Source of the DNA: Marinicella sediminis
GTDB lineage: Bacteria; Pseudomonadota; Gammaproteobacteria; Xanthomonadales; Marinicellaceae
Length of the DNA stretch: 64,000 nucleotides
Reading direction: 5' to 3'
Assembly (NCBI RefSeq): GCF_002000055.1
Contig: NZ_MVBD01000012.1
Span: 1-64,000 of the forward strand
Shown here: positions 1 through 64,000 of the stretch, piece after piece
Layout of the letters: each line of letters begins with the position of its first letter
Position numbering within the stretch: the first letter of the stretch is position 1
Notes under the pieces: generated by a model
Told to the model about the DNA's origin: nothing
What the model saw: only the letters and a program-made list of their open reading frames with translations
Database searches by the model: none
Made by a program: the position numbers and the translations under genes

Positions 1-212
1 AGGAGTGAGCGGCGGTTCGCTCAGCGAACCAACCACGCACATGGTCAGAATGCCGATGAGACCTCTTTTGACCCGCCCATAAACCACCTCATCCCCATAA
101 AATGTCGGGAGTGGTTAGCGATCAGCTGGGTGATCCATCCAGCAACTTGAGTGGCAACACTGAGATGAATGCCCTGCACTGCTGTCAAACCACATCATCC
201 AAATGTCAACAA

Positions 213-758
213 TCAGTCCGACAAATCAAGGTAATCCTTGTCATAAACTGAACAATAGATTGTTTTGAAACGGGATTTGCTTTCATGCCGTTGCAAGCTG
301 CTGCCATCAGTTTTGCTCAATTCCCGGTAATGAACCACATCTTCTGCAGCAGACAACGCCCTCAGAGTGCTGAACAAACACAATAAAGCAAAGACCAGCA
401 ACAGCCCGTGTATCAGTCTGGTGGAATACGTTTGCCCTCGCGCAATGCGGGTGACCATCACTGGCTTGATGAATTCAATCAAAGCCCATGCACTGAGCAA
501 TAAATAGATCAACACCACCGCTTCAAGAACAGACAGTCCTGACTGATACTCCTGAAAAAAATAAGTTGAGAAGGGCAGGCAATGTAGGCTGACAACACCA
601 AAAAATATGACCAGCCTCAACAACAGGGTAAATCCCAGCAACAGGATAAACAAACTCCAGTTAACCCCTTCATCCTCATTATTACGGCGTACATATCGAT
701 CCATCATATTTAAAAACATGGGGGCATTTTGCTTCATTCTCAATGACCATAAAACCAT
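213..758 (-). CDS. small integral membrane protein, unknown function
   Basis: I do not recognise a family. The 181-residue product has three strongly hydrophobic stretches, at about residues 33-58, 76-97 and 112-133, separated by short polar loops, and a charged C-terminal tail of about 40 residues. It is therefore most likely an inner-membrane protein with three passes. The first ATG (758) has no clear Shine-Dalgarno sequence. An ATG seven codons later (737) gives an N-terminus beginning MKQNAPMF and is equally possible. The gene is divergent from the M14 peptidase gene, so the 84 bases between them must hold both promoters. Codon use and hydrophobic pattern look real, but there is no functional clue. 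Confidence 0.55.
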   Translation of the reverse strand: MVLWSLRMKQNAPMFLNMMDRYVRRNNEDEGVNWSLFILLLGFTLLLRLVIFFGVVSLHCLPFSTYFFQEYQSGLSVLEAVVLIYLLLSAWALIEFIKPVMVTRIARGQTYSTRLIHGLLLVFALLCLFSTLRALSAAEDVVHYRELSKTDGSSLQRHESKSRFKTIYCSVYDKDYLDLSD

Positions 759-842
759 TGGCCAACCATCTATCTGTCTTTCAGCACATGCTTCAGACTT
801 TTGATCAGTTATACTGTTTTAATTTTTTAAGGGTGCCCACTG

Positions 843-3527
843 ATGATCAACTCATTTTACCGTCTGACCGCATTATTCCTGCTATCAATCACTGGTTCTG
901 CCATTCAGGCCAGGGAAATGGGGTGGCCGGATTTTTCTTATCAAAAAAACATCCCTACCATACATGATGTTCTGGGACATCAGCCAGGCGAACGGGTATC
1001 AACCCATGCCCAAATGATGACCTACATGCAGGCACTGGCCAAGGCAGCGCCTGAACAAATGAAAGTCTTCACTTATGCACAAACCTGGGAAGGCCGTCCA
1101 TTGATCTACGTGGTGATTGGATCTGCTGCACATCTGACGAAACTGCCTGAACTGACCAACCAGATTCAACAGCTATCAGATCCACGGCAGACAGACAACG
1201 ATGCGGCACGTAAACTGATCGATTCCCTGCCTGCCTCTGTGTGGCTGGGGTATGGCGTTCATGGCAATGAAATCAGCAGCACCGATGCGGCCATGTTAAC
1301 CGCATACCACCTGCTGGCCTCCGGGCATGAGCCCATGACCCAACAGATTCTGGACAACACCCTGGTATTCATTGACCCTTTGCAAAACCCGGATGGCCGC
1401 GATCGCTTTACTTCCCGATATTACAGCACGGTCGGCCTGGAACCCAGCCCGGATCGCTTCAGCGCTGAACACAATGAACCCTGGCCCAGTGGTCGCACCA
1501 ATCACTATCTGTTTGATATGAACCGGGATTGGCTGGCCATGACTCAGCCGGAAACCCAGGGCCGCATCAAAACACTCAACCAACACCTGCCACAAGTGGT
1601 CATAGACGTTCACGAAATGGGCGGTGACAGCTCGTATTACTTCGCGCCGGCAGCTGAACCGTTTAACCCATTGATGACCGCAGATCAAATCAACAACATG
1701 AACCTGATAGGCAAAAACCACGCCAAGCATTTTGACGCCATGGGCCATGACTATTTCACCCGCGAAGTATTTGATGCCTTTTACCCCGGATACGGGGACA
1801 GTTGGCCCACTTTTTACGGTGCCTCCGCATCTACCTACGAAGTGGCTTCAGCCAGAGGAGAAATTTTCAAAAGGCGTACTGGCGAGCAATACACCTACGC
1901 AGAATCAGTGCAACAACACTTTGTGGCTTCTGTCTCCACCATAGAGGCCACTGCACAATTGAGAAAACAACTGCTGTCTGATTTTTACCAATACCAGGTC
2001 AGCGCCATCAGGTCCGGTGAAAAAAGCCGGCAACGCTTTCACTTGATTCCAAAACAAACGGATCGCGCCGGAGCTCATAAACTGGCTACCTTACTCAGCA
2101 CACACGGCATTGAAGTACAACAAACCACCTCAGCCTCGCGGGCTTGTGGCACCCCCCTTCCCGCCGGCAGCTTCGTGATTGATTCAGCTCAACCCAGAGG
2201 ACGCATGGCTGAGACCATGCTGCGCCAACAGGTTGACATGGACCCGGCGTTCATTGAAAAACAAGAAGACCGTCGCCGCAAAAACCTGCGGGATCAGATA
2301 TTTGATTTAACCGCCTGGTCGTTGCCCTTGATGTTTAATCTGGATGTTGAACGGTGTGATTCGGTCAAATCCCAGACACTGCAACCATGGGATGGATCAG
2401 TGCCACTGACCGGGAGCATCTCAGAGGGCAGCGCGAGTATGGCGTACCTGGTACCCTGGAAGGACATGGCAGCTGGTCGTTTTCTCACCAAAGGACTTCG
2501 TCAGGGATTGGTCATCAAATCCACCGATTTACCTTTCACCCACAACAATGGGAAAAATTATCCTGCCGGCACCCTGATTATTGAAGTCAAAAACAACTCA
2601 GTCGATGTGGCAGAAACCATCAGGCAACTGGCAGAACAAACCGGCGCCCAGGTTGATGGAGTGAGCACCAGCTGGGTCATTAAAGGTCCTAATTTTGGTT
2701 CAATGAATGTGGTGACCATTCCCAAAATCAACATTGCCATGGCCTGGGATGAACCAACCAGTAGTCTGAGTGCTGGAAACACACGCTTTGTGATTGAGCG
2801 CCAATTGGGCTATCCGGTCACAGCCATTCGCAGCAAACACCTGAATGTGGCAGATTTGAGTCCCTATGACGTTTTGATTTTACCAGGTGGCAATTACCAG
2901 ACGATCTTCAGCAAATCTGGCTTGAGCAACATCAATGACTGGATCTCTGATGGTGGCGTGTTACTGACCCTCGGTCAGGCCACCGCATATGCGGCTGCAG
3001 AACAAACTGGCTGGCTGTCGGTCAAACCAGAACTGGCATTTCAGGAAACCGAAAAAGGCAAGAAAGCCAAAGGTGACAAAAAAGCAACGGCTCCAGGCCA
3101 ACTACTCAAAGAGGCCACCGATTTGCACAAAGCCATAGCAGATGATCAGGCCCGCCCTGATGCTGTTGCTGGTGTTCTCACCCGGGTAGCTGTAGATCAG
3201 GATCACTGGCTCACTGCTGGGGTCAAACCAGAAGTCATCGCTTTGGTTGCTGGCAGACAGATTTATACCCCAATACAGTTAAATAAAGGTCGTAATGTTG
3301 CTTGGTTCAAAGGACCAGATGACTTACTAGCCAGCGGCTATCTGTGGGAAGAAAATCGTCAGCAATTGGCTTACAAGCCATTCTTGATACACCAGCCCAA
3401 AGGCAAAGGCATGGTCATCGCGTTCACCCAGGAACCCACCATCAGGGCATTTCTGGATGGCTTACAACTGATGCTGACCAATACCCTGTTCCGCAGCGCA
3501 GCGCATTCGGCCAAAGTTCGCAGGTAA
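843..3527 (+). CDS. secreted M14-family zinc carboxypeptidase
   Basis: The 894-residue product has an N-terminal signal peptide (about residues 1-23, cleaved near IQA-RE) and an M14 metallocarboxypeptidase domain. The zinc ligands are visible: H140 and E143 in the HGNE motif, and H257 in VVIDVHEMG. The NPDGRDR segment near residue 182 and DMNRDW near 226 are also typical of M14. The C-terminal third contains a segment around residues 680-730 (LILPGGNY, then GGVLLTLGQA) that resembles a class I glutamine-amidotransferase-like fold, as in several large bacterial M14 proteins. It probably trims peptides or proteins in the periplasm or outside the cell. The ATG at 843 follows an AAGGGTG ribosome site. 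The gene stands alone and is convergent with the next gene. Confidence 0.88.
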   Translation: MINSFYRLTALFLLSITGSAIQAREMGWPDFSYQKNIPTIHDVLGHQPGERVSTHAQMMTYMQALAKAAPEQMKVFTYAQTWEGRPLIYVVIGSAAHLTKLPELTNQIQQLSDPRQTDNDAARKLIDSLPASVWLGYGVHGNEISSTDAAMLTAYHLLASGHEPMTQQILDNTLVFIDPLQNPDGRDRFTSRYYSTVGLEPSPDRFSAEHNEPWPSGRTNHYLFDMNRDWLAMTQPETQGRIKTLNQHLPQVVIDVHEMGGDSSYYFAPAAEPFNPLMTADQINNMNLIGKNHAKHFDAMGHDYFTREVFDAFYPGYGDSWPTFYGASASTYEVASARGEIFKRRTGEQYTYAESVQQHFVASVSTIEATAQLRKQLLSDFYQYQVSAIRSGEKSRQRFHLIPKQTDRAGAHKLATLLSTHGIEVQQTTSASRACGTPLPAGSFVIDSAQPRGRMAETMLRQQVDMDPAFIEKQEDRRRKNLRDQIFDLTAWSLPLMFNLDVERCDSVKSQTLQPWDGSVPLTGSISEGSASMAYLVPWKDMAAGRFLTKGLRQGLVIKSTDLPFTHNNGKNYPAGTLIIEVKNNSVDVAETIRQLAEQTGAQVDGVSTSWVIKGPNFGSMNVVTIPKINIAMAWDEPTSSLSAGNTRFVIERQLGYPVTAIRSKHLNVADLSPYDVLILPGGNYQTIFSKSGLSNINDWISDGGVLLTLGQATAYAAAEQTGWLSVKPELAFQETEKGKKAKGDKKATAPGQLLKEATDLHKAIADDQARPDAVAGVLTRVAVDQDHWLTAGVKPEVIALVAGRQIYTPIQLNKGRNVAWFKGPDDLLASGYLWEENRQQLAYKPFLIHQPKGKGMVIAFTQEPTIRAFLDGLQLMLTNTLFRSAAHSAKVRR

Positions 3528-3537
3528 CATCAAATTG

Positions 3538-4140
3538 TCAGGATTGTGGTGATGTTGGCTGACAAAAGTCATTAACACGTTCAGGACTCAGGTGTTCGCC
3601 GAGCTGATGGCTCAGGCGAACCGTCATGAACAGCAGTATCAGCCAACACAATGGCAGTACGATCAACACCAATCTGGCCCGCGCCCTGGCTTTGTGGCCG
3701 CGAATGACAGCAGTGGGTTTGAATACTTTTTGCCCTGGTAAAGGATGTTGTTTGACGCGCATCACCCTTTTCCAGTGCAATGCCACCGGAATACTTGCCA
3801 CGGTCATGATCAACAGCGGAGTGCTGATCAGAAGCTCCAATACCCACAGCATAGCCGACCGACCAAACCAATCCTGACAAGCCCATCCCGATGGCTCATT
3901 CAATGCCGGCAGTACCTGGTAATTAAGCAGCGCGAATAACGGTGCCAGCCACAAAACATGCAAACCCAGCTTGATCAGTTTTTCTTTGCGGCTGTATTCA
4001 GCAGCGTATTCAATACCCGGACGATGGGCTGCGGTGAACCAATTGAACTTCTGCTCATCCGAAGACCTGACAAACAACACCACCGCAATGGCCAGCAATG
4101 ACAACAGCACCACACACAACAAGATGGTGCCAAGATCCAT
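3538..4140 (-). CDS. integral membrane protein next to queA
   Basis: Unrecognised 200-residue protein. Hydrophobic segments lie at about residues 4-24, 60-80, 95-120 and 155-176, so three or four membrane passes are expected. Between them are polar, basic loops (for example KRVMRVKQH and RGHKARARAR). The gene starts 2 bases after the queA stop codon, so it is almost certainly co-transcribed with queA as the last gene of the rlmE-ftsH-folP-glmM-pcuAC-queA run. It ends 10 bases from the convergent M14 gene, and I see no terminator hairpin between them. Nothing in the sequence indicates a catalytic function. Confidence 0.6.
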   Translation of the reverse strand: MDLGTILLCVVLLSLLAIAVVLFVRSSDEQKFNWFTAAHRPGIEYAAEYSRKEKLIKLGLHVLWLAPLFALLNYQVLPALNEPSGWACQDWFGRSAMLWVLELLISTPLLIMTVASIPVALHWKRVMRVKQHPLPGQKVFKPTAVIRGHKARARARLVLIVLPLCWLILLFMTVRLSHQLGEHLSPERVNDFCQPTSPQS

Positions 4141-4142
4141 GA

Positions 4143-5171
4143 TCAGATGATCAGCATGGCATCGCCATAACTGAAGAAACGGTATTGTTCATCAATGGCA
4201 TGCTGATAAGCCGCCAGGATGTGTTCACGCCCGGCCAGTGCTGAAACCAGCATCACCAGGGTGGATTCGGGTAAATGAAAATTGGTGATCAAGCCATCAA
4301 GAACTTTGAATTGGTATCCAGGATAGATAAAAATCTGCGTGTCACCAACAAATGGGGCTGTCCGACCGTCTTCACCGCTGGCGGTTTCCAGACAACGCAC
4401 AGCTGTTGTTCCCACGGCAATCACCCGGTGTCCTGCAGTTTTGGTTTGGTTCACCAGTTCGCTGACCGCTTGATTCACACTCAACCACTCCTTATGCATC
4501 TGATGGGCTTCAATGTCGTCGGTCTTCACTGGTTGAAATGTACCAGCTCCAACATGCAGGGTTACAAAGGCAGTGTTGACGCCTTTGTCTTTGATGGCTT
4601 GCAGCAATGCTTCATCAAAATGCAATCCAGCTGTAGGTGCAGCCACTGCTCCTGCCTGCTGATCATCTGCATAAACCGTTTGATATCGCTCATCATCGGC
4701 TTCATTGGCATCACGGGTGATGTATGGTGGTAATGGCATGTGTCCATGGGCCTGCATCAGTTCACTCAGAGTCTGTTCAGTACAGGTTTCTACCAGGTAA
4801 AACATGCCTTGTTTACCGCTGACCATCAATTGAGGCTGACAGCCCAGTTCGATCAGGGTACCCAGTTTTACCGGCTTGTTAGACTTCAACAGGGCTTTGG
4901 CCTGATGAGGATTGAGCACCCGTTCAATGAACACTTCAATTTTACCACCGGTGGGCTTCTTCGCCAGCATTCTGGCAGGGATGACTTTGGTGTTGTTGAA
5001 CACCAGCAAATCACCGGCCTCCAATTCTTCAAGAACATCAGTAAAATTCAAATCGCTGGTGTTCCCGGAGTTTTTATCCAGTTTCAATAAACGACTTTCA
5101 CTTCGATTGGGCAATGGCTGTTGAGCAACCAATGCTTCTGGAAGCTCAAAGTCAAAATCGGATTTTTTCAT
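4143..5171 (-). CDS. queA: tRNA preQ1(34) S-adenosylmethionine ribosyltransferase-isomerase
   Basis: QueA transfers and isomerises the ribosyl moiety of SAM onto 7-aminomethyl-7-deazaguanine at tRNA position 34, giving epoxyqueuosine. The 342-residue length is that of the family. Conserved blocks are present: the N-terminal FELPEALVAQQP and RSESRLL, then GDLLVFNNTKVIPAR, AAPTAGLHFDEALL, HVGAGTFQPV, the GTTAVRCLE block and ITNFHLPESTL near the C-terminus. The start codon overlaps the stop codon of the upstream copper-chaperone gene (ATGA), so translation is likely coupled. No other queuosine gene (tgt, queG) is in the window. Usually queA is followed by tgt; here a membrane-protein gene takes that place. 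Confidence 0.97.
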   Translation of the reverse strand: MKKSDFDFELPEALVAQQPLPNRSESRLLKLDKNSGNTSDLNFTDVLEELEAGDLLVFNNTKVIPARMLAKKPTGGKIEVFIERVLNPHQAKALLKSNKPVKLGTLIELGCQPQLMVSGKQGMFYLVETCTEQTLSELMQAHGHMPLPPYITRDANEADDERYQTVYADDQQAGAVAAPTAGLHFDEALLQAIKDKGVNTAFVTLHVGAGTFQPVKTDDIEAHQMHKEWLSVNQAVSELVNQTKTAGHRVIAVGTTAVRCLETASGEDGRTAPFVGDTQIFIYPGYQFKVLDGLITNFHLPESTLVMLVSALAGREHILAAYQHAIDEQYRFFSYGDAMLII

Positions 5172-5599
5172 TTTTTCAGTACAGGAAAATCGAGGTGCTG
5201 AACATGCTCATTGCCATCTTTATCGGCATAAATCAGGCAAATACGCGCTTCATCACCTACTTTGAAAGAGCGTTCCGGCATCATCAGCATGATGTGTAAA
5301 CCACCCGGCTGCATACTGATTTCGCCATCAGCAGGTAACGCCAATGCCGGTTGTTCTCGCATTCTCAACACACCATCTACCTCTATGGTTTTGTGAATTT
5401 CAACCATCCCAAAATCCGGTGCAAAGGCACCTGTCAGTGTGAGGGTTTCAGTACTGGTGTTGGTGACTTTCGCGTATGCTGCCAACATCCTGGCATTCGG
5501 CGGAGCCTCTCTGAGCCAGTGATCTGTTACTTGCGGAAATTCAAAGGCAAAAGCTGGTGTACAGCCGAGCAATGCCCAGATCATCATCCATTGTTTCAT
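5168..5599 (-). CDS. periplasmic PCu(A)C-type copper chaperone
   Basis: The 143-residue product has a short signal peptide (residues 1-18, ending in AFAF) and matches the PCu(A)C family, periplasmic Cu(I) chaperones that deliver copper to the CuA or CuB sites of cytochrome oxidase. The copper-binding pattern is visible: MVEIH in the middle, a methionine in LRMRE, and the distal pair in GGLHIMLM, i.e. the H(M)-X10-M-X21-HXM signature. It overlaps queA by 4 bases and glmM by 4 bases, so it sits inside a housekeeping operon and not beside oxidase genes. No other copper gene is visible in the window, so its partner must be encoded elsewhere. Confidence 0.88.
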   Translation of the reverse strand: MKQWMMIWALLGCTPAFAFEFPQVTDHWLREAPPNARMLAAYAKVTNTSTETLTLTGAFAPDFGMVEIHKTIEVDGVLRMREQPALALPADGEISMQPGGLHIMLMMPERSFKVGDEARICLIYADKDGNEHVQHLDFPVLKK

Positions 5600-6927
5600 G
5601 TGTTTTCTACCATTTTTACCAATTGTTCGGCTTCTTTTTGTGCCACATCAATGTCCCGCGCCTCGACCATCACCCGAAGTTTAGGCTCGGTTCCAGAGGG
5701 ACGGATCAACACCCGGCCATCATCACCGAGGGATGCATCAATCTGCAGTGCTGCCTTGATCAATGCCGGGTCCTGAGCCAGTTGTTTGGGCTGGTCGTGA
5801 GGCACATTGATCATCACCTGTGGGTACATATCCATTTCTGCGGCCAGGTCTTTAAGCGACTTGCCTGATTCCATCATTACTTCAAGCACCATCAGGGCAC
5901 TGACAATGCCATCGCCGGTATCTGCCAGGCTGAGGTTGAGGATGTGACCAGATGATTCACCCCCCAATATCCAATTGTTTTTCACCAACTCCTGATGCAC
6001 ATAACGATCACCCACATCAGCACGGATGAACGGGATTCCCAATTGCTTGAGACCAGCCTCCATCCCCTGATTTGACATCAGGGTACCCACCACGCCACCA
6101 TTCAATTTATTTTGTCCATGCAGGTGCCTGGCAACCATAAAAATCAATTGATCACCGTTCACTTCGTTGCCGGTGTGATCCACCATCACCACCCGGTCAC
6201 CATCACCATCCAGGGCGATCCCCAGGTCAGCTTTGGTTTCTACCACCATTTCGCTGAGCACCGACACTTCAGTTGAACCACAATCTTTGTTGATGTTAAA
6301 CCCATCGGGTTTATTGCCAATCACCGTGATGTCTGCACCCAGCTCCTGAAACACCTGAGGTGCAATGTGATAACTCGCACCATTGGCGCAATCCAGGACT
6401 ATTTTCTTACCGGCCAGCAGCAAACGATTGGCAGCCCGTTTGCAGAATTCAATGTAGCGGCCCGCCACATCCTCTAAGCGCCTGGCCTTACCCAGCTGTG
6501 CTGACTCAACCATCTCCATCGGTTGATCCAGCAATGCTTCAATCGCCAGTTCTTGCTCATCGCTGAGCTTTTGCCCGGTGTGGTTAAAAAATTTGATCCC
6601 ATTGTCATAATAAGGGTTGTGTGATGCACTGATGACAATACCGGCACTGGCATGCAGGGTTTTGGTCAACCAGGAGACAGCCGGGGTTGGCATGGGGCCG
6701 AACAGTATGATATTCACTCCGGCAGATGACAGTCCTGCTTCAAGCGCAGATTCCAGCATGTAACCTGACACCCGGGTGTCTTTGCCAATGACAATGGTCT
6801 TATTGGGCATGGCATCACCAAGCACTTTACCGGCGGCATAACCCAGACGCAAAGCAAATTCAGCAGTCATTAATGCGCCACCAACTTTGCCGCGGATGCC
6901 ATCAGTTCCAAAATAATGTTTACTCAT
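5596..6927 (-). CDS. glmM: phosphoglucosamine mutase
   Basis: GlmM interconverts glucosamine-6-phosphate and glucosamine-1-phosphate on the way to UDP-GlcNAc for peptidoglycan and lipopolysaccharide. The 443-residue product shows all family marks: FGTDGIRG at the N-terminus, the phosphoserine loop IVISASHNPYYDNG (S102), the metal-binding DGDGDR, the sugar-binding GGESSGHI and the C-terminal phosphate loop RPSGTEPKLRV. The start overlaps the folP stop by 8 bases. The order ftsH-folP-glmM is conserved in many gammaproteobacteria, which supports the assignment. Confidence 0.98.
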   Translation of the reverse strand: MSKHYFGTDGIRGKVGGALMTAEFALRLGYAAGKVLGDAMPNKTIVIGKDTRVSGYMLESALEAGLSSAGVNIILFGPMPTPAVSWLTKTLHASAGIVISASHNPYYDNGIKFFNHTGQKLSDEQELAIEALLDQPMEMVESAQLGKARRLEDVAGRYIEFCKRAANRLLLAGKKIVLDCANGASYHIAPQVFQELGADITVIGNKPDGFNINKDCGSTEVSVLSEMVVETKADLGIALDGDGDRVVMVDHTGNEVNGDQLIFMVARHLHGQNKLNGGVVGTLMSNQGMEAGLKQLGIPFIRADVGDRYVHQELVKNNWILGGESSGHILNLSLADTGDGIVSALMVLEVMMESGKSLKDLAAEMDMYPQVMINVPHDQPKQLAQDPALIKAALQIDASLGDDGRVLIRPSGTEPKLRVMVEARDIDVAQKEAEQLVKMVENT

Positions 6928-7729
6928 TGGTTTTTCCTATCAAAGCCTGTGAGGTTTTCAGGGTGTCTCTGGTGGCCGCCACATCATGTACCCTGAAATA
7001 ATCAGCTCCCTGAAGATATGTGAATTGTGCCACAGCCAGTGAGCCGGCCAGCCGGTCTTTCACTGCTCGCCCCAGCAGCTCACCAAACATGGACTTTCTT
7101 GATACCCCAATGAGTATCGGAAAGCCCATTTGCTTGAACGTGGCGGTGTTGCTCAACAGCTGTAAATTGTGCTCAAGTGATTTACCAAAACCAATGCCCG
7201 GATCCAGAATGATGCGGTCAGCATCCATACCATAAGCCAAACAGGCTTCCACCCGCTGAGCAAAGAAATCCAGCACTTCCTGCACCACATCTTCATATTC
7301 AGGATTATCCTGCATGGTTTGCGGGGTACCTTTTTTATGCATCAAACAGACTTTAACATCGTGTTTGACTGCCACTTCAACCGAACCTTCAGCTTGCAGG
7401 GCATTGACATCATTGATCATGGTTGCACCAGCCAGAATTGCGGCCTCCATAACTTCTGGTTTGCTGCTGTCAATGGAAATTTTTTGTTTGGGGTATTTGG
7501 CTCTGATGGCCCTGATCACCGGCACCACACGGCTGATTTCTTCATCTGTGCTGACCGCGGCAGCGCCTGGTCTGGTGGACTCACCACCAACATCAATCCA
7601 ATCAACATTTTCTGCCACCATGACATCTGCCTGGCTGATGGCATCATCGGTACTGATGAACTGTCCACCATCCGAAAATGAATCGGGGGTCACATTAAGT
7701 ACCCCCATAATCAGATAGTCCTTTCTCAT
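6920..7729 (-). CDS. folP: dihydropteroate synthase
   Basis: FolP condenses 6-hydroxymethyl-7,8-dihydropterin pyrophosphate with p-aminobenzoate in folate synthesis and is the sulfonamide target. The 269-residue product has the pterin-binding signatures: IMGVLNVTPDSFSDGG near the N-terminus, DVGGESTRPGA, ISIDSSKPEV, MINDVNAL, ILDPGIGFGKS and the C-terminal RVHDVAATRD. It starts a few bases after the ftsH stop and overlaps glmM, consistent with one transcript. Length and motifs are complete; nothing is unusual. Confidence 0.98.
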   Translation of the reverse strand: MRKDYLIMGVLNVTPDSFSDGGQFISTDDAISQADVMVAENVDWIDVGGESTRPGAAAVSTDEEISRVVPVIRAIRAKYPKQKISIDSSKPEVMEAAILAGATMINDVNALQAEGSVEVAVKHDVKVCLMHKKGTPQTMQDNPEYEDVVQEVLDFFAQRVEACLAYGMDADRIILDPGIGFGKSLEHNLQLLSNTATFKQMGFPILIGVSRKSMFGELLGRAVKDRLAGSLAVAQFTYLQGADYFRVHDVAATRDTLKTSQALIGKTNE

Positions 7730-7735
7730 TGGCTG

Positions 7736-9664
7736 TTAACTTTCTGTGGCTTCACCACCAATCACTGACTCACCTGAGTCATCGGATTTGTTTGATGGAC
7801 TGGCAGGTTTGTCATTGTCTTCATCCACCCAGTCTTCTGGCGGTGTGATTTCTTTGCCTTCCATGATTTCTTTCACCTGATCGGCATTGATGGTTTCATA
7901 CTTCATCAGTGCTTCCGACATGATGTGTAATTTATCCATGTTGTCATTCAGGATTTGATATGCCTTCTGGTAATTGTCATCGATGATTTTCTTGATCGCT
8001 TCATCAATCAGTTTGGCGGTGGCGTCAGAGACGTTTTTGTGTTGTGTCACCTGACGACCCAGGAAGACTTCTCCTTCATCTTCAGAGTACAACAAGGGGC
8101 CCAGTCCTTCTCCAAATCCCCATTTGGTTACCATGTTCCTGGCGATGTCTGTGGCATGTTGAATGTCACTTGATGCGCCGGTTGAAATGGCATCTTTACC
8201 ACCCAACAGCTCTTCAGCAATGCGACCACCATAGGCCATGGCAATCTGTGATTCCAGTTTGCGTTTACTGATTGAAACTTCATCTTTTTCAGGTAATGAC
8301 ATGGTCACACCCAGGGCACGCCCGCGGGGAATGATGGTCACTTTATAAATCGGGTTGTGTTCTGGCGACAGGTAGCCCACGATGGCATGACCCGCTTCAT
8401 GGTAAGCGGTGACTTTTTTATCATGCTCATCCATGACCATTGATTTACGTTCAGCGCCCATCATGATCTTGTCGCGGGCTTTGTCAAAATGAATCATTTT
8501 AACTTCTGTGGCGTTTTCACGAGCCGCAAACAAGGCCGCTTCATTGACCACATTGGCCAAATCTGCACCAGAGAATCCAGGTGTACCACGGGCGATCACC
8601 CGGGGCTTGACATCGTCAGCCAGCGGGACCTTCTTCATGTGAACTTTTAAAATCGCTTCACGGCCAAGGATATCAGGCAAAGGCACCACCACCTGACGGT
8701 CGAACCGGCCTGGCCGTAACAAGGCTGAATCCAATACATCCGGACGGTTGGTTGCGGCAATCACAATCACCCCTTCGTTGCCTTCAAAACCATCCATCTC
8801 AACCAACAGTTGATTAAGGGTTTGTTCCCGCTCATCATGGCCACCACCCATGCCAGCGCCTCGCTGACGACCTACCGCATCAATTTCATCAATGAAAATG
8901 ATGCATGGGGCGTTTTTCTTGGCTTGCTCAAACATGTCTCGAACCCTGGAAGCTCCAACACCAACAAACATTTCCACGAAATCAGATCCGGAGATGGTGA
9001 AAAATGGCACTTTGGCTTCGCCGGCAATGGCTTTGGCCAGCAAGGTTTTACCGGTACCCGGAGAGCCCACCATCAAAATACCGCGTGGAATGTGACCGCC
9101 CAGTTTCTGGAACTTGCTTGGATCCCTGAGAAAATCAACCACCTCACCCACTTCTTCTTTGGCTTCTTCGGCACCAGCCATATCATCAAAAGTGACTTTG
9201 TTTTGATCTTCTGTGAGCAATTTGGCTTTCGAACGTCCAAAGCTCATGGCACCACCTTTACCGCCACCACCTTGCATTTGACGCATGATAAGGAAGAACA
9301 GACCAATGAACAGCAGGATTGGGAAAACGGTTTCAAATATGCGCCAACCCCAACCATCAGTTTGTGGTTCTTTGACCGCATACTTGACGTTATTCAGCAA
9401 CAGGTCATCCTCCAAATGAGGATCATTGCCAGCCTGGACAGTGAGTTTTTCACCGCCTTTGGTCATGGCGGTGATTTTGCGGTGTACAGAAGTCTCAGGA
9501 TCAATAATGACTTCTTCAATCTGACCGCTTTGTACCATGTTAATGAATTCTGAATAGACGATTTGTCCACTTTGCTGCGGTGGCTGTACCATGCTGCCGA
9601 AGACACTCATCAGCACCATCAGTACCACAATCCACAATAAGATGTTCTTTGCTATGTTGTTCAA
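7736..9664 (-). CDS. ftsH: ATP-dependent zinc metalloprotease FtsH
   Basis: FtsH is the membrane-anchored AAA protease that degrades LpxC, unassembled membrane proteins and other regulators. The 642-residue product has two membrane segments (about residues 6-24 and 109-127), a periplasmic domain between them, Walker A GSPGTGKT (200-207), Walker [13 protein letters not shown], the second region of homology around [17 protein letters not shown], and the protease site HEAGH at 422-426. The start codon appears to be TTG at 9664, preceded by AGAGG. The encoded N-terminus NIAKNILLW lines up with the known E. coli start, and the first internal ATG would cut into the first membrane segment. It lies 15 bases after rlmE, the usual gammaproteobacterial order. 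Confidence 0.97.
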
Positions 9665-9679
9665 AATAAGCCTCTGTTG

Positions 9680-10297
9680 TTATTTGAATCCAGTGGCCAC
9701 CGCAAAAACTTCTCTCGATCGTGGGCGCGATGACTTGGGCTTGTAGATCACTACTTTTTTAAATAATTGACGAATGTTTTGCACGTGTTGATCAAAACCT
9801 TCACCCTGAAAAAGTTTGACAACATGAGACCCACCTGGTTTCAATGATTGTTGACAAAACTCCAGAGCCATTTCAGCCAGCAACATACAGCGCGGCTGAT
9901 CCATGGCACTCATGCCACTTAAATTGGGGGCCATATCAGATAAAACAAGGTCTATTTTACGATCGTTCAACAATTCCAGCAGCTGTTCGTAAACCTCGTC
10001 ACTGGTGAAATCCCCCTGGATAAAATGCACCCCTTCAATGGGTTCTATTGGCAACAGATCCAAACCCACGATGAAACGGGTTTCAGGTGACATTTTTTGC
10101 ACCACCTGACACCAGCCACCCGGCGCAGCACCAAGATCCACCACCGCCTCCAAATCGGCAAACAAAGCAAATTTTTCAGCAATCTCTGCCAATTTGTATG
10201 CTGACCTGGCCCGATAGCCTGCGTCTTGTGATTTCTTGACAAATTCATCGTCAAAATGCTCTTTGAGCCATTGGTTTGAACTCTTACTTCTGCCCAT
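9680..10297 (-). CDS. rlmE: 23S rRNA 2'-O-ribose U2552 methyltransferase
   Basis: RlmE (RrmJ/FtsJ) methylates U2552 in the A loop of 23S rRNA during late 50S assembly. The 205-residue product has the basic N-terminus (GRSKSSNQWLKEH), the Rossmann SAM-binding motif VVDLGAAPGGWCQV, the second acidic site LVLSDMAPNLSG, and the catalytic lysine segments VKLFQGEGFD and KSSRPRSREVF. It is the first gene of the minus-strand rlmE-ftsH-folP-glmM run and is divergent from yhbY, another ribosome-associated gene, as in E. coli. Confidence 0.97.
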   Translation of the reverse strand: MGRSKSSNQWLKEHFDDEFVKKSQDAGYRARSAYKLAEIAEKFALFADLEAVVDLGAAPGGWCQVVQKMSPETRFIVGLDLLPIEPIEGVHFIQGDFTSDEVYEQLLELLNDRKIDLVLSDMAPNLSGMSAMDQPRCMLLAEMALEFCQQSLKPGGSHVVKLFQGEGFDQHVQNIRQLFKKVVIYKPKSSRPRSREVFAVATGFK

Positions 10298-10360
10298 AAT
10301 GGTGTCGTGTTGAAAGGTTTACTGATAAAATACCACTTTAAATCAAAAGTGTAACATTGA

Positions 10361-10687
10361 ATGTCTGACAAAGCTGTAAAAAAAGCAAGCAAGGGTCCGT
10401 TGAGTAAAAACGCCCTCAAATTCCTGCGTGGCGTGGCCCACGACACCAAACCAGTGGTCACCATAGCTGACAAAGGCATCACTGAGAACATCCTTAACGA
10501 ACTGGATATCTGTCTGAATCAACATGAATTGGTGAAGATCAAAATGCGTACCGATCGGGATACCCGGAAAACCTATACCGAACAACTCCTTAAAACAACC
10601 AAGGCACATCTGGTTCAGTCCATCGGTCAGACCCTGACTGTGTTCCGCGCCAACCCAAAAAAACCTGTGTTTGAACTACCTAAATAA
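10361..10687 (+). CDS. yhbY: YhbY-type CRM-domain RNA-binding protein
   Basis: The 108-residue product is a single CRM (CRS1-YhbY) domain, an IF3-C-like fold that binds rRNA and is associated with pre-50S particles. The characteristic block LKFLRGVAHDTKPVVTIADKGI and the following LNELDICLNQHELVKIKM are present, followed by a predicted strand with AHLVQSIGQTLTVFR. The usual GxxG motif of the domain is not obvious. The gene is divergent from rlmE across 63 bases, the same arrangement as in E. coli. The next gene begins 8 bases downstream and is probably co-transcribed. Confidence 0.92.
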   Translation: MSDKAVKKASKGPLSKNALKFLRGVAHDTKPVVTIADKGITENILNELDICLNQHELVKIKMRTDRDTRKTYTEQLLKTTKAHLVQSIGQTLTVFRANPKKPVFELPK

Positions 10688-10695
10688 CAACCCAC

Positions 10696-11070
10696 ATGGA
10701 TTTATCAGAAAACCGCACCAACCACCCCAACCTGATCGTGGCTGCCGATGCCGGCAGCTGCACCATAGGACAGGTGATCCACCGCCAATCGATCATCATA
10801 CCGTCACACAACCCAGTGACGCAGGCCACCGTTCACACCGTATCTGAACTGCAACATGATACATTTTTGAATTTATGTGACCACGACCCTGAACTGATCA
10901 TTCTGGCCACCGGCGAATCAATAGTTTTCCCTGAACCCGATATCCTTGAACCACTGGTCAAAAACCACATTGGCCTGGAAGTGCTTGACAACCAGGCAGC
11001 GGCCAGGACATTCAATGTCATATTGGCGGAGTCACGCAGAGTGGTTTGTCTGATGTTGATTGAGCCTTGA
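10696..11070 (+). CDS. Mth938-like (DUF498) domain protein
   Basis: The 124-residue product matches the Mth938/NDUFAF3-like family, a small beta-rich fold whose bacterial members have no settled function. Typical features are the short polar N-terminus, then a central PELIILATGESIVFPEPDIL strand-loop and the VLDNQAAARTFNVILAESRRVV block near the end. It follows yhbY by 8 bases, so it is likely the second gene of that transcript. A near-perfect hairpin with A and T runs lies just downstream at 11100-11127 and should terminate it. Confidence 0.8.
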   Translation: MDLSENRTNHPNLIVAADAGSCTIGQVIHRQSIIIPSHNPVTQATVHTVSELQHDTFLNLCDHDPELIILATGESIVFPEPDILEPLVKNHIGLEVLDNQAAARTFNVILAESRRVVCLMLIEP

Positions 11071-11099
11071 TTCCTTTCACACGCCCAAATGACAGACAA

Positions 11100-11127
11100 A
11101 AAAATACCCTCAATTGAGGGTATTTTT
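11100..11127. terminator. bidirectional intrinsic terminator
   Basis: A perfect inverted repeat, with AAAAATACCCTC on one side and its complement GAGGGTATTTTT on the other around AATT. The A run on the left and T run on the right make it a plausible terminator in both directions, serving the convergent Mth938-like gene (+) and the L36 gene (-). Confidence 0.85.
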
Positions 11128-11148
11128 AATATTCAGTCTACAAGCGGT

Positions 11149-11274
11149 TTATCTTTGACGTGCTTTCAATTTTGGATTTGATTTACAAATCACAAATACT
11201 TTACCACGGCGGCGAACCACTTTGCAGTCTCTCGAACGAGTCTTGGCTGATTTCAAAGATGATAAAACTTTCAT
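11149..11274 (-). CDS. ykgO: type B (zinc-independent) ribosomal protein bL36
   Basis: A 41-residue ORF beginning [11 protein letters not shown] and ending [10 protein letters not shown]. It matches the YkgO/RpmJ2 form of bL36. In zinc-binding L36 four ligands (three Cys, one His) hold a ribbon. Here the first Cys position is Arg and the His position is Leu, leaving only the Cys of RDCKVV and VICK, so the protein cannot form the usual zinc site. Such C-minus paralogues commonly replace the zinc form under zinc starvation, although in some lineages they are the only copy. It is a single gene, with the bidirectional terminator directly downstream. Confidence 0.93.
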
Positions 11275-11366
11275 AATTTACCGCTGGTTTAAAAAGATTG
11301 GAAATTATACCCATCTGCCAGCAAACTGCAAATCATTTTTTGCTTAATCTCGGTTGATCAGCCTGC

Positions 11367-12071
11367 TTAACCCGGGTTTTGCCCATACAGCTGTTCTGCA
11401 CGGTTAAACAACAACCACGAGGTAAAGATGTACTTGTCATTGGATACCGGCATGTTTCCCCGGTGGGTGTGGGTAAAGCCAGCTGGCGCAATGACCATGG
11501 AGCCTTGTTTTGGCTTGGTTTTCAGGTTTTGAAAATAAAACTCTGTCTCGCCCCCTTCCTCAACATCATTCAGATAGAACATCCACAACAAGGTTCGGTG
11601 CAGAGCGTCATTGGCAGGGTCCCTGGGATGTGGATATACTTCAGAATGATAATAAAAATAACCACCTTCATTTTTTCGGTACTTCTGAATATTCACCGAT
11701 CCCAGGCGATACACAGCCTGTATCAAAGAAGCAATGGAATCATTATTTAAGCCTGGAATGTCCACATAAGATAATTGCTCAGGACCATCTGGTGTCTGCA
11801 CCTGCAGCGAAATGGCACCAGCCAATAAAAAAGGATATTTCCTGATATAGGCGATGAGCCCATTGAGCACCGCCTTTTGCAAAGTCTCCATCTCATTTTG
11901 CCAATCCTGTTCACCACTGATGGTGATGTCAGTACTGTTCTTTTTAATGGGGTCAACGCCATGGCCGGTTACCCCAGGCCTTTGAGATTTGCTTTGTTCA
12001 AATTTCTGTATACAGTGTTGACAGAATTCAGGGCTCAAAACCCCGTCTGCCACCTCAATAAAGTGCGTCAA
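11367..12071 (-). CDS. 2-oxoglutarate/Fe(II)-dependent oxygenase
   Basis: The 234-residue product is a prolyl-4-hydroxylase-like double-stranded beta-helix oxygenase. The iron ligands are probably H142 and E144 in YYHSEVY and a His of the THTHRG motif (201/203). A basic residue about ten positions later (NDKYIFTSW) would bind 2-oxoglutarate. Most relatives have HxD; here it is HSE, a variation seen in some members. The reading frame has no ATG: a TTG at 12071 is preceded by GGGAG at a 6-base spacing and gives MTHFIEVADGV. The substrate cannot be predicted. The gene stands between the L36 and GGDEF genes with no functional link. Confidence 0.85.
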   Translation of the reverse strand: MTHFIEVADGVLSPEFCQHCIQKFEQSKSQRPGVTGHGVDPIKKNSTDITISGEQDWQNEMETLQKAVLNGLIAYIRKYPFLLAGAISLQVQTPDGPEQLSYVDIPGLNNDSIASLIQAVYRLGSVNIQKYRKNEGGYFYYHSEVYPHPRDPANDALHRTLLWMFYLNDVEEGGETEFYFQNLKTKPKQGSMVIAPAGFTHTHRGNMPVSNDKYIFTSWLLFNRAEQLYGQNPG

Positions 12072-12144
12072 TTCATGCTCCCGCTTCAGATAAAGCCAAT
12101 CATTCTAAAGCTTTGTCAGCAGAATTGAAACATTCCTGAAAGGC

Positions 12145-13038
12145 TTAACCAACCGCCTGGATTGGTTCCGGTAAAGCAAAAACCTGATTTTTACCGTTGC
12201 TTTTAGCCCGGTACAATGACCGATCAGCTCTTTTGACCGCATTCATCAAATCTTCACCGGGCAGCAATTGTGCGACTCCAAGACTCACGGTCAATGGGGA
12301 TCCGTCATGACTCCTGGGCAAGTTAATTGACAATACCTGCTTGCGAATGCGTTCTGCAAATGCTTTGGCGCCAACCATGTCACTGCCCAATAACCCCACA
12401 GCAAATTCTTCCCCACCCCAACGACCGATGATCTGACTGGCGTTGGTTAATTCTTTGAATTTTTGTCCAAGCGAGTGCAGCAACTCATCACCAGCCAGAT
12501 GTCCCATGGTGTCATTGTATTCCTTGAAATCATCCAGATCGGCAATCACAAAAGACAAACTCAGGTGTTCTTTTCGGGCTTTTTCTTCCAACTCAGCAAA
12601 AATTTTTATCAGTCCTCTGCGGTTATACAGGCCGGTTAAATCGTCGGTAATCACCAACTCTTCCAACCTGGAATTCATTGAGCTGAATTCCACAATCCAG
12701 TTTTTCACCCCTATGATGATCAGGGTAAAAGCCACCATCTGGGTCAATTTCTCTCCGAGTGCTGTATACAATTCACCATGAAAATGGAGTTGGTCCAGAC
12801 CATCAATCAACATCGCGACGAAAGCCAGAAAGAATCCAACATTGATGTAATGATAGAATCTTCTGCCCTTTAAATCATCAATGGACAGAAACAGGATGGC
12901 CGCCATGGCGGCAAAAAAGAATTCGGCAATGATGTTAAAAACCCGGACGTTTTCAAAACGCTCCAGAAACAGGAAGTCATATCCGGCAAACACCAGCACA
13001 ACTGCAATCAATAACATCAATTTTTTCAGATTAATCAT
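12145..13038 (-). CDS. membrane GGDEF diguanylate cyclase
   Basis: The C-terminal half is a complete GGDEF domain with the signature RWGGEEF and the upstream DLTGLYNRRG and ADLDDFKEYND segments, so it should make cyclic di-GMP from GTP. The N-terminal 120 residues hold four hydrophobic segments, a membrane sensor of unknown ligand. No EAL domain follows. An allosteric I-site RxxD is not evident upstream of GGEEF. The open frame extends to a TTG at 13047, but the ATG at 13038 (MINLKKLML) is the more natural start; neither has a clear ribosome site. A TTGTGA/TATAAT promoter lies about 100 bases upstream. Confidence 0.9.
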   Translation of the reverse strand: MINLKKLMLLIAVVLVFAGYDFLFLERFENVRVFNIIAEFFFAAMAAILFLSIDDLKGRRFYHYINVGFFLAFVAMLIDGLDQLHFHGELYTALGEKLTQMVAFTLIIIGVKNWIVEFSSMNSRLEELVITDDLTGLYNRRGLIKIFAELEEKARKEHLSLSFVIADLDDFKEYNDTMGHLAGDELLHSLGQKFKELTNASQIIGRWGGEEFAVGLLGSDMVGAKAFAERIRKQVLSINLPRSHDGSPLTVSLGVAQLLPGEDLMNAVKRADRSLYRAKSNGKNQVFALPEPIQAVG

Positions 13039-13114
13039 AATCAGCAACCGGAGGCCCTCAGATTCTCATGAGATCAACCGGTCAGTTCCACACACTCAAT
13101 TAACTGCCTGAATG

Positions 13115-13143
13115 ATTATATGCTGATTTGAGGGACATCACAA
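13115..13143 (-). promoter_or_regulatory. sigma-70 promoter of the GGDEF gene
   Basis: Read on the minus strand: -35 TTGTGA (13143-13138), a 17-base spacer and a perfect -10 TATAAT (13120-13115). Predicted transcription start near 13108, leaving a leader of about 70 bases before the ATG at 13038. Confidence 0.7.
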
Positions 13144-13146
13144 CGC

Positions 13147-13174
13147 AAAAAAAACCAGGGTAACATTAACCCTG
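13147..13174 (-). terminator. second tandem intrinsic terminator on the minus strand
   Basis: On the minus strand CAGGGT, a 7-base loop and ACCCTG form a 6-bp stem followed by G and eight T. It lies 36 bases beyond another intrinsic terminator and just before the GGDEF promoter, so it would catch read-through of the candidate small RNA. Confidence 0.8.
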
Positions 13175-13209
13175 TTGTCCTGAAGCCAGTTACTGAAGAA
13201 ATTCGGGAT

Positions 13210-13238
13210 AAAAAAAAGGCGTCAAAAACTGACGCCTT
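13210..13238 (-). terminator. intrinsic terminator of the candidate small RNA
   Basis: On the minus strand AAGGCGTCA pairs perfectly with TGACGCCTT around a 5-base loop (9-bp stem), followed by a run of eight T including the last two stem bases. No ORF ends upstream of it on this strand, so it must end a non-coding transcript. Confidence 0.88.
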
Positions 13239-13485
13239 AAGTATAACGCTGAGGAAGAGGGAGGAAAACCTCAGCTGTTTTTGTATGTGAAGATCACATA
13301 CTTGAAATCTTGCGATTTCAGGGGAACAATGAAAAATTCCTAATTACCATTTTACTTAAGAAAGATGAATATTATGTGAATAACATGCTTCTTATAACCC
13401 CTTAGATAAGGGACAAAACAAAAAGTTCAAATTATTCAGATTTATTCAAAATTAAGTAAAACAAGTGTTTGAATCAATCAATGGC
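13210..13485 (-). ncRNA. candidate small regulatory RNA, divergent from the LysR gene
   Basis: The gap between the GGDEF and LysR genes has no convincing ORF but has the layout of a small RNA gene on the minus strand: a promoter at 13491-13518, then, in transcript order, hairpins with stems CCCTT/AAGGG, TGAAATC/GATTTCA (13320-13303), GTATGTGA/TCACATAC (13301-13283) and GCTGAGG/CCTCAGC (13275-13248), and an intrinsic terminator. The 14-base loop of the fourth hairpin is pure pyrimidine, UUUUCCUCCCUCUU, complementary to Shine-Dalgarno sequences. Expected length is about 275 nt from the upstream promoter, shorter if an internal promoter (TTGAAC, 16 bases, TATCTA) is used. Its position beside a GcvA-like regulator recalls gcvA-gcvB of enterics, but I see no sequence homology to GcvB. 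Confidence 0.62.
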
Positions 13486-13490
13486 TGCCT

Positions 13491-13518
13491 ATTTTACTGA
13501 GCAAAGAAGATTTGACAA
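13491..13518 (-). promoter_or_regulatory. promoter for the candidate small RNA
   Basis: Read on the minus strand: -35 TTGTCA (13518-13513), a 16-base spacer and -10 TAAAAT (13496-13491). The start would fall near 13485. It lies 60 to 85 bases from the divergent LysR start codon, the usual place for LysR-type control. Confidence 0.6.
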
Positions 13519-13577
13519 GCTAATTGTTTTTGTCGTTCGGATAAATTAAACTTATGCGAAATACCTCAGGACAACAA

Positions 13578-14525
13578 ATGGCCACCAAATACCGTAACAT
13601 CCCACCACTCCGGGCAATCAAAGCATTTGAGGCTTCAGCCAGGCTATTGAGCTTCACCAAAGCGGCTGCAGAACTTCATGTAACCCAGGCCGCCATCAGC
13701 CATCAAATCAAAAACCTGGAGTCCATCACTGGGGTACAATTATTTGAACGCTTTAACCGGTCATTGAAGCTCACTTTTGAAGGCCGGCTGTATTTGATCT
13801 CCATCCGCAACGCCCTGGAAAGCATTGAAAAAGCCACCCGACAGCTGAAAAACAGAGACACGTCCGGCACCCTGAACATTTCAGTACTGCCTTCTTTTGC
13901 CACCAAATGGCTGTCCAAACGAATATGGCGCTTCCAACAACAGTACAAAGAATTAGACGTCAGGATTTCTGCTTTTGAATGGCTGACCGATTTCAAAAAA
14001 GATGATTGTGACATCGCCATTCGGTATGCATCCGACCCCAGTTACCCTGGTCTGACGGCCGAGTTATTACTGGAAGAAGAGGTTTTTCCAGTGTGTTCAA
14101 AACAATTGTATGAAGCCTATGAAGGCCAGTTGACACCAGACAAACTGATCCATGCCAACCTCTGCCATGAAGATTTTACCACCGAAGACTGGCACGATTG
14201 GTTTGATGCCGCGGGCATTCAGGCCAAGCCTCAACTTCGGGGAACCCGCTTCAGTCACATGGTAACCATGTTGGAATCAGTGGAAAACAATCAAGGTTTT
14301 GCGCTGGGCAGAACCCCTCTGGTTCAGGACGACATCAACCGGGGTTTATTGGTGGCCCCATTTGACATCTCCATCAAAGGTAAAATGTCATATTACCTGG
14401 TTTATCCCAGCGAGACTGAAGGTGATCAGAAATTACAAATCATCAGACAATGGCTATTTGCCGAAGCCGAACAATTCAAAAATAACAGTCCTCAATGCCA
14501 ATCCTCAGGCTCAGAGCTGAGGTAA
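13578..14525 (+). CDS. LysR-family transcriptional regulator, GcvA-like
   Basis: The N-terminal helix-turn-helix (IPPLRAIKAFEASARLLSFTKAAAELHVTQAAISHQIKNLE, given here as a region over residues 8-48) and the following LFERFNRSLKLTFEG place it in the GcvA-like group of LysR regulators. The rest is a two-lobed effector-binding domain. The frame is open from an ATG at 13554, but the ATG at 13578 has AGGA six bases upstream and gives MATKYRNIPPLR, the usual N-terminus of the group, so I use it (315 residues). The divergent neighbour is a candidate small RNA and not a protein gene. The 3' end overlaps the convergent obgE 3' end by 34 bases. Confidence 0.92.
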   Translation: MATKYRNIPPLRAIKAFEASARLLSFTKAAAELHVTQAAISHQIKNLESITGVQLFERFNRSLKLTFEGRLYLISIRNALESIEKATRQLKNRDTSGTLNISVLPSFATKWLSKRIWRFQQQYKELDVRISAFEWLTDFKKDDCDIAIRYASDPSYPGLTAELLLEEEVFPVCSKQLYEAYEGQLTPDKLIHANLCHEDFTTEDWHDWFDAAGIQAKPQLRGTRFSHMVTMLESVENNQGFALGRTPLVQDDINRGLLVAPFDISIKGKMSYYLVYPSETEGDQKLQIIRQWLFAEAEQFKNNSPQCQSSGSELR

Positions 14526-15517
14526 TTAGCAATGTCTTTGATGAGTGCCTGCAAGCCGCTTTTGTTGATTGAAGATATCAGGTAGACCGGTCCGTCCCAG
14601 CCCATTTCAGCCGCATAATCTTTAGCCAGGGCACGTGCTTCATCGGGGGTCGTCACATCCGCCTTGGTAAACACCAGCCAACGCGTTTTTTCCTGCAGCT
14701 GATCACTGAATTTTACCAGTTCTTCTGACAATTGATGAAATTGCTCAACCGGACTGCTCATGCCTTCATAAGCTGGCAGCTCGATCATGTGCAATAACAA
14801 ACCTGTGCGTTGCAGATGTTTCAGAAACTGAATACCCAAACCAGCACCTTCGGCAGCTCCTTCGATGATGCCAGGAATGTCAGCCACCACAAAACTGGTC
14901 TCCGCATCAATCGGCACCACACCCAACGCCGGATACAACGTGGTGAATGGATAATCTGCTATCTTAGGACGGGCTTTAGAAATGGCATTGACAAATGTTG
15001 ATTTGCCGGCATTAGGAAAACCCAGCAAGCCGACATCTGCCAACACTTTCAATTCCAGTTTAATTTCTCTGAGCTGGCCTTGCTCACCCTGAGTAAACTG
15101 TCTTGGCGCGCGGTTGACCGAACTTTTAAAATGCATGTTGCCCAAACCGCCCTTTCCACCTTCTGCGATCACCAATTGTTGTCCATGTGTGGTGATGTCT
15201 CCCAATTTAAGATCAGTTTCCAGATCGTATACTTCAGTGCCTGTGGGCACTTTAATGATCAGGTCATCACCACCTTTGCCGTACATTTGCCGGCCTTTAC
15301 CGGATTCGCCGTTCTGAGCATCAAAACGACGCTTGTGCCTGAAATCAACCAACGTATTGAGGCCTTGATCACCTTGCAGGATAACGTGACCGCCAAAACC
15401 ACCATCACCACCATCCGGCCCACCATAGGCAACATACTTTTCCCGGCGAAAACTGGCCGAACCACTGCCACCGTTACCTGCCTTTACTGTGATCTTGACT
15501 TCATCTACAAATTTCAT
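14492..15517 (-). CDS. obgE: Obg-family ribosome-assembly GTPase
   Basis: ObgE is an essential GTPase acting in 50S assembly and the stringent response. The 341-residue product has the glycine-rich Obg domain (residues 1-158, with repeated GG motifs such as GGDGGFGGH), then the G domain with G1 GFPNAGKST, G2 around DYPFTTL, G3 DIPG and G4 FTKAD. The variable C-terminal extension of E. coli ObgE is short here, ending SSEPEDWH. It follows rplU and rpmA in the conserved order, but a strong terminator separates it from rpmA, so its level may be set by read-through or by a promoter of its own in the 79 bases upstream. Confidence 0.97.
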   Translation of the reverse strand: MKFVDEVKITVKAGNGGSGSASFRREKYVAYGGPDGGDGGFGGHVILQGDQGLNTLVDFRHKRRFDAQNGESGKGRQMYGKGGDDLIIKVPTGTEVYDLETDLKLGDITTHGQQLVIAEGGKGGLGNMHFKSSVNRAPRQFTQGEQGQLREIKLELKVLADVGLLGFPNAGKSTFVNAISKARPKIADYPFTTLYPALGVVPIDAETSFVVADIPGIIEGAAEGAGLGIQFLKHLQRTGLLLHMIELPAYEGMSSPVEQFHQLSEELVKFSDQLQEKTRWLVFTKADVTTPDEARALAKDYAAEMGWDGPVYLISSINKSGLQALIKDIANYLSSEPEDWH

Positions 15518-15540
15518 GATTCAAATGATAATGGATGTGT

Positions 15541-15572
15541 ATAAAAAAAGCCCACTATAAAAGTGAGCTTTT
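15541..15572 (-). terminator. intrinsic terminator between rpmA and obgE
   Basis: On the minus strand AAAGCTCACT and AGTGGGCTTT pair around a 5-base loop (10 bp with one G-U), followed by a T run. It should end most rplU-rpmA transcripts before obgE. Confidence 0.85.
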
Positions 15573-15595
15573 AGGAATACTTAGCTGGTAACAGC

Positions 15596-15856
15596 TTAGC
15601 TTTGTGCTTCGATGGTTACGTACTGACGGTATTTCTTGCCTTTCTTGACAAATTTAACCACACCATCTTTGAGGGCGAACAATGTGTGATCTTTACCCAT
15701 GCCAACATTGTCACCGGCATGAAATTTGGTGCCACGCTGACGAACCAGGATGTTGCCTGCAATGGCAGCCTGGCCACCGTACATTTTGACACCCAAATAC
15801 TTAGGATTCGAATCGCGACCGTTGTTAGTACTACCTGCTGCTTTCTTATGTGCCAT
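15596..15856 (-). CDS. rpmA: 50S ribosomal protein bL27
   Basis: The 86-residue product is a complete bL27: it begins [16 protein letters not shown], continues with [25 protein letters not shown] and [18 protein letters not shown], and ends in the usual basic tail. The N-terminal tail reaches the peptidyl-transferase centre. There is no Firmicutes-type cleavable extension. It follows rplU by 13 bases and precedes a strong terminator. Confidence 0.98.
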
Positions 15857-15869
15857 GACGTTTTACCTC

Positions 15870-16178
15870 TTATCCAATTTTAGTGATTTTCAACTCAGTG
15901 AAATTCTGACGGTGACCCATTTGTTTCATGTGGTGCTTACGTCGTTTAAATTTGATGATTCTGACTTTCTTGTGGCGGCCATTGGACAACACTTCTGCAG
16001 AAACGGTTTTACCTTCCAGCACTGGTTTGCCGATTTCAATGTTTTCTCCGTCAGAAAGCATCAAAACCTGATCCAATTCAATTTTATCACCGGCTTCTAC
16101 TTTGAGCGACTCAACTTTGATCACGTCGCCTTCTTTGATTCTGTACTGCTTGCCACCTGTAGCTACAACTGCGTGCAT
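15870..16178 (-). CDS. rplU: 50S ribosomal protein bL21
   Basis: The 102-residue product has the bL21 hallmarks: the N-terminal [18 protein letters not shown], central [17 protein letters not shown] and the C-terminal [23 protein letters not shown] that binds 23S rRNA. It is the first gene of the rplU-rpmA unit and has a strong promoter 40 to 68 bases upstream. The start is preceded by GGAG at normal distance. Confidence 0.98.
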
Positions 16179-16217
16179 GAAACTACTCCAATTCGGTTGT
16201 TCTTAAAAAGAGCGGGG

Positions 16218-16246
16218 ATTTTACTGAAATAATAGCGACCGGTCAA
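16218..16246 (-). promoter_or_regulatory. sigma-70 promoter of rplU-rpmA
   Basis: Minus strand: -35 TTGACC (16246-16241), a 17-base spacer, -10 TAAAAT (16223-16218), then a C-rich discriminator (CCCCGC) typical of growth-rate-controlled ribosomal promoters. Confidence 0.75.
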
Positions 16247-16322
16247 CCTTAATTTACAGAGTTTTCAACGACCGCATGACCAGTCGTTCAGCCTGGCGGA
16301 TTATTTGTTCTTGAAATCCTGG

Positions 16323-17096
16323 TCAGGCATTACTTCCTGAGCTGCTCAGGATCACTATCAACAAGATGATCAGACCCACCAAAATGGTCAGCCACCACAG
16401 GTTATTACGCAGAAAACCTTGCCGGCCATTGTCACCATCACCCGACTCGTCTTTACTTTGAGTCATTGACTCACTGAGCAGTACGTTGCGGGGATGTGAA
16501 GGGCTGAATTTTGAAAAACCTGATGTCCCAGGCAATTCGATCCGGTATTTGTAATCTCCATTGGCAATGATGTCACCATTGGACAGTTTAGCCTGAGCGA
16601 TGGGCATTCCGTTGAGCCTGGCTGTGTGTTTGTTATCCACAAAGTGTAATTCATGCTTCTGCCTGAAAACATGCCAGCCATCCTGGTGGTGGAAATCATC
16701 GATAATGAATTGGCCCATACTGCCAGCTGTGAAACTGCGTATGCCATATACTGATGACACATTTTTGTTTTCCTGGACGGTGACATTGGTGTGGTTCAAG
16801 GCAGAATCCCTGGGTATGTACTGATCATCCAACAAGCGGAAATTCAACTCATCCACACTGATCAGATCACCCGTGTCAAGCAGGCATCGTTCTTTGACTT
16901 CAAAACCATTGACCCGGACCGATTGGTCAAATACTTCCAGCACACAACCATAACTTTTCTCCGTGATAGAAAAATGCCGCCCCCAAATTTTGGGGTGATT
17001 GATTTGTACATCACAATCAAAATCATTCCCTACCAACAACACGTGGTTGTCTGGAAACTGGAAAGATTTTTTTGTGTTTTCAATGACTAAATACAT
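16323..17096 (-). CDS. FHA-domain membrane protein
   Basis: Residues 18-70 form a forkhead-associated domain, seen from LLVGNDFDCDVQINHPKI followed by WGRHFSI, which normally binds phosphothreonine peptides. A second region (about 115-195), with LNGMPIAQAKLSNGDIIANGDY, looks like a degenerate second FHA-like fold. A single hydrophobic segment near residues 232-252 (NLWWLTILVGLIILLIVIL) anchors the C-terminus, so the FHA part faces the cytoplasm. The gene stands alone between rplU and the glycan genes, with its own promoter. No kinase, phosphatase or type VI secretion gene is near, so the partner is unknown. Confidence 0.8.
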   Translation of the reverse strand: MYLVIENTKKSFQFPDNHVLLVGNDFDCDVQINHPKIWGRHFSITEKSYGCVLEVFDQSVRVNGFEVKERCLLDTGDLISVDELNFRLLDDQYIPRDSALNHTNVTVQENKNVSSVYGIRSFTAGSMGQFIIDDFHHQDGWHVFRQKHELHFVDNKHTARLNGMPIAQAKLSNGDIIANGDYKYRIELPGTSGFSKFSPSHPRNVLLSESMTQSKDESGDGDNGRQGFLRNNLWWLTILVGLIILLIVILSSSGSNA

Positions 17097-17120
17097 TTAA
17101 TTAGGCCGGAATGTCAAAAG

Positions 17121-17150
17121 ATTTTAGCCTTTATGAGCTGCCGAATTCAA
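17121..17150 (-). promoter_or_regulatory. probable promoter of the FHA gene
   Basis: Minus strand: -35 TTGAAT (17150-17145), an 18-base spacer and -10 TAAAAT (17126-17121). The start would fall about 20 bases before the ATG at 17096. Confidence 0.5.
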
Positions 17151-17346
17151 CGGTAAGTCACAATTTAATGAAGCATATCACAGTTTTTATTCTGCAATTG
17201 TTGAATCATGCAATTGCTTATTGACCCGAAAATGATCCTCCCGGGTGACTGAGACGATGGAAGAATTGGCCGGATGGTTTTTTTTCATTGGCAAAATCGA
17301 TTACAATGCGGATCACTGATAACGATAAAAAATGGAGAGGGTCACT

Positions 17347-18513
17347 GTGAATTACAGGTTGGTTTTGTATTGGCTGCTGTCAATGCTGGCTCTGTTACTC
17401 TGCCTGTGGTTTCCTACAGAACAAAAAATCCCCCGTGACTTACCTCCCATCGACCTGGTTAAAAGTTTTGAGGTAGAACCCAGCTACCTGTATTTCCTCG
17501 ACAACCAATTTCATGCTGTGGCAGGTAACCGGCTTGAAATCGGCTTGAAAAAAAAATACCTGAAAAATAAATTTCAACGCTACAACACACTGGTCATTAA
17601 TGACCTGAACATCAGCCTGAACAAAGTCATCAGCCTGAACTGGACGTTGAATAAACAACGCCACAAAGTGCCACTGAACCTGACCAGGACATCGGTCAAC
17701 CGCATTGACTTCAATACCCGCAAAGCCAAAGATATTAAAAACCTGCATTTACTGATTGAACACAACCCGGAAATGGGCATTCACAAAGATCCGCTTGATG
17801 AGGTTACATTCAGCTCGATGTATCTGAGCAATGGCCATCCTTCAGGTCAACCCGCTGTGGACTTCAGTGAATGGCTGGATTACTCCCCGGTGAAATTTAA
17901 CTCCATCAACGGTTACACCAGCCCCGACAACACCCATTTGAAAAAGCTGATCTTGAAAGTCGGCACATGGTTATTGATCAGCGTGGTGCTCTATGTTTTG
18001 CTGGGCGTAAATGGCCAGCAGCTGATCGGTACCTTGCTGATCGGCTGGCTGTTGGTTTCCATACCATATTGGTATAACTTCCATCGTCAACAAAATCAAT
18101 TACAGGAAGCATTCCCGGAAAACAGCTCCTACCTCAACGCCCTGGACCGCCAGGCCATGGACACCGCCAGGTCGATCACCAGCAAACTCGAAAGCCTGCC
18201 GGCATTTGATCCCAAACAACACAAACTGGTGATTTTCGGCCCCAATCAATTCATCTACCTCAGGTTGTTTTACCATTTGTCCGAGTATGATGTGGCGGTT
18301 CATAACACACTCAGAGATTTGAGTCAGACGTCTGCCAAAGCCATCTACGTGTTTTTTGCAGGATCAGGAAAACTGTGTCATCCGGCCATGGCCCATCAAT
18401 GGACTTACATGACCTCTGATCAACTCAGCAATCAATCCTTTGACCGCATTGGCACGCCACCGGTTAAAGTAGTAACCATGGAAGCGGACTATTGTATGGT
18501 GATGACACGATGA
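17347..18513 (+). CDS. membrane-anchored protein of unknown function, glycan cluster
   Basis: Not recognised. The 388-residue product has an N-terminal membrane anchor (about residues 5-21), a 180-residue extracytoplasmic region rich in beta-type sequence, two adjacent hydrophobic segments (around 205-245), then a further soluble region. The ATG at 17332 lies inside what reads as the ribosome site: GGAGAGG at 17335-17341 is 5 bases before a GTG at 17347, which gives the N-terminus (M)NYRLVLYW. I therefore choose the GTG. The stop overlaps the start of the next gene (ATGA), a polytopic membrane protein, so the two probably act together, plausibly in surface polysaccharide handling. Confidence 0.65.
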   Translation: MNYRLVLYWLLSMLALLLCLWFPTEQKIPRDLPPIDLVKSFEVEPSYLYFLDNQFHAVAGNRLEIGLKKKYLKNKFQRYNTLVINDLNISLNKVISLNWTLNKQRHKVPLNLTRTSVNRIDFNTRKAKDIKNLHLLIEHNPEMGIHKDPLDEVTFSSMYLSNGHPSGQPAVDFSEWLDYSPVKFNSINGYTSPDNTHLKKLILKVGTWLLISVVLYVLLGVNGQQLIGTLLIGWLLVSIPYWYNFHRQQNQLQEAFPENSSYLNALDRQAMDTARSITSKLESLPAFDPKQHKLVIFGPNQFIYLRLFYHLSEYDVAVHNTLRDLSQTSAKAIYVFFAGSGKLCHPAMAHQWTYMTSDQLSNQSFDRIGTPPVKVVTMEADYCMVMTR

Positions 18514-19910
18514 CGGTAATTTACGGCTTACTGTATGCCGCTTATTTTATGCTGCTGGGATCCGGAATGAGGGTTATGTTCAATTGGGTCAGCGGCCAAC
18601 ATGTATTGATTCATAAAAAAACCGAGTTTTTTGCTCAGTCTTTCTTTCAGGGTATTTTTTTGCATGTGGTGTTATTTAACATACTGCAGTTTTTCCCACT
18701 TGCTCACAGCTGGATATTAATACTCACCGGCAGTCTTGTGTCGGCCTGTCTGCTGGTGCTGATACTGGCTCAATACCACGGCAAGATGTTGCGGTTTCAG
18801 TCCATCGCTCCTACCAGGCTAAGCCTGTCACTGCTCGTGTTGGTAACCGCTGGCACCTGTCTGATTTACTGGAACGGCCGGTTGCTGCCCAACATTGCCT
18901 GGGATTCATGGATGATTTGGGAAGGTAAGGCCAAACAGTGGCTGGCTCAGGGATTGAATGTTGAGATCAGTCAGTGGCAGGAATGGATCGGCAATCCACA
19001 AGCAGTGTTTAATGTCTCAGCCCACTATCCCGATGGTATTTCGCTGCTCTATTTCCTGCCCAAGCTGATTTTCACTGACAGCAATCCAGTGGTGCATGTT
19101 TTGGCTTTGGTGGCATATGCCCTGACCACATTGCTGATGATCAGTCGCCTGGCAAAGTTCAATACCCCCGGTTACTTGCAGCTGGTGTTCGTGATGGTCA
19201 TGTATTCCATTCCACTGATTAACAACCACCTGATGATTTTCGGCTATGCGGACATTTGGATGGCCATGTATGTCTTACTGATCATGCTCACATTGATGGA
19301 TTACCAGGACGAAGGACACCAGGGAACAGGACTGACCATCATTGGTTACCTGTTGTTATTACCCATGCTTAAGCTGGAAGGTTGGGTATGGTTGGGGCTG
19401 TTTGTTTTGGCCCATCTGCTGGTGAAGGCTTATCGCAGCAGATTCCGGAGTCATTTGGCGGTTGTTGCCACAGTGGCCATCATCGTGATGATGATAACTG
19501 ATGGTATTCATTTGTCGACCCCGCTGGGGCAGTTGATCATCAACAGTCAACAACTGGTGGTCTTTAACCTATTGAATACACCGTTAGAGTTCAGTGACAT
19601 TTATGCCGCGTTGCTCACCGGCTTCTTCTGGCAGAATAACTGGTCATTCATTTGGCTGGGCCTGCCCTTTTTACTGGTTACATTTTTCACCCAAAATCAG
19701 AACCGGGCCAGTCAGGTCTCGCACGTGTTTATGTTACTGGCATTGCTGTGCTTTTTGTTTTTGTTTTTCTTCACCACCGCCAGTCAATGGGCCCGTGATT
19801 TGACGGCGCTGAACAGGGTGGTGTTGCAATTAACCCCGTGCTACTTATTTCTGCTGTTTAAAATGCTCAGTCAATTGCGTGGTGTGGCAGATCAACCCGA
19901 CCCGGCGTAA
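18510..19910 (+). CDS. polytopic membrane protein, GT-C glycosyltransferase-like
   Basis: The 466-residue product has about ten to twelve hydrophobic helices and a large loop after the third or fourth helix containing AWDSWMIWEGKAKQWL and SAHYPDGISLLYFLP. Acidic and aromatic residues in an early loop, followed by an H-Y-P motif, recall GT-C type transferases that use lipid-linked sugars, but I cannot place it in a named family. The ATG at 18510 forms ATGA with the upstream stop, so translation is coupled. An ORF start at 18492 (TTG) is less likely. It is convergent with the M49-like gene. Confidence 0.65.
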   Translation: MTVIYGLLYAAYFMLLGSGMRVMFNWVSGQHVLIHKKTEFFAQSFFQGIFLHVVLFNILQFFPLAHSWILILTGSLVSACLLVLILAQYHGKMLRFQSIAPTRLSLSLLVLVTAGTCLIYWNGRLLPNIAWDSWMIWEGKAKQWLAQGLNVEISQWQEWIGNPQAVFNVSAHYPDGISLLYFLPKLIFTDSNPVVHVLALVAYALTTLLMISRLAKFNTPGYLQLVFVMVMYSIPLINNHLMIFGYADIWMAMYVLLIMLTLMDYQDEGHQGTGLTIIGYLLLLPMLKLEGWVWLGLFVLAHLLVKAYRSRFRSHLAVVATVAIIVMMITDGIHLSTPLGQLIINSQQLVVFNLLNTPLEFSDIYAALLTGFFWQNNWSFIWLGLPFLLVTFFTQNQNRASQVSHVFMLLALLCFLFLFFFTTASQWARDLTALNRVVLQLTPCYLFLLFKMLSQLRGVADQPDPA

Positions 19911-19922
19911 TACCGGATCGGG
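19896..19922. terminator. hairpin between convergent genes
   Basis: CCCGACCCGG pairs with CCGGATCGGG around a 7-base loop, with one mismatch, overlapping the upstream stop codon. It has no T run, so it would stabilise 3' ends more than act as a classic intrinsic terminator. Confidence 0.4.
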
Positions 19923-19930
19923 ACAGTGAT

Positions 19931-21640
19931 TCAGAATTTCAAGTATTTCATACCCTGTTCAAAAACCACATCAACCGGAATGCCCGCCTGATTAACCTTT
20001 TCCAGAGAGGCGGCCAGGGCTGGTGAAATCACCCCATCACTGGTAAACCAATCAGCCACAGCCGCATAGTCTCCATCTCCCTGGTGAGTGAGTATTTTTT
20101 GTGACAGTGAAGCAATGGCTTGCGACATTTTTTCCGCATCAACTGTGTATTGGCCGGTGGTTTCATTGAAACTGAAAGCCCCTTGCTCTGCAAAGTAATT
20201 GAATCGCAACAAATTAGCCACGCCATGAGCTGAGCTGGACCCAAACCGCACAGACCGAAAAATGCCTGCCATAAATGTGGTGTAATAATCCATCAGCTCA
20301 CCTTCTTCCAGCTCTCCCATGGCATGTAGTTTTTCCACCATGTAAAGCCCAAGAATATCTGCCTTACCTTCTTCAATGGCTGAAGCATACTCTTTCAACG
20401 CCGTTCTGACAGTGCCTTGGTCGTTGATGGTGTTTTTGATGCCCAGGCCATGAGCCACTTCATGAAACATGGTGTTGGCAAAAAAAGCATTGAACGTGAT
20501 GTGCTTTTGTTGTTCCGGAGCCACCAGCTCCCTGGCAATGGGAACCAGGATTTTTTCAAATTTTGCCTGCATGACATTTTTCAACTGTAATCTGCGGGTG
20601 CCTTTTTCAAGTTGTACGGTTTCATCATTGGGCAGGTTGATGGCTATTGTTTTGCTTCCCGCATTCGAGTGACCGGCATAAAATATCGCATCGTAAGCAT
20701 TGAGATCAGAGTCAGTGCCCGGGGTTTCCGTTTTATAGGCATCTGCCACAGGCAGCTCTGCCTGCAATTGCGGCAGGAATGCGGCAAACTTGGCCAACCG
20801 CTCACTCCAAGCCAGGTCTTTGATCAATACATAAGCTTCATAGGCTGCCTTATAACCAAACAACTGGTCTTCATAGGTTTCAATTGGCCCTATCACCACA
20901 TCAATGGCGTTGTTTTTCATGTCCATCCAGGCCAGGTCAGATGCCCTGAATTGATCATTTTGCAGGGCATTGGCCCGCAACTGCAGGTATTTTTTAAACC
21001 CTACATCTTCAGCCAGTTCAGCAGCTTCCAACAGCAAGTCAGCAGCTTGTTTAAGTGCTTTGGCATGCCTGACATGAAACGCTTCAGCCGCTAACTCACC
21101 CTGTTCATTTCGCACCACATAGGTGTAGAGGTCTTTCATTGCCTGTGTGCCATTGGCTTCAAAGTCAGCTTTATCCAGATCATGGGGATAAAAATTGGCA
21201 CCCAGGGATTTATCGCCATAACCTGGCATGAAGGGTTGATCACCGTCAAGACGATCCCAGGGGCCGTAATTGATGTCTGCAAATGTCCTCAGACGCTGGT
21301 CCTTGATGCCGTCCAAAAAGGATTGTTTGGCACCAAAACTTTGCAGCCAGAATAACTGATCCATGATTTGAGCAGCCGCAATCAATTTCGGCAGCAACTG
21401 CCGCTGCTGTTCAGACAGGTGCGAAATATCTGCAGTCAACCTGAACGTCGCATACTTATTCAACAAGTCAGCATGGGGTTTGACCGGTTCGGGCTTCACC
21501 GGATCTTTTTGGTAATCCACTTGTTGCTCTGACTCACCAGGGCTTTGCTGGCTACCAGTCTGCTCAGGCTGTTCTGTCTGACAGGCCACCAGAAACAGGG
21601 CGGCCATTAACAACAGCCAGTGTGCTTGTTTAGTTTTCAT
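19931..21640 (-). CDS. M49-like zinc metallopeptidase lipoprotein
   Basis: The signal sequence ends in the lipobox LVAC (C20), so this 569-residue protein should be an outer-membrane or periplasmic lipoprotein, with a Q/E/P-rich linker up to residue 55. It resembles bacterial relatives of dipeptidyl-peptidase III (M49). The metal site is visible as HEVAH (393-397) with the third ligand in EEGKAD (423-428). Classic M49 has HExxGH; here the spacing is HExxH, a variant within these bacterial homologues. GGAG lies 6 to 9 bases before the ATG. It overlaps the upstream glycosyltransferase gene by 11 bases and is the last gene of that run; the reason for a peptidase there is not clear. Confidence 0.8.
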   Translation of the reverse strand: MKTKQAHWLLLMAALFLVACQTEQPEQTGSQQSPGESEQQVDYQKDPVKPEPVKPHADLLNKYATFRLTADISHLSEQQRQLLPKLIAAAQIMDQLFWLQSFGAKQSFLDGIKDQRLRTFADINYGPWDRLDGDQPFMPGYGDKSLGANFYPHDLDKADFEANGTQAMKDLYTYVVRNEQGELAAEAFHVRHAKALKQAADLLLEAAELAEDVGFKKYLQLRANALQNDQFRASDLAWMDMKNNAIDVVIGPIETYEDQLFGYKAAYEAYVLIKDLAWSERLAKFAAFLPQLQAELPVADAYKTETPGTDSDLNAYDAIFYAGHSNAGSKTIAINLPNDETVQLEKGTRRLQLKNVMQAKFEKILVPIARELVAPEQQKHITFNAFFANTMFHEVAHGLGIKNTINDQGTVRTALKEYASAIEEGKADILGLYMVEKLHAMGELEEGELMDYYTTFMAGIFRSVRFGSSSAHGVANLLRFNYFAEQGAFSFNETTGQYTVDAEKMSQAIASLSQKILTHQGDGDYAAVADWFTSDGVISPALAASLEKVNQAGIPVDVVFEQGMKYLKF

Positions 21641-22793
21641 GTTGTTCTCCAGTTAGAGTAATGGAATGATAGTTGTCTTCAATGCGTGATGCAATGTCAT
21701 CGATGTGATAATCAAAGTGAGGGGGCAGGGCCTGTATGGCACTCAGGTCCCGATGAATGCCCTCCAGTTTCGCCAGCAGATCATCTTCATCATTGCTTTT
21801 GAAAGTGAATCCTTTGTTGTACTGGTTGGCCAGCCAACACATACCTGATCCAGGGGTGTCAGCCACCAGGATGATTTTATTGTGGTACATGGCCTCAAGT
21901 AACACCACCCCAAAAGATTCTGCCCGGTCATGAGATGCCAGACAAAAGACATCACACTGGGCAAACAGTTGATCAAGCTCATCCTGACTGACTCCACCTG
22001 TCAGGGTAACCCGCTGCTCCAAGCCATTGGCTGAGACCAGGTTCTTCAGCACATCGGCCAATGCCCCTGAACCCGCCAACAACAGATGGCCCGACGGATA
22101 ATGTCGCATGGCTTTGATCAGCAATTGTTGATTTTTATATCGCGTCAGCCGGCCAAGGTGAAAGATACGCAACTTATCAGCTGGCCAGTAAGAATCAACC
22201 AATGCAGAACATTTTGTTTGGTTCTTTAATGAAGCCACATTGATGCCTAAAGGGATCACTTTGACTTTTTCATGATTGATCTTCAGCTGTGGAGAATGGT
22301 TGGCATAGTTGTCACTGCTGACCAACAACAGTGACGCCTGTCTGATCAATCGGTTTTCCAATGGTTTGAGTATCCGGTATAAACATTTCATCATCACCCC
22401 AGAATGCTCTGTCACCATGTCAGAATGCCAGCTGATGACCCAAGGTACCTGACGGGCCCGGCGGTGCCATGCCAAGGTCAACAAACTTGGGTTCGGGGTG
22501 TGTAGATGAAGCACATCAATTGATTCGTCTTTGAGAATCCGGCGGATCTGCTGGTTTAGTCCCAGCATCAAAGGGGTGTGTAACACGGGTCTTGAACATG
22601 CCAGTCTGATGACCTTTACCCCGTTCATCTCACTGTATTCGGTCTTGGATTTTAACCAACCCCACTGGTGGTTGTGCACCATCACTATGACTTCATGTCC
22701 TTGCCTGACTTGCGCTTCGGCCAGGTCTTTGAGGTAAGATTCCATACCGCCATGGAAAGGCGGATAATATTTGCCAAGGTGAAGTATTTTCAT
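21630..22793 (-). CDS. family 4 glycosyltransferase
   Basis: The 387-residue product is a GT-B retaining glycosyltransferase. The N-terminal domain begins ILHLGKYYPPFHGGMESYL, typical of GT4 enzymes. The C-terminal domain carries FHLGRLTRYKNQQLLIKA, LLLAGSG, and the donor-binding segment ASHDRAESFGVVLLEAM with its two conserved glutamates. It likely transfers a sugar from an NDP donor during assembly of a surface glycan. It lies 11 bases after the DUF2304 gene and overlaps the M49-like gene, so the GT2-DUF2304-GT4-M49 genes form one minus-strand unit. Confidence 0.92.
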   Translation of the reverse strand: MKILHLGKYYPPFHGGMESYLKDLAEAQVRQGHEVIVMVHNHQWGWLKSKTEYSEMNGVKVIRLACSRPVLHTPLMLGLNQQIRRILKDESIDVLHLHTPNPSLLTLAWHRRARQVPWVISWHSDMVTEHSGVMMKCLYRILKPLENRLIRQASLLLVSSDNYANHSPQLKINHEKVKVIPLGINVASLKNQTKCSALVDSYWPADKLRIFHLGRLTRYKNQQLLIKAMRHYPSGHLLLAGSGALADVLKNLVSANGLEQRVTLTGGVSQDELDQLFAQCDVFCLASHDRAESFGVVLLEAMYHNKIILVADTPGSGMCWLANQYNKGFTFKSNDEDDLLAKLEGIHRDLSAIQALPPHFDYHIDDIASRIEDNYHSITLTGEQHEN

Positions 22794-22804
22794 CAGAACG
22801 TCAC

Positions 22805-23140
22805 TCAGTCCCGACGGTTGATTTTGTCCTCAAGCATGGCCAGTTTCTGAGTCAATCGTCTGATTTTTTGTTCTTTGCGGGTCAGTGCCATATCCATGGT
22901 CAGCATCCTCAACAGAATCATACTGATGGCCAGCACCATGATGAGACTGGGAGCATACGTCACTCCAAGACGGGCAGCCATCCAATCCATCAGCTGAGGA
23001 AAAATCGATAGAATTATGGCAACCGTGGCAACCGTAAGCCACCAGGTGGCGTACGGGCCATGCATTTTGCCTTTTCTGACCAGGTACAAAATGGTCAGCG
23101 ACAGGAAAGCACCGATGATAAGGATCGTGATGTTGGTCAT
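22805..23140 (-). CDS. DUF2304 membrane protein
   Basis: The 111-residue product has three hydrophobic helices (about residues 3-20, 33-53 and 61-82) and a charged C-terminal coiled segment (MALTRKEQKIRRLTQKLAML region). It matches DUF2304 proteins, commonly encoded next to DPM1-like GT2 genes in polysaccharide clusters. The frame is open further upstream, but the ATG at 23140 (MTNITIL) overlaps the stop codon of the GT2 gene as ATGA, which decides the start. It may serve as a membrane partner of the GT2 enzyme; that is inference from neighbourhood. Confidence 0.8.
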   Translation of the reverse strand: MTNITILIIGAFLSLTILYLVRKGKMHGPYATWWLTVATVAIILSIFPQLMDWMAARLGVTYAPSLIMVLAISMILLRMLTMDMALTRKEQKIRRLTQKLAMLEDKINRRD

Positions 23141-23817
23141 TTGGCTTGTTTGGCTCCGATGTTGGCTATGCACAAGGTGGTGGTGTGAACCATGTATTTC
23201 AACACCACCAGCCAGGAACTGAAAACTCGGGATTTACCGTCATTTCGCTGGTTCATTTTAACAGGAACTTCAACAATATTGAGCCCGGATTTCAACAACA
23301 ACAACAAAACCCCAACATCCTGGTAATCAAGCATACTGGCGGGCCTCGCAGAGAGCACTTCAATGGCTTTGTGGTTATACAACCTGAATCCGGATGTCAG
23401 GTCTTCAATTTTGATGTGCGTCAATGATTTAAAAAACCACCAGGCCATTTTTTTCAAACGGCTCAGCCTGGAAGGAAACGTACCAATCACCACATCTGCT
23501 GCTGCCGAGCTGAATGTCTTAAACAACGCCTCAACTTCCAAAGGCAGATGCTGCCCGTCGGCATCCATGGTTATCACCGTGTCATACCCATGAAGCTGAG
23601 CATAGCGGATACCGGTCTGCGTGGCTCCCCAGGCACCCAATTGATTACTCAGTGACAAACACCTGATACCATGTTCTGCCACCACAACTGCGGTATCATC
23701 CTGGCTGAGGTCGTCGATAACCAACACGTCACAATGCACCGTTTCCCTGAGTACAGGGAGTAATTCACGAAGATTTTCTGCTTCATTAAAAGCAGGTATG
23801 ACAATTAATGCCTTCAC
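23137..23817 (-). CDS. family 2 glycosyltransferase, DPM1-like
   Basis: The 226-residue product has the GT-A fold of dolichol-phosphate-mannose synthase-like enzymes: VIPAFNEAENL at the N-terminus, VIDDLSQDDT, the TMDADGQHLP metal-binding DxD region, and the SGFRLYN segment. There is no C-terminal membrane region, so it may need the DUF2304 protein to act at the membrane on a polyprenyl-phosphate acceptor. The start codon is GTG at 23817. It heads the minus-strand glycan unit and is divergent from a second GT4 gene across 88 bases. Confidence 0.9.
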   Translation of the reverse strand: MKALIVIPAFNEAENLRELLPVLRETVHCDVLVIDDLSQDDTAVVVAEHGIRCLSLSNQLGAWGATQTGIRYAQLHGYDTVITMDADGQHLPLEVEALFKTFSSAAADVVIGTFPSRLSRLKKMAWWFFKSLTHIKIEDLTSGFRLYNHKAIEVLSARPASMLDYQDVGVLLLLLKSGLNIVEVPVKMNQRNDGKSRVFSSWLVVLKYMVHTTTLCIANIGAKQAK

Positions 23818-23905
23818 GTCATGTTAATGATTTAAAATAGGACACACGTTATAAACCATGTGCCTGTGATAGTGGTGATATTTTTCATTTTTTAAGTGTT
23901 CACTG

Positions 23906-24979
23906 ATGCCTCATCAAATTCAAATCATCCATGACCTGTTTCAAATCAAAGGGGGTGGCGAACGCCTGGTCATGACCCTTTGTGAAGGCTTACCCGCTGA
24001 TCTGCTCACCGCACACATCGGCGAACACACCTTTGACCTCACTCAATTACCTGGCAGGATCACTGACCTGGACGCACTCAGTGATATTCATGGGATCAAA
24101 ACCTGGTCTCTGGCCAGGGCATTCCGCAGCCACCAGCCCAGCCACCAGCACCCCAAAATCATTTACAGCGGTGTGGCCAGCCCATTGGCCATAACACACC
24201 ACAGACATGCCCGTAATGTGTTCTATTGCCACACCCCACCCCGCTTTATATATGACAAGCGGACAACCTTTGAACAAGCCATGAATCCCATAAAACGCTG
24301 GGCTTTTAAACGACTGATCAATTGGTTTCAACCACAATATGAACAAGCCGTCAGGCAAATGGATGTGCTGCTGACCAATTCTGAATATGTCCGGCAACGC
24401 ATTCAAGGCGCCTTGCAACTTCAGGCGCAAGTGGTCTATCCACCCTGCGACACCAACCATTTCAAATGGCTCAGCCAGGGTGATTTCTACCTCTCGCTGG
24501 CACGACATGACTCTTTGAAACGGATCGACGCCATCATCCGCGCTTTTTTACGCATGCCGGATAAACAACTGGTGGTGGCTTCCGGCGGGGCAGAAACTGA
24601 ACCCCTGAAGCAACTGGCAGGTAATGCCCCCAACATCCACTTCACCGGCTGGCTCAGTGAAACACAGTTGCTGAAACTGCTTGGACAGTGCCTGGCCACC
24701 ATATACGTACCTTTGGATGAAGATTTTGGCATGACTCCGGTGGAATCCATGTCCGCAGGCAAGCCAGTCATCGCCGCTGACCATGGGGGCTTACTGGAAA
24801 CCATGCTCGAAGGCGAAACCGGATACCTGGTGAGTAATGAAAACCTGGACGAACAAATCATGGCCGCTGTCCAGCGTTTGTCCGGCAAGCACGCCATGGC
24901 CATGCGCAGCGCCTGTGAAGCACGGGCCCAGGCTTTTTCACACACCACATTTCTGAAAAAAATCAAAGAATATCTGTGA
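23906..24979 (+). CDS. family 4 glycosyltransferase, mannosyltransferase-like
   Basis: The 357-residue product is a second GT-B enzyme. The N-terminus IIHDLFQIKGGGERLV holds the glycine-rich acceptor loop. The central VYPPCDTNHFK segment and the C-terminal YVPLDEDFGMTPVESMSAGKPVIA carry the EDFGMTPVE motif typical of the WbaZ/mannosyltransferase group. It is divergent from the GT2-DUF2304-GT4 unit and probably adds to the same glycan. The ECF sigma-factor gene starts 56 bases after its stop, separated by a possible ECF-type promoter. Confidence 0.9.
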   Translation: MPHQIQIIHDLFQIKGGGERLVMTLCEGLPADLLTAHIGEHTFDLTQLPGRITDLDALSDIHGIKTWSLARAFRSHQPSHQHPKIIYSGVASPLAITHHRHARNVFYCHTPPRFIYDKRTTFEQAMNPIKRWAFKRLINWFQPQYEQAVRQMDVLLTNSEYVRQRIQGALQLQAQVVYPPCDTNHFKWLSQGDFYLSLARHDSLKRIDAIIRAFLRMPDKQLVVASGGAETEPLKQLAGNAPNIHFTGWLSETQLLKLLGQCLATIYVPLDEDFGMTPVESMSAGKPVIAADHGGLLETMLEGETGYLVSNENLDEQIMAAVQRLSGKHAMAMRSACEARAQAFSHTTFLKKIKEYL

Positions 24980-24982
24980 TCC

Positions 24983-25011
24983 TGCGACCCTTTGGTCCTA
25001 AACTCAGTCTA
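24983..25011 (+). promoter_or_regulatory. possible ECF-type autoregulated promoter
   Basis: TGCGACC and GTCTA separated by 17 bases in the 55-base gap before the ECF sigma gene. The GACC-like -35 and GTC-containing -10 resemble the general layout of ECF promoters, and the start would fall about 17 bases before the TTG start codon. This is a pattern guess from a single site. Confidence 0.3.
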
Positions 25012-25034
25012 TTGGGTATGTTAAATGGAAAAAT

Positions 25035-25595
25035 TTGATTTTGACTTACTTTAACCAGACCATCGACGACCTGACCAAACAGCAGGTGCTGAAATCCAAA
25101 CAGCGCGCCTGTCGTCAGGTGTATGATGCCTTTTCCACACCGGTGTTTAATCTGGCATTCAAAATGCTGCAAAACCGGCATGACGCTCAGGACGTGATGC
25201 AAAATGCATTCATCACGGCGTTCCAGAAAATGGCTCAATGGTCAGGGGATGTTGCCTTTGGATTCTGGTTACGCAGAATCGTGATCAATCAATGTCTCGA
25301 TCTGATCAAAAAAAATCATCAGCAAATGACGATCGAATCACAGGATGCTGGAGCCAGTCATGAAGCCATGCACTACGACCACCAGCACGATGCCAATTAC
25401 CTGCTCAGCCAGTTGCCTCCCATTTCAAGATCCATTTTGTGGCTCTATGAAGTGGAAGGGTTGACTCATCAGGAAATTGCCGATGTTTACCAAATGTCAG
25501 TCAGTTTTTCCAAATCTCAACTGGCCCGCAGCAAACAATTGCTGGGCCGTTGGTTACAAAATCAGGAGCATCAGCATGAACAAAGCCGATCATAA
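25035..25595 (+). CDS. ECF-type RNA polymerase sigma factor
   Basis: The 186-residue product has region 2 (FNLAFKMLQNRHDAQDVMQNAFITAFQ and the DNA-melting FGFWLRRIVINQCLDLI) and region 4 (LPPISRSILWLYEVEGLTHQEIADVYQMSVSFSKSQLARSK), with a short linker and no region 1 or 3, so it is an ECF sigma factor. No ATG precedes region 2 in this frame. The start is most likely TTG at 25035, with GGAAAAA upstream. The anti-sigma candidate overlaps its 3' end by 20 bases, the usual arrangement for a sigma/anti-sigma pair. Confidence 0.92.
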   Translation: MILTYFNQTIDDLTKQQVLKSKQRACRQVYDAFSTPVFNLAFKMLQNRHDAQDVMQNAFITAFQKMAQWSGDVAFGFWLRRIVINQCLDLIKKNHQQMTIESQDAGASHEAMHYDHQHDANYLLSQLPPISRSILWLYEVEGLTHQEIADVYQMSVSFSKSQLARSKQLLGRWLQNQEHQHEQSRS

Positions 25596-26046
25596 AGACC
25601 TCAACAAATGGCTGAACAACCAGCCTCAGGAAATTCCTCCAAGGGAGGCTTTTGACAACATCATGGACCAGGTCCACCAACGCAATCAATCACGCAGCTA
25701 CCGTCTGCCGGTGTTGGCAGCGGCGGTGCTGGTTGGTCTGATGTTGTGGCTGATTCCCCGCAATGAACACGCGCAGTTACAACAGTTACAACTGCTCACC
25801 GAAAAAATATCCATGATTGAATACGTGGTCCGCAATGAAGTCATCAACCACTCTGCGCCAGGTTCACAATTACTGGAAAAAATGATTTCTATGGAAAACT
25901 GGCTGGACCAATTGGATGAAAACATCGCGCAAACCAATGACAACAGCCAAAAACTCGACTTGCTGCATGCCAAGCTCGAAATACTCGATGATCTGGTGGC
26001 TTTACACAAAAAGATGAAGCCCTCAGCCAACCAACAAGTGATTTAA
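25576..26046 (+). CDS. membrane-bound anti-sigma factor candidate
   Basis: The 156-residue product has a cytoplasmic N-terminal segment of about 40 residues, one transmembrane helix (residues 44-60, VLAAAVLVGLMLWLIP) and an extracytoplasmic part predicted as two long amphipathic helices (LQQLQLLTEKISMIEYVV and MISMENWLDQLDENI regions). There is no zinc-binding HxxxCxxC motif, so it is not a ZAS-type anti-sigma. The role is inferred from topology, from overlap with the ECF sigma gene, and from an exported PDZ protein following 15 bases later. The ATG at 25576 has AGGAG eight bases upstream; a longer open frame from 25477 lies inside the sigma gene and is discounted. Confidence 0.72.
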   Translation: MNKADHKDLNKWLNNQPQEIPPREAFDNIMDQVHQRNQSRSYRLPVLAAAVLVGLMLWLIPRNEHAQLQQLQLLTEKISMIEYVVRNEVINHSAPGSQLLEKMISMENWLDQLDENIAQTNDNSQKLDLLHAKLEILDDLVALHKKMKPSANQQVI

Positions 26047-26061
26047 CAAATAGGTGAAAAC

Positions 26062-27354
26062 ATGAAACTAAAAACAGCATTACTGACCGGCTTAATGGGC
26101 TTTAGCTCTATGGGCCTGGCTGCAACCACCGATGAACAGGTCAACGTCAATGTCAATGTTGACAATGGCGAAGGTAAAATCGTCATCATACGCAATGTCA
26201 ATGGCCAAACCAAAACCATTGAAGAGTCATTCGCCGCTGATGAACACACCGATGTTGATGCCCTGATTGATGACATACTGGCCGAACATGGCATTGAGCA
26301 CCAGGGCCAGGAACGACATAAAGAGGTGACCAGTATATTCCATGAAGGCAATAAGGATATGGTCTGGGTTCAAAAGAACAATGATGTGACGGTTGATCTG
26401 CTCGATGGTCAAGCCAAAGTCATCATCAAAAAAGACCACAATGGTCAGGTTGAGGTGATCGAAGAATCCTTCGACATGACAGATGGTCAGGACATCAACG
26501 TACTGATTGATGAATTAATGGCTGAACATGGCATTGAAGCAGGCGATGCTGAAGTTCATCGCAAAGTCATCAAACTGGACCGTAAGTTCACCCAGGTAGA
26601 CAGCAGCAAACCGCGTCTGGGTTTCATGGCCAACGTCAAAGACAATGGCTGGGAAATCGTTTCGGTTGTCCCTGGCAGCGGGGCAGATCAGGCCGGCTTA
26701 CTGAAAGGCGACCTGATCACCAGTATTGACGGTCAAAGCACAGCCAAAGACGGACTGGGCCTGACCGAGTTCATCGCCAGAGAACACCAGGAAGGCAGCG
26801 TCAGTGATGTACAGGTATTGCGCAAAGGCAATGAATTGATCATGGGTGTAACCGCTCAGGTGATTGATTCACCTGATATCCTGATGACCCTGGAAGGCGA
26901 TCACAAATGGCTTTCTTCATCTGGCAATGACTTTAAGTTCAGCAGCGGTGACCTGGATGGCATGTTTAAAGGCTTACATGTGGATGTTGAGCACCTGGAT
27001 AAAATGGTTCAGGGCCTGGGAGATCATGACATCCGTGTGGTCACCACCGGTGATGCGGACGCCTATTTTTTCTCAGGCAGCAAGATGAACCAATGGCTGG
27101 GTAAAAACCACCACTTTTCCACGATCACCAAATCACTGGGCAAATACTTTGGCACCAGCGAAGGTGTACTGGTGCTGGAAGTTGATGGCAACAACAAACT
27201 GGGATTGAAAGATGGCGATGTGATCATGGCCATCAATGACCAGGACGTAAAAACCCCTAAAGACGTGGTGAAAATCATGTCAGGGTTCAAATCTGATGAA
27301 TCGTTCACCATTGAAATCATCAGGGAAAAAGAAACCTTATATTTGGAATCTTGA
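26062..27354 (+). CDS. exported double-PDZ protein with duplicated N-terminal domain
   Basis: The 430-residue product has a signal peptide (residues 1-21) and then two copies of an acidic domain: the motif IEESF recurs at 53 and 133, and AEHGIE at 74 and 154, an exact period of 80 residues. PDZ domain 1 lies at about 184-275 (VVPGSGADQAGLLKGDLITSIDG), PDZ domain 2 at about 355-425 (LGLKDGDVIMAINDQDV). There is no serine-protease domain, so it is not DegP/DegS. It is the third gene of the ECF unit and probably acts in the periplasm, perhaps as the sensor or co-regulator of the anti-sigma protein or as an effector of the regulon. The ribosome site AGGTG precedes the ATG. Confidence 0.85.
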   Translation: MKLKTALLTGLMGFSSMGLAATTDEQVNVNVNVDNGEGKIVIIRNVNGQTKTIEESFAADEHTDVDALIDDILAEHGIEHQGQERHKEVTSIFHEGNKDMVWVQKNNDVTVDLLDGQAKVIIKKDHNGQVEVIEESFDMTDGQDINVLIDELMAEHGIEAGDAEVHRKVIKLDRKFTQVDSSKPRLGFMANVKDNGWEIVSVVPGSGADQAGLLKGDLITSIDGQSTAKDGLGLTEFIAREHQEGSVSDVQVLRKGNELIMGVTAQVIDSPDILMTLEGDHKWLSSSGNDFKFSSGDLDGMFKGLHVDVEHLDKMVQGLGDHDIRVVTTGDADAYFFSGSKMNQWLGKNHHFSTITKSLGKYFGTSEGVLVLEVDGNNKLGLKDGDVIMAINDQDVKTPKDVVKIMSGFKSDESFTIEIIREKETLYLES

Positions 27355-27356
27355 TG

Positions 27357-27386
27357 TTGCCAATGCAAGCGGTCTTTTGATAGAAT
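27357..27386 (+). promoter_or_regulatory. promoter upstream of tRNA-Val
   Basis: -35 TTGCCA (27357-27362), an 18-base spacer, -10 TAGAAT (27381-27386) followed by ACGCGC. The GC-rich discriminator is typical of stringently controlled stable-RNA promoters. The same 11 bases TAGAATACGCG occur at the infA promoter. Confidence 0.65.
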
Positions 27387-27402
27387 ACGCGCACTTTGAA
27401 GA

Positions 27403-27431
27403 ACAAAGCCCATCACCGGGCTTTGTTTTTT
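27403..27431 (+). terminator. intrinsic terminator between promoter and tRNA-Val
   Basis: ACAAAGCCC pairs perfectly with GGGCTTTGT around a 6-base loop, followed by T6. It can end the PDZ transcript, but it also lies downstream of the tRNA promoter, where it would act as a leader attenuator. Confidence 0.75.
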
Positions 27432-27451
27432 GATACATCATCCAATGTAGT

Positions 27452-27526
27452 GGACGCGTAGCTCAGCGGGAGAGCACTTCGTTGACATCGAAGGGGTCAC
27501 TGGTTCAATCCCAGTCGTGTCCACCA
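27452..27526 (+). tRNA. tRNA-Val (GAC)
   Basis: A 75-base cloverleaf: acceptor GGACGCG pairs with CGTGTCC, the D arm contains TAGCTCAGCGGGAGAGC, the anticodon stem CTTCG/CGAAG holds the loop TTGACAT with anticodon GAC, and the T arm ACTGG/CCAGT encloses TTCAATC. The gene encodes its own CCA end. It reads GUC and GUU valine codons. Confidence 0.95.
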
Positions 27527-27542
27527 ATTCTCAGATTAATCC

Positions 27543-28073
27543 TTATACCGAAGCTTCATAAGCTTGTTTAATCCAGGCCAGTAATTGTTCATCTACGTCT
27601 GCCAAATCGGTGATTTGCACACGATGTGTACACATGGTGCCGAATGGGCCTGAAACTTCCAATCGCTCAGTGGTCGGAACACCCTTCAATTTCAAGCCCA
27701 GATCAATGCGTTTTTTGGTGGCTGGCTTGATCAGCACAAACTGGTGTTTTCTGATGAAGCTGACCGCTGCTTTTTTGGGTGTTACAGTGATGTCATCACC
27801 CAGTGAGGCAACCTTTTCGGATAACAATTCATAGACCGGCCACAAAGCTTCTTTGCCACGGTATTGTTCCTGCAACAATGTTTCATCATCCGTGGATGCA
27901 GCATCTGATTGCCTGGCTTTGTGCGCCACAAAATTCGCAAAGCCATAAGTGAAGCCATGTTCAGTTTTCAAAAAAGCGATGATGGCCTGGTGTTTTTCAT
28001 GGCCACTTTTTTTAACCACGTCGACCCAGTGTTTAATTGGTTTCCCGGTGTTTTTTAACAGCCCTTCTTCCAT
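27543..28073 (-). CDS. DUF4287/DUF5655 domain protein
   Basis: The 176-residue product has an N-terminal DUF4287 segment (TGKPIKHWVDVVKKSGHEKHQAIIAFLKTEHGFTYGFANFV region) and a C-terminal DUF5655 segment (LWPVYELLSEKVASLGDDITVTPKKAAVSFIRKHQFVLIKP region). Proteins of this composition are widespread and small; the C-terminal part is related to a domain proposed to bind nucleic acid or ligands, without a proven function. A perfect AAGGAGG precedes the ATG. It is a single gene, convergent with tRNA-Val. Confidence 0.82.
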   Translation of the reverse strand: MEEGLLKNTGKPIKHWVDVVKKSGHEKHQAIIAFLKTEHGFTYGFANFVAHKARQSDAASTDDETLLQEQYRGKEALWPVYELLSEKVASLGDDITVTPKKAAVSFIRKHQFVLIKPATKKRIDLGLKLKGVPTTERLEVSGPFGTMCTHRVQITDLADVDEQLLAWIKQAYEASV

Positions 28074-28111
28074 AGTGTCCTCCTTCGTTAATGATGATAT
28101 GTTTTATTGAG

Positions 28112-29992
28112 TCATGGGTTGATGCCACCGATAAAATCCATCACCATGTCAACCGGCGCTGAGCGACCGTAATTTTGCCAAAGGGATTTCATGAAAGCCC
28201 CCCTTGATTGGTCAGCAGGGCCTTCTGTCCAGGTTCGGTCGCACATCTGATTTTCGGTTGGAAAAGCATAATTGGTGGCTTCTTTATCCAAAAAATCAAT
28301 GTATTCTTTACTCGCAATCTGATATTTGAGGGTAGCCTCTACACTGAAGGGACCGGTTTGGCCACTCACCGGGACCAAATAGTTGGTGACATCATAATTC
28401 ACCACTTCTCCCGGATGACCCGGGCGCGCCGGATAAGTAATACCCACTGGCATCATCTCAGGATCAGTTGCCGACCTGAAACCCAACGGTGGAATGCGGT
28501 TATCCTTGGCCACACAATCGTTGAGGGCAAAATGAAACATCTTGTCACCATCACCATCGGTGATTTCACAGGCCCCATCACCGCCATTGGCGGCTGGATT
28601 CCAGATACCCTGCAATGACTCATAAACCTTGACCTGGGCATCCTCAGTGAGCACCCCGGTCATTTCATCATAAGCCCCGCTTTCCCAAATGATTGCATTA
28701 CTTGCGTCCCGCACCACAACCTGTAACCACATCCGCCTGCCCTCCGGGTAACCTGTGGGCAATTTGTGCCCGGTCAGGTTGGTCACTGTGATTGCCAGTG
28801 ACAGCTCCTCTGAGGTCACGGAATTCACCGAGGCATCCAGTAGTGCGCTTTGATTTTGCAACATGTCCAGCGCATAGGACGTGGTCAGGTCAAAAGCGGT
28901 CAGCCGGCCAGTATCGCTGGCTTCAAGATCAGCGCCATACAAGCCTTTGAGCACTTGCGGAATCCAGCTGTTACCACCGGCAAACTGATGGGTAGGCAAA
29001 TTACCCATTCTGCGGCCTTCACCCATACCATTGAGGTTATCAAACACACAAGCACGCGCTTCGATGCTTTCAGATTGCGGCATGTGACAGGTTTGACAAT
29101 TCGCACCAGTCACCAGGGCCGGCAGGTCACTGCTTATGTCGCCCATACCGTCCCGGTATATTAAATCGGCAAAGTAAGAATTTTGCCATTCTGAATAGGT
29201 TCGCTCCACCGGCATGGCCAGACTGGTTGCAGTGCCATCACTTAACACCAGTGTTTTAAAGGGCTGGACCACACCATTTTGTTCATAATCCGGTGACGAG
29301 ACATTGTGGCAGGAACCACAGAATTCTGCAGATTGAATGAAACTGGAATATTCCCATCCATGAAACGGGGTGGAACCGCCGTCATTGTAATCCTCAGCTG
29401 AATAAGGTCCTTTACGACAGGGAATGGAATCGGTGGGACAGGCCTCATCATCTATCCAGACACTGCCATTTTGAATGATCTGAGCTTCTCCACCGGGACC
29501 AGTCTGATCCATCCGGTGACAAAACTCACAGGTCACTCCATCAAAATCATTATGTTGACTGTGCACATCCGTGTAATCTGCAGCCAGCTCACAACCATTG
29601 ACACCATCAACCGGTGGATCTCCTGGTGTAACAGGCTTGGCAACCCGGCCATTGTACCAACCCAAAGGGCTGTGACATTTCAAACAAAAATCCCCCACCC
29701 CTGGCAGGTCGTTGTTGGCCACATCCAGGGCAGCCCAAAACAAAGGATCCCTGGTGGCATTGGCTTTCATCGAGCCCACCCAGGTACTGTAAGGCATATT
29801 GATGGGGTCATCGGTGACGCTACCACCCTTGTGGCATCCGGAACAATTATTGGAGCCACCCATCGAATAAGCCAGTCCGGGTTGCGTCCCGTGAGGAGTG
29901 AATTCAATGGTGCCCGAACCGGCGTTCAGCACAAGGCTGCTGAACAACAGGAAAATCAGTATAGAACAACGGTACATAGTGGATATCTGCAT
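28112..29992 (-). CDS. exported pentaheme c-type cytochrome
   Basis: The 626-residue product has a signal peptide (to about residue 24, LNAGS) and five CxxCH haem-attachment motifs in order: CSGCH, CLKCH, CEFCH, CGSCH and CQTCH, all in the first half. The spacing and the surrounding His residues suggest a multihaem electron carrier or oxidoreductase of the periplasm. The C-terminal half (about 380-600) has no haem motif and looks like a beta-sandwich domain. No other cytochrome or reductase gene adjoins, so its redox partner is unknown. The start could be the ATG at 29992 or the one at 29977 (MYRCSILIF), which places the signal peptide better relative to the TATAAT box at 30009-30004. Confidence 0.85.
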   Translation of the reverse strand: MQISTMYRCSILIFLLFSSLVLNAGSGTIEFTPHGTQPGLAYSMGGSNNCSGCHKGGSVTDDPINMPYSTWVGSMKANATRDPLFWAALDVANNDLPGVGDFCLKCHSPLGWYNGRVAKPVTPGDPPVDGVNGCELAADYTDVHSQHNDFDGVTCEFCHRMDQTGPGGEAQIIQNGSVWIDDEACPTDSIPCRKGPYSAEDYNDGGSTPFHGWEYSSFIQSAEFCGSCHNVSSPDYEQNGVVQPFKTLVLSDGTATSLAMPVERTYSEWQNSYFADLIYRDGMGDISSDLPALVTGANCQTCHMPQSESIEARACVFDNLNGMGEGRRMGNLPTHQFAGGNSWIPQVLKGLYGADLEASDTGRLTAFDLTTSYALDMLQNQSALLDASVNSVTSEELSLAITVTNLTGHKLPTGYPEGRRMWLQVVVRDASNAIIWESGAYDEMTGVLTEDAQVKVYESLQGIWNPAANGGDGACEITDGDGDKMFHFALNDCVAKDNRIPPLGFRSATDPEMMPVGITYPARPGHPGEVVNYDVTNYLVPVSGQTGPFSVEATLKYQIASKEYIDFLDKEATNYAFPTENQMCDRTWTEGPADQSRGAFMKSLWQNYGRSAPVDMVMDFIGGINP

Positions 29993-30003
29993 AAATCAAT
30001 CTG

Positions 30004-30009
30004 ATTATA
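30004..30009 (-). promoter_or_regulatory. -10 box of the cytochrome gene
   Basis: A perfect TATAAT on the minus strand, with no good -35 at 16 to 18 bases. The predicted start near 29997 leaves almost no leader for the ATG at 29992 and about 20 bases for the ATG at 29977. Confidence 0.4.
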
Positions 30010-30189
30010 GGGGTATTTATGCAGAATTTCCTACTACCAAAAAAAATTCTTTACCCGCAATGGGCATTTCATTGAACCACTTCTCAGAAAACCCTGATTT
30101 TCCCAAACCAGGCAAACACCTAGACTGGAAACAGGTTGACGCTCATGAGGGCCTCAGCTGTATTCAATAAAACTAAAAGGAGAAACACC

Positions 30190-30444
30190 ATGAATCATTT
30201 CAAAAAACTGATCTTACTTACCACCCTGATGGCACAAAGTGCCTGGGCTGCAGTCAATGTCAATCAGGCTGATGCAGCAACCATTGCGGCTGAGCTGAAA
30301 GGCATTGGTTTATCAAAAGCCACTGCGATTGTGGCTTACCGGGAGAAAAACGGCCCTTTCAAAACCAAAGAACAACTGACAGAAGTCAAAGGCATCGGTC
30401 TTAAAACCGTAGAAAAGAACCGCCAGGAAATCAAACTGAAGTAA
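30190..30444 (+). CDS. ComEA-like helix-hairpin-helix protein
   Basis: The 84-residue product has a signal peptide (residues 1-20, MNHFKKLILLTTLMAQSAWA) and a single (HhH)2-type domain: VNVNQADAATIAAELKGIG, KATAIVAYREKNGPF, LTEVKGIGLKTVEKN. This is the short ComEA/YbaV form, a periplasmic DNA-binding protein that in competent bacteria helps to pull transforming DNA across the outer membrane. No other competence gene is nearby. AAGGAG seven bases before the ATG at 30190 decides the start over the longer frame. Confidence 0.92.
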   Translation: MNHFKKLILLTTLMAQSAWAAVNVNQADAATIAAELKGIGLSKATAIVAYREKNGPFKTKEQLTEVKGIGLKTVEKNRQEIKLK

Positions 30445-30461
30445 GTTCACTCCCGCAAAGG

Positions 30462-30494
30462 CCCTGTTGCAAGATCACTCTTCAGCAGGGTTTT
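30462..30494 (+). terminator. probable terminator of the ComEA-like gene
   Basis: CCCTGTTG pairs with CAGCAGGG (one G-U) around a 13-base loop, followed by T4. It overlaps the end of the convergent zapG gene. Confidence 0.45.
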
Positions 30495-30828
30495 GGGGTG
30501 CCTCATCCTGGCTCTTCAGATACTTGATGGTCACTTCTCTTGATTTCCGGTTAATCAACTGATTCTTGATTTGCTCCTCGGTCATCAGCTGTTCTGCAGA
30601 ATCGGACAAATGCTGAAATACTTCCTGATAGGAATGTGTGAGGTTATCGATCAGGTCAGCTGTTTTGGCAAAATGCTGTTCCACTTCCTGTTGGTAATTT
30701 TCCAATTGCTTTTCCACTGCCTTCGTTTGATTGTTATCCTGACCCTGACGCTGGAGCACGTACATGATGGTCATGCCTAACAACAAGCCGATGACACCAG
30801 CAGCCAATATATAAATCATCGTATCCAT
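30475..30828 (-). CDS. zapG: YhcB/ZapG-type cell-envelope protein
   Basis: The 117-residue product has one N-terminal transmembrane helix (residues 5-23, ILAAGVIGLLLGMTIMYVL) followed by a long charged coiled coil (VEKQLENYQQEVEQHFAKTADLIDNLTHSYQEVFQHL region) and a disordered tail. This is the DUF1043 family, YhcB/ZapG, which in E. coli links cell division, peptidoglycan and envelope synthesis. GGAG precedes the ATG at 30828; an upstream in-frame start at 30864 lies inside the previous gene and is unlikely. It is the last gene of the pmbA-murL-murD run, a fitting place for an envelope protein. Confidence 0.85.
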   Translation of the reverse strand: MDTMIYILAAGVIGLLLGMTIMYVLQRQGQDNNQTKAVEKQLENYQQEVEQHFAKTADLIDNLTHSYQEVFQHLSDSAEQLMTEEQIKNQLINRKSREVTIKYLKSQDEAPQNPAEE

Positions 30829-30830
30829 GG

Positions 30831-31145
30831 TTAACTCCGGTTGGGCTCCTGGACCAATACCCAAGGAGCAACGGTCACGGCCATTAATCTGGTTTGTTCA
30901 GCATGCCACTTACTGGCATGTTCATCGTGCGCCCGGACCAACTGTTGATTGTTCATCCATTGCTCTATGACCGAAACATCATCCCGGTGCATGGCCATGG
31001 CCACATCAATCAGATTCAAATCAGAACTCACCTCTATCAGTATGCCTTTGGCAAAATGTTTTTGCAATTCAAGAAAACTGATTTGAGCAGCTTCCCGTTC
31101 ATAGTGTTCCCTGGTATTCAGGGTGTCGTCTTGTGTTTCAGTCAT
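30831..31145 (-). CDS. DUF2288 protein
   Basis: The 104-residue product matches DUF2288, small uncharacterised proteobacterial proteins. Recognisable segments are LQKHFAKGILIEVSSDLNLIDVA near residue 25 and the C-terminal MAVTVAPWVLVQE. I take the ATG at 31145 (MTETQDD), 5 bases after the stop of the Sel1 gene, over the ATG at 31154, which would overlap it. It ends 2 bases before the zapG start. No function is known. Confidence 0.82.
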   Translation of the reverse strand: MTETQDDTLNTREHYEREAAQISFLELQKHFAKGILIEVSSDLNLIDVAMAMHRDDVSVIEQWMNNQQLVRAHDEHASKWHAEQTRLMAVTVAPWVLVQEPNRS

Positions 31146-31150
31146 GGTCT

Positions 31151-31957
31151 TCAAAATTGAGGTTTTTCACGCCAAGGTTGGCGATTTACATAAGATTGCA
31201 ACCGTCGGATGGCCCCCAAACACAGTTCATCATCCTGCTGAGTGTATTGTTTGGTGAGTTGACTCAACGATTCGCTGAACTGGTTTTCTTCGGCATCAAA
31301 ATCCACCTGACAAAAATCTTCAACAATCCATGATTGCACTTCAATGGCTTCGTTGTATTCTGCAATTTCTGCAAACACCGCAGCTTTGGTATCCAGATAG
31401 GCCCAGGGAATGGGTTCAGATGAACCATAGAGGGTCTGTAGCTCAGCAAAAGTTTTCCAGGCAATCTGCCCGTTTCGGCATGACTTGTCTGGCAAGGTAG
31501 ACAGCATCCAGGCATGGTCATTGAATGCCGCTTTGACATCTCTTAACTGGGCCTCCCTGAGTAAACCGTAAGCTTTTTGACAATCGAATACCTCGTTGTC
31601 TAATTCGTAAATAGGGTACAAGGAAAGGCGGTAATACGAGGCACCATGACCCTGCTCAGCTGCTTGCTGAAACCAGTTTCGTGCTTCATCATACAGCGAC
31701 TCACTGAACAACAGTTTGCCCACTTCATACATCCCATGAACATAGCCCATCTCTGCTGACTTCAAAAACCACTCTTTGGCTTTGTCGAGGTTACGTTCAA
31801 TGCCCATGGCACCATCGGCAAAAGCCGTGCCAATAAAAAATGCACTTTCTGCATGTCCGGCTTCAACCTGGCTGATCAGTGCATCAGGTATTTTGGTTTC
31901 TTCTGCCGTCAGAGCCGATAGCCAAAACACAGAAATCAGCAGCGTTATTTTACCCAT
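31151..31957 (-). CDS. exported Sel1-repeat protein
   Basis: The 268-residue product has a signal peptide (residues 1-17) and two clear Sel1-like repeats: the region of SAFFIGTAFADGAMGIERNLDKAKEWFLKSAEMGY and that of GMYEVGKLLFSESLYDEARNWFQQAAEQG, with further degenerate helical pairs downstream. Sel1 proteins are alpha-solenoid adaptors for protein interactions. It overlaps the murD 3' end by 13 bases. Its place between murD and zapG suggests an envelope role, but the partner cannot be read from the sequence. Confidence 0.82.
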   Translation of the reverse strand: MGKITLLISVFWLSALTAEETKIPDALISQVEAGHAESAFFIGTAFADGAMGIERNLDKAKEWFLKSAEMGYVHGMYEVGKLLFSESLYDEARNWFQQAAEQGHGASYYRLSLYPIYELDNEVFDCQKAYGLLREAQLRDVKAAFNDHAWMLSTLPDKSCRNGQIAWKTFAELQTLYGSSEPIPWAYLDTKAAVFAEIAEYNEAIEVQSWIVEDFCQVDFDAEENQFSESLSQLTKQYTQQDDELCLGAIRRLQSYVNRQPWREKPQF

Positions 31958-33243
31958 TGTAAGAACATCCTTCCACGGTGTTGGTAATCATCAAAAGCAT
32001 CAAAACTGGGCGCCCCGGGTGACAGCAACACCACATCACCTGAACGCACCATCTGCCTGGCCAATTTGACCGCATCCTGCAGATTTGGTTTATATATACA
32101 TTGTGTTTTTATGCCATGATTCAAGATCACACGGGCAATTTTTTCACCATTTTCGCCACTGCAAATGATGGCCTTGGGTGGCCTGGGAGAAACCTCATGC
32201 ACAAATTCATCCCAACTTAAACCACGGTCAAAACCACCCACCAACAAGACTGTTCGCTCAGGATTGGTGGTGCTCAATGCAGCAATGGTCGCCTTGGGCG
32301 TCGAAGCGATGCTGTCATCAATGTAGCTGACGCCTGCTGCCTGCCAGACGGTTTGCAACCGATGAGGCAGTGGTTGAAACTGTTTGATGGCGTTGAGTAC
32401 CGGCATGATGTCCATCCCCAAACGACTCAGTATCTGACAGGCCGCAGCGGCATTGACCATGTTATGCCGGCCTTTCAATGCCCATCCGAAAGGGCTCATC
32501 AATGCTTTGTCCTGATACATCAGGTTGCCATCAAGCTCATAAAAACCGTGCTGGTCATTGAACCAGCTGACAGCAGCCGTAAGGGGACTTTGCTTGAGCC
32601 AGGCCAGACTATTGAGATCACGCGCATTGAGCACCACCTCATCAGCCTGTTCAAGCAAACGCCATTTATCGCGGTGATAAGTGGCTTCATCAAGGTGCCA
32701 GTTCAAGTGTTCACTATACAGGTTCAGCAACACCGCCAGATCAGCCTGTATACTGCCATCCTGTGACTGGTAACTGGAAGTTTCAAGAATCACAAATGCA
32801 TCATCATCGAGACAGCTGATCAGTGGACGACCAAAATTTCCCGCCAGGACAACCCGGTGCCCCAGGCTGGTTAGCACGTGAGTTACCATGGCAGACACGG
32901 TGCTTTTTCCTTTGGTTCCGGTAATGGCCACCACCTGACCGTGACGCTCATTGGCAAACCACAGCGCTGAACTGCTCAATAACCGGCAACTGGCTTTGCT
33001 GGCCGGTGTTGTGTAAGGCGATATACCTGGAGACTTAATCACCACATCAAATTGGTTGAGCACATTGTTTGTCACCTCATCGGTGACATATTCCTGGTGA
33101 TGCTGATCGGTTTCGTGTGGCTGACAGAGCACCACAAACGACCAACCCGGCAATCGCTGATGCAAGTATGCAGCTGTGGCTCGACCTTCCACCCCATAAC
33201 CCCAAACGGCAACCCGTTGTTGTTTGAGTTCAGTCAACAGCAT
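31945..33243 (-). CDS. murD: UDP-N-acetylmuramoyl-L-alanine:glutamate ligase, probable MurD2 type
   Basis: The 432-residue product is a Mur ligase: N-terminal UDP-binding domain (VAVWGYGVEGRATAAYL), the ATP loop AITGTKGKSTVSAMV, central YSEHLNWH, and the C-terminal domain with HRLQTVWQAAGVSYIDDSIASTPKATIAAL and GGFDRGLSWDEF. It adds glutamate to UDP-MurNAc-L-Ala. The upstream gene overlaps it by 14 bases and encodes a MurL homologue. In Xanthomonas this pairing marks MurD2, which uses L-glutamate and leaves epimerisation to MurL. The division-and-wall genes usually next to murD (mraY, ftsW, murG) are absent, which fits a dedicated MurD2 locus. Confidence 0.9.
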   Translation of the reverse strand: MLLTELKQQRVAVWGYGVEGRATAAYLHQRLPGWSFVVLCQPHETDQHHQEYVTDEVTNNVLNQFDVVIKSPGISPYTTPASKASCRLLSSSALWFANERHGQVVAITGTKGKSTVSAMVTHVLTSLGHRVVLAGNFGRPLISCLDDDAFVILETSSYQSQDGSIQADLAVLLNLYSEHLNWHLDEATYHRDKWRLLEQADEVVLNARDLNSLAWLKQSPLTAAVSWFNDQHGFYELDGNLMYQDKALMSPFGWALKGRHNMVNAAAACQILSRLGMDIMPVLNAIKQFQPLPHRLQTVWQAAGVSYIDDSIASTPKATIAALSTTNPERTVLLVGGFDRGLSWDEFVHEVSPRPPKAIICSGENGEKIARVILNHGIKTQCIYKPNLQDAVKLARQMVRSGDVVLLSPGAPSFDAFDDYQHRGRMFLQWVK

Positions 33244-34573
33244 GTTTCAGGACCTCACGAAATCCGCGCCTGGCTGGAATCTGATGACGCTCACTGACTT
33301 GCATCAAAGCCTGCTGCCAATGTTCTGGGACGTTTCCAATTTGTATGAGCCAGTCGCGCACACGGGGATGAGCTTGCCAGTCCGGATGGCTGGCCAGTAA
33401 ATGCATGGCAACCCGGCATTCCCTGGCCTCACCCACACATTCAAATGGTTTGATACCTGCCAAATCCAATAATGCAGCATACAATTCATTCAGCGCTTCA
33501 TCTTCGAGCAAATTGCGTTGAAAAATACCCAATAACTCTTGTTGACTGATGAATGGAGCCAGGGCGAGAAACACAAAGGCACATTTGGGACAGGAGCCAC
33601 ACCAGTGATGTCCTTGGTTCTGAGAACCGGCCAGGTGGAAATTTCGATTACAGCTGGAGAACACTGGAAAATACCGGGGATATCGGGCAAATTGTTTCAC
33701 AATTGCCAGCTCGGAAAATGGTCTGAGCAATGAGAAACACCGCAGATCAGACGCCAGGGATGTCTGCACAATGTTTTGCCAGCTGATTTCATAGGCAAAT
33801 GATTTGGAATACTGATGATTCACCCACTGGCCATTCTCAGCCCGAAGGTTGCCCTCATCTGCAGATCGCTCATTGGAGAACACAACCGCATCAAAATCTC
33901 CGAGCAAGGCCGCCACCACCGCGACACAGCCATTGATCGCGGTAACCGGAACATGACCATTGTACGCGCCTTGATCATTGGCTTCACCAAGTCTGGGGTC
34001 CAGATACCGTTCAACCCGGTACAGGGGTTGACCTGTGGTTGCGGCCACTTCTTCAATAAAAGCAGATTGACCAACAACAAACAATTGAAACGATTCACCG
34101 ACTGTTTTCAGGTGTTCAATACTCACCAGGGAATCTTTTCCACCACCGATGGCCACCAATGAACGCGGTGCCAACTCCAAAGAGCGGGCAAGCGGTTCGG
34201 CGAACTCGCCGTTGAAGCGAATATCACCCAGCCAACCCAATTGGTTGGTATGAGCCAGTTCAGCCAGCCCCGCCTGCCAGGTTTGTTCCAGCCAACGAGC
34301 CTGTGCCAGGTCAGGCCGGACTCCAGTGAAGTTGATTCGCCTGGCCAATGACGTTTTGTAGTAACTGACCCCAGCCATCCAGTGCAGGCAATCAATCGCC
34401 TTTTGCAGTTGTTGACCCAGGGCGTCAACCCGTTGCTGTGTTACTTGTGGAAAAATCAGCCGTTCAGTAAAGGGCCCAAATTGGGCATCCTGATAATGCA
34501 AGCACAGTTCACCACTGGCAACGTTAAACTGCCAGTCCTTGAATGTAAATGCCTGTGCAGCTGATGGCTTCAT
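33230..34573 (-). CDS. murL: MurL-type UDP-MurNAc-L-Ala-L-Glu epimerase
   Basis: The 447-residue product matches MurL, which epimerises the terminal L-Glu of UDP-MurNAc-L-Ala-L-Glu to D-Glu using ATP, replacing glutamate racemase in Xanthomonas-type peptidoglycan synthesis. Visible features are an AIGGGKDSLVSIEHL segment near residue 145, resembling an ATP pyrophosphatase loop, FSNERSADEGN, FSLLRPFSELAIVK, and HWCGSCPKCAFVFLAL with a paired CxxC. The start ATG at 34573 shares its A with the pmbA stop codon (TGATG). Overlap with murD supports the assignment strongly; function is by homology. Confidence 0.88.
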   Translation of the reverse strand: MKPSAAQAFTFKDWQFNVASGELCLHYQDAQFGPFTERLIFPQVTQQRVDALGQQLQKAIDCLHWMAGVSYYKTSLARRINFTGVRPDLAQARWLEQTWQAGLAELAHTNQLGWLGDIRFNGEFAEPLARSLELAPRSLVAIGGGKDSLVSIEHLKTVGESFQLFVVGQSAFIEEVAATTGQPLYRVERYLDPRLGEANDQGAYNGHVPVTAINGCVAVVAALLGDFDAVVFSNERSADEGNLRAENGQWVNHQYSKSFAYEISWQNIVQTSLASDLRCFSLLRPFSELAIVKQFARYPRYFPVFSSCNRNFHLAGSQNQGHHWCGSCPKCAFVFLALAPFISQQELLGIFQRNLLEDEALNELYAALLDLAGIKPFECVGEARECRVAMHLLASHPDWQAHPRVRDWLIQIGNVPEHWQQALMQVSERHQIPARRGFREVLKHAVD

Positions 34574-35892
34574 CAATCGCCGGCGATGGTCATTTCGCCA
34601 ATTAACCAGGAACCAGTCGCGGTTTTGCTGCGACGGTCCACATCATCGCCCACCGCCTGCAGATCTCTGAACATCTGTTTCAGGTTGCCGGCTATGGTCA
34701 ACTCAGATACCGGAAACTGAATTTCACCGTGCTCTACCCAAAACCCCGATGCACCACGGGAATAATCACCAGTCACCGGATTGACCCCCTGGCCCATCAT
34801 TGAGGTGACCAGCAAGCCACGATCCATGGTTTTAATCAGGTCCTTCGCCAACGGTTGCTGGCTTTGCACTTCCAGGTTATGCGCTCCACCGGCATTCCCA
34901 GTAGTGGTCAGCCCCAATCTTCTGGCTGAATAAACCGATAACAAAAAACCATTCAACAAGCCCTGTTCGATGATGTGGCGCTGATGAGTTTGCACCCCAT
35001 TACTGTCAAAATTCCGACTGGCAAATCCACCTGTGATAAAGGGGTCTTCATACAAGCTAAACCATTCTGGAAATAACTGGTTGTGCAAATCGTTTTTCAA
35101 AAAACTCGCTTCCTGATACAGCGAACTGCCACTGATTGCTGAAGTCATGTGACCGATCAAAGTCTTGGCACATGAAGGGTCGAATAACACCGGCGCCTTA
35201 CAGGATTTAATTTTCCTGGAACCGGCCCTTTGCAGGGTCCTTTGAGCTGCTTTGATGCCAATCTGCTCAACCGCCTCAAGGTCCTGAATACGTCGTTTGG
35301 CATCCCACCAATATTCACGCTCCATCTGACCCTCATGTTCAGCGATGGCGACCACACTGGCAGACACATTACTGCCCCTTTTTTCTCCATAAAATCCATT
35401 GGAGTTGGCATATACTGAATAACCTTCACCCATTTGCACTGAGGCGTCATCGATGGTGATTTGGCGACCTTGCTGGTTGGCATAATCAACAGCTGCTGCT
35501 TCTGCTTTGAGCACCATTTCCATCAAATCATCAATGGGCTTGTGGTTGTCATACCAGGTTTCAAGCGCCCTGAATTCTTTGGCAAGTAATTCAGGATCGG
35601 CCAATCCTGCAGCTTCATCCGGTTCTGTCATTCCGGCAATTGCCAGCGCCTTTTCCATGGTCAGGTTGATGTTGTCCTGATTGACCACCGCTGTTGAAGC
35701 GGTACCTTTCGCATGATTTTTATAGACCGTGATCACCAAAGACTTATCCTGATTGTTTTCAATGGTCTCCACATCTGAGGCTCGACCGGTGACGGAAACG
35801 CCAGAGCCTTCTGAATAAATGACTTCCGCCTCAGTTGCACCTTGTGCGGCCAGTTGTTCGAGGATTTTTTCAACCAGTTTTTGTGTTGACAT
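34573..35892 (-). CDS. pmbA: TldD/PmbA-family metalloprotease PmbA
   Basis: The 439-residue product is PmbA (TldE), which forms a heterodimeric protease with TldD that processes microcin B17 and degrades the antitoxin CcdA. Typical segments include EVIYSEGSGVSVTGR at the N-terminus, GEGYSVYANSNGFYGEKRGS in the middle, and GASGFWVEHGEIQFPVSELTIAGNLKQMF at the C-terminus. The metal-binding HExxxH of TldD is absent, as expected for PmbA. TldD is not in the window. pmbA is divergent from yjgA, the same neighbours as in E. coli. Confidence 0.95.
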   Translation of the reverse strand: MSTQKLVEKILEQLAAQGATEAEVIYSEGSGVSVTGRASDVETIENNQDKSLVITVYKNHAKGTASTAVVNQDNINLTMEKALAIAGMTEPDEAAGLADPELLAKEFRALETWYDNHKPIDDLMEMVLKAEAAAVDYANQQGRQITIDDASVQMGEGYSVYANSNGFYGEKRGSNVSASVVAIAEHEGQMEREYWWDAKRRIQDLEAVEQIGIKAAQRTLQRAGSRKIKSCKAPVLFDPSCAKTLIGHMTSAISGSSLYQEASFLKNDLHNQLFPEWFSLYEDPFITGGFASRNFDSNGVQTHQRHIIEQGLLNGFLLSVYSARRLGLTTTGNAGGAHNLEVQSQQPLAKDLIKTMDRGLLVTSMMGQGVNPVTGDYSRGASGFWVEHGEIQFPVSELTIAGNLKQMFRDLQAVGDDVDRRSKTATGSWLIGEMTIAGD

Positions 35893-36031
35893 ATGCGTAT
35901 TTTCCGGAGCTTTGGGGTAATCTGAAATTCAGCAGACAGTTTACTTGATTTGATCCATAATGGGTATTGATGTCAGGTGATTGAGGCTGAATTTTTTTGC
36001 ACTTCTGTAGCCATATGATGGAATTGACTGG

Positions 36032-36057
36032 TCTTACCAAAGCCTGATTTGGTAAGA
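36032..36057. promoter_or_regulatory. perfect inverted repeat in the pmbA-yjgA intergenic region
   Basis: TCTTACCAAA, a 6-base spacer, and TTTGGTAAGA: ten perfect base pairs. No T run follows, so it is not an intrinsic terminator. It lies 34 bases before yjgA and about 135 bases before pmbA, and could be an operator or a leader hairpin. Confidence 0.45.
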
Positions 36058-36090
36058 TTCATCCACATCCAATGACACAGCCCAATTCTC

Positions 36091-36654
36091 ATGGCCAAAA
36101 AAAATCCACCAGCAGACATCACCGACTTCCACAGCGATTCGGAAGAAGTCAGCAAAACCCAGAAAAAAAGAATGGCCGCTGAGTTTCGTGAGCTGGCCAG
36201 AATGATCACCGAAATGCCAAAAAGCAAACAGCAAAAACTGGATTTGCCAGAAGCTTTTCAGGACGCCATACAAACGGCCCACAAAATCACCAGTCACATT
36301 GCCAAAAAGCGTCATTATCAATTCATGGGCAAGCTACTGATCAAACTGGATCATGTGGCAATCCAGGAGAAACTGAACCAACTCAATGACCTGGATGGCC
36401 ATTACCAAATCCGCGATGAAGTCATCAACGCATGGATTGATCGGGTTAACGAGGACGAGTCAGCAATGGTTGATCAGCTTTTTTTGCATCATGATCATGA
36501 CCTGATCAGTACATTCAGACAATGCCTGCGCAACTTACGAAAAAAACCCAATGACACGGCCACCAGAAAAAAGTTGTTTCAGGCTTTAAGACAACTGGAT
36601 GAACAGCAGGAATTGCCCCACCCAATGAGCTTCATCAATTCAACATCGAGCTGA
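36091..36654 (+). CDS. yjgA: DUF615 ribosome-associated protein YjgA
   Basis: The 187-residue product matches YjgA (DarP/DUF615), a late 50S-assembly factor in E. coli. Hallmarks are the acidic N-terminus followed by SKTQKKRMAAEFRELARMITEM, the KLDLPEAFQDAIQTAHKI segment, RHYQFMGKLL and the C-terminal DHDLISTFRQCLRNLRK. Divergent from pmbA as in many gammaproteobacteria, and convergent with the response regulator gene 3 bases away. Confidence 0.93.
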   Translation: MAKKNPPADITDFHSDSEEVSKTQKKRMAAEFRELARMITEMPKSKQQKLDLPEAFQDAIQTAHKITSHIAKKRHYQFMGKLLIKLDHVAIQEKLNQLNDLDGHYQIRDEVINAWIDRVNEDESAMVDQLFLHHDHDLISTFRQCLRNLRKKPNDTATRKKLFQALRQLDEQQELPHPMSFINSTSS

Positions 36655-36657
36655 GTC

Positions 36658-37344
36658 TCATTCAGTTTCAGCTATTTTCAGGCCGACACCAGGAATGGTA
36701 TGCAACAATTGGTTATCGAAGGGTTTATCGATGGTTTTACGCAGGATATACAAATGGCTTCGCAAGACATCTGAGTCAGGAATCAGATCTCCCCACAATT
36801 GTTGTGCAAGTTGATCCTTGGTAACAATTTCCGGAGACTTTTTCATCAACACTTTGAGTATTTGCAACCCAGTGGGTGATACTTTCAGCTTTTGATTACC
36901 GCGAACAACTTCCATGGTACCCAAATCAAACACCAAATCACCGACTTTCAATGCTTTGGAATCAAACTCACCCCGATGCCGCCTGACCATCGACTGTAAG
37001 CGAGCCACCAACTCATCCGGATTGAAGGGTTTGGCCAGGTAATCATCTGCACCATTGTCAAATCCTTTGAGTTTATCGGCGATCTGATCACGGGCTGTCA
37101 GCATGATGATGGGTACATCAGACTTGGCTTCCTTCCGAATTTTTTCACATATTTCAAATCCATCGATACCCGGCAGCATGACATCCAGAATGATGGCGTC
37201 ATAGGTATTGGTTACCGCCAAATGCAGACCGGTGATGCCATCTGCCGCAAAATCAACGGTAAAATCTGCCATTTCCAGGTGATCTGCAATGGTCTGTGCC
37301 AAGGCGTGATGATCTTCTACGATGAGTACACTGATGCTGTTCAT
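36658..37344 (-). CDS. OmpR-family response regulator of the lipid-cluster two-component system
   Basis: The 228-residue product has an N-terminal receiver domain with the phospho-acceptor in AIILDVMLPGIDG (D51), the conserved Thr/Ala in MLTARDQ and the lysine in LAKPF, then an OmpR/PhoB winged-helix DNA-binding domain (TGLQILKVLMKKSPEIVTKDQLAQQLW and the HLYILRKTI recognition segment). The ATG overlaps the kinase stop codon (ATGA). It is the last gene of the nine-gene unit that begins with the desaturase, so it is transcribed with the lipid-modifying genes and probably regulates them. Confidence 0.95.
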   Translation of the reverse strand: MNSISVLIVEDHHALAQTIADHLEMADFTVDFAADGITGLHLAVTNTYDAIILDVMLPGIDGFEICEKIRKEAKSDVPIIMLTARDQIADKLKGFDNGADDYLAKPFNPDELVARLQSMVRRHRGEFDSKALKVGDLVFDLGTMEVVRGNQKLKVSPTGLQILKVLMKKSPEIVTKDQLAQQLWGDLIPDSDVLRSHLYILRKTIDKPFDNQLLHTIPGVGLKIAETE

Positions 37345-38684
37345 AATTGTTCCTTCCTGGCTGACGCCAATATGTCGATGTCTTCTAAAGTAAGTATGGC
37401 ACGGGTGCCCTGTTTTAGCACGCTTTCAAAACGAATTTCCCAGCCACACTGTTTACAAACCATGTCTACGATGGATAAGCCCAATCCAAAGCCTTTTTCA
37501 CTGCCATGTTCATCGGCACGGTAGAATGGTTCCATGATGCGATCCAACTGTTCTCTGGACATTCCCCGGCCGTTATCCTCAATGATGATGTTGCGACCAT
37601 TGATACGCACAGTGATTTCTGCCGGATCTGCTGAGTAAATCACCGCATTTCTGACCAGATTGCTGACCACAATGGAAAATAATTGTTCAGGCAAATGCCC
37701 CTGTATCAAGTGTTCCGGTTTCCAGTTAAGCCCAATTTCTCTTGGACAAAACAACGCGATGGTGTCTTCCACGGTCGATTTTAACAGATCATTGATCAGT
37801 ACCGGTTCATCCGATATATCAATCACCTCATCACGTGACATCATCAGCAAAGCCTCGATCAAAGCCTGCATCTCTTCGATCATTGGTTGCATCCGATTAA
37901 CCAATTGTGCACTTTTCTCATCCAGATCCTGGCGCTTCAGCAAAGACATGGAACCACGCAACACCGTCAGTGGCGTACGCAATTCATGTGATGCGTAGCG
38001 GGAAAAGTTACGTTCGCGGTTGATCATTTGTGAAATTCGTTTGGAAAAGGCCTCAAAGGAATCAATCAGGGTATTCACATCCACATTTCCAATCTGCTTG
38101 ATGTCGTCGAATTTCATATCGTCCAGACCGGATTTAGAGATTTTGGCATGTTCCAGCCGGTTGACCAACTGCAACACAGGTGAAAACGCCCGTTTTGAGA
38201 ACACGTAAGACACAAATGCCGGTAAATAAACAATCAACAATACGATGATCAGTGGTGTGATGCCGAAATACAGTGCCAGTTTTGAAACCTGAGCTTCTTC
38301 AAAAATCAAAAACAACTGGTGATTGTCTTTTCGGGTTTCATAAACGATTGGTCTTTTGTTATTCAAATCAATCCTTTGGTAGGGCTTTTCCACTGAACGC
38401 AATACCTCAGGCACCTGTGAATAATCTCCATCGGTAACCATGTAGCCGGTCAGATTCATGGTTTTTGGCAAAGGAAAAGCCGCATCTTTGGCTTTGTGCG
38501 ACCAGTAAAACTCCGCTTCGCCGATCAAAGCCTCTTTGATCAACACATCTTCTACCACTTTAGCCGCCCCAATGACCCCGCCCACTGTGGCGATGCTGAT
38601 AAAAACCAGCTGAATAATAAACACTTTATTCAGCCGGCTGATCATACTGCCTTTACCGGCTTTGATTTTGCCAGATTTAATCAT
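37341..38684 (-). CDS. membrane sensor histidine kinase
   Basis: The 447-residue product has two membrane helices (about residues 20-42 and 175-197) around a periplasmic sensor of roughly 130 residues, a HAMP-like linker, a HisKA domain with the phosphorylated His in FSRYASHELRTPLTVLRG, and an ATPase domain with SNLVRNAVIYS (N box), IIEDNGRGM (G1) and GFGLGLSIVD (G2). The sensor domain has no recognisable fold. The start overlaps the stop of the upstream methyltransferase gene (ATGA). The position suggests sensing of membrane or lipid state; that is inference. Confidence 0.93.
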   Translation of the reverse strand: MIKSGKIKAGKGSMISRLNKVFIIQLVFISIATVGGVIGAAKVVEDVLIKEALIGEAEFYWSHKAKDAAFPLPKTMNLTGYMVTDGDYSQVPEVLRSVEKPYQRIDLNNKRPIVYETRKDNHQLFLIFEEAQVSKLALYFGITPLIIVLLIVYLPAFVSYVFSKRAFSPVLQLVNRLEHAKISKSGLDDMKFDDIKQIGNVDVNTLIDSFEAFSKRISQMINRERNFSRYASHELRTPLTVLRGSMSLLKRQDLDEKSAQLVNRMQPMIEEMQALIEALLMMSRDEVIDISDEPVLINDLLKSTVEDTIALFCPREIGLNWKPEHLIQGHLPEQLFSIVVSNLVRNAVIYSADPAEITVRINGRNIIIEDNGRGMSREQLDRIMEPFYRADEHGSEKGFGLGLSIVDMVCKQCGWEIRFESVLKQGTRAILTLEDIDILASARKEQL

Positions 38685-39709
38685 TGTTTACTGAACAGAT
38701 AATGAGCAACCAACCATTGCTGACCCTGATCATATCCGAACAGCTCAGCACAGGACATGAAAAAGATTCGCCAGCGTTGAAACCATAATCTGGCCTCAGC
38801 TCCATAAACCCGTTCAAAGACCGGCATGATATTGGCTTTATGGCGGTCCATGTTCTCCAACCAATGATTGGATGTTTTTTCATAGTGCTGACCAGAATTG
38901 AGCCACCTGCGTTCAATTTTCAAACGCTGTTGAAAATGATAAAAGGTGTCTGCGGCAGGCATTTGACCTCCGCTGAAAAAGTATCGCCCCATCCAATTAT
39001 CATCACCTTCTGCTAAAAATGGATACATCAGATATCGATGACAAAACACATGTACAAACATTTTACCATCGTCCTTTAGCCAGTCAGCAATGTTATTAAA
39101 CAGATTCTCGTAATTACGCACATGTTCAAACATTTCAATACTGATGACCCGATCGTACTGCTCATTGAGGAGCAGTTCATTGATGTCACAGGTGAGGATG
39201 TGCACATTGTCTAACCCACGTTCTTTGGCCTGCCCCATGATATAACGCCGTTGCGAGTTCGAATTGGATACTCCGGTGATGCGGGAACCGGGAAATTGCT
39301 CAGCCAAATACAAGGTGATGGATCCCCAGCCACAGCCCAGTTCCAAAATATCCTGCCCGTCAACAAATTCACCGCGTTCAACATAAAGTGCCAACATGTT
39401 TTCTTCGGCTTCGTCCAATGATTCATTGCCCTGGTAAAAACAAGAGGAGTATTTACGCCGGGCACCCAGGGCATACTGATAAAAATCAGCGTCAACCTCA
39501 TAGTGCTGTTCATTGGCTTTATCCGTTTCTATGGCCAAAGCTGATGATTTGATTTCCTGCAGGAATTGGTGGTATTTCAGATCTTGTTTTTCAACATCAT
39601 CGGCGCACTCTTCCTTCAACCGCTGCCTGACCAGCTTTCTGATGCCAGCACGTACCACGGCATCCGGCAAGTATCCTTTCTCGACCCATTGGATCATGGC
39701 TTTAATCAT
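38681..39709 (-). CDS. SAM-dependent methyltransferase, CFA-synthase-like
   Basis: The 342-residue product has the Rossmann SAM motif ILELGCGWGSITLYLAEQFPG, then ITGVSNSNSQRRYI and VISIEMFEHVRNYENLF, features shared by cyclopropane-fatty-acid synthases and the plant-type coclaurine methyltransferase group. It differs from the true CFA synthase also encoded here in lacking the GHYDLGNDLF segment, so it probably methylates another lipid or intermediate. It overlaps the kinase gene by 4 bases and the DUF1295 gene by 8. The two methyltransferases in one unit suggest successive or alternative methylations of a fatty acyl chain. Confidence 0.85.
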   Translation of the reverse strand: MIKAMIQWVEKGYLPDAVVRAGIRKLVRQRLKEECADDVEKQDLKYHQFLQEIKSSALAIETDKANEQHYEVDADFYQYALGARRKYSSCFYQGNESLDEAEENMLALYVERGEFVDGQDILELGCGWGSITLYLAEQFPGSRITGVSNSNSQRRYIMGQAKERGLDNVHILTCDINELLLNEQYDRVISIEMFEHVRNYENLFNNIADWLKDDGKMFVHVFCHRYLMYPFLAEGDDNWMGRYFFSGGQMPAADTFYHFQQRLKIERRWLNSGQHYEKTSNHWLENMDRHKANIMPVFERVYGAEARLWFQRWRIFFMSCAELFGYDQGQQWLVAHYLFSKQ

Positions 39710-40481
39710 CTTTTGTTCTCCATATAATAAATTGGCTGGTTTTTTTCATGTATGCCCGGTATGCATCACCTCGTTTCAGCAGTGCCTGCTGCTCAGAAAA
39801 AGGAATGCCTGTGAGCTTCAGCAGGAACAGCAGCATCATGCCAACAATGAACCACGACCAGATAAAATAGTCGGTGTTCCACAATAAAATGGGATACACC
39901 AACCAGTGTATCCACTCAAAAAAGTAATTCGGGTGACGGGAGTAGCGCCACAGCCCAACGTTGCATACTTCACTGGAATCATGGGTTTTCTTAAATCGGT
40001 ACAATTGATGATCGGCAAGTGTGACTCCAATGAAGGACAATCCCCCCCACACCAATGCCAGTAACAAAGCCCCCAATGACAGATCAGCAGCGGTTATCAC
40101 CCAGTAAGCGGGCAAAGAAAACAACACCGACAAGCCGGCCTGAAACAGAAAAAAACCCAGGAATTTTTGCTGTGTGTGTGCAGACCAGTGTGCCCTTAGG
40201 TATTGATATCGACTGTCTTCATGATCCACATCATAGCGCATGATCAGATGCAGCAGCAGACGGCCATACCAGATCACAGGAAACAACAACACCGCCACCA
40301 GTGTCAGTGTGTCTACGGGTGTCAGCCACAGGTAGAGCAATGCACACATGACGATTCCCAGGGTCCAGGCAATGTCTACCACATCGGCATTATGGGTTTG
40401 ATATTGCCGAAACCAGGCAATCAGCTGCAAAGCCAAACACATCAATGTGGCCAGCAACAGGGGTTGTTCAAACCAAGACAT
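39702..40481 (-). CDS. DUF1295 (steroid 5-alpha-reductase-like) membrane protein
   Basis: The 259-residue product has six or seven hydrophobic helices and the C-terminal signature LWRYSRHPNYFFEWIHWLVYP of DUF1295, related to steroid 5-alpha-reductases and isoprenylcysteine methyltransferases, enzymes that act on lipid substrates with NADPH or SAM. It could reduce a double bond in an acyl chain. The start is the ATG at 40481 with GGAGG upstream; the GTG one codon earlier is less likely. It overlaps the DUF2878 gene by 14 bases. Confidence 0.87.
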   Translation of the reverse strand: MSWFEQPLLLATLMCLALQLIAWFRQYQTHNADVVDIAWTLGIVMCALLYLWLTPVDTLTLVAVLLFPVIWYGRLLLHLIMRYDVDHEDSRYQYLRAHWSAHTQQKFLGFFLFQAGLSVLFSLPAYWVITAADLSLGALLLALVWGGLSFIGVTLADHQLYRFKKTHDSSEVCNVGLWRYSRHPNYFFEWIHWLVYPILLWNTDYFIWSWFIVGMMLLFLLKLTGIPFSEQQALLKRGDAYRAYMKKTSQFIIWRTKDD

Positions 40482-40989
40482 CACGACCCTCCGGCTGGTT
40501 GTGGATTTGGGTGAGGATCAGGAAATATACCAGCCAGGTCAGGCCAATGGTGATCATGACAGGCCAGGGTTGCAACAATTCTACGGCGCCCAGTCTGGAA
40601 GCAGAATAGTAACTCAAAGGCGCACCAATGAGCATAAAGACAGCTCCCAAGGCGGGGCTTTTTAGCATCCAGTTCATACCCGTCCTGATGGTGGCAGCAA
40701 AACCCAACCACAGCATCATGATCCAAAAGGGCGGCAAATACCTGAGGTCATGCATTTGCGCTGCATAAACCAACCAGCCTGTGCTGTTCAAAAAACCATC
40801 AATCAGCAATCCGCACAGCAGGCTGATGAGGATGACCTTACAGTCTTTTCGATCAAAACCCTGATAGACAAAGACCACCGCGAGTAATAAAAACAGACTG
40901 AGTATGGCCGGCAGAAGCAGCGCATTGGCGGCACCCAATACACTGGCAAACCACAACAGGTTTAATAATATGATTTGCGCCACAACCAT
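40468..40989 (-). CDS. DUF2878 integral membrane protein
   Basis: The 173-residue product has five or six hydrophobic helices and few polar loops, and matches DUF2878, which is found almost only in clusters with CFA synthase, DUF1365 and FAD oxidoreductase genes. Its biochemical role is unknown; a membrane subunit or transporter for the modified lipid is possible. The ATG at 40989 shares its A with the CFA stop codon (TGATG), so translation is coupled. Confidence 0.8.
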   Translation of the reverse strand: MVVAQIILLNLLWFASVLGAANALLLPAILSLFLLLAVVFVYQGFDRKDCKVILISLLCGLLIDGFLNSTGWLVYAAQMHDLRYLPPFWIMMLWLGFAATIRTGMNWMLKSPALGAVFMLIGAPLSYYSASRLGAVELLQPWPVMITIGLTWLVYFLILTQIHNQPEGRDVLV

Positions 40990-42248
40990 CACTGAAACGC
41001 CTGTATCGAATCACGACGATTACCCGGGCGGGCAAATAACAAATGTACGTCACTGATGGCACGCTCCCAAAAGCCACCTTCACAATAACTCAGGTAAAAT
41101 CGCCACATGCGTTGGAAAGTGCGGTCATATCCGCAGGCTTCAACCTGCTCAATGTTGTCATTGAACCTGGTTTGCCAGTCACGCAAAGTCAAGGCATAAG
41201 AATCACCAAAATCTTCAAGATTAACCAGCTTCATGTCAGTACTGCTGGCATTGGCCGACAAGATCGCACCAACCGAAGGTATAAAACTACCCGGAAATAT
41301 GTACTTTTTGATGAAATCCACCGACTTCAAGGCTTGTTGATAGCGACAGTCTTCAATGGTGATGGCCTGTATCAAGGCCAGCCCATCTGGCTTCAACAAA
41401 GCGTTACACTTTTCAAGGTAAGTCTGCAGAAAGTGATGCCCAACGGCTTCAATCATCTCAATGGACACCAGTTTGTCGAATGTGCCGGTCAGCTCGCGAT
41501 AATCTTTCTTCAGCAATGTGATTTGATTTTCCAGCTGAAGTTCTTTGATTTTGGCTGCCGCATAGGCGTGTTGTTCATCTGAAATTGTGGTAGTGGTCAC
41601 CCGGCAACCATGGTGCTGAGCGGCATATATGGCAAAACCACCCCAACCTGTACCGATTTCTATCACATGGTCATCGCGGGTCAATTGTAACTTTTCGCAA
41701 ATCACCCTCAACTTTCGTTCACTGGCGGTTTCCAGGTCATCATCATGACTGGCGTATATTGCCGAAGAATACATCATTCGTGAGTCCAGAAACAATTCAA
41801 AAAGATCATTGCCCAGGTCATAATGCCCGGCGATGTTCTTGCGACTGCCACTGAGGGTGTTTTTATTAAAGAAATGCCCCACTTTTAACATGGCATTCTT
41901 GATTCTGGCGCTGCCACCTTCCATGTTGTCCAGTAAATCCCTGTTTCGCACGAACAGTTGTATCAAGGCTGTCAGGTCATCCGTTTCCCAGTCTCCGGCC
42001 ATATAGGACTCAGCTGCTCCCACACTTCCCTGAAAAGCCACGTGAGAAAAAAAATCCTCATTGTAAACTTCAATGGTGGCTCGCAAATCTGCATCTGCAT
42101 CACCCAGTGTCAGGGTTTGCTCTGACAATTTCAGGGTCAGACAGGCATCGGTTAATAGCGCTAACTGTCTGATGACCTGCTTTTTGAGGAAGGGCCTGAT
42201 CAAGCCTTTGTTGGAATTGTTTTTACTCATGGTCTCCGCGTGGCTCAT
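40989..42248 (-). CDS. cfa: cyclopropane-fatty-acyl-phospholipid synthase
   Basis: CFA synthase adds a methylene from SAM across the double bond of unsaturated phospholipid acyl chains. The 419-residue product has the N-terminal domain, the GHYDLGNDLFELFLDSRMMYSSAIY substrate segment, the SAM motif VIEIGTGWGGFAIYAAQHHG, and the VSIEMIEAVGHHFL and FIKKYIFPGSFIPSV blocks. The frame is open to 42305, inside DUF1365, but the ATG at 42248 has GGAG 6 bases upstream and is preferred. A 6-bp hairpin (ACATGC/GCATGT) lies in the 34 bases between the two genes. Confidence 0.93.
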   Translation of the reverse strand: MSHAETMSKNNSNKGLIRPFLKKQVIRQLALLTDACLTLKLSEQTLTLGDADADLRATIEVYNEDFFSHVAFQGSVGAAESYMAGDWETDDLTALIQLFVRNRDLLDNMEGGSARIKNAMLKVGHFFNKNTLSGSRKNIAGHYDLGNDLFELFLDSRMMYSSAIYASHDDDLETASERKLRVICEKLQLTRDDHVIEIGTGWGGFAIYAAQHHGCRVTTTTISDEQHAYAAAKIKELQLENQITLLKKDYRELTGTFDKLVSIEMIEAVGHHFLQTYLEKCNALLKPDGLALIQAITIEDCRYQQALKSVDFIKKYIFPGSFIPSVGAILSANASSTDMKLVNLEDFGDSYALTLRDWQTRFNDNIEQVEACGYDRTFQRMWRFYLSYCEGGFWERAISDVHLLFARPGNRRDSIQAFQ

Positions 42249-42282
42249 AAGGTTCTCCGCTGACATGCTTTCAAGGCATGTG

Positions 42283-43068
42283 TTAATGTCGCTCGGGGTG
42301 AGCAATAAATGGAATTCGTTTCAGCCATAACTTCAATGCCTGCCAATAAATCCCGGCTGCCATTTTCCACGGCTGAAAAGGTCTTTTCAGAACGTGTCTT
42401 TTGATGCTATTCTCCACAGCAGGTGTGATTTTAGTGTCTAAAAGTACCTGCATCAGTTTCACACCCTTTTGATGAAGTGACATCCGCACAACAATGGCCT
42501 CGGCGGTGACTTCAAATTGCCATTGATAATCAATGTCCATACTCATGAAGGGTGAAATGTGGAATGCCTTGCTGAATGCAAAAGTCCAGTTTTGACCGGT
42601 TATTTCAGCTTGCTGACAATCATGAAAATACAGGTGCTTTTCCCCCCAGGGTGTGTTGTTTATCTCTGAGATGATGTATCTCATCTGCCCCGCCAGTTGA
42701 CAGAAATAAAAATTAACAGAGTTGAAGCCGAAACCCAGAAATCTTGGATGGGTGAATAACTGAATGCGCCCATTAAATGGCTGACCGGTTTGTTGTTTGA
42801 TGTATTCCCTGACTTTATGACCAATTGGCAAGGGCTGATCATCGATGTAATCCTGGTCCTTGATGGCAAAGACGCCCCAACGATTGTGACGCCATTGCCG
42901 TGAAGAATTGGTCCAGAAAGACAGATCATCCACATCCATAATGCACCAATTCATGTGATATTTGAAACGGTGCCTCTTTGGATGCATCCGGTGGTGTATC
43001 ACCGTTCCGTCAGCAAACCCCTGAGGCAACAGGTTGGCCGAACCGTTCTGCTGAACATCCTCACTCAT
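42283..43068 (-). CDS. DUF1365 protein
   Basis: The 261-residue product matches DUF1365: GTVIHHRMHPKRHRFKYHMNWCIMDVDDL at the start, then the FNSVNFYFC segment, NTPWGEKHLYFHDC and FHISPFMSMDIDYQW. Members are always near FAD oxidoreductase and CFA synthase genes; the function is unproven. The ATG at 43068 overlaps the stop of the FAD oxidoreductase (ATGA), which decides the start over the longer frame from 43152. Confidence 0.9.
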   Translation of the reverse strand: MSEDVQQNGSANLLPQGFADGTVIHHRMHPKRHRFKYHMNWCIMDVDDLSFWTNSSRQWRHNRWGVFAIKDQDYIDDQPLPIGHKVREYIKQQTGQPFNGRIQLFTHPRFLGFGFNSVNFYFCQLAGQMRYIISEINNTPWGEKHLYFHDCQQAEITGQNWTFAFSKAFHISPFMSMDIDYQWQFEVTAEAIVVRMSLHQKGVKLMQVLLDTKITPAVENSIKRHVLKRPFQPWKMAAGIYWQALKLWLKRIPFIAHPERH

Positions 43069-44303
43069 AGCTGATCTTGCAATGCTTTGGCCGCCTTGAC
43101 ACCACTGCGCGCACCATCTTCGTGAAACCCCCAACCCAGATACGCGCCACAAAAGAACGTGTTGTGTTTACCCTGGATGGACTCAATTTGTTGTTGTGCG
43201 GACAGGGTGTCACGGTTATACACTGGGTGCTGGTATTTTCTGGAAACCAGTATCTGACTGTTGTTGATGTATTCATTTTGGTTGAGACTGACGATGACCG
43301 GAGTCTCACAAGGCAGTGATTGCAACAGGTTCATGTAATAATTGACGGTACAAACTGGCTTGCTGATCACGTGCTTATTAACGCTCCAGCTGGCCCAGGC
43401 CTTGCGGTTGGCAGGCAATAATCGTTCGTCGGTGTGCAAATCCATATGATTCTCGACATAGGGAATGGCTGCCAAGGCTGCTTGTTCCACTGCATCCGGA
43501 TCTTTCAGTATGTTCAGGGTCACATCTGAATGGGTGGCAAAGATCACCCGGTCAAATGCTTCAGCCTGCTGATCTGTCTCAACCACCACACCACCGTGGT
43601 TCCGGCTGACTCCAATCACCGGGGTATTCAGCCTCACTTCACCTGTGAGTTGTTCACTCAGCGCCTTGACATAGGCCCGGGAGCCACCCTTGATGGTGCG
43701 CCATTCAGGCCGTTTGTTCAGCTGCAACATCTGATGGTTTTTCATGAACTGCAGCATGTGAACCAACGGATAGTCCCTGACTGTATCAAAATCTCCTGAC
43801 CACAGTGCGCTGACCATGGGGATGATGTGTTCCTCAATAAAATAGTCGCTGTAATTGTTCTGTTCAAGGTAATCATACAAACCAATTTCTGTACCGCTTT
43901 GGATCAGTGATTCAGCCTTGGCATAAAACCGTCGGATATCCCATATCATGCGATAAAAACCGGGATTGAACAGGTTTTTTCTCTGACAAAACAAACTGGA
44001 AAGATTGGTTGCATTGTATTCCAGTCCGGTGACTTTATTGGACACAGCAAAACTCATATCCGATTTGATTGAAGGCACTTCATGTCGCTGTAACATGTCA
44101 TTAAAATGCCGGTATACATCTTCATTGAAAACAATGAACCCGGTATCAACTTCAATGGCTTGACCATCAATATGAACGGTTTGGGTATCTGCATGCCCGC
44201 CCAGATAATCAGCTGCTTCATACAAAGTATAGTCAACCAAACCATTGAGGTAATCTGCTGCCATCAGACCTGAGACACCCCCACCTATGATGGCAACCCT
44301 CAT
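43065..44303 (-). CDS. FAD-dependent oxidoreductase, amine-oxidase-like
   Basis: The 412-residue product has the N-terminal FAD-binding Rossmann motif VAIIGGGVSGLMAADYL, the following acidic residue at the end of strand two (LYEAADYLGG), the substrate-domain segment GSRAYVKALSEQL, and the C-terminal FFCGAYLGWGFHEDGARSG flavin-binding motif. It belongs to the group of predicted NAD/FAD proteins encoded with DUF1365 and CFA synthase, thought to act on unsaturated fatty acyl chains. In Rhodobacter related genes belong to the RpoE-ChrR singlet-oxygen regulon. The ATG overlaps the desaturase stop (ATGA). Confidence 0.9.
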   Translation of the reverse strand: MRVAIIGGGVSGLMAADYLNGLVDYTLYEAADYLGGHADTQTVHIDGQAIEVDTGFIVFNEDVYRHFNDMLQRHEVPSIKSDMSFAVSNKVTGLEYNATNLSSLFCQRKNLFNPGFYRMIWDIRRFYAKAESLIQSGTEIGLYDYLEQNNYSDYFIEEHIIPMVSALWSGDFDTVRDYPLVHMLQFMKNHQMLQLNKRPEWRTIKGGSRAYVKALSEQLTGEVRLNTPVIGVSRNHGGVVVETDQQAEAFDRVIFATHSDVTLNILKDPDAVEQAALAAIPYVENHMDLHTDERLLPANRKAWASWSVNKHVISKPVCTVNYYMNLLQSLPCETPVIVSLNQNEYINNSQILVSRKYQHPVYNRDTLSAQQQIESIQGKHNTFFCGAYLGWGFHEDGARSGVKAAKALQDQL

Positions 44304-45220
44304 GAATCACTCCTGATCAATCGTTTTTCCAGCAGGGTTTTGTTGGGGTACTTGAGGTCCCAAATCAATCCCAGTTTATTCATCACAAACAAAACATAAA
44401 AACTCAAATCGATCTGCCACCACCTGAACCCTTGTTTGACCGATCCTGGACAACAATGATGATTATTGTGCCAACCTTCTCCCAGGGTAAAGACTGCCAG
44501 AATGAAATTGTTTCGACTGTCGTCTTTTGTCTGGTAAGACCTGAAGCCAAAAACATGAGCCAGTGAATTGATGCAATAAGTGACGTGTGAAAGCATCACA
44601 GTGGAAATAAAATAACCCCAAATCACCATCTGCCCTGCTGACGTATTGAGCTGTGGATAATGATTGGCCAGGTAACCTCCCAACAAGTAGAGTCCACAGG
44701 CCATGAGCACTGGAAAGAGGATGTCAAAACGATCAATGAAACGGAGTTCCGGAAATCGCTCAAGATCCCTGACATATTCAGACTTTATGGGAAAATTCTT
44801 TTTCATCAAAAACCATTTCAGATGACTGTGCCAGAAACCGTGCTTAGGTGAATGGGTGTCTTGTTCTGAATCCGAATGAATGTGGTGATGCCGGTGGTGG
44901 GCAGCCCACCATATAGGACCTCTTTGAGTGGCTGTGGCACCAATAACAGCAAATATAAATTGCAGGATGCGGGATGTTTTGAATGATTTGTGTGAAAAAT
45001 AACGGTGGTAAAATGCGGTGATTGCAAACATTCTCAGCAAATATGTGGCTAGGCAAACCCAAAGTGCAACCCAGGAAAATCCGACCACCAATACCAGCAG
45101 ACAAGCCAGATGGATGGCAATGAATGGCACAATCCGGGTCCAGTCAATGGCATCGGAATCAGTTAAATCTTCAACTTCACTTTGGGTGTTATCGAACCAT
45201 TTTGTAAGGATGTTTTTCAT
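44300..45220 (-). CDS. membrane acyl-CoA/acyl-lipid desaturase
   Basis: The 306-residue product is a fatty-acid desaturase of the delta-9 type, with the three iron-binding histidine boxes HRYFSH, HHRHHH and HNNHH, and four or more membrane helices. It introduces a double bond into a saturated acyl chain using O2. The frame extends to 45331, but the ATG at 45220 (MKNILTKWF) gives the normal family length; neither has a strong ribosome site. It is the first gene of the desaturase-FAD-DUF1365-CFA-DUF2878-DUF1295-methyltransferase-kinase-regulator unit and could supply the double bond that the later enzymes act on. Confidence 0.92.
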   Translation of the reverse strand: MKNILTKWFDNTQSEVEDLTDSDAIDWTRIVPFIAIHLACLLVLVVGFSWVALWVCLATYLLRMFAITAFYHRYFSHKSFKTSRILQFIFAVIGATATQRGPIWWAAHHRHHHIHSDSEQDTHSPKHGFWHSHLKWFLMKKNFPIKSEYVRDLERFPELRFIDRFDILFPVLMACGLYLLGGYLANHYPQLNTSAGQMVIWGYFISTVMLSHVTYCINSLAHVFGFRSYQTKDDSRNNFILAVFTLGEGWHNNHHCCPGSVKQGFRWWQIDLSFYVLFVMNKLGLIWDLKYPNKTLLEKRLIRSDS

Positions 45221-45273
45221 GCATGCAGCGTTGATTAATAACCCCCATGTTAGAAACCATTCAGTGAAAAATC

Positions 45274-45317
45274 TGTGAACCCATGAACCCAGTTTGACTA
45301 CGGATACGTGGTTCACA
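45274..45317. promoter_or_regulatory. inverted repeat between divergent lipid-cluster genes
   Basis: TGTGAACC (45274-45281) and its complement GGTTCACA (45310-45317) flank 28 bases; a third copy of the half site, TGAACCC (45284-45290), follows the first directly. It sits between the desaturase operon and the divergent lipoprotein gene and is a candidate binding site for the cluster's response regulator. Confidence 0.4.
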
Positions 45318-45330
45318 CCAATTACACGCA

Positions 45331-45359
45331 TTGACCCTTAAACTTTACTTTTTTACAGA
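45331..45359 (+). promoter_or_regulatory. possible promoter of the NTF2-like lipoprotein gene
   Basis: TTGACC (45331-45336), a 17-base spacer and TACAGA (45354-45359). The start would lie only about 5 bases before the ATG, giving a nearly leaderless mRNA. Low certainty. Confidence 0.35.
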
Positions 45360-45370
45360 CACATCAATCA

Positions 45371-45925
45371 ATGAAGATTTTACTGATTATTCTGATACTG
45401 GCAGGTTCATTGTATGCCTGTAGCAGCTCACCTGAGTTAAAGCACAACCGCACTGCCGATGAATACTTCAGTTACCTGGAACAAACGCCAGCCACCACTG
45501 AACATGACGTGGAAAGCACCTTCGGAATTATTTTTTCGGATTTCAAGTCTGGCGCGACTGAATCCAACATCAGATCAGTGTATGCCAATGAACTGTATTT
45601 TAATGATACCCTCAAGATCATATACAACATTGATGATTTGGTGTCGTACATGTCTGAATCAGCCGCACATGTTGACAGCACCACTGTTGACATCCTGGAT
45701 GTTATCAGAAGCGATCAAGATTATTTCATCAGATGGTCTATGAAGATGAAACTCAGTGTGCGCGGGAAATCCATAAACTCACATTCCATCGGCATGACCC
45801 AATTGCGTTTCAATGAAGCAGGCAAAGTGGTTTTTCACCAGGATTTTTGGGATGCCTCGGAAGCCCTGTATGAACATTTGCCGATTCTTGGCAGATGGGT
45901 CAAAAAAGTCAAAGATATGATGTAA
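45371..45925 (+). CDS. NTF2-like (SnoaL-like) lipoprotein
   Basis: The 184-residue product has a lipoprotein signal ending in LYAC (C17) and a domain of the NTF2/SnoaL-like fold: a helix with YANELYFNDTLK, then paired strands around STTVDILDVIRSDQDYFIRWSMKMKL and VVFHQDFWDASEALYEHLPILG. Such proteins accompany CFA synthase/FAD oxidoreductase clusters and are thought to bind a hydrophobic ligand. It is divergent from the desaturase operon and 1 base before the chalcone-isomerase-like gene, so the two are co-transcribed. Confidence 0.8.
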   Translation: MKILLIILILAGSLYACSSSPELKHNRTADEYFSYLEQTPATTEHDVESTFGIIFSDFKSGATESNIRSVYANELYFNDTLKIIYNIDDLVSYMSESAAHVDSTTVDILDVIRSDQDYFIRWSMKMKLSVRGKSINSHSIGMTQLRFNEAGKVVFHQDFWDASEALYEHLPILGRWVKKVKDMM

Positions 45926-45926
45926 G

Positions 45927-46484
45927 ATGTTCCGTATGATTAGTAAAAAATTTACTGCACTCGCTTCACTGCTGCTTTGCCAGACGGCCTGGGCAACGGA
46001 TAATCTGCCATCAACGATCAGCCACAACACCGCAGATTTTCAATTATGTGAAGACTTCACCCTGCGCTATGGCGTGGTGATCAAGGTAGCTGAAATAGGC
46101 TGGTACGCACCTGATTGTTCAGCCTCGGTTTCTTTGCTGGAAGCCAACCAGAAAATCCTCCGCTTTCATTATCACAAGAACGTATCCGGTGATTTTTTCA
46201 GGGAAAGTGCCGAAGAATATTTTTTGATTAATCTTGAAAATAAAGAACAGCAACGCGATTTAACCCAACCATTGCAACAATTTAACCAAGGCTATACGGA
46301 CATCAAGTCCGGTGAATACTTTGATCTGGTACACTGGCAGGACAAAGAACTGAATCTATTCAAAAACAATCAGCTCCTGGCCAGCACGACCAACCCCATA
46401 CTGGCCAATAAATATTTTAATATCTGGTTTGGCAAATCACCGGTCATCAATAAACTCAAAAAAGCGTTCATTGAATCTCCCTGA
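45927..46484 (+). CDS. exported chalcone-isomerase-like protein
   Basis: The 185-residue product has a signal peptide (about residues 1-24, ending AWAT) and resembles the chalcone-isomerase-like family: FTLRYGVVIKVAEIGWYAPDC at the front, LRFHYHKNVSGDFF, and ILANKYFNIWFGKSPVINKLKKAF at the end. The family fold binds fatty acids in plants and bacteria. It recurs in CFA/DUF1365 clusters. Together with the preceding lipoprotein it may carry or modify the product of the cluster in the periplasm. It starts one base after the preceding stop. Confidence 0.82.
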   Translation: MFRMISKKFTALASLLLCQTAWATDNLPSTISHNTADFQLCEDFTLRYGVVIKVAEIGWYAPDCSASVSLLEANQKILRFHYHKNVSGDFFRESAEEYFLINLENKEQQRDLTQPLQQFNQGYTDIKSGEYFDLVHWQDKELNLFKNNQLLASTTNPILANKYFNIWFGKSPVINKLKKAFIESP

Positions 46485-46509
46485 CCGAACATCGCTTTCA
46501 ACCGCCATA

Positions 46510-46548
46510 TTTAATCACGTCATCCAGTCACGTGCGTGATGGATTAAA
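46510..46548. repeat. inverted repeat in convergent intergenic region
   Basis: TTTAATC pairs with GATTAAA, extended by CATC/GATG after a 4-base bulge, around a 13-base loop. No T run. It may stabilise or end the two convergent transcripts. Confidence 0.35.
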
Positions 46549-46560
46549 GTCAGTAAATGT

Positions 46561-47508
46561 TCAAAGGTTATTGCGCAAGCCCAGTTCGTAGGGATAGGGA
46601 GAAAGGTATTTCTGATTCATCAGGTATTCAATCTGATACAAATCCACGTAATGTTTGAGCATGGTGATGGGCACGATCAGATGGATTTTTTGTTCTTTGT
46701 AACGATCAATCAGCTTGATGATTGACATTTTCACTTCACCTGGTATTTTTGATTTCAAAAAGCCCAACATGTGCAACAACACATTCACGTGGTTATTGAC
46801 CTTGGCCACATGACTCAAACATTCCGAAAACAATTCAAAGTACTGCCCAAGGATTTCATCAATGGGTTTAACCCCGGCATCGGCCACCAACTGACCCAGT
46901 TTCCGGTAATGTGCTTCACTGTGGGCCTGTAATAAAAACTTGTACCGGGTGTGGAAAGCGACCAGTTTGTGGGGCGCTGGTTCATTGAGCACATGGGTTT
47001 TCCAATCGTGATTGGCAAACACCCGGATAATGAAGTTTTCCCGCAAGCGAATGTCATTGATGCGTCCGGCCTCTTCCATGGGTAACAATGGGTAATGCGA
47101 TTTGAGTTGTTGAGCAAATGCACCCATTCCCGGTTCCGTTTCAGGCATACCATTGGGGTTGTATACTTTGACCCGGAAGACACCACAACTGGGCGACTTC
47201 TGCATGAAAATATAGCCACACAGGTCATTCAGCTCAGGCGCCCGATGGTCAGCCAATTGTTTCAGTTGATCCGTGTAATCACGGCTGTGGTCCGTGACAT
47301 TTTTGACCCTGATCTGATTATTCTCATTGACCAGCCTGATTGGCTCCCGGGGAATACCCATGCCAATCTCCACCTCTGGGCACACTGGAACAAACTCAAA
47401 CCACTCAGACAGCACCTGACTACAGAATACAGAATTCTTATGCGAACCATTGAATCTGACGGGTTGTCCCAGTAAACACGCACTGATACCTACTTTAATT
47501 TTTTCCAC
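46561..47508 (-). CDS. DUF523/DUF1722 fusion protein
   Basis: The 315-residue product joins an N-terminal DUF523 (VGISACLLGQPVRFNGSHKNS, KSPSCGVFRVKVY) with a C-terminal DUF1722 (HDWKTHVLNEPAPHKLVAFHTRYKFLLQAHSEAHYRKLG region). This is the YbgA-type composition; in several bacteria such genes lie near photolyase or CFA-type clusters. Function is unknown; DUF523 contains conserved Cys in CLLG and SCG. The frame opens at a TTG (47520), but a GTG at 47508 has GGAG six bases upstream and is preferred. Confidence 0.85.
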   Translation of the reverse strand: MEKIKVGISACLLGQPVRFNGSHKNSVFCSQVLSEWFEFVPVCPEVEIGMGIPREPIRLVNENNQIRVKNVTDHSRDYTDQLKQLADHRAPELNDLCGYIFMQKSPSCGVFRVKVYNPNGMPETEPGMGAFAQQLKSHYPLLPMEEAGRINDIRLRENFIIRVFANHDWKTHVLNEPAPHKLVAFHTRYKFLLQAHSEAHYRKLGQLVADAGVKPIDEILGQYFELFSECLSHVAKVNNHVNVLLHMLGFLKSKIPGEVKMSIIKLIDRYKEQKIHLIVPITMLKHYVDLYQIEYLMNQKYLSPYPYELGLRNNL

Positions 47509-47574
47509 GGTTTGCTCCAAGGATGACTGAGATCAAATAGTATGCCACCACACGTGGATTTTGTGTGCAGATGA

Positions 47575-49389
47575 TCAGTCTTTTCTGGCTTTTTTCCTGC
47601 CTTTTCTTTTGTTGTTTACAGGCCTCTTTTTTCGACCTTTACTGGGATCTTTTTTGCGTTTTTTTCTGGTGACAACCGGTTGTTCCGCAGTGGTTGTCAG
47701 CTTTTTCAACCCACTGCGCTTACCACACAATCGGGCCTTGCTGAGTATGGTCATCAACTCTTTTGGCATGTCAGCAGGTAAGTCAACTGTGGTGATGTGA
47801 TCATAAATATCGATCTGACCGACATAGGCACGATCAAGTTCTGCTTCATTACAGATCATGCCCACGATATTGGACGGTTTAACCCCCAACTCCCGGCCCA
47901 CGGACAATTGAAAGCGCTCCATCTCAATTTCCGGATGATCGAGTAATGGAACCGGATTCGGGTCAATTTCGCCGGTGTGGTTTTTAACCCGGCTGTGTGT
48001 TGATGAGGATGCTGTTGAATCTGTGGTCTGACGGCCTTTGTTTCGCTCATGTGTCTCTGCTTTAGTCTCCCTGATCAACAAGCCCTGATCACCGTGTACC
48101 ATGTATGCCAATGCGGCTGCAACATCTTCTGGCGGATGATCTGTTTCAGTCACGTATTCAGCCACAAAATCCCGATAAAACCCAAGATCCTTACCTGCCA
48201 GCACTTCTGAAATCTGGTGCTTGAAGCGCTGTTGACGATTGACATTGATGTCATCCACCGTTGGCATTTTCATCGGTTCAATGGGTTGATTGGTGGCTTT
48301 TTCAATCATTTTCAGCATCCGCTGTTCACGCCTGGAAACAAACAGAATGGCTTCACCGGAACGGCCGGCCCGGCCGGTGCGTCCAATGCGATGAACATAG
48401 GATTCGGTATCGTAAGGGATGTCATAATTGATTACGTGACTGATGCGGTCAACATCCAACCCACGGGCCACCACGTCAGTACCTATCAATATATCAATGG
48501 CACCAGACTTCAGTTTTGCCACCAAACGCTCGCGTTGTTTTTGTACCATGTCACCATTCAGGGCTTCTGCCGAAAATCCCCTGGCTTGCAATTTTTCAGC
48601 CAGTTCTTCGGTGGCCATTTTGGTTCTGACAAAAATCAGGACACCATCAAAGTCCTCTACTTCAAGCACCCTTGATAACGCTTCCAGTTTTTTCATCCCG
48701 CTGATCATCCAGTACCGTTGCCTGATGTTTTTCGCTGTTGTTGTGGTGCTTTGGATTTTGACATCAACCGGGCGGTTGAGGTGATTCACTGCAACCTGTT
48801 TGACGGCTTTGGGCATGGTTGCAGAAAACAAAGCAATCTGCCGTTCAGCAGGAGTGTGGCTGAGAATCCAGTCCACATCATCAATAAATCCCATACGCAG
48901 CATTTCATCGGCTTCATCCAACACCAGGGTTTTCAATTGGTCCAGCTTCAGGGTTTTACGGCGCATGTGATCCATGACACGTCCCGGCGTACCCACCACT
49001 ACTTGCACACCCCGTTTTAATTGTTTGAGCTGAATGGTATAGCTCTGTCCACCATAAATGGGTAAAACATGAAACCCTTTGATGTGTCTGGCATAGGACT
49101 GAAAAGCTTCTGCCACCTGAATGGCCAACTCCCTGGTGGGGGTCAGGACCAAAACCTGAACATGATTGGCACTGACATCCAGTTGCGACACAATGGGCAA
49201 AGCAAAAGCCGCTGTTTTACCGGTTCCGGTTTGTGCCTGGCCCAATACATCACGCCCCTCCATAATCGGCGTGATGCACGCCTGCTGGATGGGTGAGGGT
49301 TGCTCGTAGCCATTTTCTTTGATGGACTTGAGCACTGGCTGAGACAGACCCAGGGCAGAAAAGGATACCGGTTTGGATGGTTGAGACAT
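47575..49389 (-). CDS. deaD: DEAD-box RNA helicase, DeaD/CsdA type
   Basis: The 604-residue product has the full helicase core: Q motif GYEQPSPIQQACI, motif I AQTGTGKT, Ia PTRELAIQ, DEAD as VLDEADEML, SAT as LFSATMP, and motif VI HRIGRTGRAGR, followed by the dimerisation/RNA-binding region and a DbpA-type C-terminal domain (MERFQLSVGRELGVKPSNIVGMI region). A basic, lysine-rich tail ends the protein. It unwinds RNA in ribosome assembly and cold adaptation. A TATAAT box lies about 45 bases upstream. Confidence 0.95.
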   Translation of the reverse strand: MSQPSKPVSFSALGLSQPVLKSIKENGYEQPSPIQQACITPIMEGRDVLGQAQTGTGKTAAFALPIVSQLDVSANHVQVLVLTPTRELAIQVAEAFQSYARHIKGFHVLPIYGGQSYTIQLKQLKRGVQVVVGTPGRVMDHMRRKTLKLDQLKTLVLDEADEMLRMGFIDDVDWILSHTPAERQIALFSATMPKAVKQVAVNHLNRPVDVKIQSTTTTAKNIRQRYWMISGMKKLEALSRVLEVEDFDGVLIFVRTKMATEELAEKLQARGFSAEALNGDMVQKQRERLVAKLKSGAIDILIGTDVVARGLDVDRISHVINYDIPYDTESYVHRIGRTGRAGRSGEAILFVSRREQRMLKMIEKATNQPIEPMKMPTVDDINVNRQQRFKHQISEVLAGKDLGFYRDFVAEYVTETDHPPEDVAAALAYMVHGDQGLLIRETKAETHERNKGRQTTDSTASSSTHSRVKNHTGEIDPNPVPLLDHPEIEMERFQLSVGRELGVKPSNIVGMICNEAELDRAYVGQIDIYDHITTVDLPADMPKELMTILSKARLCGKRSGLKKLTTTAEQPVVTRKKRKKDPSKGRKKRPVNNKRKGRKKARKD

Positions 49390-49432
49390 AACTGTGGGAG
49401 CAGCGACAGGCGCTTAATGAAAAAGAGAGCGG

Positions 49433-49438
49433 ATTATA
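49433..49438 (-). promoter_or_regulatory. -10 box of deaD
   Basis: A perfect TATAAT on the minus strand followed by a CCGCTC discriminator, 44 bases before the start codon. No strong -35 is present at 16 to 18 bases. Confidence 0.5.
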
Positions 49439-49507
49439 TAGCATGCCATGCCGATAAACCCGCTTTAATCACAGTATTGTGACATTTAAGCCAGTTTTGA
49501 CCGACAC

Positions 49508-50620
49508 TCAATGCATACAATTGATCAATGAGCGGTCTCCATCATGCATCTTCAGTAATTTCTCATCCATCACCCGGAACCATAATGGCGGTACATAGGC
49601 GAGTAAAAACATCCCCATATAACCGGTTGGCAACTGTGGCGCTTCAGCAAAATGCCGCAAACTCTGATAATGCCTTGCAGGATTGGCATGATGGTCTGAA
49701 TGGCGCTGTAAATGAAACAACACGAGGTTCGAAATGAGGTGATTTGAATTCCAGGAGTGCCTGGGTTCACACCTTTGATATTGGCCATTGTCACGTTTTT
49801 GCCGCAATAAACCATAATGTTCTATGTAATTGGCACTGGTTAATTGCCACCAGACAATTGGGGCATGCAACATCATGATCATCAGTGCAGACCAGCCAAG
49901 CCACACAGTCATGCCGGCATATATCATAACCGTCATGGCATAAGCCTGCAGGATTTGATTATCAAAGGCATACCAGCGTTTGCCTTGTCGCCCCAACCTT
50001 TGCGTCTCAATAGACCAGGCACGCTTGATACCTCCAGGGTATTCACGCAATGCAAACCGATAGATGCTTTCCCCAAGACGAGCGCTGGCCGAGTCCTCAG
50101 GTGTGGCCACTTGCCGGTGATGACCAGCATTGTGTTCAATGTTGAAATGACCATAAGCTCCGGTGGCCAATGACAGTTTGGCCAGCATTTTCGATAAGCG
50201 GTCTTTCTTGTGTCCAAGTTCATGACCCAGATTGACAGCCAAGCCACCAAACACACCCAATGTCAACAACAACAATGCCTGTTGCCAAACGTCAAGGGGT
50301 TGAGTCACCATGAAATATATCAAAGTCATGAAAACGAGCAAATGCAGTGGCAGCATCAGGTACAACACCCAATTGTAAAATGCATTGTGTTCCAGGGATG
50401 TTATTTGGCGCTCATCAGGGTTGCTCTCATCCGTGGAGAACAGCAAATCCAGCCCAGGTATCACCAAATAGATGAACAGCAAAGGAATCACCAATGTCCA
50501 GGACTGGCCGGTGAACTGATAGGTTCCCACTCCGCTGAGCCCCAATAAGGGCAACAAGGTTGACAGTATCCACAGGTACTTTTTGGGTTTTTGAGGCGTC
50601 TTGGCTTTCGTGATTTTCAT
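49508..50620 (-). CDS. alkB: AlkB-type alkane 1-monooxygenase
   Basis: The 370-residue product is a membrane di-iron hydroxylase of the AlkB family, which oxidises the terminal methyl of alkanes. Conserved histidine boxes are visible: HELGHKKD, EHNAGHHRQVATPEDSASAR (family signature EHxxGHH) and LQRHSDHHANPARHYQSLRH, plus NYIEHYGLLR. Six hydrophobic segments lie in the first two thirds. The frame is open to 50713, but a promoter and operator at 50649-50677 fall inside that extension, so the ATG at 50620 (MKITKAK) is chosen. No rubredoxin gene is adjacent. Confidence 0.93.
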   Translation of the reverse strand: MKITKAKTPQKPKKYLWILSTLLPLLGLSGVGTYQFTGQSWTLVIPLLFIYLVIPGLDLLFSTDESNPDERQITSLEHNAFYNWVLYLMLPLHLLVFMTLIYFMVTQPLDVWQQALLLLTLGVFGGLAVNLGHELGHKKDRLSKMLAKLSLATGAYGHFNIEHNAGHHRQVATPEDSASARLGESIYRFALREYPGGIKRAWSIETQRLGRQGKRWYAFDNQILQAYAMTVMIYAGMTVWLGWSALMIMMLHAPIVWWQLTSANYIEHYGLLRQKRDNGQYQRCEPRHSWNSNHLISNLVLFHLQRHSDHHANPARHYQSLRHFAEAPQLPTGYMGMFLLAYVPPLWFRVMDEKLLKMHDGDRSLINCMH

Positions 50621-50648
50621 GATACAGATCGTGGCTGAGTATGCATTC

Positions 50649-50677
50649 ATGATAAAACAGACTGACCGATCGGTCAA
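50649..50677 (-). promoter_or_regulatory. alkB promoter overlapping a TetR-type operator
   Basis: Minus strand: -35 TTGACC (50677-50672), a 17-base spacer and -10 TATCAT (50654-50649). The perfect palindrome TGACCGATCGGTCA (50663-50676) covers the -35 region and part of the spacer, a classic repressor position for a TetR-family regulator. Confidence 0.7.
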
Positions 50678-50872
50678 CAATTTTTGGTGACACCACTTAT
50701 TCCACCCTTTCAATTGACACTTTTTGCCCGGTTAACTGATCACTGCACTCATCATGGCTTATTGCAACAATGGGTTTGGCAAGACTGGCCCACTGATGTC
50801 ATCTACCATAAAGCAACACTGGTCAAGCTGACCTCAGTTGCGATAAGATAATATAAGAACTCTTGGCACACC

Positions 50873-50902
50873 TTGAAAAAAACTCAGGTAAGCCAATATA
50901 GA
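50873..50902 (+). promoter_or_regulatory. possible promoter of clpS-clpA
   Basis: TTGAAA (50873-50878), an 18-base spacer and TATAGA (50897-50902), about 18 bases of leader before clpS. Confidence 0.4.
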
Positions 50903-50926
50903 GGGTGAGATTTAACCGAAAAGAAA

Positions 50927-51247
50927 ATGACAGACAAAGACCAAAAAAATCAGTTCGGCGCAGATATTCTGGAACAGCAAGAAACTCAGTTTCAGGAGCC
51001 CAAAATGTATAAAGTCATGCTGCTGAATGATGACTACACCCCAATGGATTTTGTGATTGAAGTGTTGCAGAAATTTTTTGACATGGATGAACAAAAAGCC
51101 ACACAAATCATGTTGCATGTACACACCCGGGGACAAGGTTTATGCGGCATATTTACCCATGAAGTCGCAGAAACCAAAACAGCCCTGGTCAATGAATATG
51201 CCAGAGACAATGAACACCCCTTATTGTGTGTCACGGAGGTGGTCTGA
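50927..51247 (+). CDS. clpS: ATP-dependent Clp protease adaptor ClpS
   Basis: The 106-residue product is ClpS, the N-end-rule adaptor delivering substrates to ClpAP. The binding pocket residues are recognisable: [24 protein letters not shown], then [21 protein letters not shown]. The acidic, unstructured N-terminal tail is present. The stop codon overlaps the clpA start by one base, so the two are translationally coupled. Confidence 0.97.
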
Positions 51248-53526
51248 TGTTAGACGCCCATTTAGATCAAAGTATCAATAAAATATACAAGCTGGCCAGA
51301 AAGAATCGCCACGAATTGCTGACCATGGAGCACCTGATGTTGGCTTTGCTGGAGAATCAGCATGCCGCCATCGTGCTTGACGCCGTAGGTGCAGACAAAC
51401 AATTACTGCAACAAGAGCTTGAAGTGTTGATCAATCAACATGTCAAAATTCTCCCCGCAGACTCTGATTTAGAAACCCAACCCACCCTGGCCTTCCGACG
51501 GGTTATCCAACGGGCGATATACTCGGCCCAATCGGCTGAATTAAAACAGGTAACCGGCGACCGTGTCCTGGTGGCCATGTTTGATGAAATGGATTCACAT
51601 GTGGTTTACCTGTTGAACAAACAAGGCATCAGTCGGTTTGATGTGGTCAGAACCATTGCCCATGGAGGCGACCTGGATGCCAGTGGTAATGATGAAGAGC
51701 ATACTGAACAAGGCGGTGAAGCCCTCGCAGAAACTGAACAGAAAGAATCTGGCAAAGAATACCTGGTTGATTTAAATGCCAAGGCCCAAAAAGGCTTGAT
51801 CGATCCTTTGATAGGCCGTAAACCAGAAGTCAACCGCATGATTCAAATTCTCATGAGGCGTTCAAAAAACAACCCGTTATTGGTTGGTGAACCTGGCGTA
51901 GGAAAAACCGCCATTGCTGAAGGCCTGGCCTATAACATAGTCAATCAGGATGTTCCAGATGTGATGAAGGATGCTCATGTTTTTGCTCTGGACCTGGGAG
52001 CCTTATTGGCCGGAACCAAATACCGTGGGGATTTTGAAAAAAGACTCAAAGCGGTCATCAAATACATCAAAAACATTGAACATGCCATCATGTTCATCGA
52101 TGAGATTCATACAATCATTGGCGCAGGTGCCGTATCAGGTGGTTCGCTTGATGCTTCAAACCTGCTGAAACCGGCCTTAAGTAAAGGCGCGCTCAGATGC
52201 ATAGGAGCCACCACCCAGGATGAAGTGAGGAATGTCTTTGATCGGGACCGCGCACTGTCCAGGCGTTTTCAGAAAATCACCATTTCTGAGCCCACACACG
52301 ATGAGGCTGTGGACATCATCAAAGGTCTGCAACCACATTTTGAACACTATCATGGCGTGAGTTATGACGACAAAGCCATTGAAGCTTCCGTTAAACTGTC
52401 GGCAAAGCACATCAGTGATAAGTTCTTACCAGACAAGGCCATCGATGCCATCGATGAAGCAGGCTCCTGGCAGAAAATCAACAACCTGCAGGATCAGGTG
52501 ATTTCTGACATCGACATCAAGCGGGTGGTGGCTTCCATTGCCAAAATACCGGTTGATGAATTGAATCAGGAGGATGGTCAGCGCCTGCAATCCATTGAAC
52601 GCAACTTGCAGCATGTCATATTCGGTCAGGATGAAGCCATTGATATCCTGGCATCGGCCATCAAAATGGCTCGTGCCGGACTGAACCGGGATAACCGCAC
52701 GGTGGCCAACCTGATTTTCGCAGGTCCTACGGGTGTGGGTAAAACCGAAGTTGTCAAACAACTGTCCCATCATCTGGGCCTTAAGTTAATTCGCTTTGAC
52801 ATGTCAGAATACATGGAGCCTCATACAGTGGCTAAAATGATTGGCGCGCCTCCAGGCTATGTTGGACATGAACAAGGCGGGTTACTGACCGATAAGGTTC
52901 ACCAGACTCCACACAGCATCGTGTTACTTGACGAAATAGAGAAAGCACATCCGGATGTCATGAACATCCTCTTGCAAGTGATGGACAACGGCAAACTGAC
53001 TGATTCAAATGGCCGCGAAACCGACTTCAGAAATGTGCTGTTGGTGATGACCACCAACATTGGAGCCACCACCCTGAGTCAAAACAGTTTTGGTTTTGTA
53101 GACCAGGACCGCAGCTCTGATGCCATGATTGAATTAAACCGGTTCTTTTCACCTGAATTCAGAAACCGAGTTGATGCCATCGTTCCATTCAAGTCACTGG
53201 AGCGGCAACACATCGAGAAAATTGTCGACAAAATCATCATCGAGCTGGAACAACAGCTGGTAGACCCAGGCATCACATTCAGCCTCAATGCCCAGGCGAG
53301 GATTTGGTTGGTTGACAAGGGACACAATCCCGAGATGGGGGCCAGACCCATGCAACGTGCCATTGATCAATACATCAAAAAACCATTGGTGGATGAAATT
53401 TTGTTTGGGAAGTTGAAACGGGGCGGATTGGTCAAAATCAATGTCATCAACGATGCCCTTAATTTTGAGGTTATCCCCAGTACATTGCTGTTGTCTTCAA
53501 TTGAAGAAAGTCCAACCGCACACTGA
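51247..53526 (+). CDS. clpA: ATP-dependent Clp protease ATP-binding subunit ClpA
   Basis: The 759-residue product is ClpA: N-domain (about 1-140), first AAA module with GEPGVGKT and the second with GPTGVGKTE, Walker B segments IMFIDEIHTI and VLLDEIEKAHPDV, and the IGA/ClpP-contact loop region. No middle ClpB-type coiled coil is present, so it is ClpA and not ClpB. The ATG at 51247 has GGAGG eight bases upstream and shares its first base with the clpS stop. An ORF start at 51226 (GTG) is inside clpS and discounted. Confidence 0.97.
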   Translation: MLDAHLDQSINKIYKLARKNRHELLTMEHLMLALLENQHAAIVLDAVGADKQLLQQELEVLINQHVKILPADSDLETQPTLAFRRVIQRAIYSAQSAELKQVTGDRVLVAMFDEMDSHVVYLLNKQGISRFDVVRTIAHGGDLDASGNDEEHTEQGGEALAETEQKESGKEYLVDLNAKAQKGLIDPLIGRKPEVNRMIQILMRRSKNNPLLVGEPGVGKTAIAEGLAYNIVNQDVPDVMKDAHVFALDLGALLAGTKYRGDFEKRLKAVIKYIKNIEHAIMFIDEIHTIIGAGAVSGGSLDASNLLKPALSKGALRCIGATTQDEVRNVFDRDRALSRRFQKITISEPTHDEAVDIIKGLQPHFEHYHGVSYDDKAIEASVKLSAKHISDKFLPDKAIDAIDEAGSWQKINNLQDQVISDIDIKRVVASIAKIPVDELNQEDGQRLQSIERNLQHVIFGQDEAIDILASAIKMARAGLNRDNRTVANLIFAGPTGVGKTEVVKQLSHHLGLKLIRFDMSEYMEPHTVAKMIGAPPGYVGHEQGGLLTDKVHQTPHSIVLLDEIEKAHPDVMNILLQVMDNGKLTDSNGRETDFRNVLLVMTTNIGATTLSQNSFGFVDQDRSSDAMIELNRFFSPEFRNRVDAIVPFKSLERQHIEKIVDKIIIELEQQLVDPGITFSLNAQARIWLVDKGHNPEMGARPMQRAIDQYIKKPLVDEILFGKLKRGGLVKINVINDALNFEVIPSTLLLSSIEESPTAH

Positions 53527-53534
53527 CGGTTGGA

Positions 53535-53753
53535 TTATTTGCTGCGGAAGGTAATGCGGCCTTTGCTCAGGTCGTAAGGAGTCAGCTCAACTGTCACCGT
53601 GTCACCTGTGAGGATTCTGATGTAATGTTTACGCATACGACCTGAAATGTGTGCGGTCACAATGTGACCGTTTTCCAGCTCTACCCGAAACATGGTATTT
53701 GGTAATGTGTCGATGACTTTACCTTGTAATTCAATTACGTCTTCTTTCGCCAT
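53535..53753 (-). CDS. infA: translation initiation factor IF-1
   Basis: The 72-residue product is a complete IF-1 with the OB-fold segments [53 protein letters not shown] and [18 protein letters not shown]-1 binds the 30S A site and is essential. An upstream in-frame start (53807) lies in the promoter; the ATG at 53753 gives the standard N-terminus. It is convergent with clpA across 8 bases, as in many gammaproteobacteria. Confidence 0.98.
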
Positions 53754-53773
53754 TAATCTATTGAATAAAAAAA

Positions 53774-53805
53774 CGCGTATTCTAGCAGAAATACACGTTT
53801 TGTGC
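53774..53805 (-). promoter_or_regulatory. infA promoter
   Basis: Minus strand: a weak -35 TGCACA, a 16-base spacer and -10 TAGAAT (53784-53779) followed by ACGCG (to 53774). The GC-rich discriminator suggests stringent control. Confidence 0.5.
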
Positions 53806-53841
53806 ATAAAACAATTGCCTGACTGTTCAGCCAGGGTTCAT

Positions 53842-55743
53842 TCATTCCAATCCGTTTGCAAATATCAGGTCATCATCAAAGAAAGGAACTAGTGAATTAA
53901 CCTGTAATGAACCCGCTTTGATTCCCTCCATTGGTGTCAAGCTTAACTGACCTTCGACAGGAGGAGCGGCGGTAGTGAATGAAAAACTGTACAACGTTCC
54001 CCAGTTAAGTGTGTTATCCGACGGGGCTTCTAACACCATCTCCCCGCCCACATGATTGACCGTCCAATCATTTCCGGTGTTTTCATCCACATCTGAAAAC
54101 TCGAGGTTATTGACTGGTAAAGAATCGTGCATAGCTATGCGAACAGCTTCAATCTGTGGATCATAATCATGGTTTTCCACCATGTAGTTATAGCGATACT
54201 GCCCACCACCCAGGTCATCTATTTTGACAGCCACCGTAAGGCTGCCTTTGCTTTTATTTTCAATTCTGGTGGACGCTTCGTTATTGATTAAGTCAATGGT
54301 ATTGGGTGCCACATACTGGTCACTGGCTGGTCCGTTCTGAAATCCGCCTGTTTCACTGAACAACCAATTGTCACCCGCTGGTGTGATCAGGTATTCCTTG
54401 TAGCCCATGGTATTAAAAATATTGATGTCATCACGAATGATATACCAGGCAGACACGTAATACTTCGCCCCGGCTACACCCAGGTCGGATTCCTGGACTA
54501 CCATGCGATTCTCAGCAGATCCATCAGAGTTGGTTTCCTGACTGCCATTACAATCCTGATCGAAAAATGAACAATCTTCTTGCCAGGTTCCGGCTTTGGC
54601 ATTGATTTCGGTGTTACTGAAATTCGGGTTACTGAATGTTCTGGGGCCCAGTGAACGCGGCGAGTCGTTGTTGCCCATTCCATACACATCTTCACACCCG
54701 GGCCACAAAATATGGCCATCCTGACAATTGATGGTACAGTTGCTGTTGATCGTCAAAAAGGCATGTTTAACACCAGAAACACCAATCTGCTCAAATCGAC
54801 CGTCAATTTCACGGTACATATTCCAGATTAAAAATGGATGCTGGGCATTGTTATACGGAGGAAAAGTGCCGGAAAATTTCGTGTACCACGCCACATCGGC
54901 GTCATCCAGACCACCCACATTTTTCAAAGTCGCAGATGGAGTGACCACAATCGAACCATTGTTTAAATGCCTGTACTGTCTGGCGGACATGGCAATCAAA
55001 GCCACATCAGCTTGGGGGTCATTGGTACCTGGGCCAGGCCACTTAGGCCGTTGTGCACAGGAAGATCCTTCAACTGAGTTGATGTCTGTAAAACCTTCAG
55101 CAGGTATCACCAAGTTGGATTCAATATGAGCCTGAGCCACCACAGTTCCGGCTAATCTTGGCTCCCCCAAAAGGTTAGCTAATTCAGCTGTCATAGACAC
55201 ATCAATGTTCTTCATCACCAACAATTCATTGGCTTTATCCAGAATGGTGTGGATGTGATGAAATTCAAACAACACCTGACCCTGGTCATTAACCATCTCA
55301 AACCCCAGTAAATCAGAGCTGGTCTTGGCCTGTTCTGATGCCCTGAGGGTCAAACCATTGAAATACACAGTCTGTCCGCTGCGGTGTAATGAAAATTCTC
55401 CATCGAGTACATAACTACCCTGATCAGCTCCGACCAGAACACCATAAGGAACCTTCAGATCTATGCCACTGAATGGTTTGATGTCCATGATGTATTGACT
55501 TTCAGACCAATGACCTGCTTGCCGTGTATCGACACCGTTGACCTGAATGTCCAGATCATCAAGCATGCCATAAAAAAACTGCAGATTGACTTGACCACCA
55601 TCGGCATGCCATCGCTTATTGATTTCGGCTGATTTGTTGCTGTCTTCAAGGCGATCAAGCCAGGGGGGCAACCCTGCATGCAACATCATCGGGAACAAAC
55701 CACTCAATACTACTGCTAACAAACCTATACGCATCGCCTTCAT
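53842..55743 (-). CDS. secreted protein with C-terminal IFANGLE tail, unknown function
   Basis: Not assigned to a family. The 633-residue product has a signal peptide (about residues 1-23) and a large extracellular-looking body with repeated aromatic and Asn/Asp-rich stretches, several Cys pairs around residues 230-410 (for example NSNCTINCQDG and EDCSFFDQDC) and little hydrophobicity. It ends DDDLIFANGLE. A similar IFxxGFE-like tail occurs at the ends of many secreted proteins of Xanthomonadales and Marinicella, from memory, and may be a sorting or secretion tag. A -10 TATAAT lies at 55769-55764. The type II secretion genes nearby could export it, which is inference. Confidence 0.7.
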   Translation of the reverse strand: MKAMRIGLLAVVLSGLFPMMLHAGLPPWLDRLEDSNKSAEINKRWHADGGQVNLQFFYGMLDDLDIQVNGVDTRQAGHWSESQYIMDIKPFSGIDLKVPYGVLVGADQGSYVLDGEFSLHRSGQTVYFNGLTLRASEQAKTSSDLLGFEMVNDQGQVLFEFHHIHTILDKANELLVMKNIDVSMTAELANLLGEPRLAGTVVAQAHIESNLVIPAEGFTDINSVEGSSCAQRPKWPGPGTNDPQADVALIAMSARQYRHLNNGSIVVTPSATLKNVGGLDDADVAWYTKFSGTFPPYNNAQHPFLIWNMYREIDGRFEQIGVSGVKHAFLTINSNCTINCQDGHILWPGCEDVYGMGNNDSPRSLGPRTFSNPNFSNTEINAKAGTWQEDCSFFDQDCNGSQETNSDGSAENRMVVQESDLGVAGAKYYVSAWYIIRDDINIFNTMGYKEYLITPAGDNWLFSETGGFQNGPASDQYVAPNTIDLINNEASTRIENKSKGSLTVAVKIDDLGGGQYRYNYMVENHDYDPQIEAVRIAMHDSLPVNNLEFSDVDENTGNDWTVNHVGGEMVLEAPSDNTLNWGTLYSFSFTTAAPPVEGQLSLTPMEGIKAGSLQVNSLVPFFDDDLIFANGLE

Positions 55744-55763
55744 CCAACTTCAATTGACCAATG

Positions 55764-55769
55764 ATTATA
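55764..55769 (-). promoter_or_regulatory. -10 box of the IFANGLE-tail protein gene
   Basis: A perfect TATAAT on the minus strand, about 20 bases before the start codon; the -35 is weak. Confidence 0.45.
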
Positions 55770-55813
55770 TCGAATGATTCTTACTGACACATTAAAAATT
55801 TAAGGAATGGTGC

Positions 55814-56482
55814 TCAGGTTCGCCAATCCACAGGCTTTTTGTGATGGAGTTCTAAAAATTCATTGCATTTTGAGAAATGTTGACACCCCAGAAACCCACG
55901 GTGCGCTGACAGAGGCGATGGGTGTGGCGCTTTCAGCAACAGATGTTTGCTTTCATCAATCGCCTGACCTTTGCGTTGGGCGTAGGCGCCCCACAGCATA
56001 AACACCACATGATCTCTTTGCATACTGATCAATTCAATGACTTGATCCGTGAAGCGTTCCCAACCTTGTTGCTGATGACTCGCCGGGCGGGCCTGTTCAA
56101 CGGTGAGCACACTGTTCAGCAACAACACGCCCTGTGCTGCCCAACTGGTCAGATCAGGTGAGCCATTTTCAACACCCAGATCCTGATTAAGCTCCTTGAA
56201 TATATTGACCAGTGACGGGGGCGTCTTGACTTCAGGAGGAACCGAAAAACTCAAACCATGAGCCTGTCCGGGACCATGATAAGGGTCCTGACCCAGAATA
56301 ACCACCTTGACCTGATCAAGTGGCGTGCTGTTTAAGGCGTTGAAAATCAGCGGGCCAGGTGGATAAATGATTTTGCCCAACTGCTTTTCTGACAACAGAA
56401 ATTGTCGCAGTGTGTGCATGTAAGTTGCATCAAATTCGGCTTGCAGGTGAGACAGCCAGCTGGGATGGAGTTGGGCAGTCAT
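55814..56482 (-). CDS. ung: uracil-DNA glycosylase
   Basis: Ung removes uracil from DNA. The 222-residue product has the catalytic-water motif [27 protein letters not shown], and the leucine-loop [14 protein letters not shown]. Length and order are those of the family-1 enzyme. The ATG overlaps the stop of the response-regulator gene upstream (ATGA), so the two are translated together; there is no obvious functional link. Confidence 0.98.
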
Positions 56483-57285
56483 TCAGTGCCGGTCTTTTCC
56501 CTGTGGAATTGTGTGAACCTGATCTGGAATTTTATTTTTTTCACCAATGCTTCCTGGTTAACCGGCTTGCCGATCAGGTCATTGGCCCCAAGGTGAAGAA
56601 TCTGTTTTTGATTTTCTGTATTTTCATCACCGGTCATGATCACAAAAGGCATTTCAATTTTATCCAGCCCCAGATCAGATCGCACATAATCCAGGATTTC
56701 CAGGGCTGTCTCGTTATTTTTCAGGTAATAGTCCGTCAACACCAATTCAAACTGATCATAGGCCGATTTCCGATTCGGAATGATTGCTTTGGCATCTGTC
56801 ACACTGAGGGTATGGGTGATGTCCAGGTGGTGGTTTTGCAACAGTTTTTTGGTGGCATGTGCAACCACTGCTGAATCCTCGATGTAAAGAATTTTACCAT
56901 TGATCTGATCATCAGGTCTCAACAGCCCACGGAGAAATATCTCCAGGCCTTTCTGACCGGCTGCTTTGTCGATGTAGTCAGTAACATCGCTGCTCATGAT
57001 CCGCTCCTGAACCCGCGAATCAACATCGCCAGAGACAATGATCACTGGCAAATAGTGTAAATTTTCCCTGACATACTGGCAAATCTTGGTACCGTCGTCG
57101 TCACTCAGTCGCAATGCAGAGATGATCAGATCAACCCGTCCGGCTTGCAATTTCTCAATGGCTTGCTCAACAGTCTCAACAGCAATCACATCGGTGTAAG
57201 GCCGGATTTTTTTGACCAGTTTTTCAGTCAGTTTACGGGCCAGTTTAGACGAGTCAGCTATCAGAACTTTTTGGGATTCACTCAT
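56479..57285 (-). CDS. double-receiver response regulator with degenerate first domain
   Basis: The 268-residue product contains two receiver domains and no output domain. In domain 1 the phospho-acceptor Asp of the usual LDLxMP motif is replaced by Ala ([13 protein letters not shown]), so it cannot be phosphorylated there; the following VIIVSGD is kept. Domain 2 keeps an intact acceptor ([11 protein letters not shown]), the VIMTGDE and the lysine of GKPV. It resembles stand-alone signalling adaptors such as those in chemotaxis-like or PilZ-type pathways. The ATG at 57285 (MSESQKV) is used; the frame extends upstream to 57327. It overlaps ung. Confidence 0.85.
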
Positions 57286-57371
57286 GAGGTCATTGTACAC
57301 CAAACACAGCCGTTTCTTACAACACATGTTTATTTTTGTCGGTCAGTTCTCAATTAGAACAGCAGTCTGCG

Positions 57372-58307
57372 TCACAGTGTTCTGATGTGATTTGACGCAC
57401 TGAATCGGGCTCCCATCCAGGAGATCAGAATGGCCAGTAAAGCAAACACCATAGACTCATCCAGATGCGGGGTGCGTAACACAATCGTCTGCCCAAATGA
57501 ACGGGACAATTCAGCGATCGGAACTTCCATCCACCACACCGTCAACTGTAACATCAACAGTGCCACCACAGCGGCCAGCAATCCATAATAAAGTCCACCA
57601 TATAAAAACCGACGGCGGATTTGTCCAGGTGTGGCTCCCAGCATCTTCAGCAAACTGATTTCTTTTTTGTGGGCAGACACTTCACTGCCTATGGTATGGC
57701 TGAGAAAGACCAGCACAATAATCAAAAAAACAGCGATACTTGCCTGCATCAGATAGTAAAAAGCCTGCGTCAGGGTTTTCAATTGATTGAACCAGTCGGC
57801 ATCAAAACTCACATAATCAATGTCAGGTCTGAGCTGTAAGGCCTGCACCAGAGCCTGCAACTGATCACTGGTGGCATTGGGGTGTGGCTGCAGCAGTAAT
57901 TGATCAGGAAGTTCATATTCATCAATGATGTCAATAATTTGATTTAACTGAGGGTCATCATTCAGGTTGTCTTTGATGGTTTGGTTATCCACCATGACCA
58001 CTTCAGTGATCAGTTTTCGCTCATTCAGATCATGTTGCAAAGCAGTCAATTCATTGGCATCAAGGCCTTTCTGCAGAAACACCGCCACGCTTCCCTGACC
58101 TCGCCAACGGTCTTCTACTTCAGTGAAGTTTTGCCACAACGTCCACATCACCAACGGCAGGTAAAAGCAAATGGCCAGGGTAATCACCGTAAAGAGGCTG
58201 GACAGCGGTGTCTGCAAGGGCATGAGCACACCTTCCAGCATGGCCCGTTGATGACCCCGTAACCACTTCAGCACCCCACTGGGTTTGTGTTTGATCAATT
58301 GATTCAT
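57372..58307 (-). CDS. ftsX: cell-division ABC transporter permease FtsX
   Basis: The 311-residue product is FtsX: a cytoplasmic N-terminal extension, a first helix (about residues 37-58), a large extracytoplasmic loop, three further helices near the C-terminus and the conserved SHTIGSEVSAHKKEISLLKMLGATPGQIRRRF coupling segment. With FtsE it forms the divisome complex that activates peptidoglycan hydrolases. The ATG overlaps the ftsE stop (ATGA). Confidence 0.95.
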   Translation of the reverse strand: MNQLIKHKPSGVLKWLRGHQRAMLEGVLMPLQTPLSSLFTVITLAICFYLPLVMWTLWQNFTEVEDRWRGQGSVAVFLQKGLDANELTALQHDLNERKLITEVVMVDNQTIKDNLNDDPQLNQIIDIIDEYELPDQLLLQPHPNATSDQLQALVQALQLRPDIDYVSFDADWFNQLKTLTQAFYYLMQASIAVFLIIVLVFLSHTIGSEVSAHKKEISLLKMLGATPGQIRRRFLYGGLYYGLLAAVVALLMLQLTVWWMEVPIAELSRSFGQTIVLRTPHLDESMVFALLAILISWMGARFSASNHIRTL

Positions 58308-58975
58308 GCAGGTCGATAATCATCAATCAGTTGCCCGGAATCAAGCACCAAAACCCTTTTCCTCAGGCGCTTGATTAAAATCAAATCATGTGAAGCAATC
58401 AACACCGTGGTCCCTGACTCATTGATTTTCATGAAAATTTCCATCAATTCCAGAGACAAGTCCGGATCAAGGTTACCTGTGGGTTCATCTGCCAGCAGGA
58501 TATCCGGCTTGCTGACAATGGCTCTGGCAATCCCCACCCTTTGTTGTTGTCCACTGGATAATTGATCTGGGAAGTGATCCAGTTTGTCTTCCAACCCAAC
58601 TTGCTTGAGCACCACCCTGGCTTGTTTTTCACTGTCACTGCGACCATACCCCCTGATCAGCAGAGACAAAGCCACATTCTCCAAAATGGTGCGGTTTTCC
58701 AGTAACCGGTGATCTTGAAAAATCATTCCCAGGCTTTGCCGGTAAGCGGGTAATTGTTGTTCTTTTAATTGCCTGAGCTCAAATCCATTGACTTTCGCCT
58801 GACCGTAACTGATGTTTTCAATCTTCATGATCAGTTTCAAAATGGACGTTTTGCCTGCTCCGGAATGCCCGGTCAGGAACAACATTTCACCGGCATCCAC
58901 AGTGAAACTGACATCAGACAACGCTTTGCTGTGTTTGCCATAGGATTTGCTGACTCTGTTGAACTCGATGAGCAT
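58304..58975 (-). CDS. ftsE: cell-division ABC transporter ATPase FtsE
   Basis: The 223-residue product is a single ABC ATPase: Walker A LTGHSGAGKTSILK, Q loop GMIFQDHRLL, signature LSSGQQQRVGIARAI, Walker B ILLADEPTGNLD and the switch His in VLIASHDLI. Partner of FtsX. It starts 1 base after the gspF stop, so it is probably co-transcribed with the type II secretion genes, which is unusual: ftsE usually follows ftsY. Confidence 0.96.
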   Translation of the reverse strand: MLIEFNRVSKSYGKHSKALSDVSFTVDAGEMLFLTGHSGAGKTSILKLIMKIENISYGQAKVNGFELRQLKEQQLPAYRQSLGMIFQDHRLLENRTILENVALSLLIRGYGRSDSEKQARVVLKQVGLEDKLDHFPDQLSSGQQQRVGIARAIVSKPDILLADEPTGNLDPDLSLELMEIFMKINESGTTVLIASHDLILIKRLRKRVLVLDSGQLIDDYRPA

Positions 58976-58976
58976 A

Positions 58977-60197
58977 TCAGTTAATGATGGAATTGATCTG
59001 GAAAATTGGCAGCAGCATGGCCAGCACGATGAACAACACCATCATACCCACAAACAGTATGGCCAAGGGCTGCAATGCACCAATCAGTGTTTTTAACTTA
59101 TTCTCGACATCCTTTTCCTGCACCTTCGCGGTACGTTCCAGCATCTGACTGAGCTGTCCGCTTTGCTCACCGGAATGAACCAACTTAATACTCAGTGGTG
59201 GAAAGGCTCCGGTGTTTTGCATGGCCCGTGCCAGCCCACTGCCTTCCCGAACAGCTGAGGCAGTCTGCTCACAGGCCTGTTTCATGACCTGGTTACTGAC
59301 CACTTGCCTGGACAAGGACAAGGCCTGTACTATCGGTACCGCACTTTGAGTGAGTATACCCAGGGTTCGGGTAAACCGGGCAGCCTGTGCAGTCCTGACC
59401 AATCTTCCGATGAGGGGTAGTTTCAGCACCAGACGATGCCAACCCAGCTGAAACGGCGGGTGTTTTTGAAGGGCCAGAAAAGCCACCAACAACACACCAA
59501 TCCCCAGCAAGAGATACCAGCCATAAACAGCCAAAAAATCGCTGACATTGATCAACACCCGGGTCATGACTGGCAACTGGACCTGGGTACTCTCAAAGAC
59601 CTGAATCACTTTAGGCACGATGTATACCATCAATCCGGCCACTACGGCTACGGCGGTCATCACCAAAATCAAAGGGTAGATCAGTGCTGAAGTGGATTGC
59701 TTTTCCATGTCATCCCTGGTCTCCAGGTAATCTGCCAGTTGCAACAACACGGCTTGCAAATGACCTGATTGCTCCCCGGCTTCAACGCTGGTGGCCACCA
59801 ATTCATCAAAAGCCCGCGGAAAAATTCGCATTGCAGCAGCCAGTGACTGCCCTTCCATGACTTTGGCATGAATGGTGGTGAGGATGCGCTCGGTATTGCG
59901 ATGTTCACTTTGCTCTATCAGGGTTTGTAAAGCCTCATCCAGTGGCAGTCCTGCCTGTATCAGTGTAGCCAACTGCCTGATGAACAGCGGCAGTTCTGCT
60001 TTTTTCAACGACAATCGCTGCTGCCTGACTCCAGGGATTTCTGTTGAGGGGACAGATTCTCCCACCAACGATATGTGCACCGGTGTGAGCAAGCGGTCAC
60101 GCAACAGCTGTCTGGCCTGCTTTTCATTTTCAGCCTGGATGATGCCTTTCTTTTGTTTGCCAGCCTGGTCCAGTGATGTGTATTCAAATGCTTCCAT
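58977..60197 (-). CDS. gspF: type II secretion inner-membrane protein GspF
   Basis: The 406-residue product is GspF: two homologous T2SF domains (about residues 72-194 and 274-396), with signatures LAAAMRIFPRAFDELVATSVEAGEQSGHL and VHSGEQSGQLSQML, and three membrane helices (around 173-195, 222-243 and the C-terminus). It is the polytopic platform protein of the type II secretion machine. It lies 6 bases after gspE and is followed by ftsE and not by gspG. Confidence 0.95.
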   Translation of the reverse strand: MEAFEYTSLDQAGKQKKGIIQAENEKQARQLLRDRLLTPVHISLVGESVPSTEIPGVRQQRLSLKKAELPLFIRQLATLIQAGLPLDEALQTLIEQSEHRNTERILTTIHAKVMEGQSLAAAMRIFPRAFDELVATSVEAGEQSGHLQAVLLQLADYLETRDDMEKQSTSALIYPLILVMTAVAVVAGLMVYIVPKVIQVFESTQVQLPVMTRVLINVSDFLAVYGWYLLLGIGVLLVAFLALQKHPPFQLGWHRLVLKLPLIGRLVRTAQAARFTRTLGILTQSAVPIVQALSLSRQVVSNQVMKQACEQTASAVREGSGLARAMQNTGAFPPLSIKLVHSGEQSGQLSQMLERTAKVQEKDVENKLKTLIGALQPLAILFVGMMVLFIVLAMLLPIFQINSIIN

Positions 60198-60203
60198 GTG
60201 CCA

Positions 60204-61673
60204 TCAATCGCTGTGTATCACCCGCATGATTTCATCAACTGAGGTCAGCCCGGCCAGCAGTTTTTCGCGGGCATCATCAATGATCCCCGGATGAGTCTGA
60301 TGGGCGACCTGCGTCATTTCTGCTTCAGATTTATTCTGATGGATCATGGTTTTCAGTTGCTGATTCATGGTGATGATTTCATATACCCCAATACGTCCTG
60401 AATAAGCTTGATTAATGGGCAGGCTGTCATCAGCCTGATAAATCTCTGATACGTCTGTTGGCAAACTCAATAAGCTTCTTAATTGATCATCTACTGGTTG
60501 GACTTGCCTGGTTTTGGGATTGAGCTTTTTCACCAACCGCTGAGCAATCACTGCTTTCACTGAAGAGGCCAGCAAAAATGCTGGCACGCCCATGTCAATC
60601 AGCCTGGTAATGGCTCCCACTGCAGTATTGGTGTGCAGGGTGGAAAACACCAGATGCCCGGTCAAACTGGCCTGGATGGCAATTTCAGCGGTTTCCAGGT
60701 CCCTGATTTCACCTATCATGATGACATCCGGATCTTGTCTGAGAATCGCTCTGAGCCCCCTGGCAAAAGACATGTCTACTTTGCTGTTGACCTGGGTTTG
60801 ACTGATGCCATTGAGGTGATATTCGATCGGGTCCTCAATGGTCATGATGTTGCGTGAACGTTCATTGATGGCCTCAATGGCAGCATACAGCGAGGTGGTT
60901 TTACCAGACCCGGTAGGACCAGTGACCAGAATGATGCCATGGGGCAATTTCACTAAATCACGCATCATGGATAAGTGTGCCGGGGACATCCCCAACTGTT
61001 GCAGGCTCAGTTGACCCGCCTGTTTATCCAGTAAACGCATGACAATGCGTTCACCAAATGCACCGGGTATGGTCGAGACCCTGACATCGACCGGATGGGC
61101 GGCAATGCGTAATGAAATCCGGCCATCCTGAGGCAGCCTTTTTTCAGCGATGTCCAGTTTGGACATGATTTTAATTCTGGAAGCGATCAAACCTGCCAAT
61201 GAGCGGTCTGGCGTCAACACCTCCTGCAATTCTCCATCCACCCGGTAACGGATGGACAGTTGACTTTCGCCTGGCTCGATGTGAATGTCTGACGCATTGA
61301 CTTTGACCGCATCGGCCAATAAAGCATTGATCAGCCGGATAATGGGCGCATCATCATTACTCTCCAGCAAGTCCTCTGGTTCAGCGAGCACCTCAGCCAC
61401 AGCTGATAATTCAGATTCACTGTTATCCATGTCTGCCACCACATCATCGGTCATGGACTGCTGATGGTGGTAAATCTTTTGAATGATTTGCTGATATTCA
61501 GCTGGCTCAAAAAAGCTGAGGCTGACCGGGTGTTTACTCAATCGCTGCAATTCAGCAATTGCGGTAGGAGCTGCAGCCCTGGACACCGCCAGTGTCAGGT
61601 GCTCATTGTCCTGCTTAAGTATTGTTGCACCACGTTTTTTGGCAAAACTGTATGAAGGAAGTTTGATGGCCAT
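60204..61673 (-). CDS. gspE: type II secretion ATPase GspE, cysteine-free
   Basis: The 489-residue product is the secretion ATPase: N-terminal domain, then the ATPase with Walker A VTGPTGSGKTTSLYAA, Asp box IMTIEDPIEYHL, Walker B VIMIGEIRDLETAEIA and the His box LTGHLVFSTLHTN. The usual zinc domain with two CxxC pairs, between LASSVKAVIAQRL and SGRIGVYEI, is replaced by a Cys-free segment of about 55 residues; the whole protein has no cysteine. It lies 3 bases after gspD. Confidence 0.93.
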   Translation of the reverse strand: MAIKLPSYSFAKKRGATILKQDNEHLTLAVSRAAAPTAIAELQRLSKHPVSLSFFEPAEYQQIIQKIYHHQQSMTDDVVADMDNSESELSAVAEVLAEPEDLLESNDDAPIIRLINALLADAVKVNASDIHIEPGESQLSIRYRVDGELQEVLTPDRSLAGLIASRIKIMSKLDIAEKRLPQDGRISLRIAAHPVDVRVSTIPGAFGERIVMRLLDKQAGQLSLQQLGMSPAHLSMMRDLVKLPHGIILVTGPTGSGKTTSLYAAIEAINERSRNIMTIEDPIEYHLNGISQTQVNSKVDMSFARGLRAILRQDPDVIMIGEIRDLETAEIAIQASLTGHLVFSTLHTNTAVGAITRLIDMGVPAFLLASSVKAVIAQRLVKKLNPKTRQVQPVDDQLRSLLSLPTDVSEIYQADDSLPINQAYSGRIGVYEIITMNQQLKTMIHQNKSEAEMTQVAHQTHPGIIDDAREKLLAGLTSVDEIMRVIHSD

Positions 61674-61676
61674 GAT

Positions 61677-63548
61677 TTACTGGTCGTCAATCTCCGGCAA
61701 CAAAGGCTCTCCTCTGCGGAATGATTCCGGACTGACTTTTTCCAACTGCTGTTGGCGGATGTCGTTATAGCGTTCTTTACTGATGGTTTCCTGTTGCAAG
61801 TTGTCTTTCAGAATCTGCGGATGGATAAAGATCATCAGGTTGCGTTTGACCCGGGTTCGTTTCTTGGTTCGGAAAATATTTTTGATCAACGGAATATCTC
61901 CCAACACCGGTACTTTTTTGATGCTTTCCTGTACCGAATCATCGATCAATCCACCCAGCACCAGAATTGAATCATCAGGTATCATCACAGATGTACTCAG
62001 GGTGCGTTTTTTGGTCACCAGATCAACCGCGCTGACGGCGGTGGCATCAATGCTGGATATTTCCTGAGCGATGTCTACCACAATTTGCCCCCCTTCATTG
62101 ATGTGTGGTGTGACCGTCAGAGACAGACCAACATCTTCACGTTGAATGGTGGTAAACGGATTGGGTGAACCACTGGCATCTGAATTTCCGGTGGCGGAAA
62201 ACTGTCCGGTCACAAAAGGCACTTCCTGCCCCACTGACAGTGATGCTTCCTGATGATTCAGGGTCACCACCGATGGTGTAGACAAAATATTGTTGTTGCC
62301 GTCGATACCAATGGCTTTGAGCAAACCACCAAACTTAAAGATCTGTTCACCGTTGTTACCGGTGCCAAAATTTAAATAACCCAGATTCAAACCACCCGAA
62401 AGCAAGCTGCCAAACACGTCCAAAGGATCATCGGCGCCCAGATTAGGTAAAGTGTTGCCTGTGAACGAACCTCCGACGATGCCATCATCACTGTCACCAC
62501 CAATGGGGGCAAACCAGTCCACGCCCAGTTCTTTGGAATTATCAATGGAAACTTCAGCAATGATGGCTTCAATCAACACCTGCTGTCTTCTGATGTCCAA
62601 TTGGGCAATGGCTTGTTCAACATTGCGGTAAATCGCTGGCGGTGCATTGATCACCAGGCTGTTGGTTTCTTTGTGAGCCTGGATACTGACATCTGAAGAT
62701 TCATTCTCGCCAGCCTGACGACGTTTAGCCAGGGTTTCCAGAATCGGCACCAATTTTTCGGCAGAGGCATACTTCAGAAAAACCACTTGTGCCTGTGTGT
62801 TGGTATCCAGCGGCACATCAAGCTGAGCAATGATGTTGAGGATTTTGGCTTTCAGTGAAGGGTTGGCATTGACAATCACTGCGTTGGTTCGGGTATCCGG
62901 CACAATTTTCGATTGAGGGCCCAGTGAATTGGAGGATTCCAACAACTGACTGAGGGTGTCAGCCACATCTGCTGCACTGGCATATTGCAGTGGAATCAAT
63001 TCAATCGAGGCATCCGATTTACGGTCAACGTTCATGATCAATTGTTCCATGCGATCCACATTGGCAGCCTTGTCTGAAACAATCAGCAGATTGGATTCCT
63101 GATTACTGATCAGCTTGGCTTTGCTGTTCATTGATTTCAGCATTTGCATGACATCTTCCACTGGCAGGTGCTTGATGCGGAAAATCTTGGTCATCAACTG
63201 ATCAGGGTGGTCACTGGTCAGACCTGAAAGCGGGTTGGACTTGTCAATGGGAATGATTTTGATCGTGTCACCCTGGGTTTCTGTGGTAAAGCCATTCACA
63301 CTGAGGATGGATAAAAACATGTCATATACCTTATCCTCAGGTATCGGCTGTCCAGAAATCACGGTGATTTTGCCATTGACTTCAGGGTCAATAACAAAGT
63401 TTTTGCCGGTGATGTCACTCACTGTTTCTACCAACAAGCGGATTTCAGTATCCTGTAGATTCAATGTGTGCATGTGATCTTCTGCCCAGCTGTTTTGACA
63501 GCACAGCAAACTCATCAGCATAGCTGCTAACTGGATTGGTTTTTTCAT
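61677..63548 (-). CDS. gspD: type II secretion outer-membrane secretin GspD
   Basis: The 623-residue product has a signal peptide (residues 1-22), an N0 domain (MHTLNLQDTEIRLLVETVSDITGKNFVIDPEVNGK region), N1-N3 domains with repeated VDRKSDASIELIPLQYASAADVADTLSQLL-type motifs, and the secretin domain with PFVTGQ, VGLSLTVTPHINEGGQIVVDIAQEISSI, and the C-terminal VPVLGDIPLIKNIFRTKKRTRVKRNLMIFIHP. It forms the outer-membrane channel. The ATG overlaps the gspC stop (ATGA). Confidence 0.95.
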   Translation of the reverse strand: MKKPIQLAAMLMSLLCCQNSWAEDHMHTLNLQDTEIRLLVETVSDITGKNFVIDPEVNGKITVISGQPIPEDKVYDMFLSILSVNGFTTETQGDTIKIIPIDKSNPLSGLTSDHPDQLMTKIFRIKHLPVEDVMQMLKSMNSKAKLISNQESNLLIVSDKAANVDRMEQLIMNVDRKSDASIELIPLQYASAADVADTLSQLLESSNSLGPQSKIVPDTRTNAVIVNANPSLKAKILNIIAQLDVPLDTNTQAQVVFLKYASAEKLVPILETLAKRRQAGENESSDVSIQAHKETNSLVINAPPAIYRNVEQAIAQLDIRRQQVLIEAIIAEVSIDNSKELGVDWFAPIGGDSDDGIVGGSFTGNTLPNLGADDPLDVFGSLLSGGLNLGYLNFGTGNNGEQIFKFGGLLKAIGIDGNNNILSTPSVVTLNHQEASLSVGQEVPFVTGQFSATGNSDASGSPNPFTTIQREDVGLSLTVTPHINEGGQIVVDIAQEISSIDATAVSAVDLVTKKRTLSTSVMIPDDSILVLGGLIDDSVQESIKKVPVLGDIPLIKNIFRTKKRTRVKRNLMIFIHPQILKDNLQQETISKERYNDIRQQQLEKVSPESFRRGEPLLPEIDDQ

Positions 63549-64000
63549 TGTTGAAACTCTTTTAAATTCAGGTTCAGATTCAGCTGACGGCCATTTCGCA
63601 TCACCGTCACACTGGCACGGTCTTTACCAGACAGTTCTTGTTGTAATTGCAGCACATTCTGCGATGAGATTTTAATACCATTGACCGCCACAATCTGATC
63701 ATTGGCCCGCAACCCCTGTTTGATCAGGTCTGAGTTACCCGACAATTGCGACACCCGCAACCCGGCAATCTGTCCCTGACCATCGCGCACCACATTGACC
63801 TTACTGGCCATGCGGGCAATTTTCGTGGCATCAAACTTTTGCTCATTCAACATTTCCTGCCAGTCAGAGGATTTGTTGATGTGGTTGGCAATGCGGTTGG
63901 AAGCTGCAGCGGTGGCTGCAGACTGGTCAGACCCCTTACTGGTGGTTCTGGTGTTCATCTGCCGCCCTTTACTGAGCGACAGTTTCTCCCTGCTGTTGTT
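63545..64000 (-). CDS. gspC: type II secretion protein GspC, partial
   Basis: The C-terminal part of GspC, running off the right edge. A frame-open ATG at 63958 is not the start, because the frame continues without a stop to base 64000. Visible is a linker rich in Ser/Ala and then a PDZ domain (region of ARMASKVNVVRDGQGQIAGLRVSQLSGNSDLIKQGLRANDQIVAVNGIKISS). GspC links the inner-membrane platform to the GspD secretin. The order gspC-D-E-F is the classic one. Confidence 0.88.
   Translation of the reverse strand, partial: NNSREKLSLSKGRQMNTRTTSKGSDQSAATAAASNRIANHINKSSDWQEMLNEQKFDATKIARMASKVNVVRDGQGQIAGLRVSQLSGNSDLIKQGLRANDQIVAVNGIKISSQNVLQLQQELSGKDRASVTVMRNGRQLNLNLNLKEFQQ

Follow-up and report, generated by a model that had tools for sequence, protein, structure and literature searches.

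A probable furan fatty acid operon of Marinicella sediminis carries its own two-component pair

Introduction

What is made by a run of lipid-modification genes that ends in a histidine kinase and a response regulator, and what are these two regulators doing there? The question is raised by a locus of Marinicella sediminis in the window, the 64,000-nucleotide stretch of DNA analysed here. We find that the locus is a known lipid-protection module, here with a new regulatory variant, a built-in two-component pair. Judging from its enzyme families, the nine-gene operon probably serves to make furan-type fatty acids that protect the membrane, and the pair at its end appears to replace the sigma/anti-sigma switch found beside the same lipid genes elsewhere.

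Operon anatomy

Nine genes, all on the minus strand, form one run at 36658-45220, with frames open and free of internal stops. They encode, from the first gene on, a fatty acid desaturase, DES (44300-45220; PF00487, 4e-21); a UfaD-like FAD oxidoreductase (43065-44303; PF01593, 1.6e-18); a DUF1365 protein, a UfaO-like putative furan-forming oxygenase (42283-43068; PF07103, 2.4e-67); MT1, a UfaM-like SAM methyltransferase of the CFA family (40989-42266; PF02353, 4.8e-74); a DUF2878 membrane protein (40468-40992; PF11086, 2.9e-30); a DUF1295 protein with weak steroid 5-alpha-reductase similarity (39702-40484; PF06966, 9.5e-47; PF02544, 1.7e-6); MT2, a SAM methyltransferase resembling coclaurine/pavine N-methyltransferases and a possible second methylase (38681-39709); HK, a sensor histidine kinase with a small periplasmic sensor, assigned from its domains, linkage and models (37341-38684); and RR, an OmpR-type response regulator (36658-37344). 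Diverging on the plus strand are genes for an NTF2-like lipoprotein (45371-45925; weak DUF2358/SnoaL_2 matches under cut-off) and a chalcone-isomerase-like (CHI) exported protein (45927-46484; PF16036, 6.4e-16). Beyond them, on the minus strand, lies a DUF523/DUF1722 gene (46561-47520; PF04463, PF08349), a possible member of a wider regulon. The frame check and Pfam bear out the nine-gene run and the two divergent genes, as proposed in an earlier note on this DNA, and Pfam agrees with the gene names given there.

With starts as re-chosen, the eight junctions span -17 to +16 bases: -4 (DES/FAD), -4 (FAD/DUF1365), +16 (DUF1365/MT1), -4 (MT1/DUF2878), -17 (DUF2878/DUF1295), -8 (DUF1295/MT2), -4 (MT2/HK) and -4 (HK/RR). 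The largest gap had been put at 34 bases, which fits an MT1 start at 42248 but gives way to +16 with the re-chosen starts. For DUF1365, ATG 43068 is the likelier start because it gives the 4-base overlap with the FAD gene; the listed frame, 42283-43152, begins too early. DES probably starts at ATG 45220, because the resulting 306 residues are the commonest length in relatives' ORF lists. A promoter and terminator scan gave scores no better than those of shuffles.

Lipid enzymes and likely product

The earlier note had left the product as a methylated, cyclopropane or furan-type fatty acid. In MT1, Gln replaces a His of E. coli Cfa, which we take to serve ring closure, in 61/61 relatives above 300 bits, and an ordinary cyclopropane synthase is accordingly disfavoured. 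The FAD protein, DUF1365 and MT1 appear, by sequence family, to match UfaD, UfaO and UfaM of the furan fatty acid pathway: a UfaM-type CFA-family methylase is present, and a UfaD-type FAD oxidoreductase adjoins DUF1365. It is this FAD protein, and not the membrane desaturase, that is the UfaD counterpart. Because of this trio and the Gln, furan is favoured among the suggested products and cyclopropane disfavoured. The SAM methylase, UfaD and DUF1365 (UfaO) steps are held in common with UfaM-UfaD-UfaO(-FufM) of Rhodobacter sphaeroides and Rhodopseudomonas palustris as published, MT1 and the FAD protein being equated with UfaM and UfaD by type and gene order alone (PMC7380195). Unlike the Ufa pathway as described there, the operon adds a membrane desaturase, DUF2878, DUF1295, MT2 and the two-component system (PMC7380195).

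Of the added enzymes, DES keeps the His residues of its HxxxxH, HxxHH and HNNHH motifs in 55/55 aligned relatives. MT2 had been called a second CFA-like methyltransferase; it is a SAM methyltransferase, but its closest PDB matches are coclaurine/pavine N-methyltransferases (6gkv, 1.9e-71, over 5-341), and its residues E195, H196, H220 and H224 are present in 80/80.

These features leave room for a different product, such as a fatty acid that is branched or oxidised in another way, or a lipid N-methylated by MT2, in a block only historically related to the furan pathway. DES, DUF2878, DUF1295 and MT2 fall outside the three-gene furan set, MT2 resembles N-methyltransferases over its full length, and for DUF1365 identity to the ChrR-linked copy of G019, a genome of the window's family, is only 26% (41% for the FAD protein). 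We nevertheless think this unlikely, since the MT1 Gln is common to the ChrR-linked G019 homologue and the order FAD-DUF1365-MT1, with DES ahead of it, is kept in all 53 full named blocks among the best 80 of 583 matches. The order of all seven lipid families is identical in 31 of these 53 blocks. A single MT2-based scan supplied the named loci; its best 80 of 583 matches were confirmed, and it may lack records close to the window's genome.

Linkage of the kinase to the lipid genes

A search for the same gene order in relatives, as the earlier note had proposed, showed a complete DES-to-RR run in one direction in 10 of 14 family loci (L052, L055, L056, L057, L060, L061, L062, L066, L067 and L069), which indicates that the arrangement is more than chance. 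The runs were judged by ORF lengths; alignment confirmed the identity of FAD, MT2 and HK, and Pfam that of RR in L061 and L066 only. Among the remaining four loci, RR is on the opposite strand in L053, the kinase is absent from L063 (G019), and contig ends or the limits of the stretch examined truncate L054 and L058.

Across the 33 genomes of the window's family, DUF1365 occurs in 20, the kinase in 19 and both in 18 (Fisher 3e-6, a value that, like the one below, overstates independence because the species are related). The two genes lie less than 10 kb apart in 16 of the 18, and on different contigs in the other two. In the window's order, where the linkage test covered the 94 best-ranked of 207 genomes with matches, DUF1365 is no more than 10 kb away from the kinase in 48 of the 61 best matches, in four families. 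Second or very weak pieces of DUF1365 in G163, G171, G216, G137 and G045 are left out of this count, which includes G119 through a 91-residue DUF1365 fragment with stops, the intact copy being ~22 kb off; without G119 it is 47/61. The next 33 matches showed no linkage (0/33), so that HK as a general paralogue is disfavoured. Rather than being found elsewhere in most relatives, the kinase travels with the lipid genes in the window's family, and the two-component arrangement is not unique to the M. sediminis genome.

One congener, G050, keeps HK and RR (RR 88% identical) and has no DUF1365 in its genome; no lipid genes are listed at its HK-RR locus, where a GGDEF gene lies between DUF523 and HK. 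Either the pair has other targets, or the loss of lipid genes is recent.

Alternation of regulators beside the block

Among the 53 full named blocks (from the best 80 of 583 matches), the adjoining regulator is two-component in 9, ECF-RskA-type in 13 (plus one with MerR-B12 as well), ECF-ChrR in 5, MerR-B12 in 2 and none seen in 23, the labels being set by tblastn bit-score thresholds of our choosing. The two-component arrangement is thus a minority, 9/53. HK is next to the block in Kangiella, HTCC5015 and Acinetobacter, the Acinetobacter kinases being only 27-29% identical to that of the window. In L126, L131, L140, L149 and L150, MerR-B12 genes lie next to the block or to MT2.

ChrR was found in none of the 61 kinase genomes of the order (E <= 1e-30; 10.7 expected), and its best match in the M. 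sediminis genome (98.3% complete) was 33.8 bits against a cut-off of 124.5. Of 70 ChrR genomes, 50 have ChrR linked to DUF1365 within 15 kb; 3 have it on the same contig but farther off, 11 have DUF1365 on another contig and 6 are without a DUF1365 coordinate. Within the window's family, only G019 has ECF-ChrR next to the core genes, and it lacks such a kinase. This, together with the co-travel in the family, supports the original proposal that the lipid unit lies beside an ECF/anti-sigma pair elsewhere and has its own kinase and regulator here.

The closest described system is smlt2375-2367 of Stenotrophomonas maltophilia with RpoEc-ChrR-ChrA, which by its published description has the seven families in the window's order: desaturase, FAD oxidoreductase, hypothetical protein, CFA synthase, two inner-membrane hypotheticals and a second CFA synthase (PMC11832516). 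Two Stenotrophomonas loci (L080, L082) have all seven window families beside ECF11-ChrR. The smlt cluster is described with a divergent ECF sigma/ChrR operon and a lipocalin at its end, whereas the window operon has a two-component pair inside (PMC11832516); no lipocalin was found among the window genes scanned by Pfam. The same account gives smlt2375-2367 as up >160-fold in a chrR mutant, whose superoxide tolerance reverts on deletion of the cluster, and singlet-oxygen tolerance as unchanged in sigma-ChrR mutants (PMC11832516).

Light-linked relatives have MerR-type regulators. In the Pseudomonas mendocina account, LitR-associated genes include ufaM (up 25-33-fold in light) and a photolyase gene, induced together, under MerR-type regulators and not a kinase (PMC9758184). 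Vibrio cholerae VC1122, a putative CFA synthase, is reported up in blue light, and VC1123, a DUF2878 protein, is annotated in the regulon of PhrR, a MerR-type regulator unlike the window's pair (PMC5241685, PMC12971978). Among the papers listed by the literature searches, judged by titles, abstract openings and term counts, none reported a kinase-regulator pair with the lipid block, and PMC9948694 contains none of the lipid-gene terms looked for.

Promoter boxes

A putative regulator box, TTCACA-N5-TTCAC, faces the lipid operon at 45264-45279 on the minus strand, with a possible -10, TAACAT, at 45252-45247. A second putative box, with one mismatch, faces NTF2-CHI at 45312-45327 on the plus strand; its half-sites, opposite-facing and 11 bases apart, are partly conserved. 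Within the window alone, boxes with up to one mismatch are not more frequent than chance. Across 14 aligned promoters, the box and TA..AT columns are invariant or near-invariant, and direct repeats of 11-base period are present and conserved at candidate target promoters.

Among named loci (best 80 of 583 matches), the box lies 5' of the desaturase gene in 7/9 two-component loci and 0/44 others (Fisher 2.3e-7). These 53 loci have a usable desaturase upstream region, comprising 52 of the 53 full blocks and L149, without L094; two-component loci L091 and L123 stand outside the 7/9 count. No box was found in two-component loci L119, L123 and L091. An NTF2 homologue is present in 10/11 two-component named loci.

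When Kangiella is scored with a matrix of the 14 family sites, the top rank goes to the DUF523-photolyase promoter, where a DUF523 homologue precedes photolyase with an exact box at L073:844, and the second rank to the desaturase promoter. In HTCC5015 the desaturase promoter comes first and the NTF2 side next. In Acinetobacter the site at the desaturase promoter comes only fourth or fifth in L093, L112 and L108, a coding site near DUF1365 ranking first in L112, and falls below the top five in L103, L105 and L115. Exact boxes are scarce across whole genomes: compared with the reversed pattern they number 5 vs 1 in the M. sediminis genome, 67 vs 35 over the 18 genus genomes and 2 vs 5 in G050.

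Exact boxes also lie elsewhere in the M. sediminis genome. One is between fasciclin and CIA30 genes; the Rhodobacter fasciclin RSP_1409 is described as an RpoE regulon member that rises under singlet oxygen (PMC7074977). Another is 5' of a second RR-HK pair with an RR of 44% identity, which means that the window's RR may not be the one to which the box belongs.

Sensor and signal

HK has HisKA and HATPase_c, and RR a receiver and Trans_reg_C, as in OmpR-type pairs; NCBIfam gave no kinase or regulator match above cut-off. A structure search with the predicted sensor gave no match at E <= 0.001, its best being weak ones to Cache-type ligand-binding domains (E 0.029, TM 0.27). With weak matches only and no confident photoreceptor among them, a photoreceptor kinase is disfavoured.

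The signal could instead be temperature, fluidity or another envelope cue, which would make the operon a homeoviscous rather than an oxidative response. The first gene is a desaturase and the sensor model lacks a confident photoreceptor match, as such a reading would have it. We judge it improbable in view of the photolyase gene, neighbouring or boxed, the boxed fasciclin gene, and the alternation of the block with ECF-ChrR and MerR-B12 regulators. Less likely still, HK-RR would be co-transcribed with the lipid genes but act on targets of its own, and the lipid promoter would answer to another regulator such as the second boxed RR-HK pair; the G050 pair and the exact box 5' of that second pair fit this, but the kinase-DUF1365 linkage in four families, HK adjoining the block with a box at the desaturase promoter in Kangiella, HTCC5015 and Acinetobacter, and the 7/9 versus 0/44 box count among named loci (best 80 of 583 matches) speak against it.

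Proposed mechanism

We consider it likely that the operon makes and handles furan-type acyl chains against photo-oxidative or related stress and is switched on by its built-in two-component system. MT1 would methylate a monounsaturated acyl chain of a phospholipid, a conjugated double bond would be added by the FAD protein, and DUF1365 would insert O2-derived oxygen, closing the furan ring. DES may supply the substrate; MT2, DUF1295 and DUF2878 may form a second sub-module, perhaps for a second methylation as by FufM. The resulting methylated, oxygenated phospholipid chains would shield the membrane against photo-oxidative or related oxidative stress. HK would sense a periplasmic or envelope signal through its small domain and phosphorylate RR, which is predicted to bind the TTCACA-N5-TTCAC repeats that lie immediately 5' of the -10 in the divergent promoters. 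With HK and RR as its final genes, the operon would amplify its own activation.

More tentatively, HK may read an oxidised membrane lipid, possibly a breakdown product of the furan chains, and drive a photo-oxidative regulon made up of furan-lipid, photolyase, lipocalin and fasciclin/CIA30 genes by way of the 11-base TTCAC repeat, as a route of Kangiella, Acinetobacter and the window's family that replaces sigma-E/ChrR. Such lipid sensing, if true, would close a feedback loop like the lipid-sensing one described for ChrR turnover in Rhodobacter (PMC6852236).

Significance

The kinase, the regulator and the short box lend themselves to direct tests. Six Acinetobacter loci share this wiring, in a genus whose photo-oxidative and membrane-lipid responses are of practical interest. 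One conserved lipid-protection module adjoins at least four kinds of sensor, namely ECF-ChrR, ECF-RskA-type, MerR-B12 and two-component, and comparing them would reveal which signal matters to the lipid module.

Gene layout and enzyme identities

All nine minus-strand genes of the operon (36658-45220) have open frames. At the chosen starts, neighbouring genes are spaced -17 to +16 bases apart, which bears out the tightly packed run that the earlier note described. In order, the first seven matched PF00487 (desaturase), PF01593 (FAD protein), PF07103 (DUF1365), PF02353 (first CFA-like methyltransferase, MT1), PF11086 (DUF2878), PF06966 (DUF1295) and PF02353 (second methyltransferase, MT2); the last two matched HisKA/HATPase_c and Response_reg/Trans_reg_C. 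A Chalcone_3 protein and a weakly NTF2-like protein are encoded divergently, as claimed, across a common intergenic gap (45221-45370). A second PF00487 protein (49508-50713, minus strand, 401 aa) lies near the operon; we take its His-rich motifs to be reminiscent of alkane monooxygenase.

Aligned with E. coli Cfa (6bqc), MT1 has Gln in place of the His of the Cfa LLHTIG stretch, a residue that serves the cyclopropane reaction. This Gln was kept in 61 of 61 relatives scoring >300 bits, as were the adjacent E, I and Y, and also occurs in a ChrR-neighbouring homologue (38% identity) from the family genome G019. According to PMC7380195, UfaM (a SAM methylase), UfaD and UfaO (DUF1365) turn phospholipid vaccenate into methyl-ene, methyl-diene and furan acid, with FufM adding the second methyl. 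In the window, DUF1365 stands directly between the FAD protein and a CFA-like methylase; DUF1365 is the direct family link to the Ufa pathway, and the FAD protein and methylase are putatively assigned by type and neighbourhood. MT2 is 27% identical to MT1, resembling the 26% given for FufM and UfaM in the same paper, but its nearest PDB match is plant coclaurine N-methyltransferase.

Association of the two-component system with the lipid block

The two-component system goes with the lipid block. Among 33 genomes of the window's family, DUF1365 was found in 20, the kinase (E <= 1e-60) in 19 and both in 18 (Fisher 3e-6, which, like the other co-occurrence p-values, is too small because the species are related); the two lay within 10 kb in 16 of the 18. 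Order-wide, 398 genomes were searched, 207 matched the kinase, and the 94 best-ranked were tested. At ranks 0-60, DUF1365 lay within 10 kb of the kinase in 48 of 61 genomes, spread over four families (one of the 48 genomes, G119, only via a decayed DUF1365 fragment), was on other contigs in 8 and was lacking in 5, versus linkage in 0 of 33 at ranks 61-93. The earlier note's claim that kinase and regulator are part of the lipid unit is supported by the kinase's linkage in the window's family. ChrR (E <= 1e-30) was found in 70 of the 398 genomes, within 15 kb of DUF1365 in 50 of these, and in none of the 61 rank 0-60 kinase genomes, where 10.7 were expected. The family exception G019 carries an ECF sigma factor and ChrR beside FAD-DUF1365-MT1; no kinase was found at E <= 1e-60 there or in a further exception, G123.

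One MT2-alignment scan of named genomes gave 80 loci, the best 80 of 583. Among these 80, all of desaturase, FAD protein, DUF1365, MT1 and MT2 occurred in 53 (full blocks); their hosts include Xanthomonadaceae, Acinetobacter, Achromobacter and Kangiella as well as MAGs labelled Verrucomicrobia/Opitutia and Planctomycetes. The order desaturase-FAD-DUF1365-MT1 was kept in 53/53; the search for the same gene order that had been proposed met the window's exact seven-gene order in 31, and that order minus a detected DUF2878 in 14. Among matches listed, DUF2878 was not found in any of the six Acinetobacter loci. Within this same best-80 set, the full blocks adjoined a two-component system (9/53), ECF-RskA-type regulators (13/53), ECF-RskA together with MerR-B12 (1/53, L126), ECF11-ChrR (5/53) or MerR-B12 (2/53); no regulator was seen near 23.

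In L126, L131, L140, L149 and L150, MT2 has as its neighbour a MerR regulator that carries B12-binding domains. In four full loci, MT2-DUF2878-DUF1295 precedes desaturase-FAD-DUF1365-MT1, so that the two look like sub-modules. In six Acinetobacter loci (L093, L103, L105, L108, L112, L115), the response regulator is convergent with the kinase and lies 3' of the NTF2-like and chalcone-isomerase-like (CHI) genes, with a TTCAC box ahead, an arrangement that suggests autoregulation in another layout.

A conserved promoter box

In 14 aligned family promoters, TTCACA-N5-TTCAC is invariant or nearly so and is followed ~11 bases later by an invariant TA..AT; opposite-facing half-sites are partly conserved on the NTF2-facing side. 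In the window the box occupies 45264-45279 of the lipid-operon promoter, with a one-mismatch copy at 45312-45327. The whole window holds 4 matches with <=1 mismatch versus 2.9 expected, which is not above chance, so the case for the box rests on position and conservation. Within 250 bases upstream of the desaturase, the box (<=1 mismatch) was present in 7 of 9 two-component loci versus 0 of 44 others (Fisher 2.3e-7; loci among the best 80 of 583). Box and matrix scans found none in L119, L123 or L091.

A scoring matrix built from the 14 family box sites ranked the DUF523-photolyase promoter first and the desaturase promoter second in Kangiella, and the desaturase promoter first and the NTF2 side second in HTCC5015. 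Of the six Acinetobacter loci, four had the NTF2-CHI-regulator promoter as their top site, one the lipocalin promoter, and L112 coding sequence near DUF1365; the desaturase site ranked fourth, fifth or was unlisted. Upstream of the desaturase, at -85 to -93, a variant repeat, TTCAC-N6-TCAC, is present in six loci with no regulator seen nearby (L077, L079, L092, L101, L104, L107); it perhaps serves an unlinked regulator.

Exact boxes number 5 in the window's own genome versus 1 for the reversed pattern, and 67 versus 35 pooled over 18 genus genomes. One in the own genome lies between divergent fasciclin and CIA30 genes (L169 1337-2724, G000:C43). This arrangement recurs in G057 (L176). CIA30 genes are boxed in G093 (L174) and G083 (L175) too, and in G083 the box falls where the listed frame begins. 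The fasciclin RSP_1409 is described in PMC7074977 as a Rhodobacter RpoE regulon member raised by singlet oxygen. Another exact box (L166 1978, G000:C12) stands 5' of a second OmpR-type regulator-kinase pair (2137-4113), adjoined by a divergent DJ-1/PfpI gene; the 16-base site is identical in G057, G088, G078 and G157, and L170, L172 and L173 have ORFs near in size to the pair. One exact box precedes an alpha/beta hydrolase gene, and one has no downstream gene listed. A photolyase adjoins the regulator in G098, G078 and G133; photolyase matches in the own genome are on contigs other than the operon's.

The kinase sensor and a putative regulatory version of the module

The periplasmic part of the kinase is predicted to consist of one long helix and four short strands, together with the second membrane helix; a fold search gave Cache-like matches, all weak. 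Residues E56, W61, P73, T75, N77, L78 and Y81 are invariant in the window, Kangiella, HTCC5015, Acinetobacter, L119 and L123. A chemical envelope cue is a likelier signal than light itself.

The lipid module itself is already known beside other regulators. Light induces ufaM 25-33-fold in Pseudomonas mendocina (PMC9758184), blue light raises the CFA gene VC1122 in V. cholerae, where the DUF2878 protein VC1123 belongs to the PhrR regulon (PMC5241685, PMC12971978), and singlet-oxygen tolerance is unchanged in sigma-ChrR mutants of S. maltophilia (PMC11832516). In listings of open-licence papers, we found no report of a kinase-regulator pair inside the module, of alternation with ECF-ChrR or of a shared promoter box. 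What is new is a putative regulatory version with the pair inside the lipid module. The congener G050, also a family exception, has DUF523, a MASE6-GGDEF gene, kinase and regulator at the matching place (L153, G050:C1 7712-12070). There DUF523 and the kinase flank the GGDEF gene, and the regulator is 88% identical to the window's; DUF1365, the lipid gene covered by the genome-wide search, was not found. For other targets of the two-component system, G050 amounts to a natural experiment.
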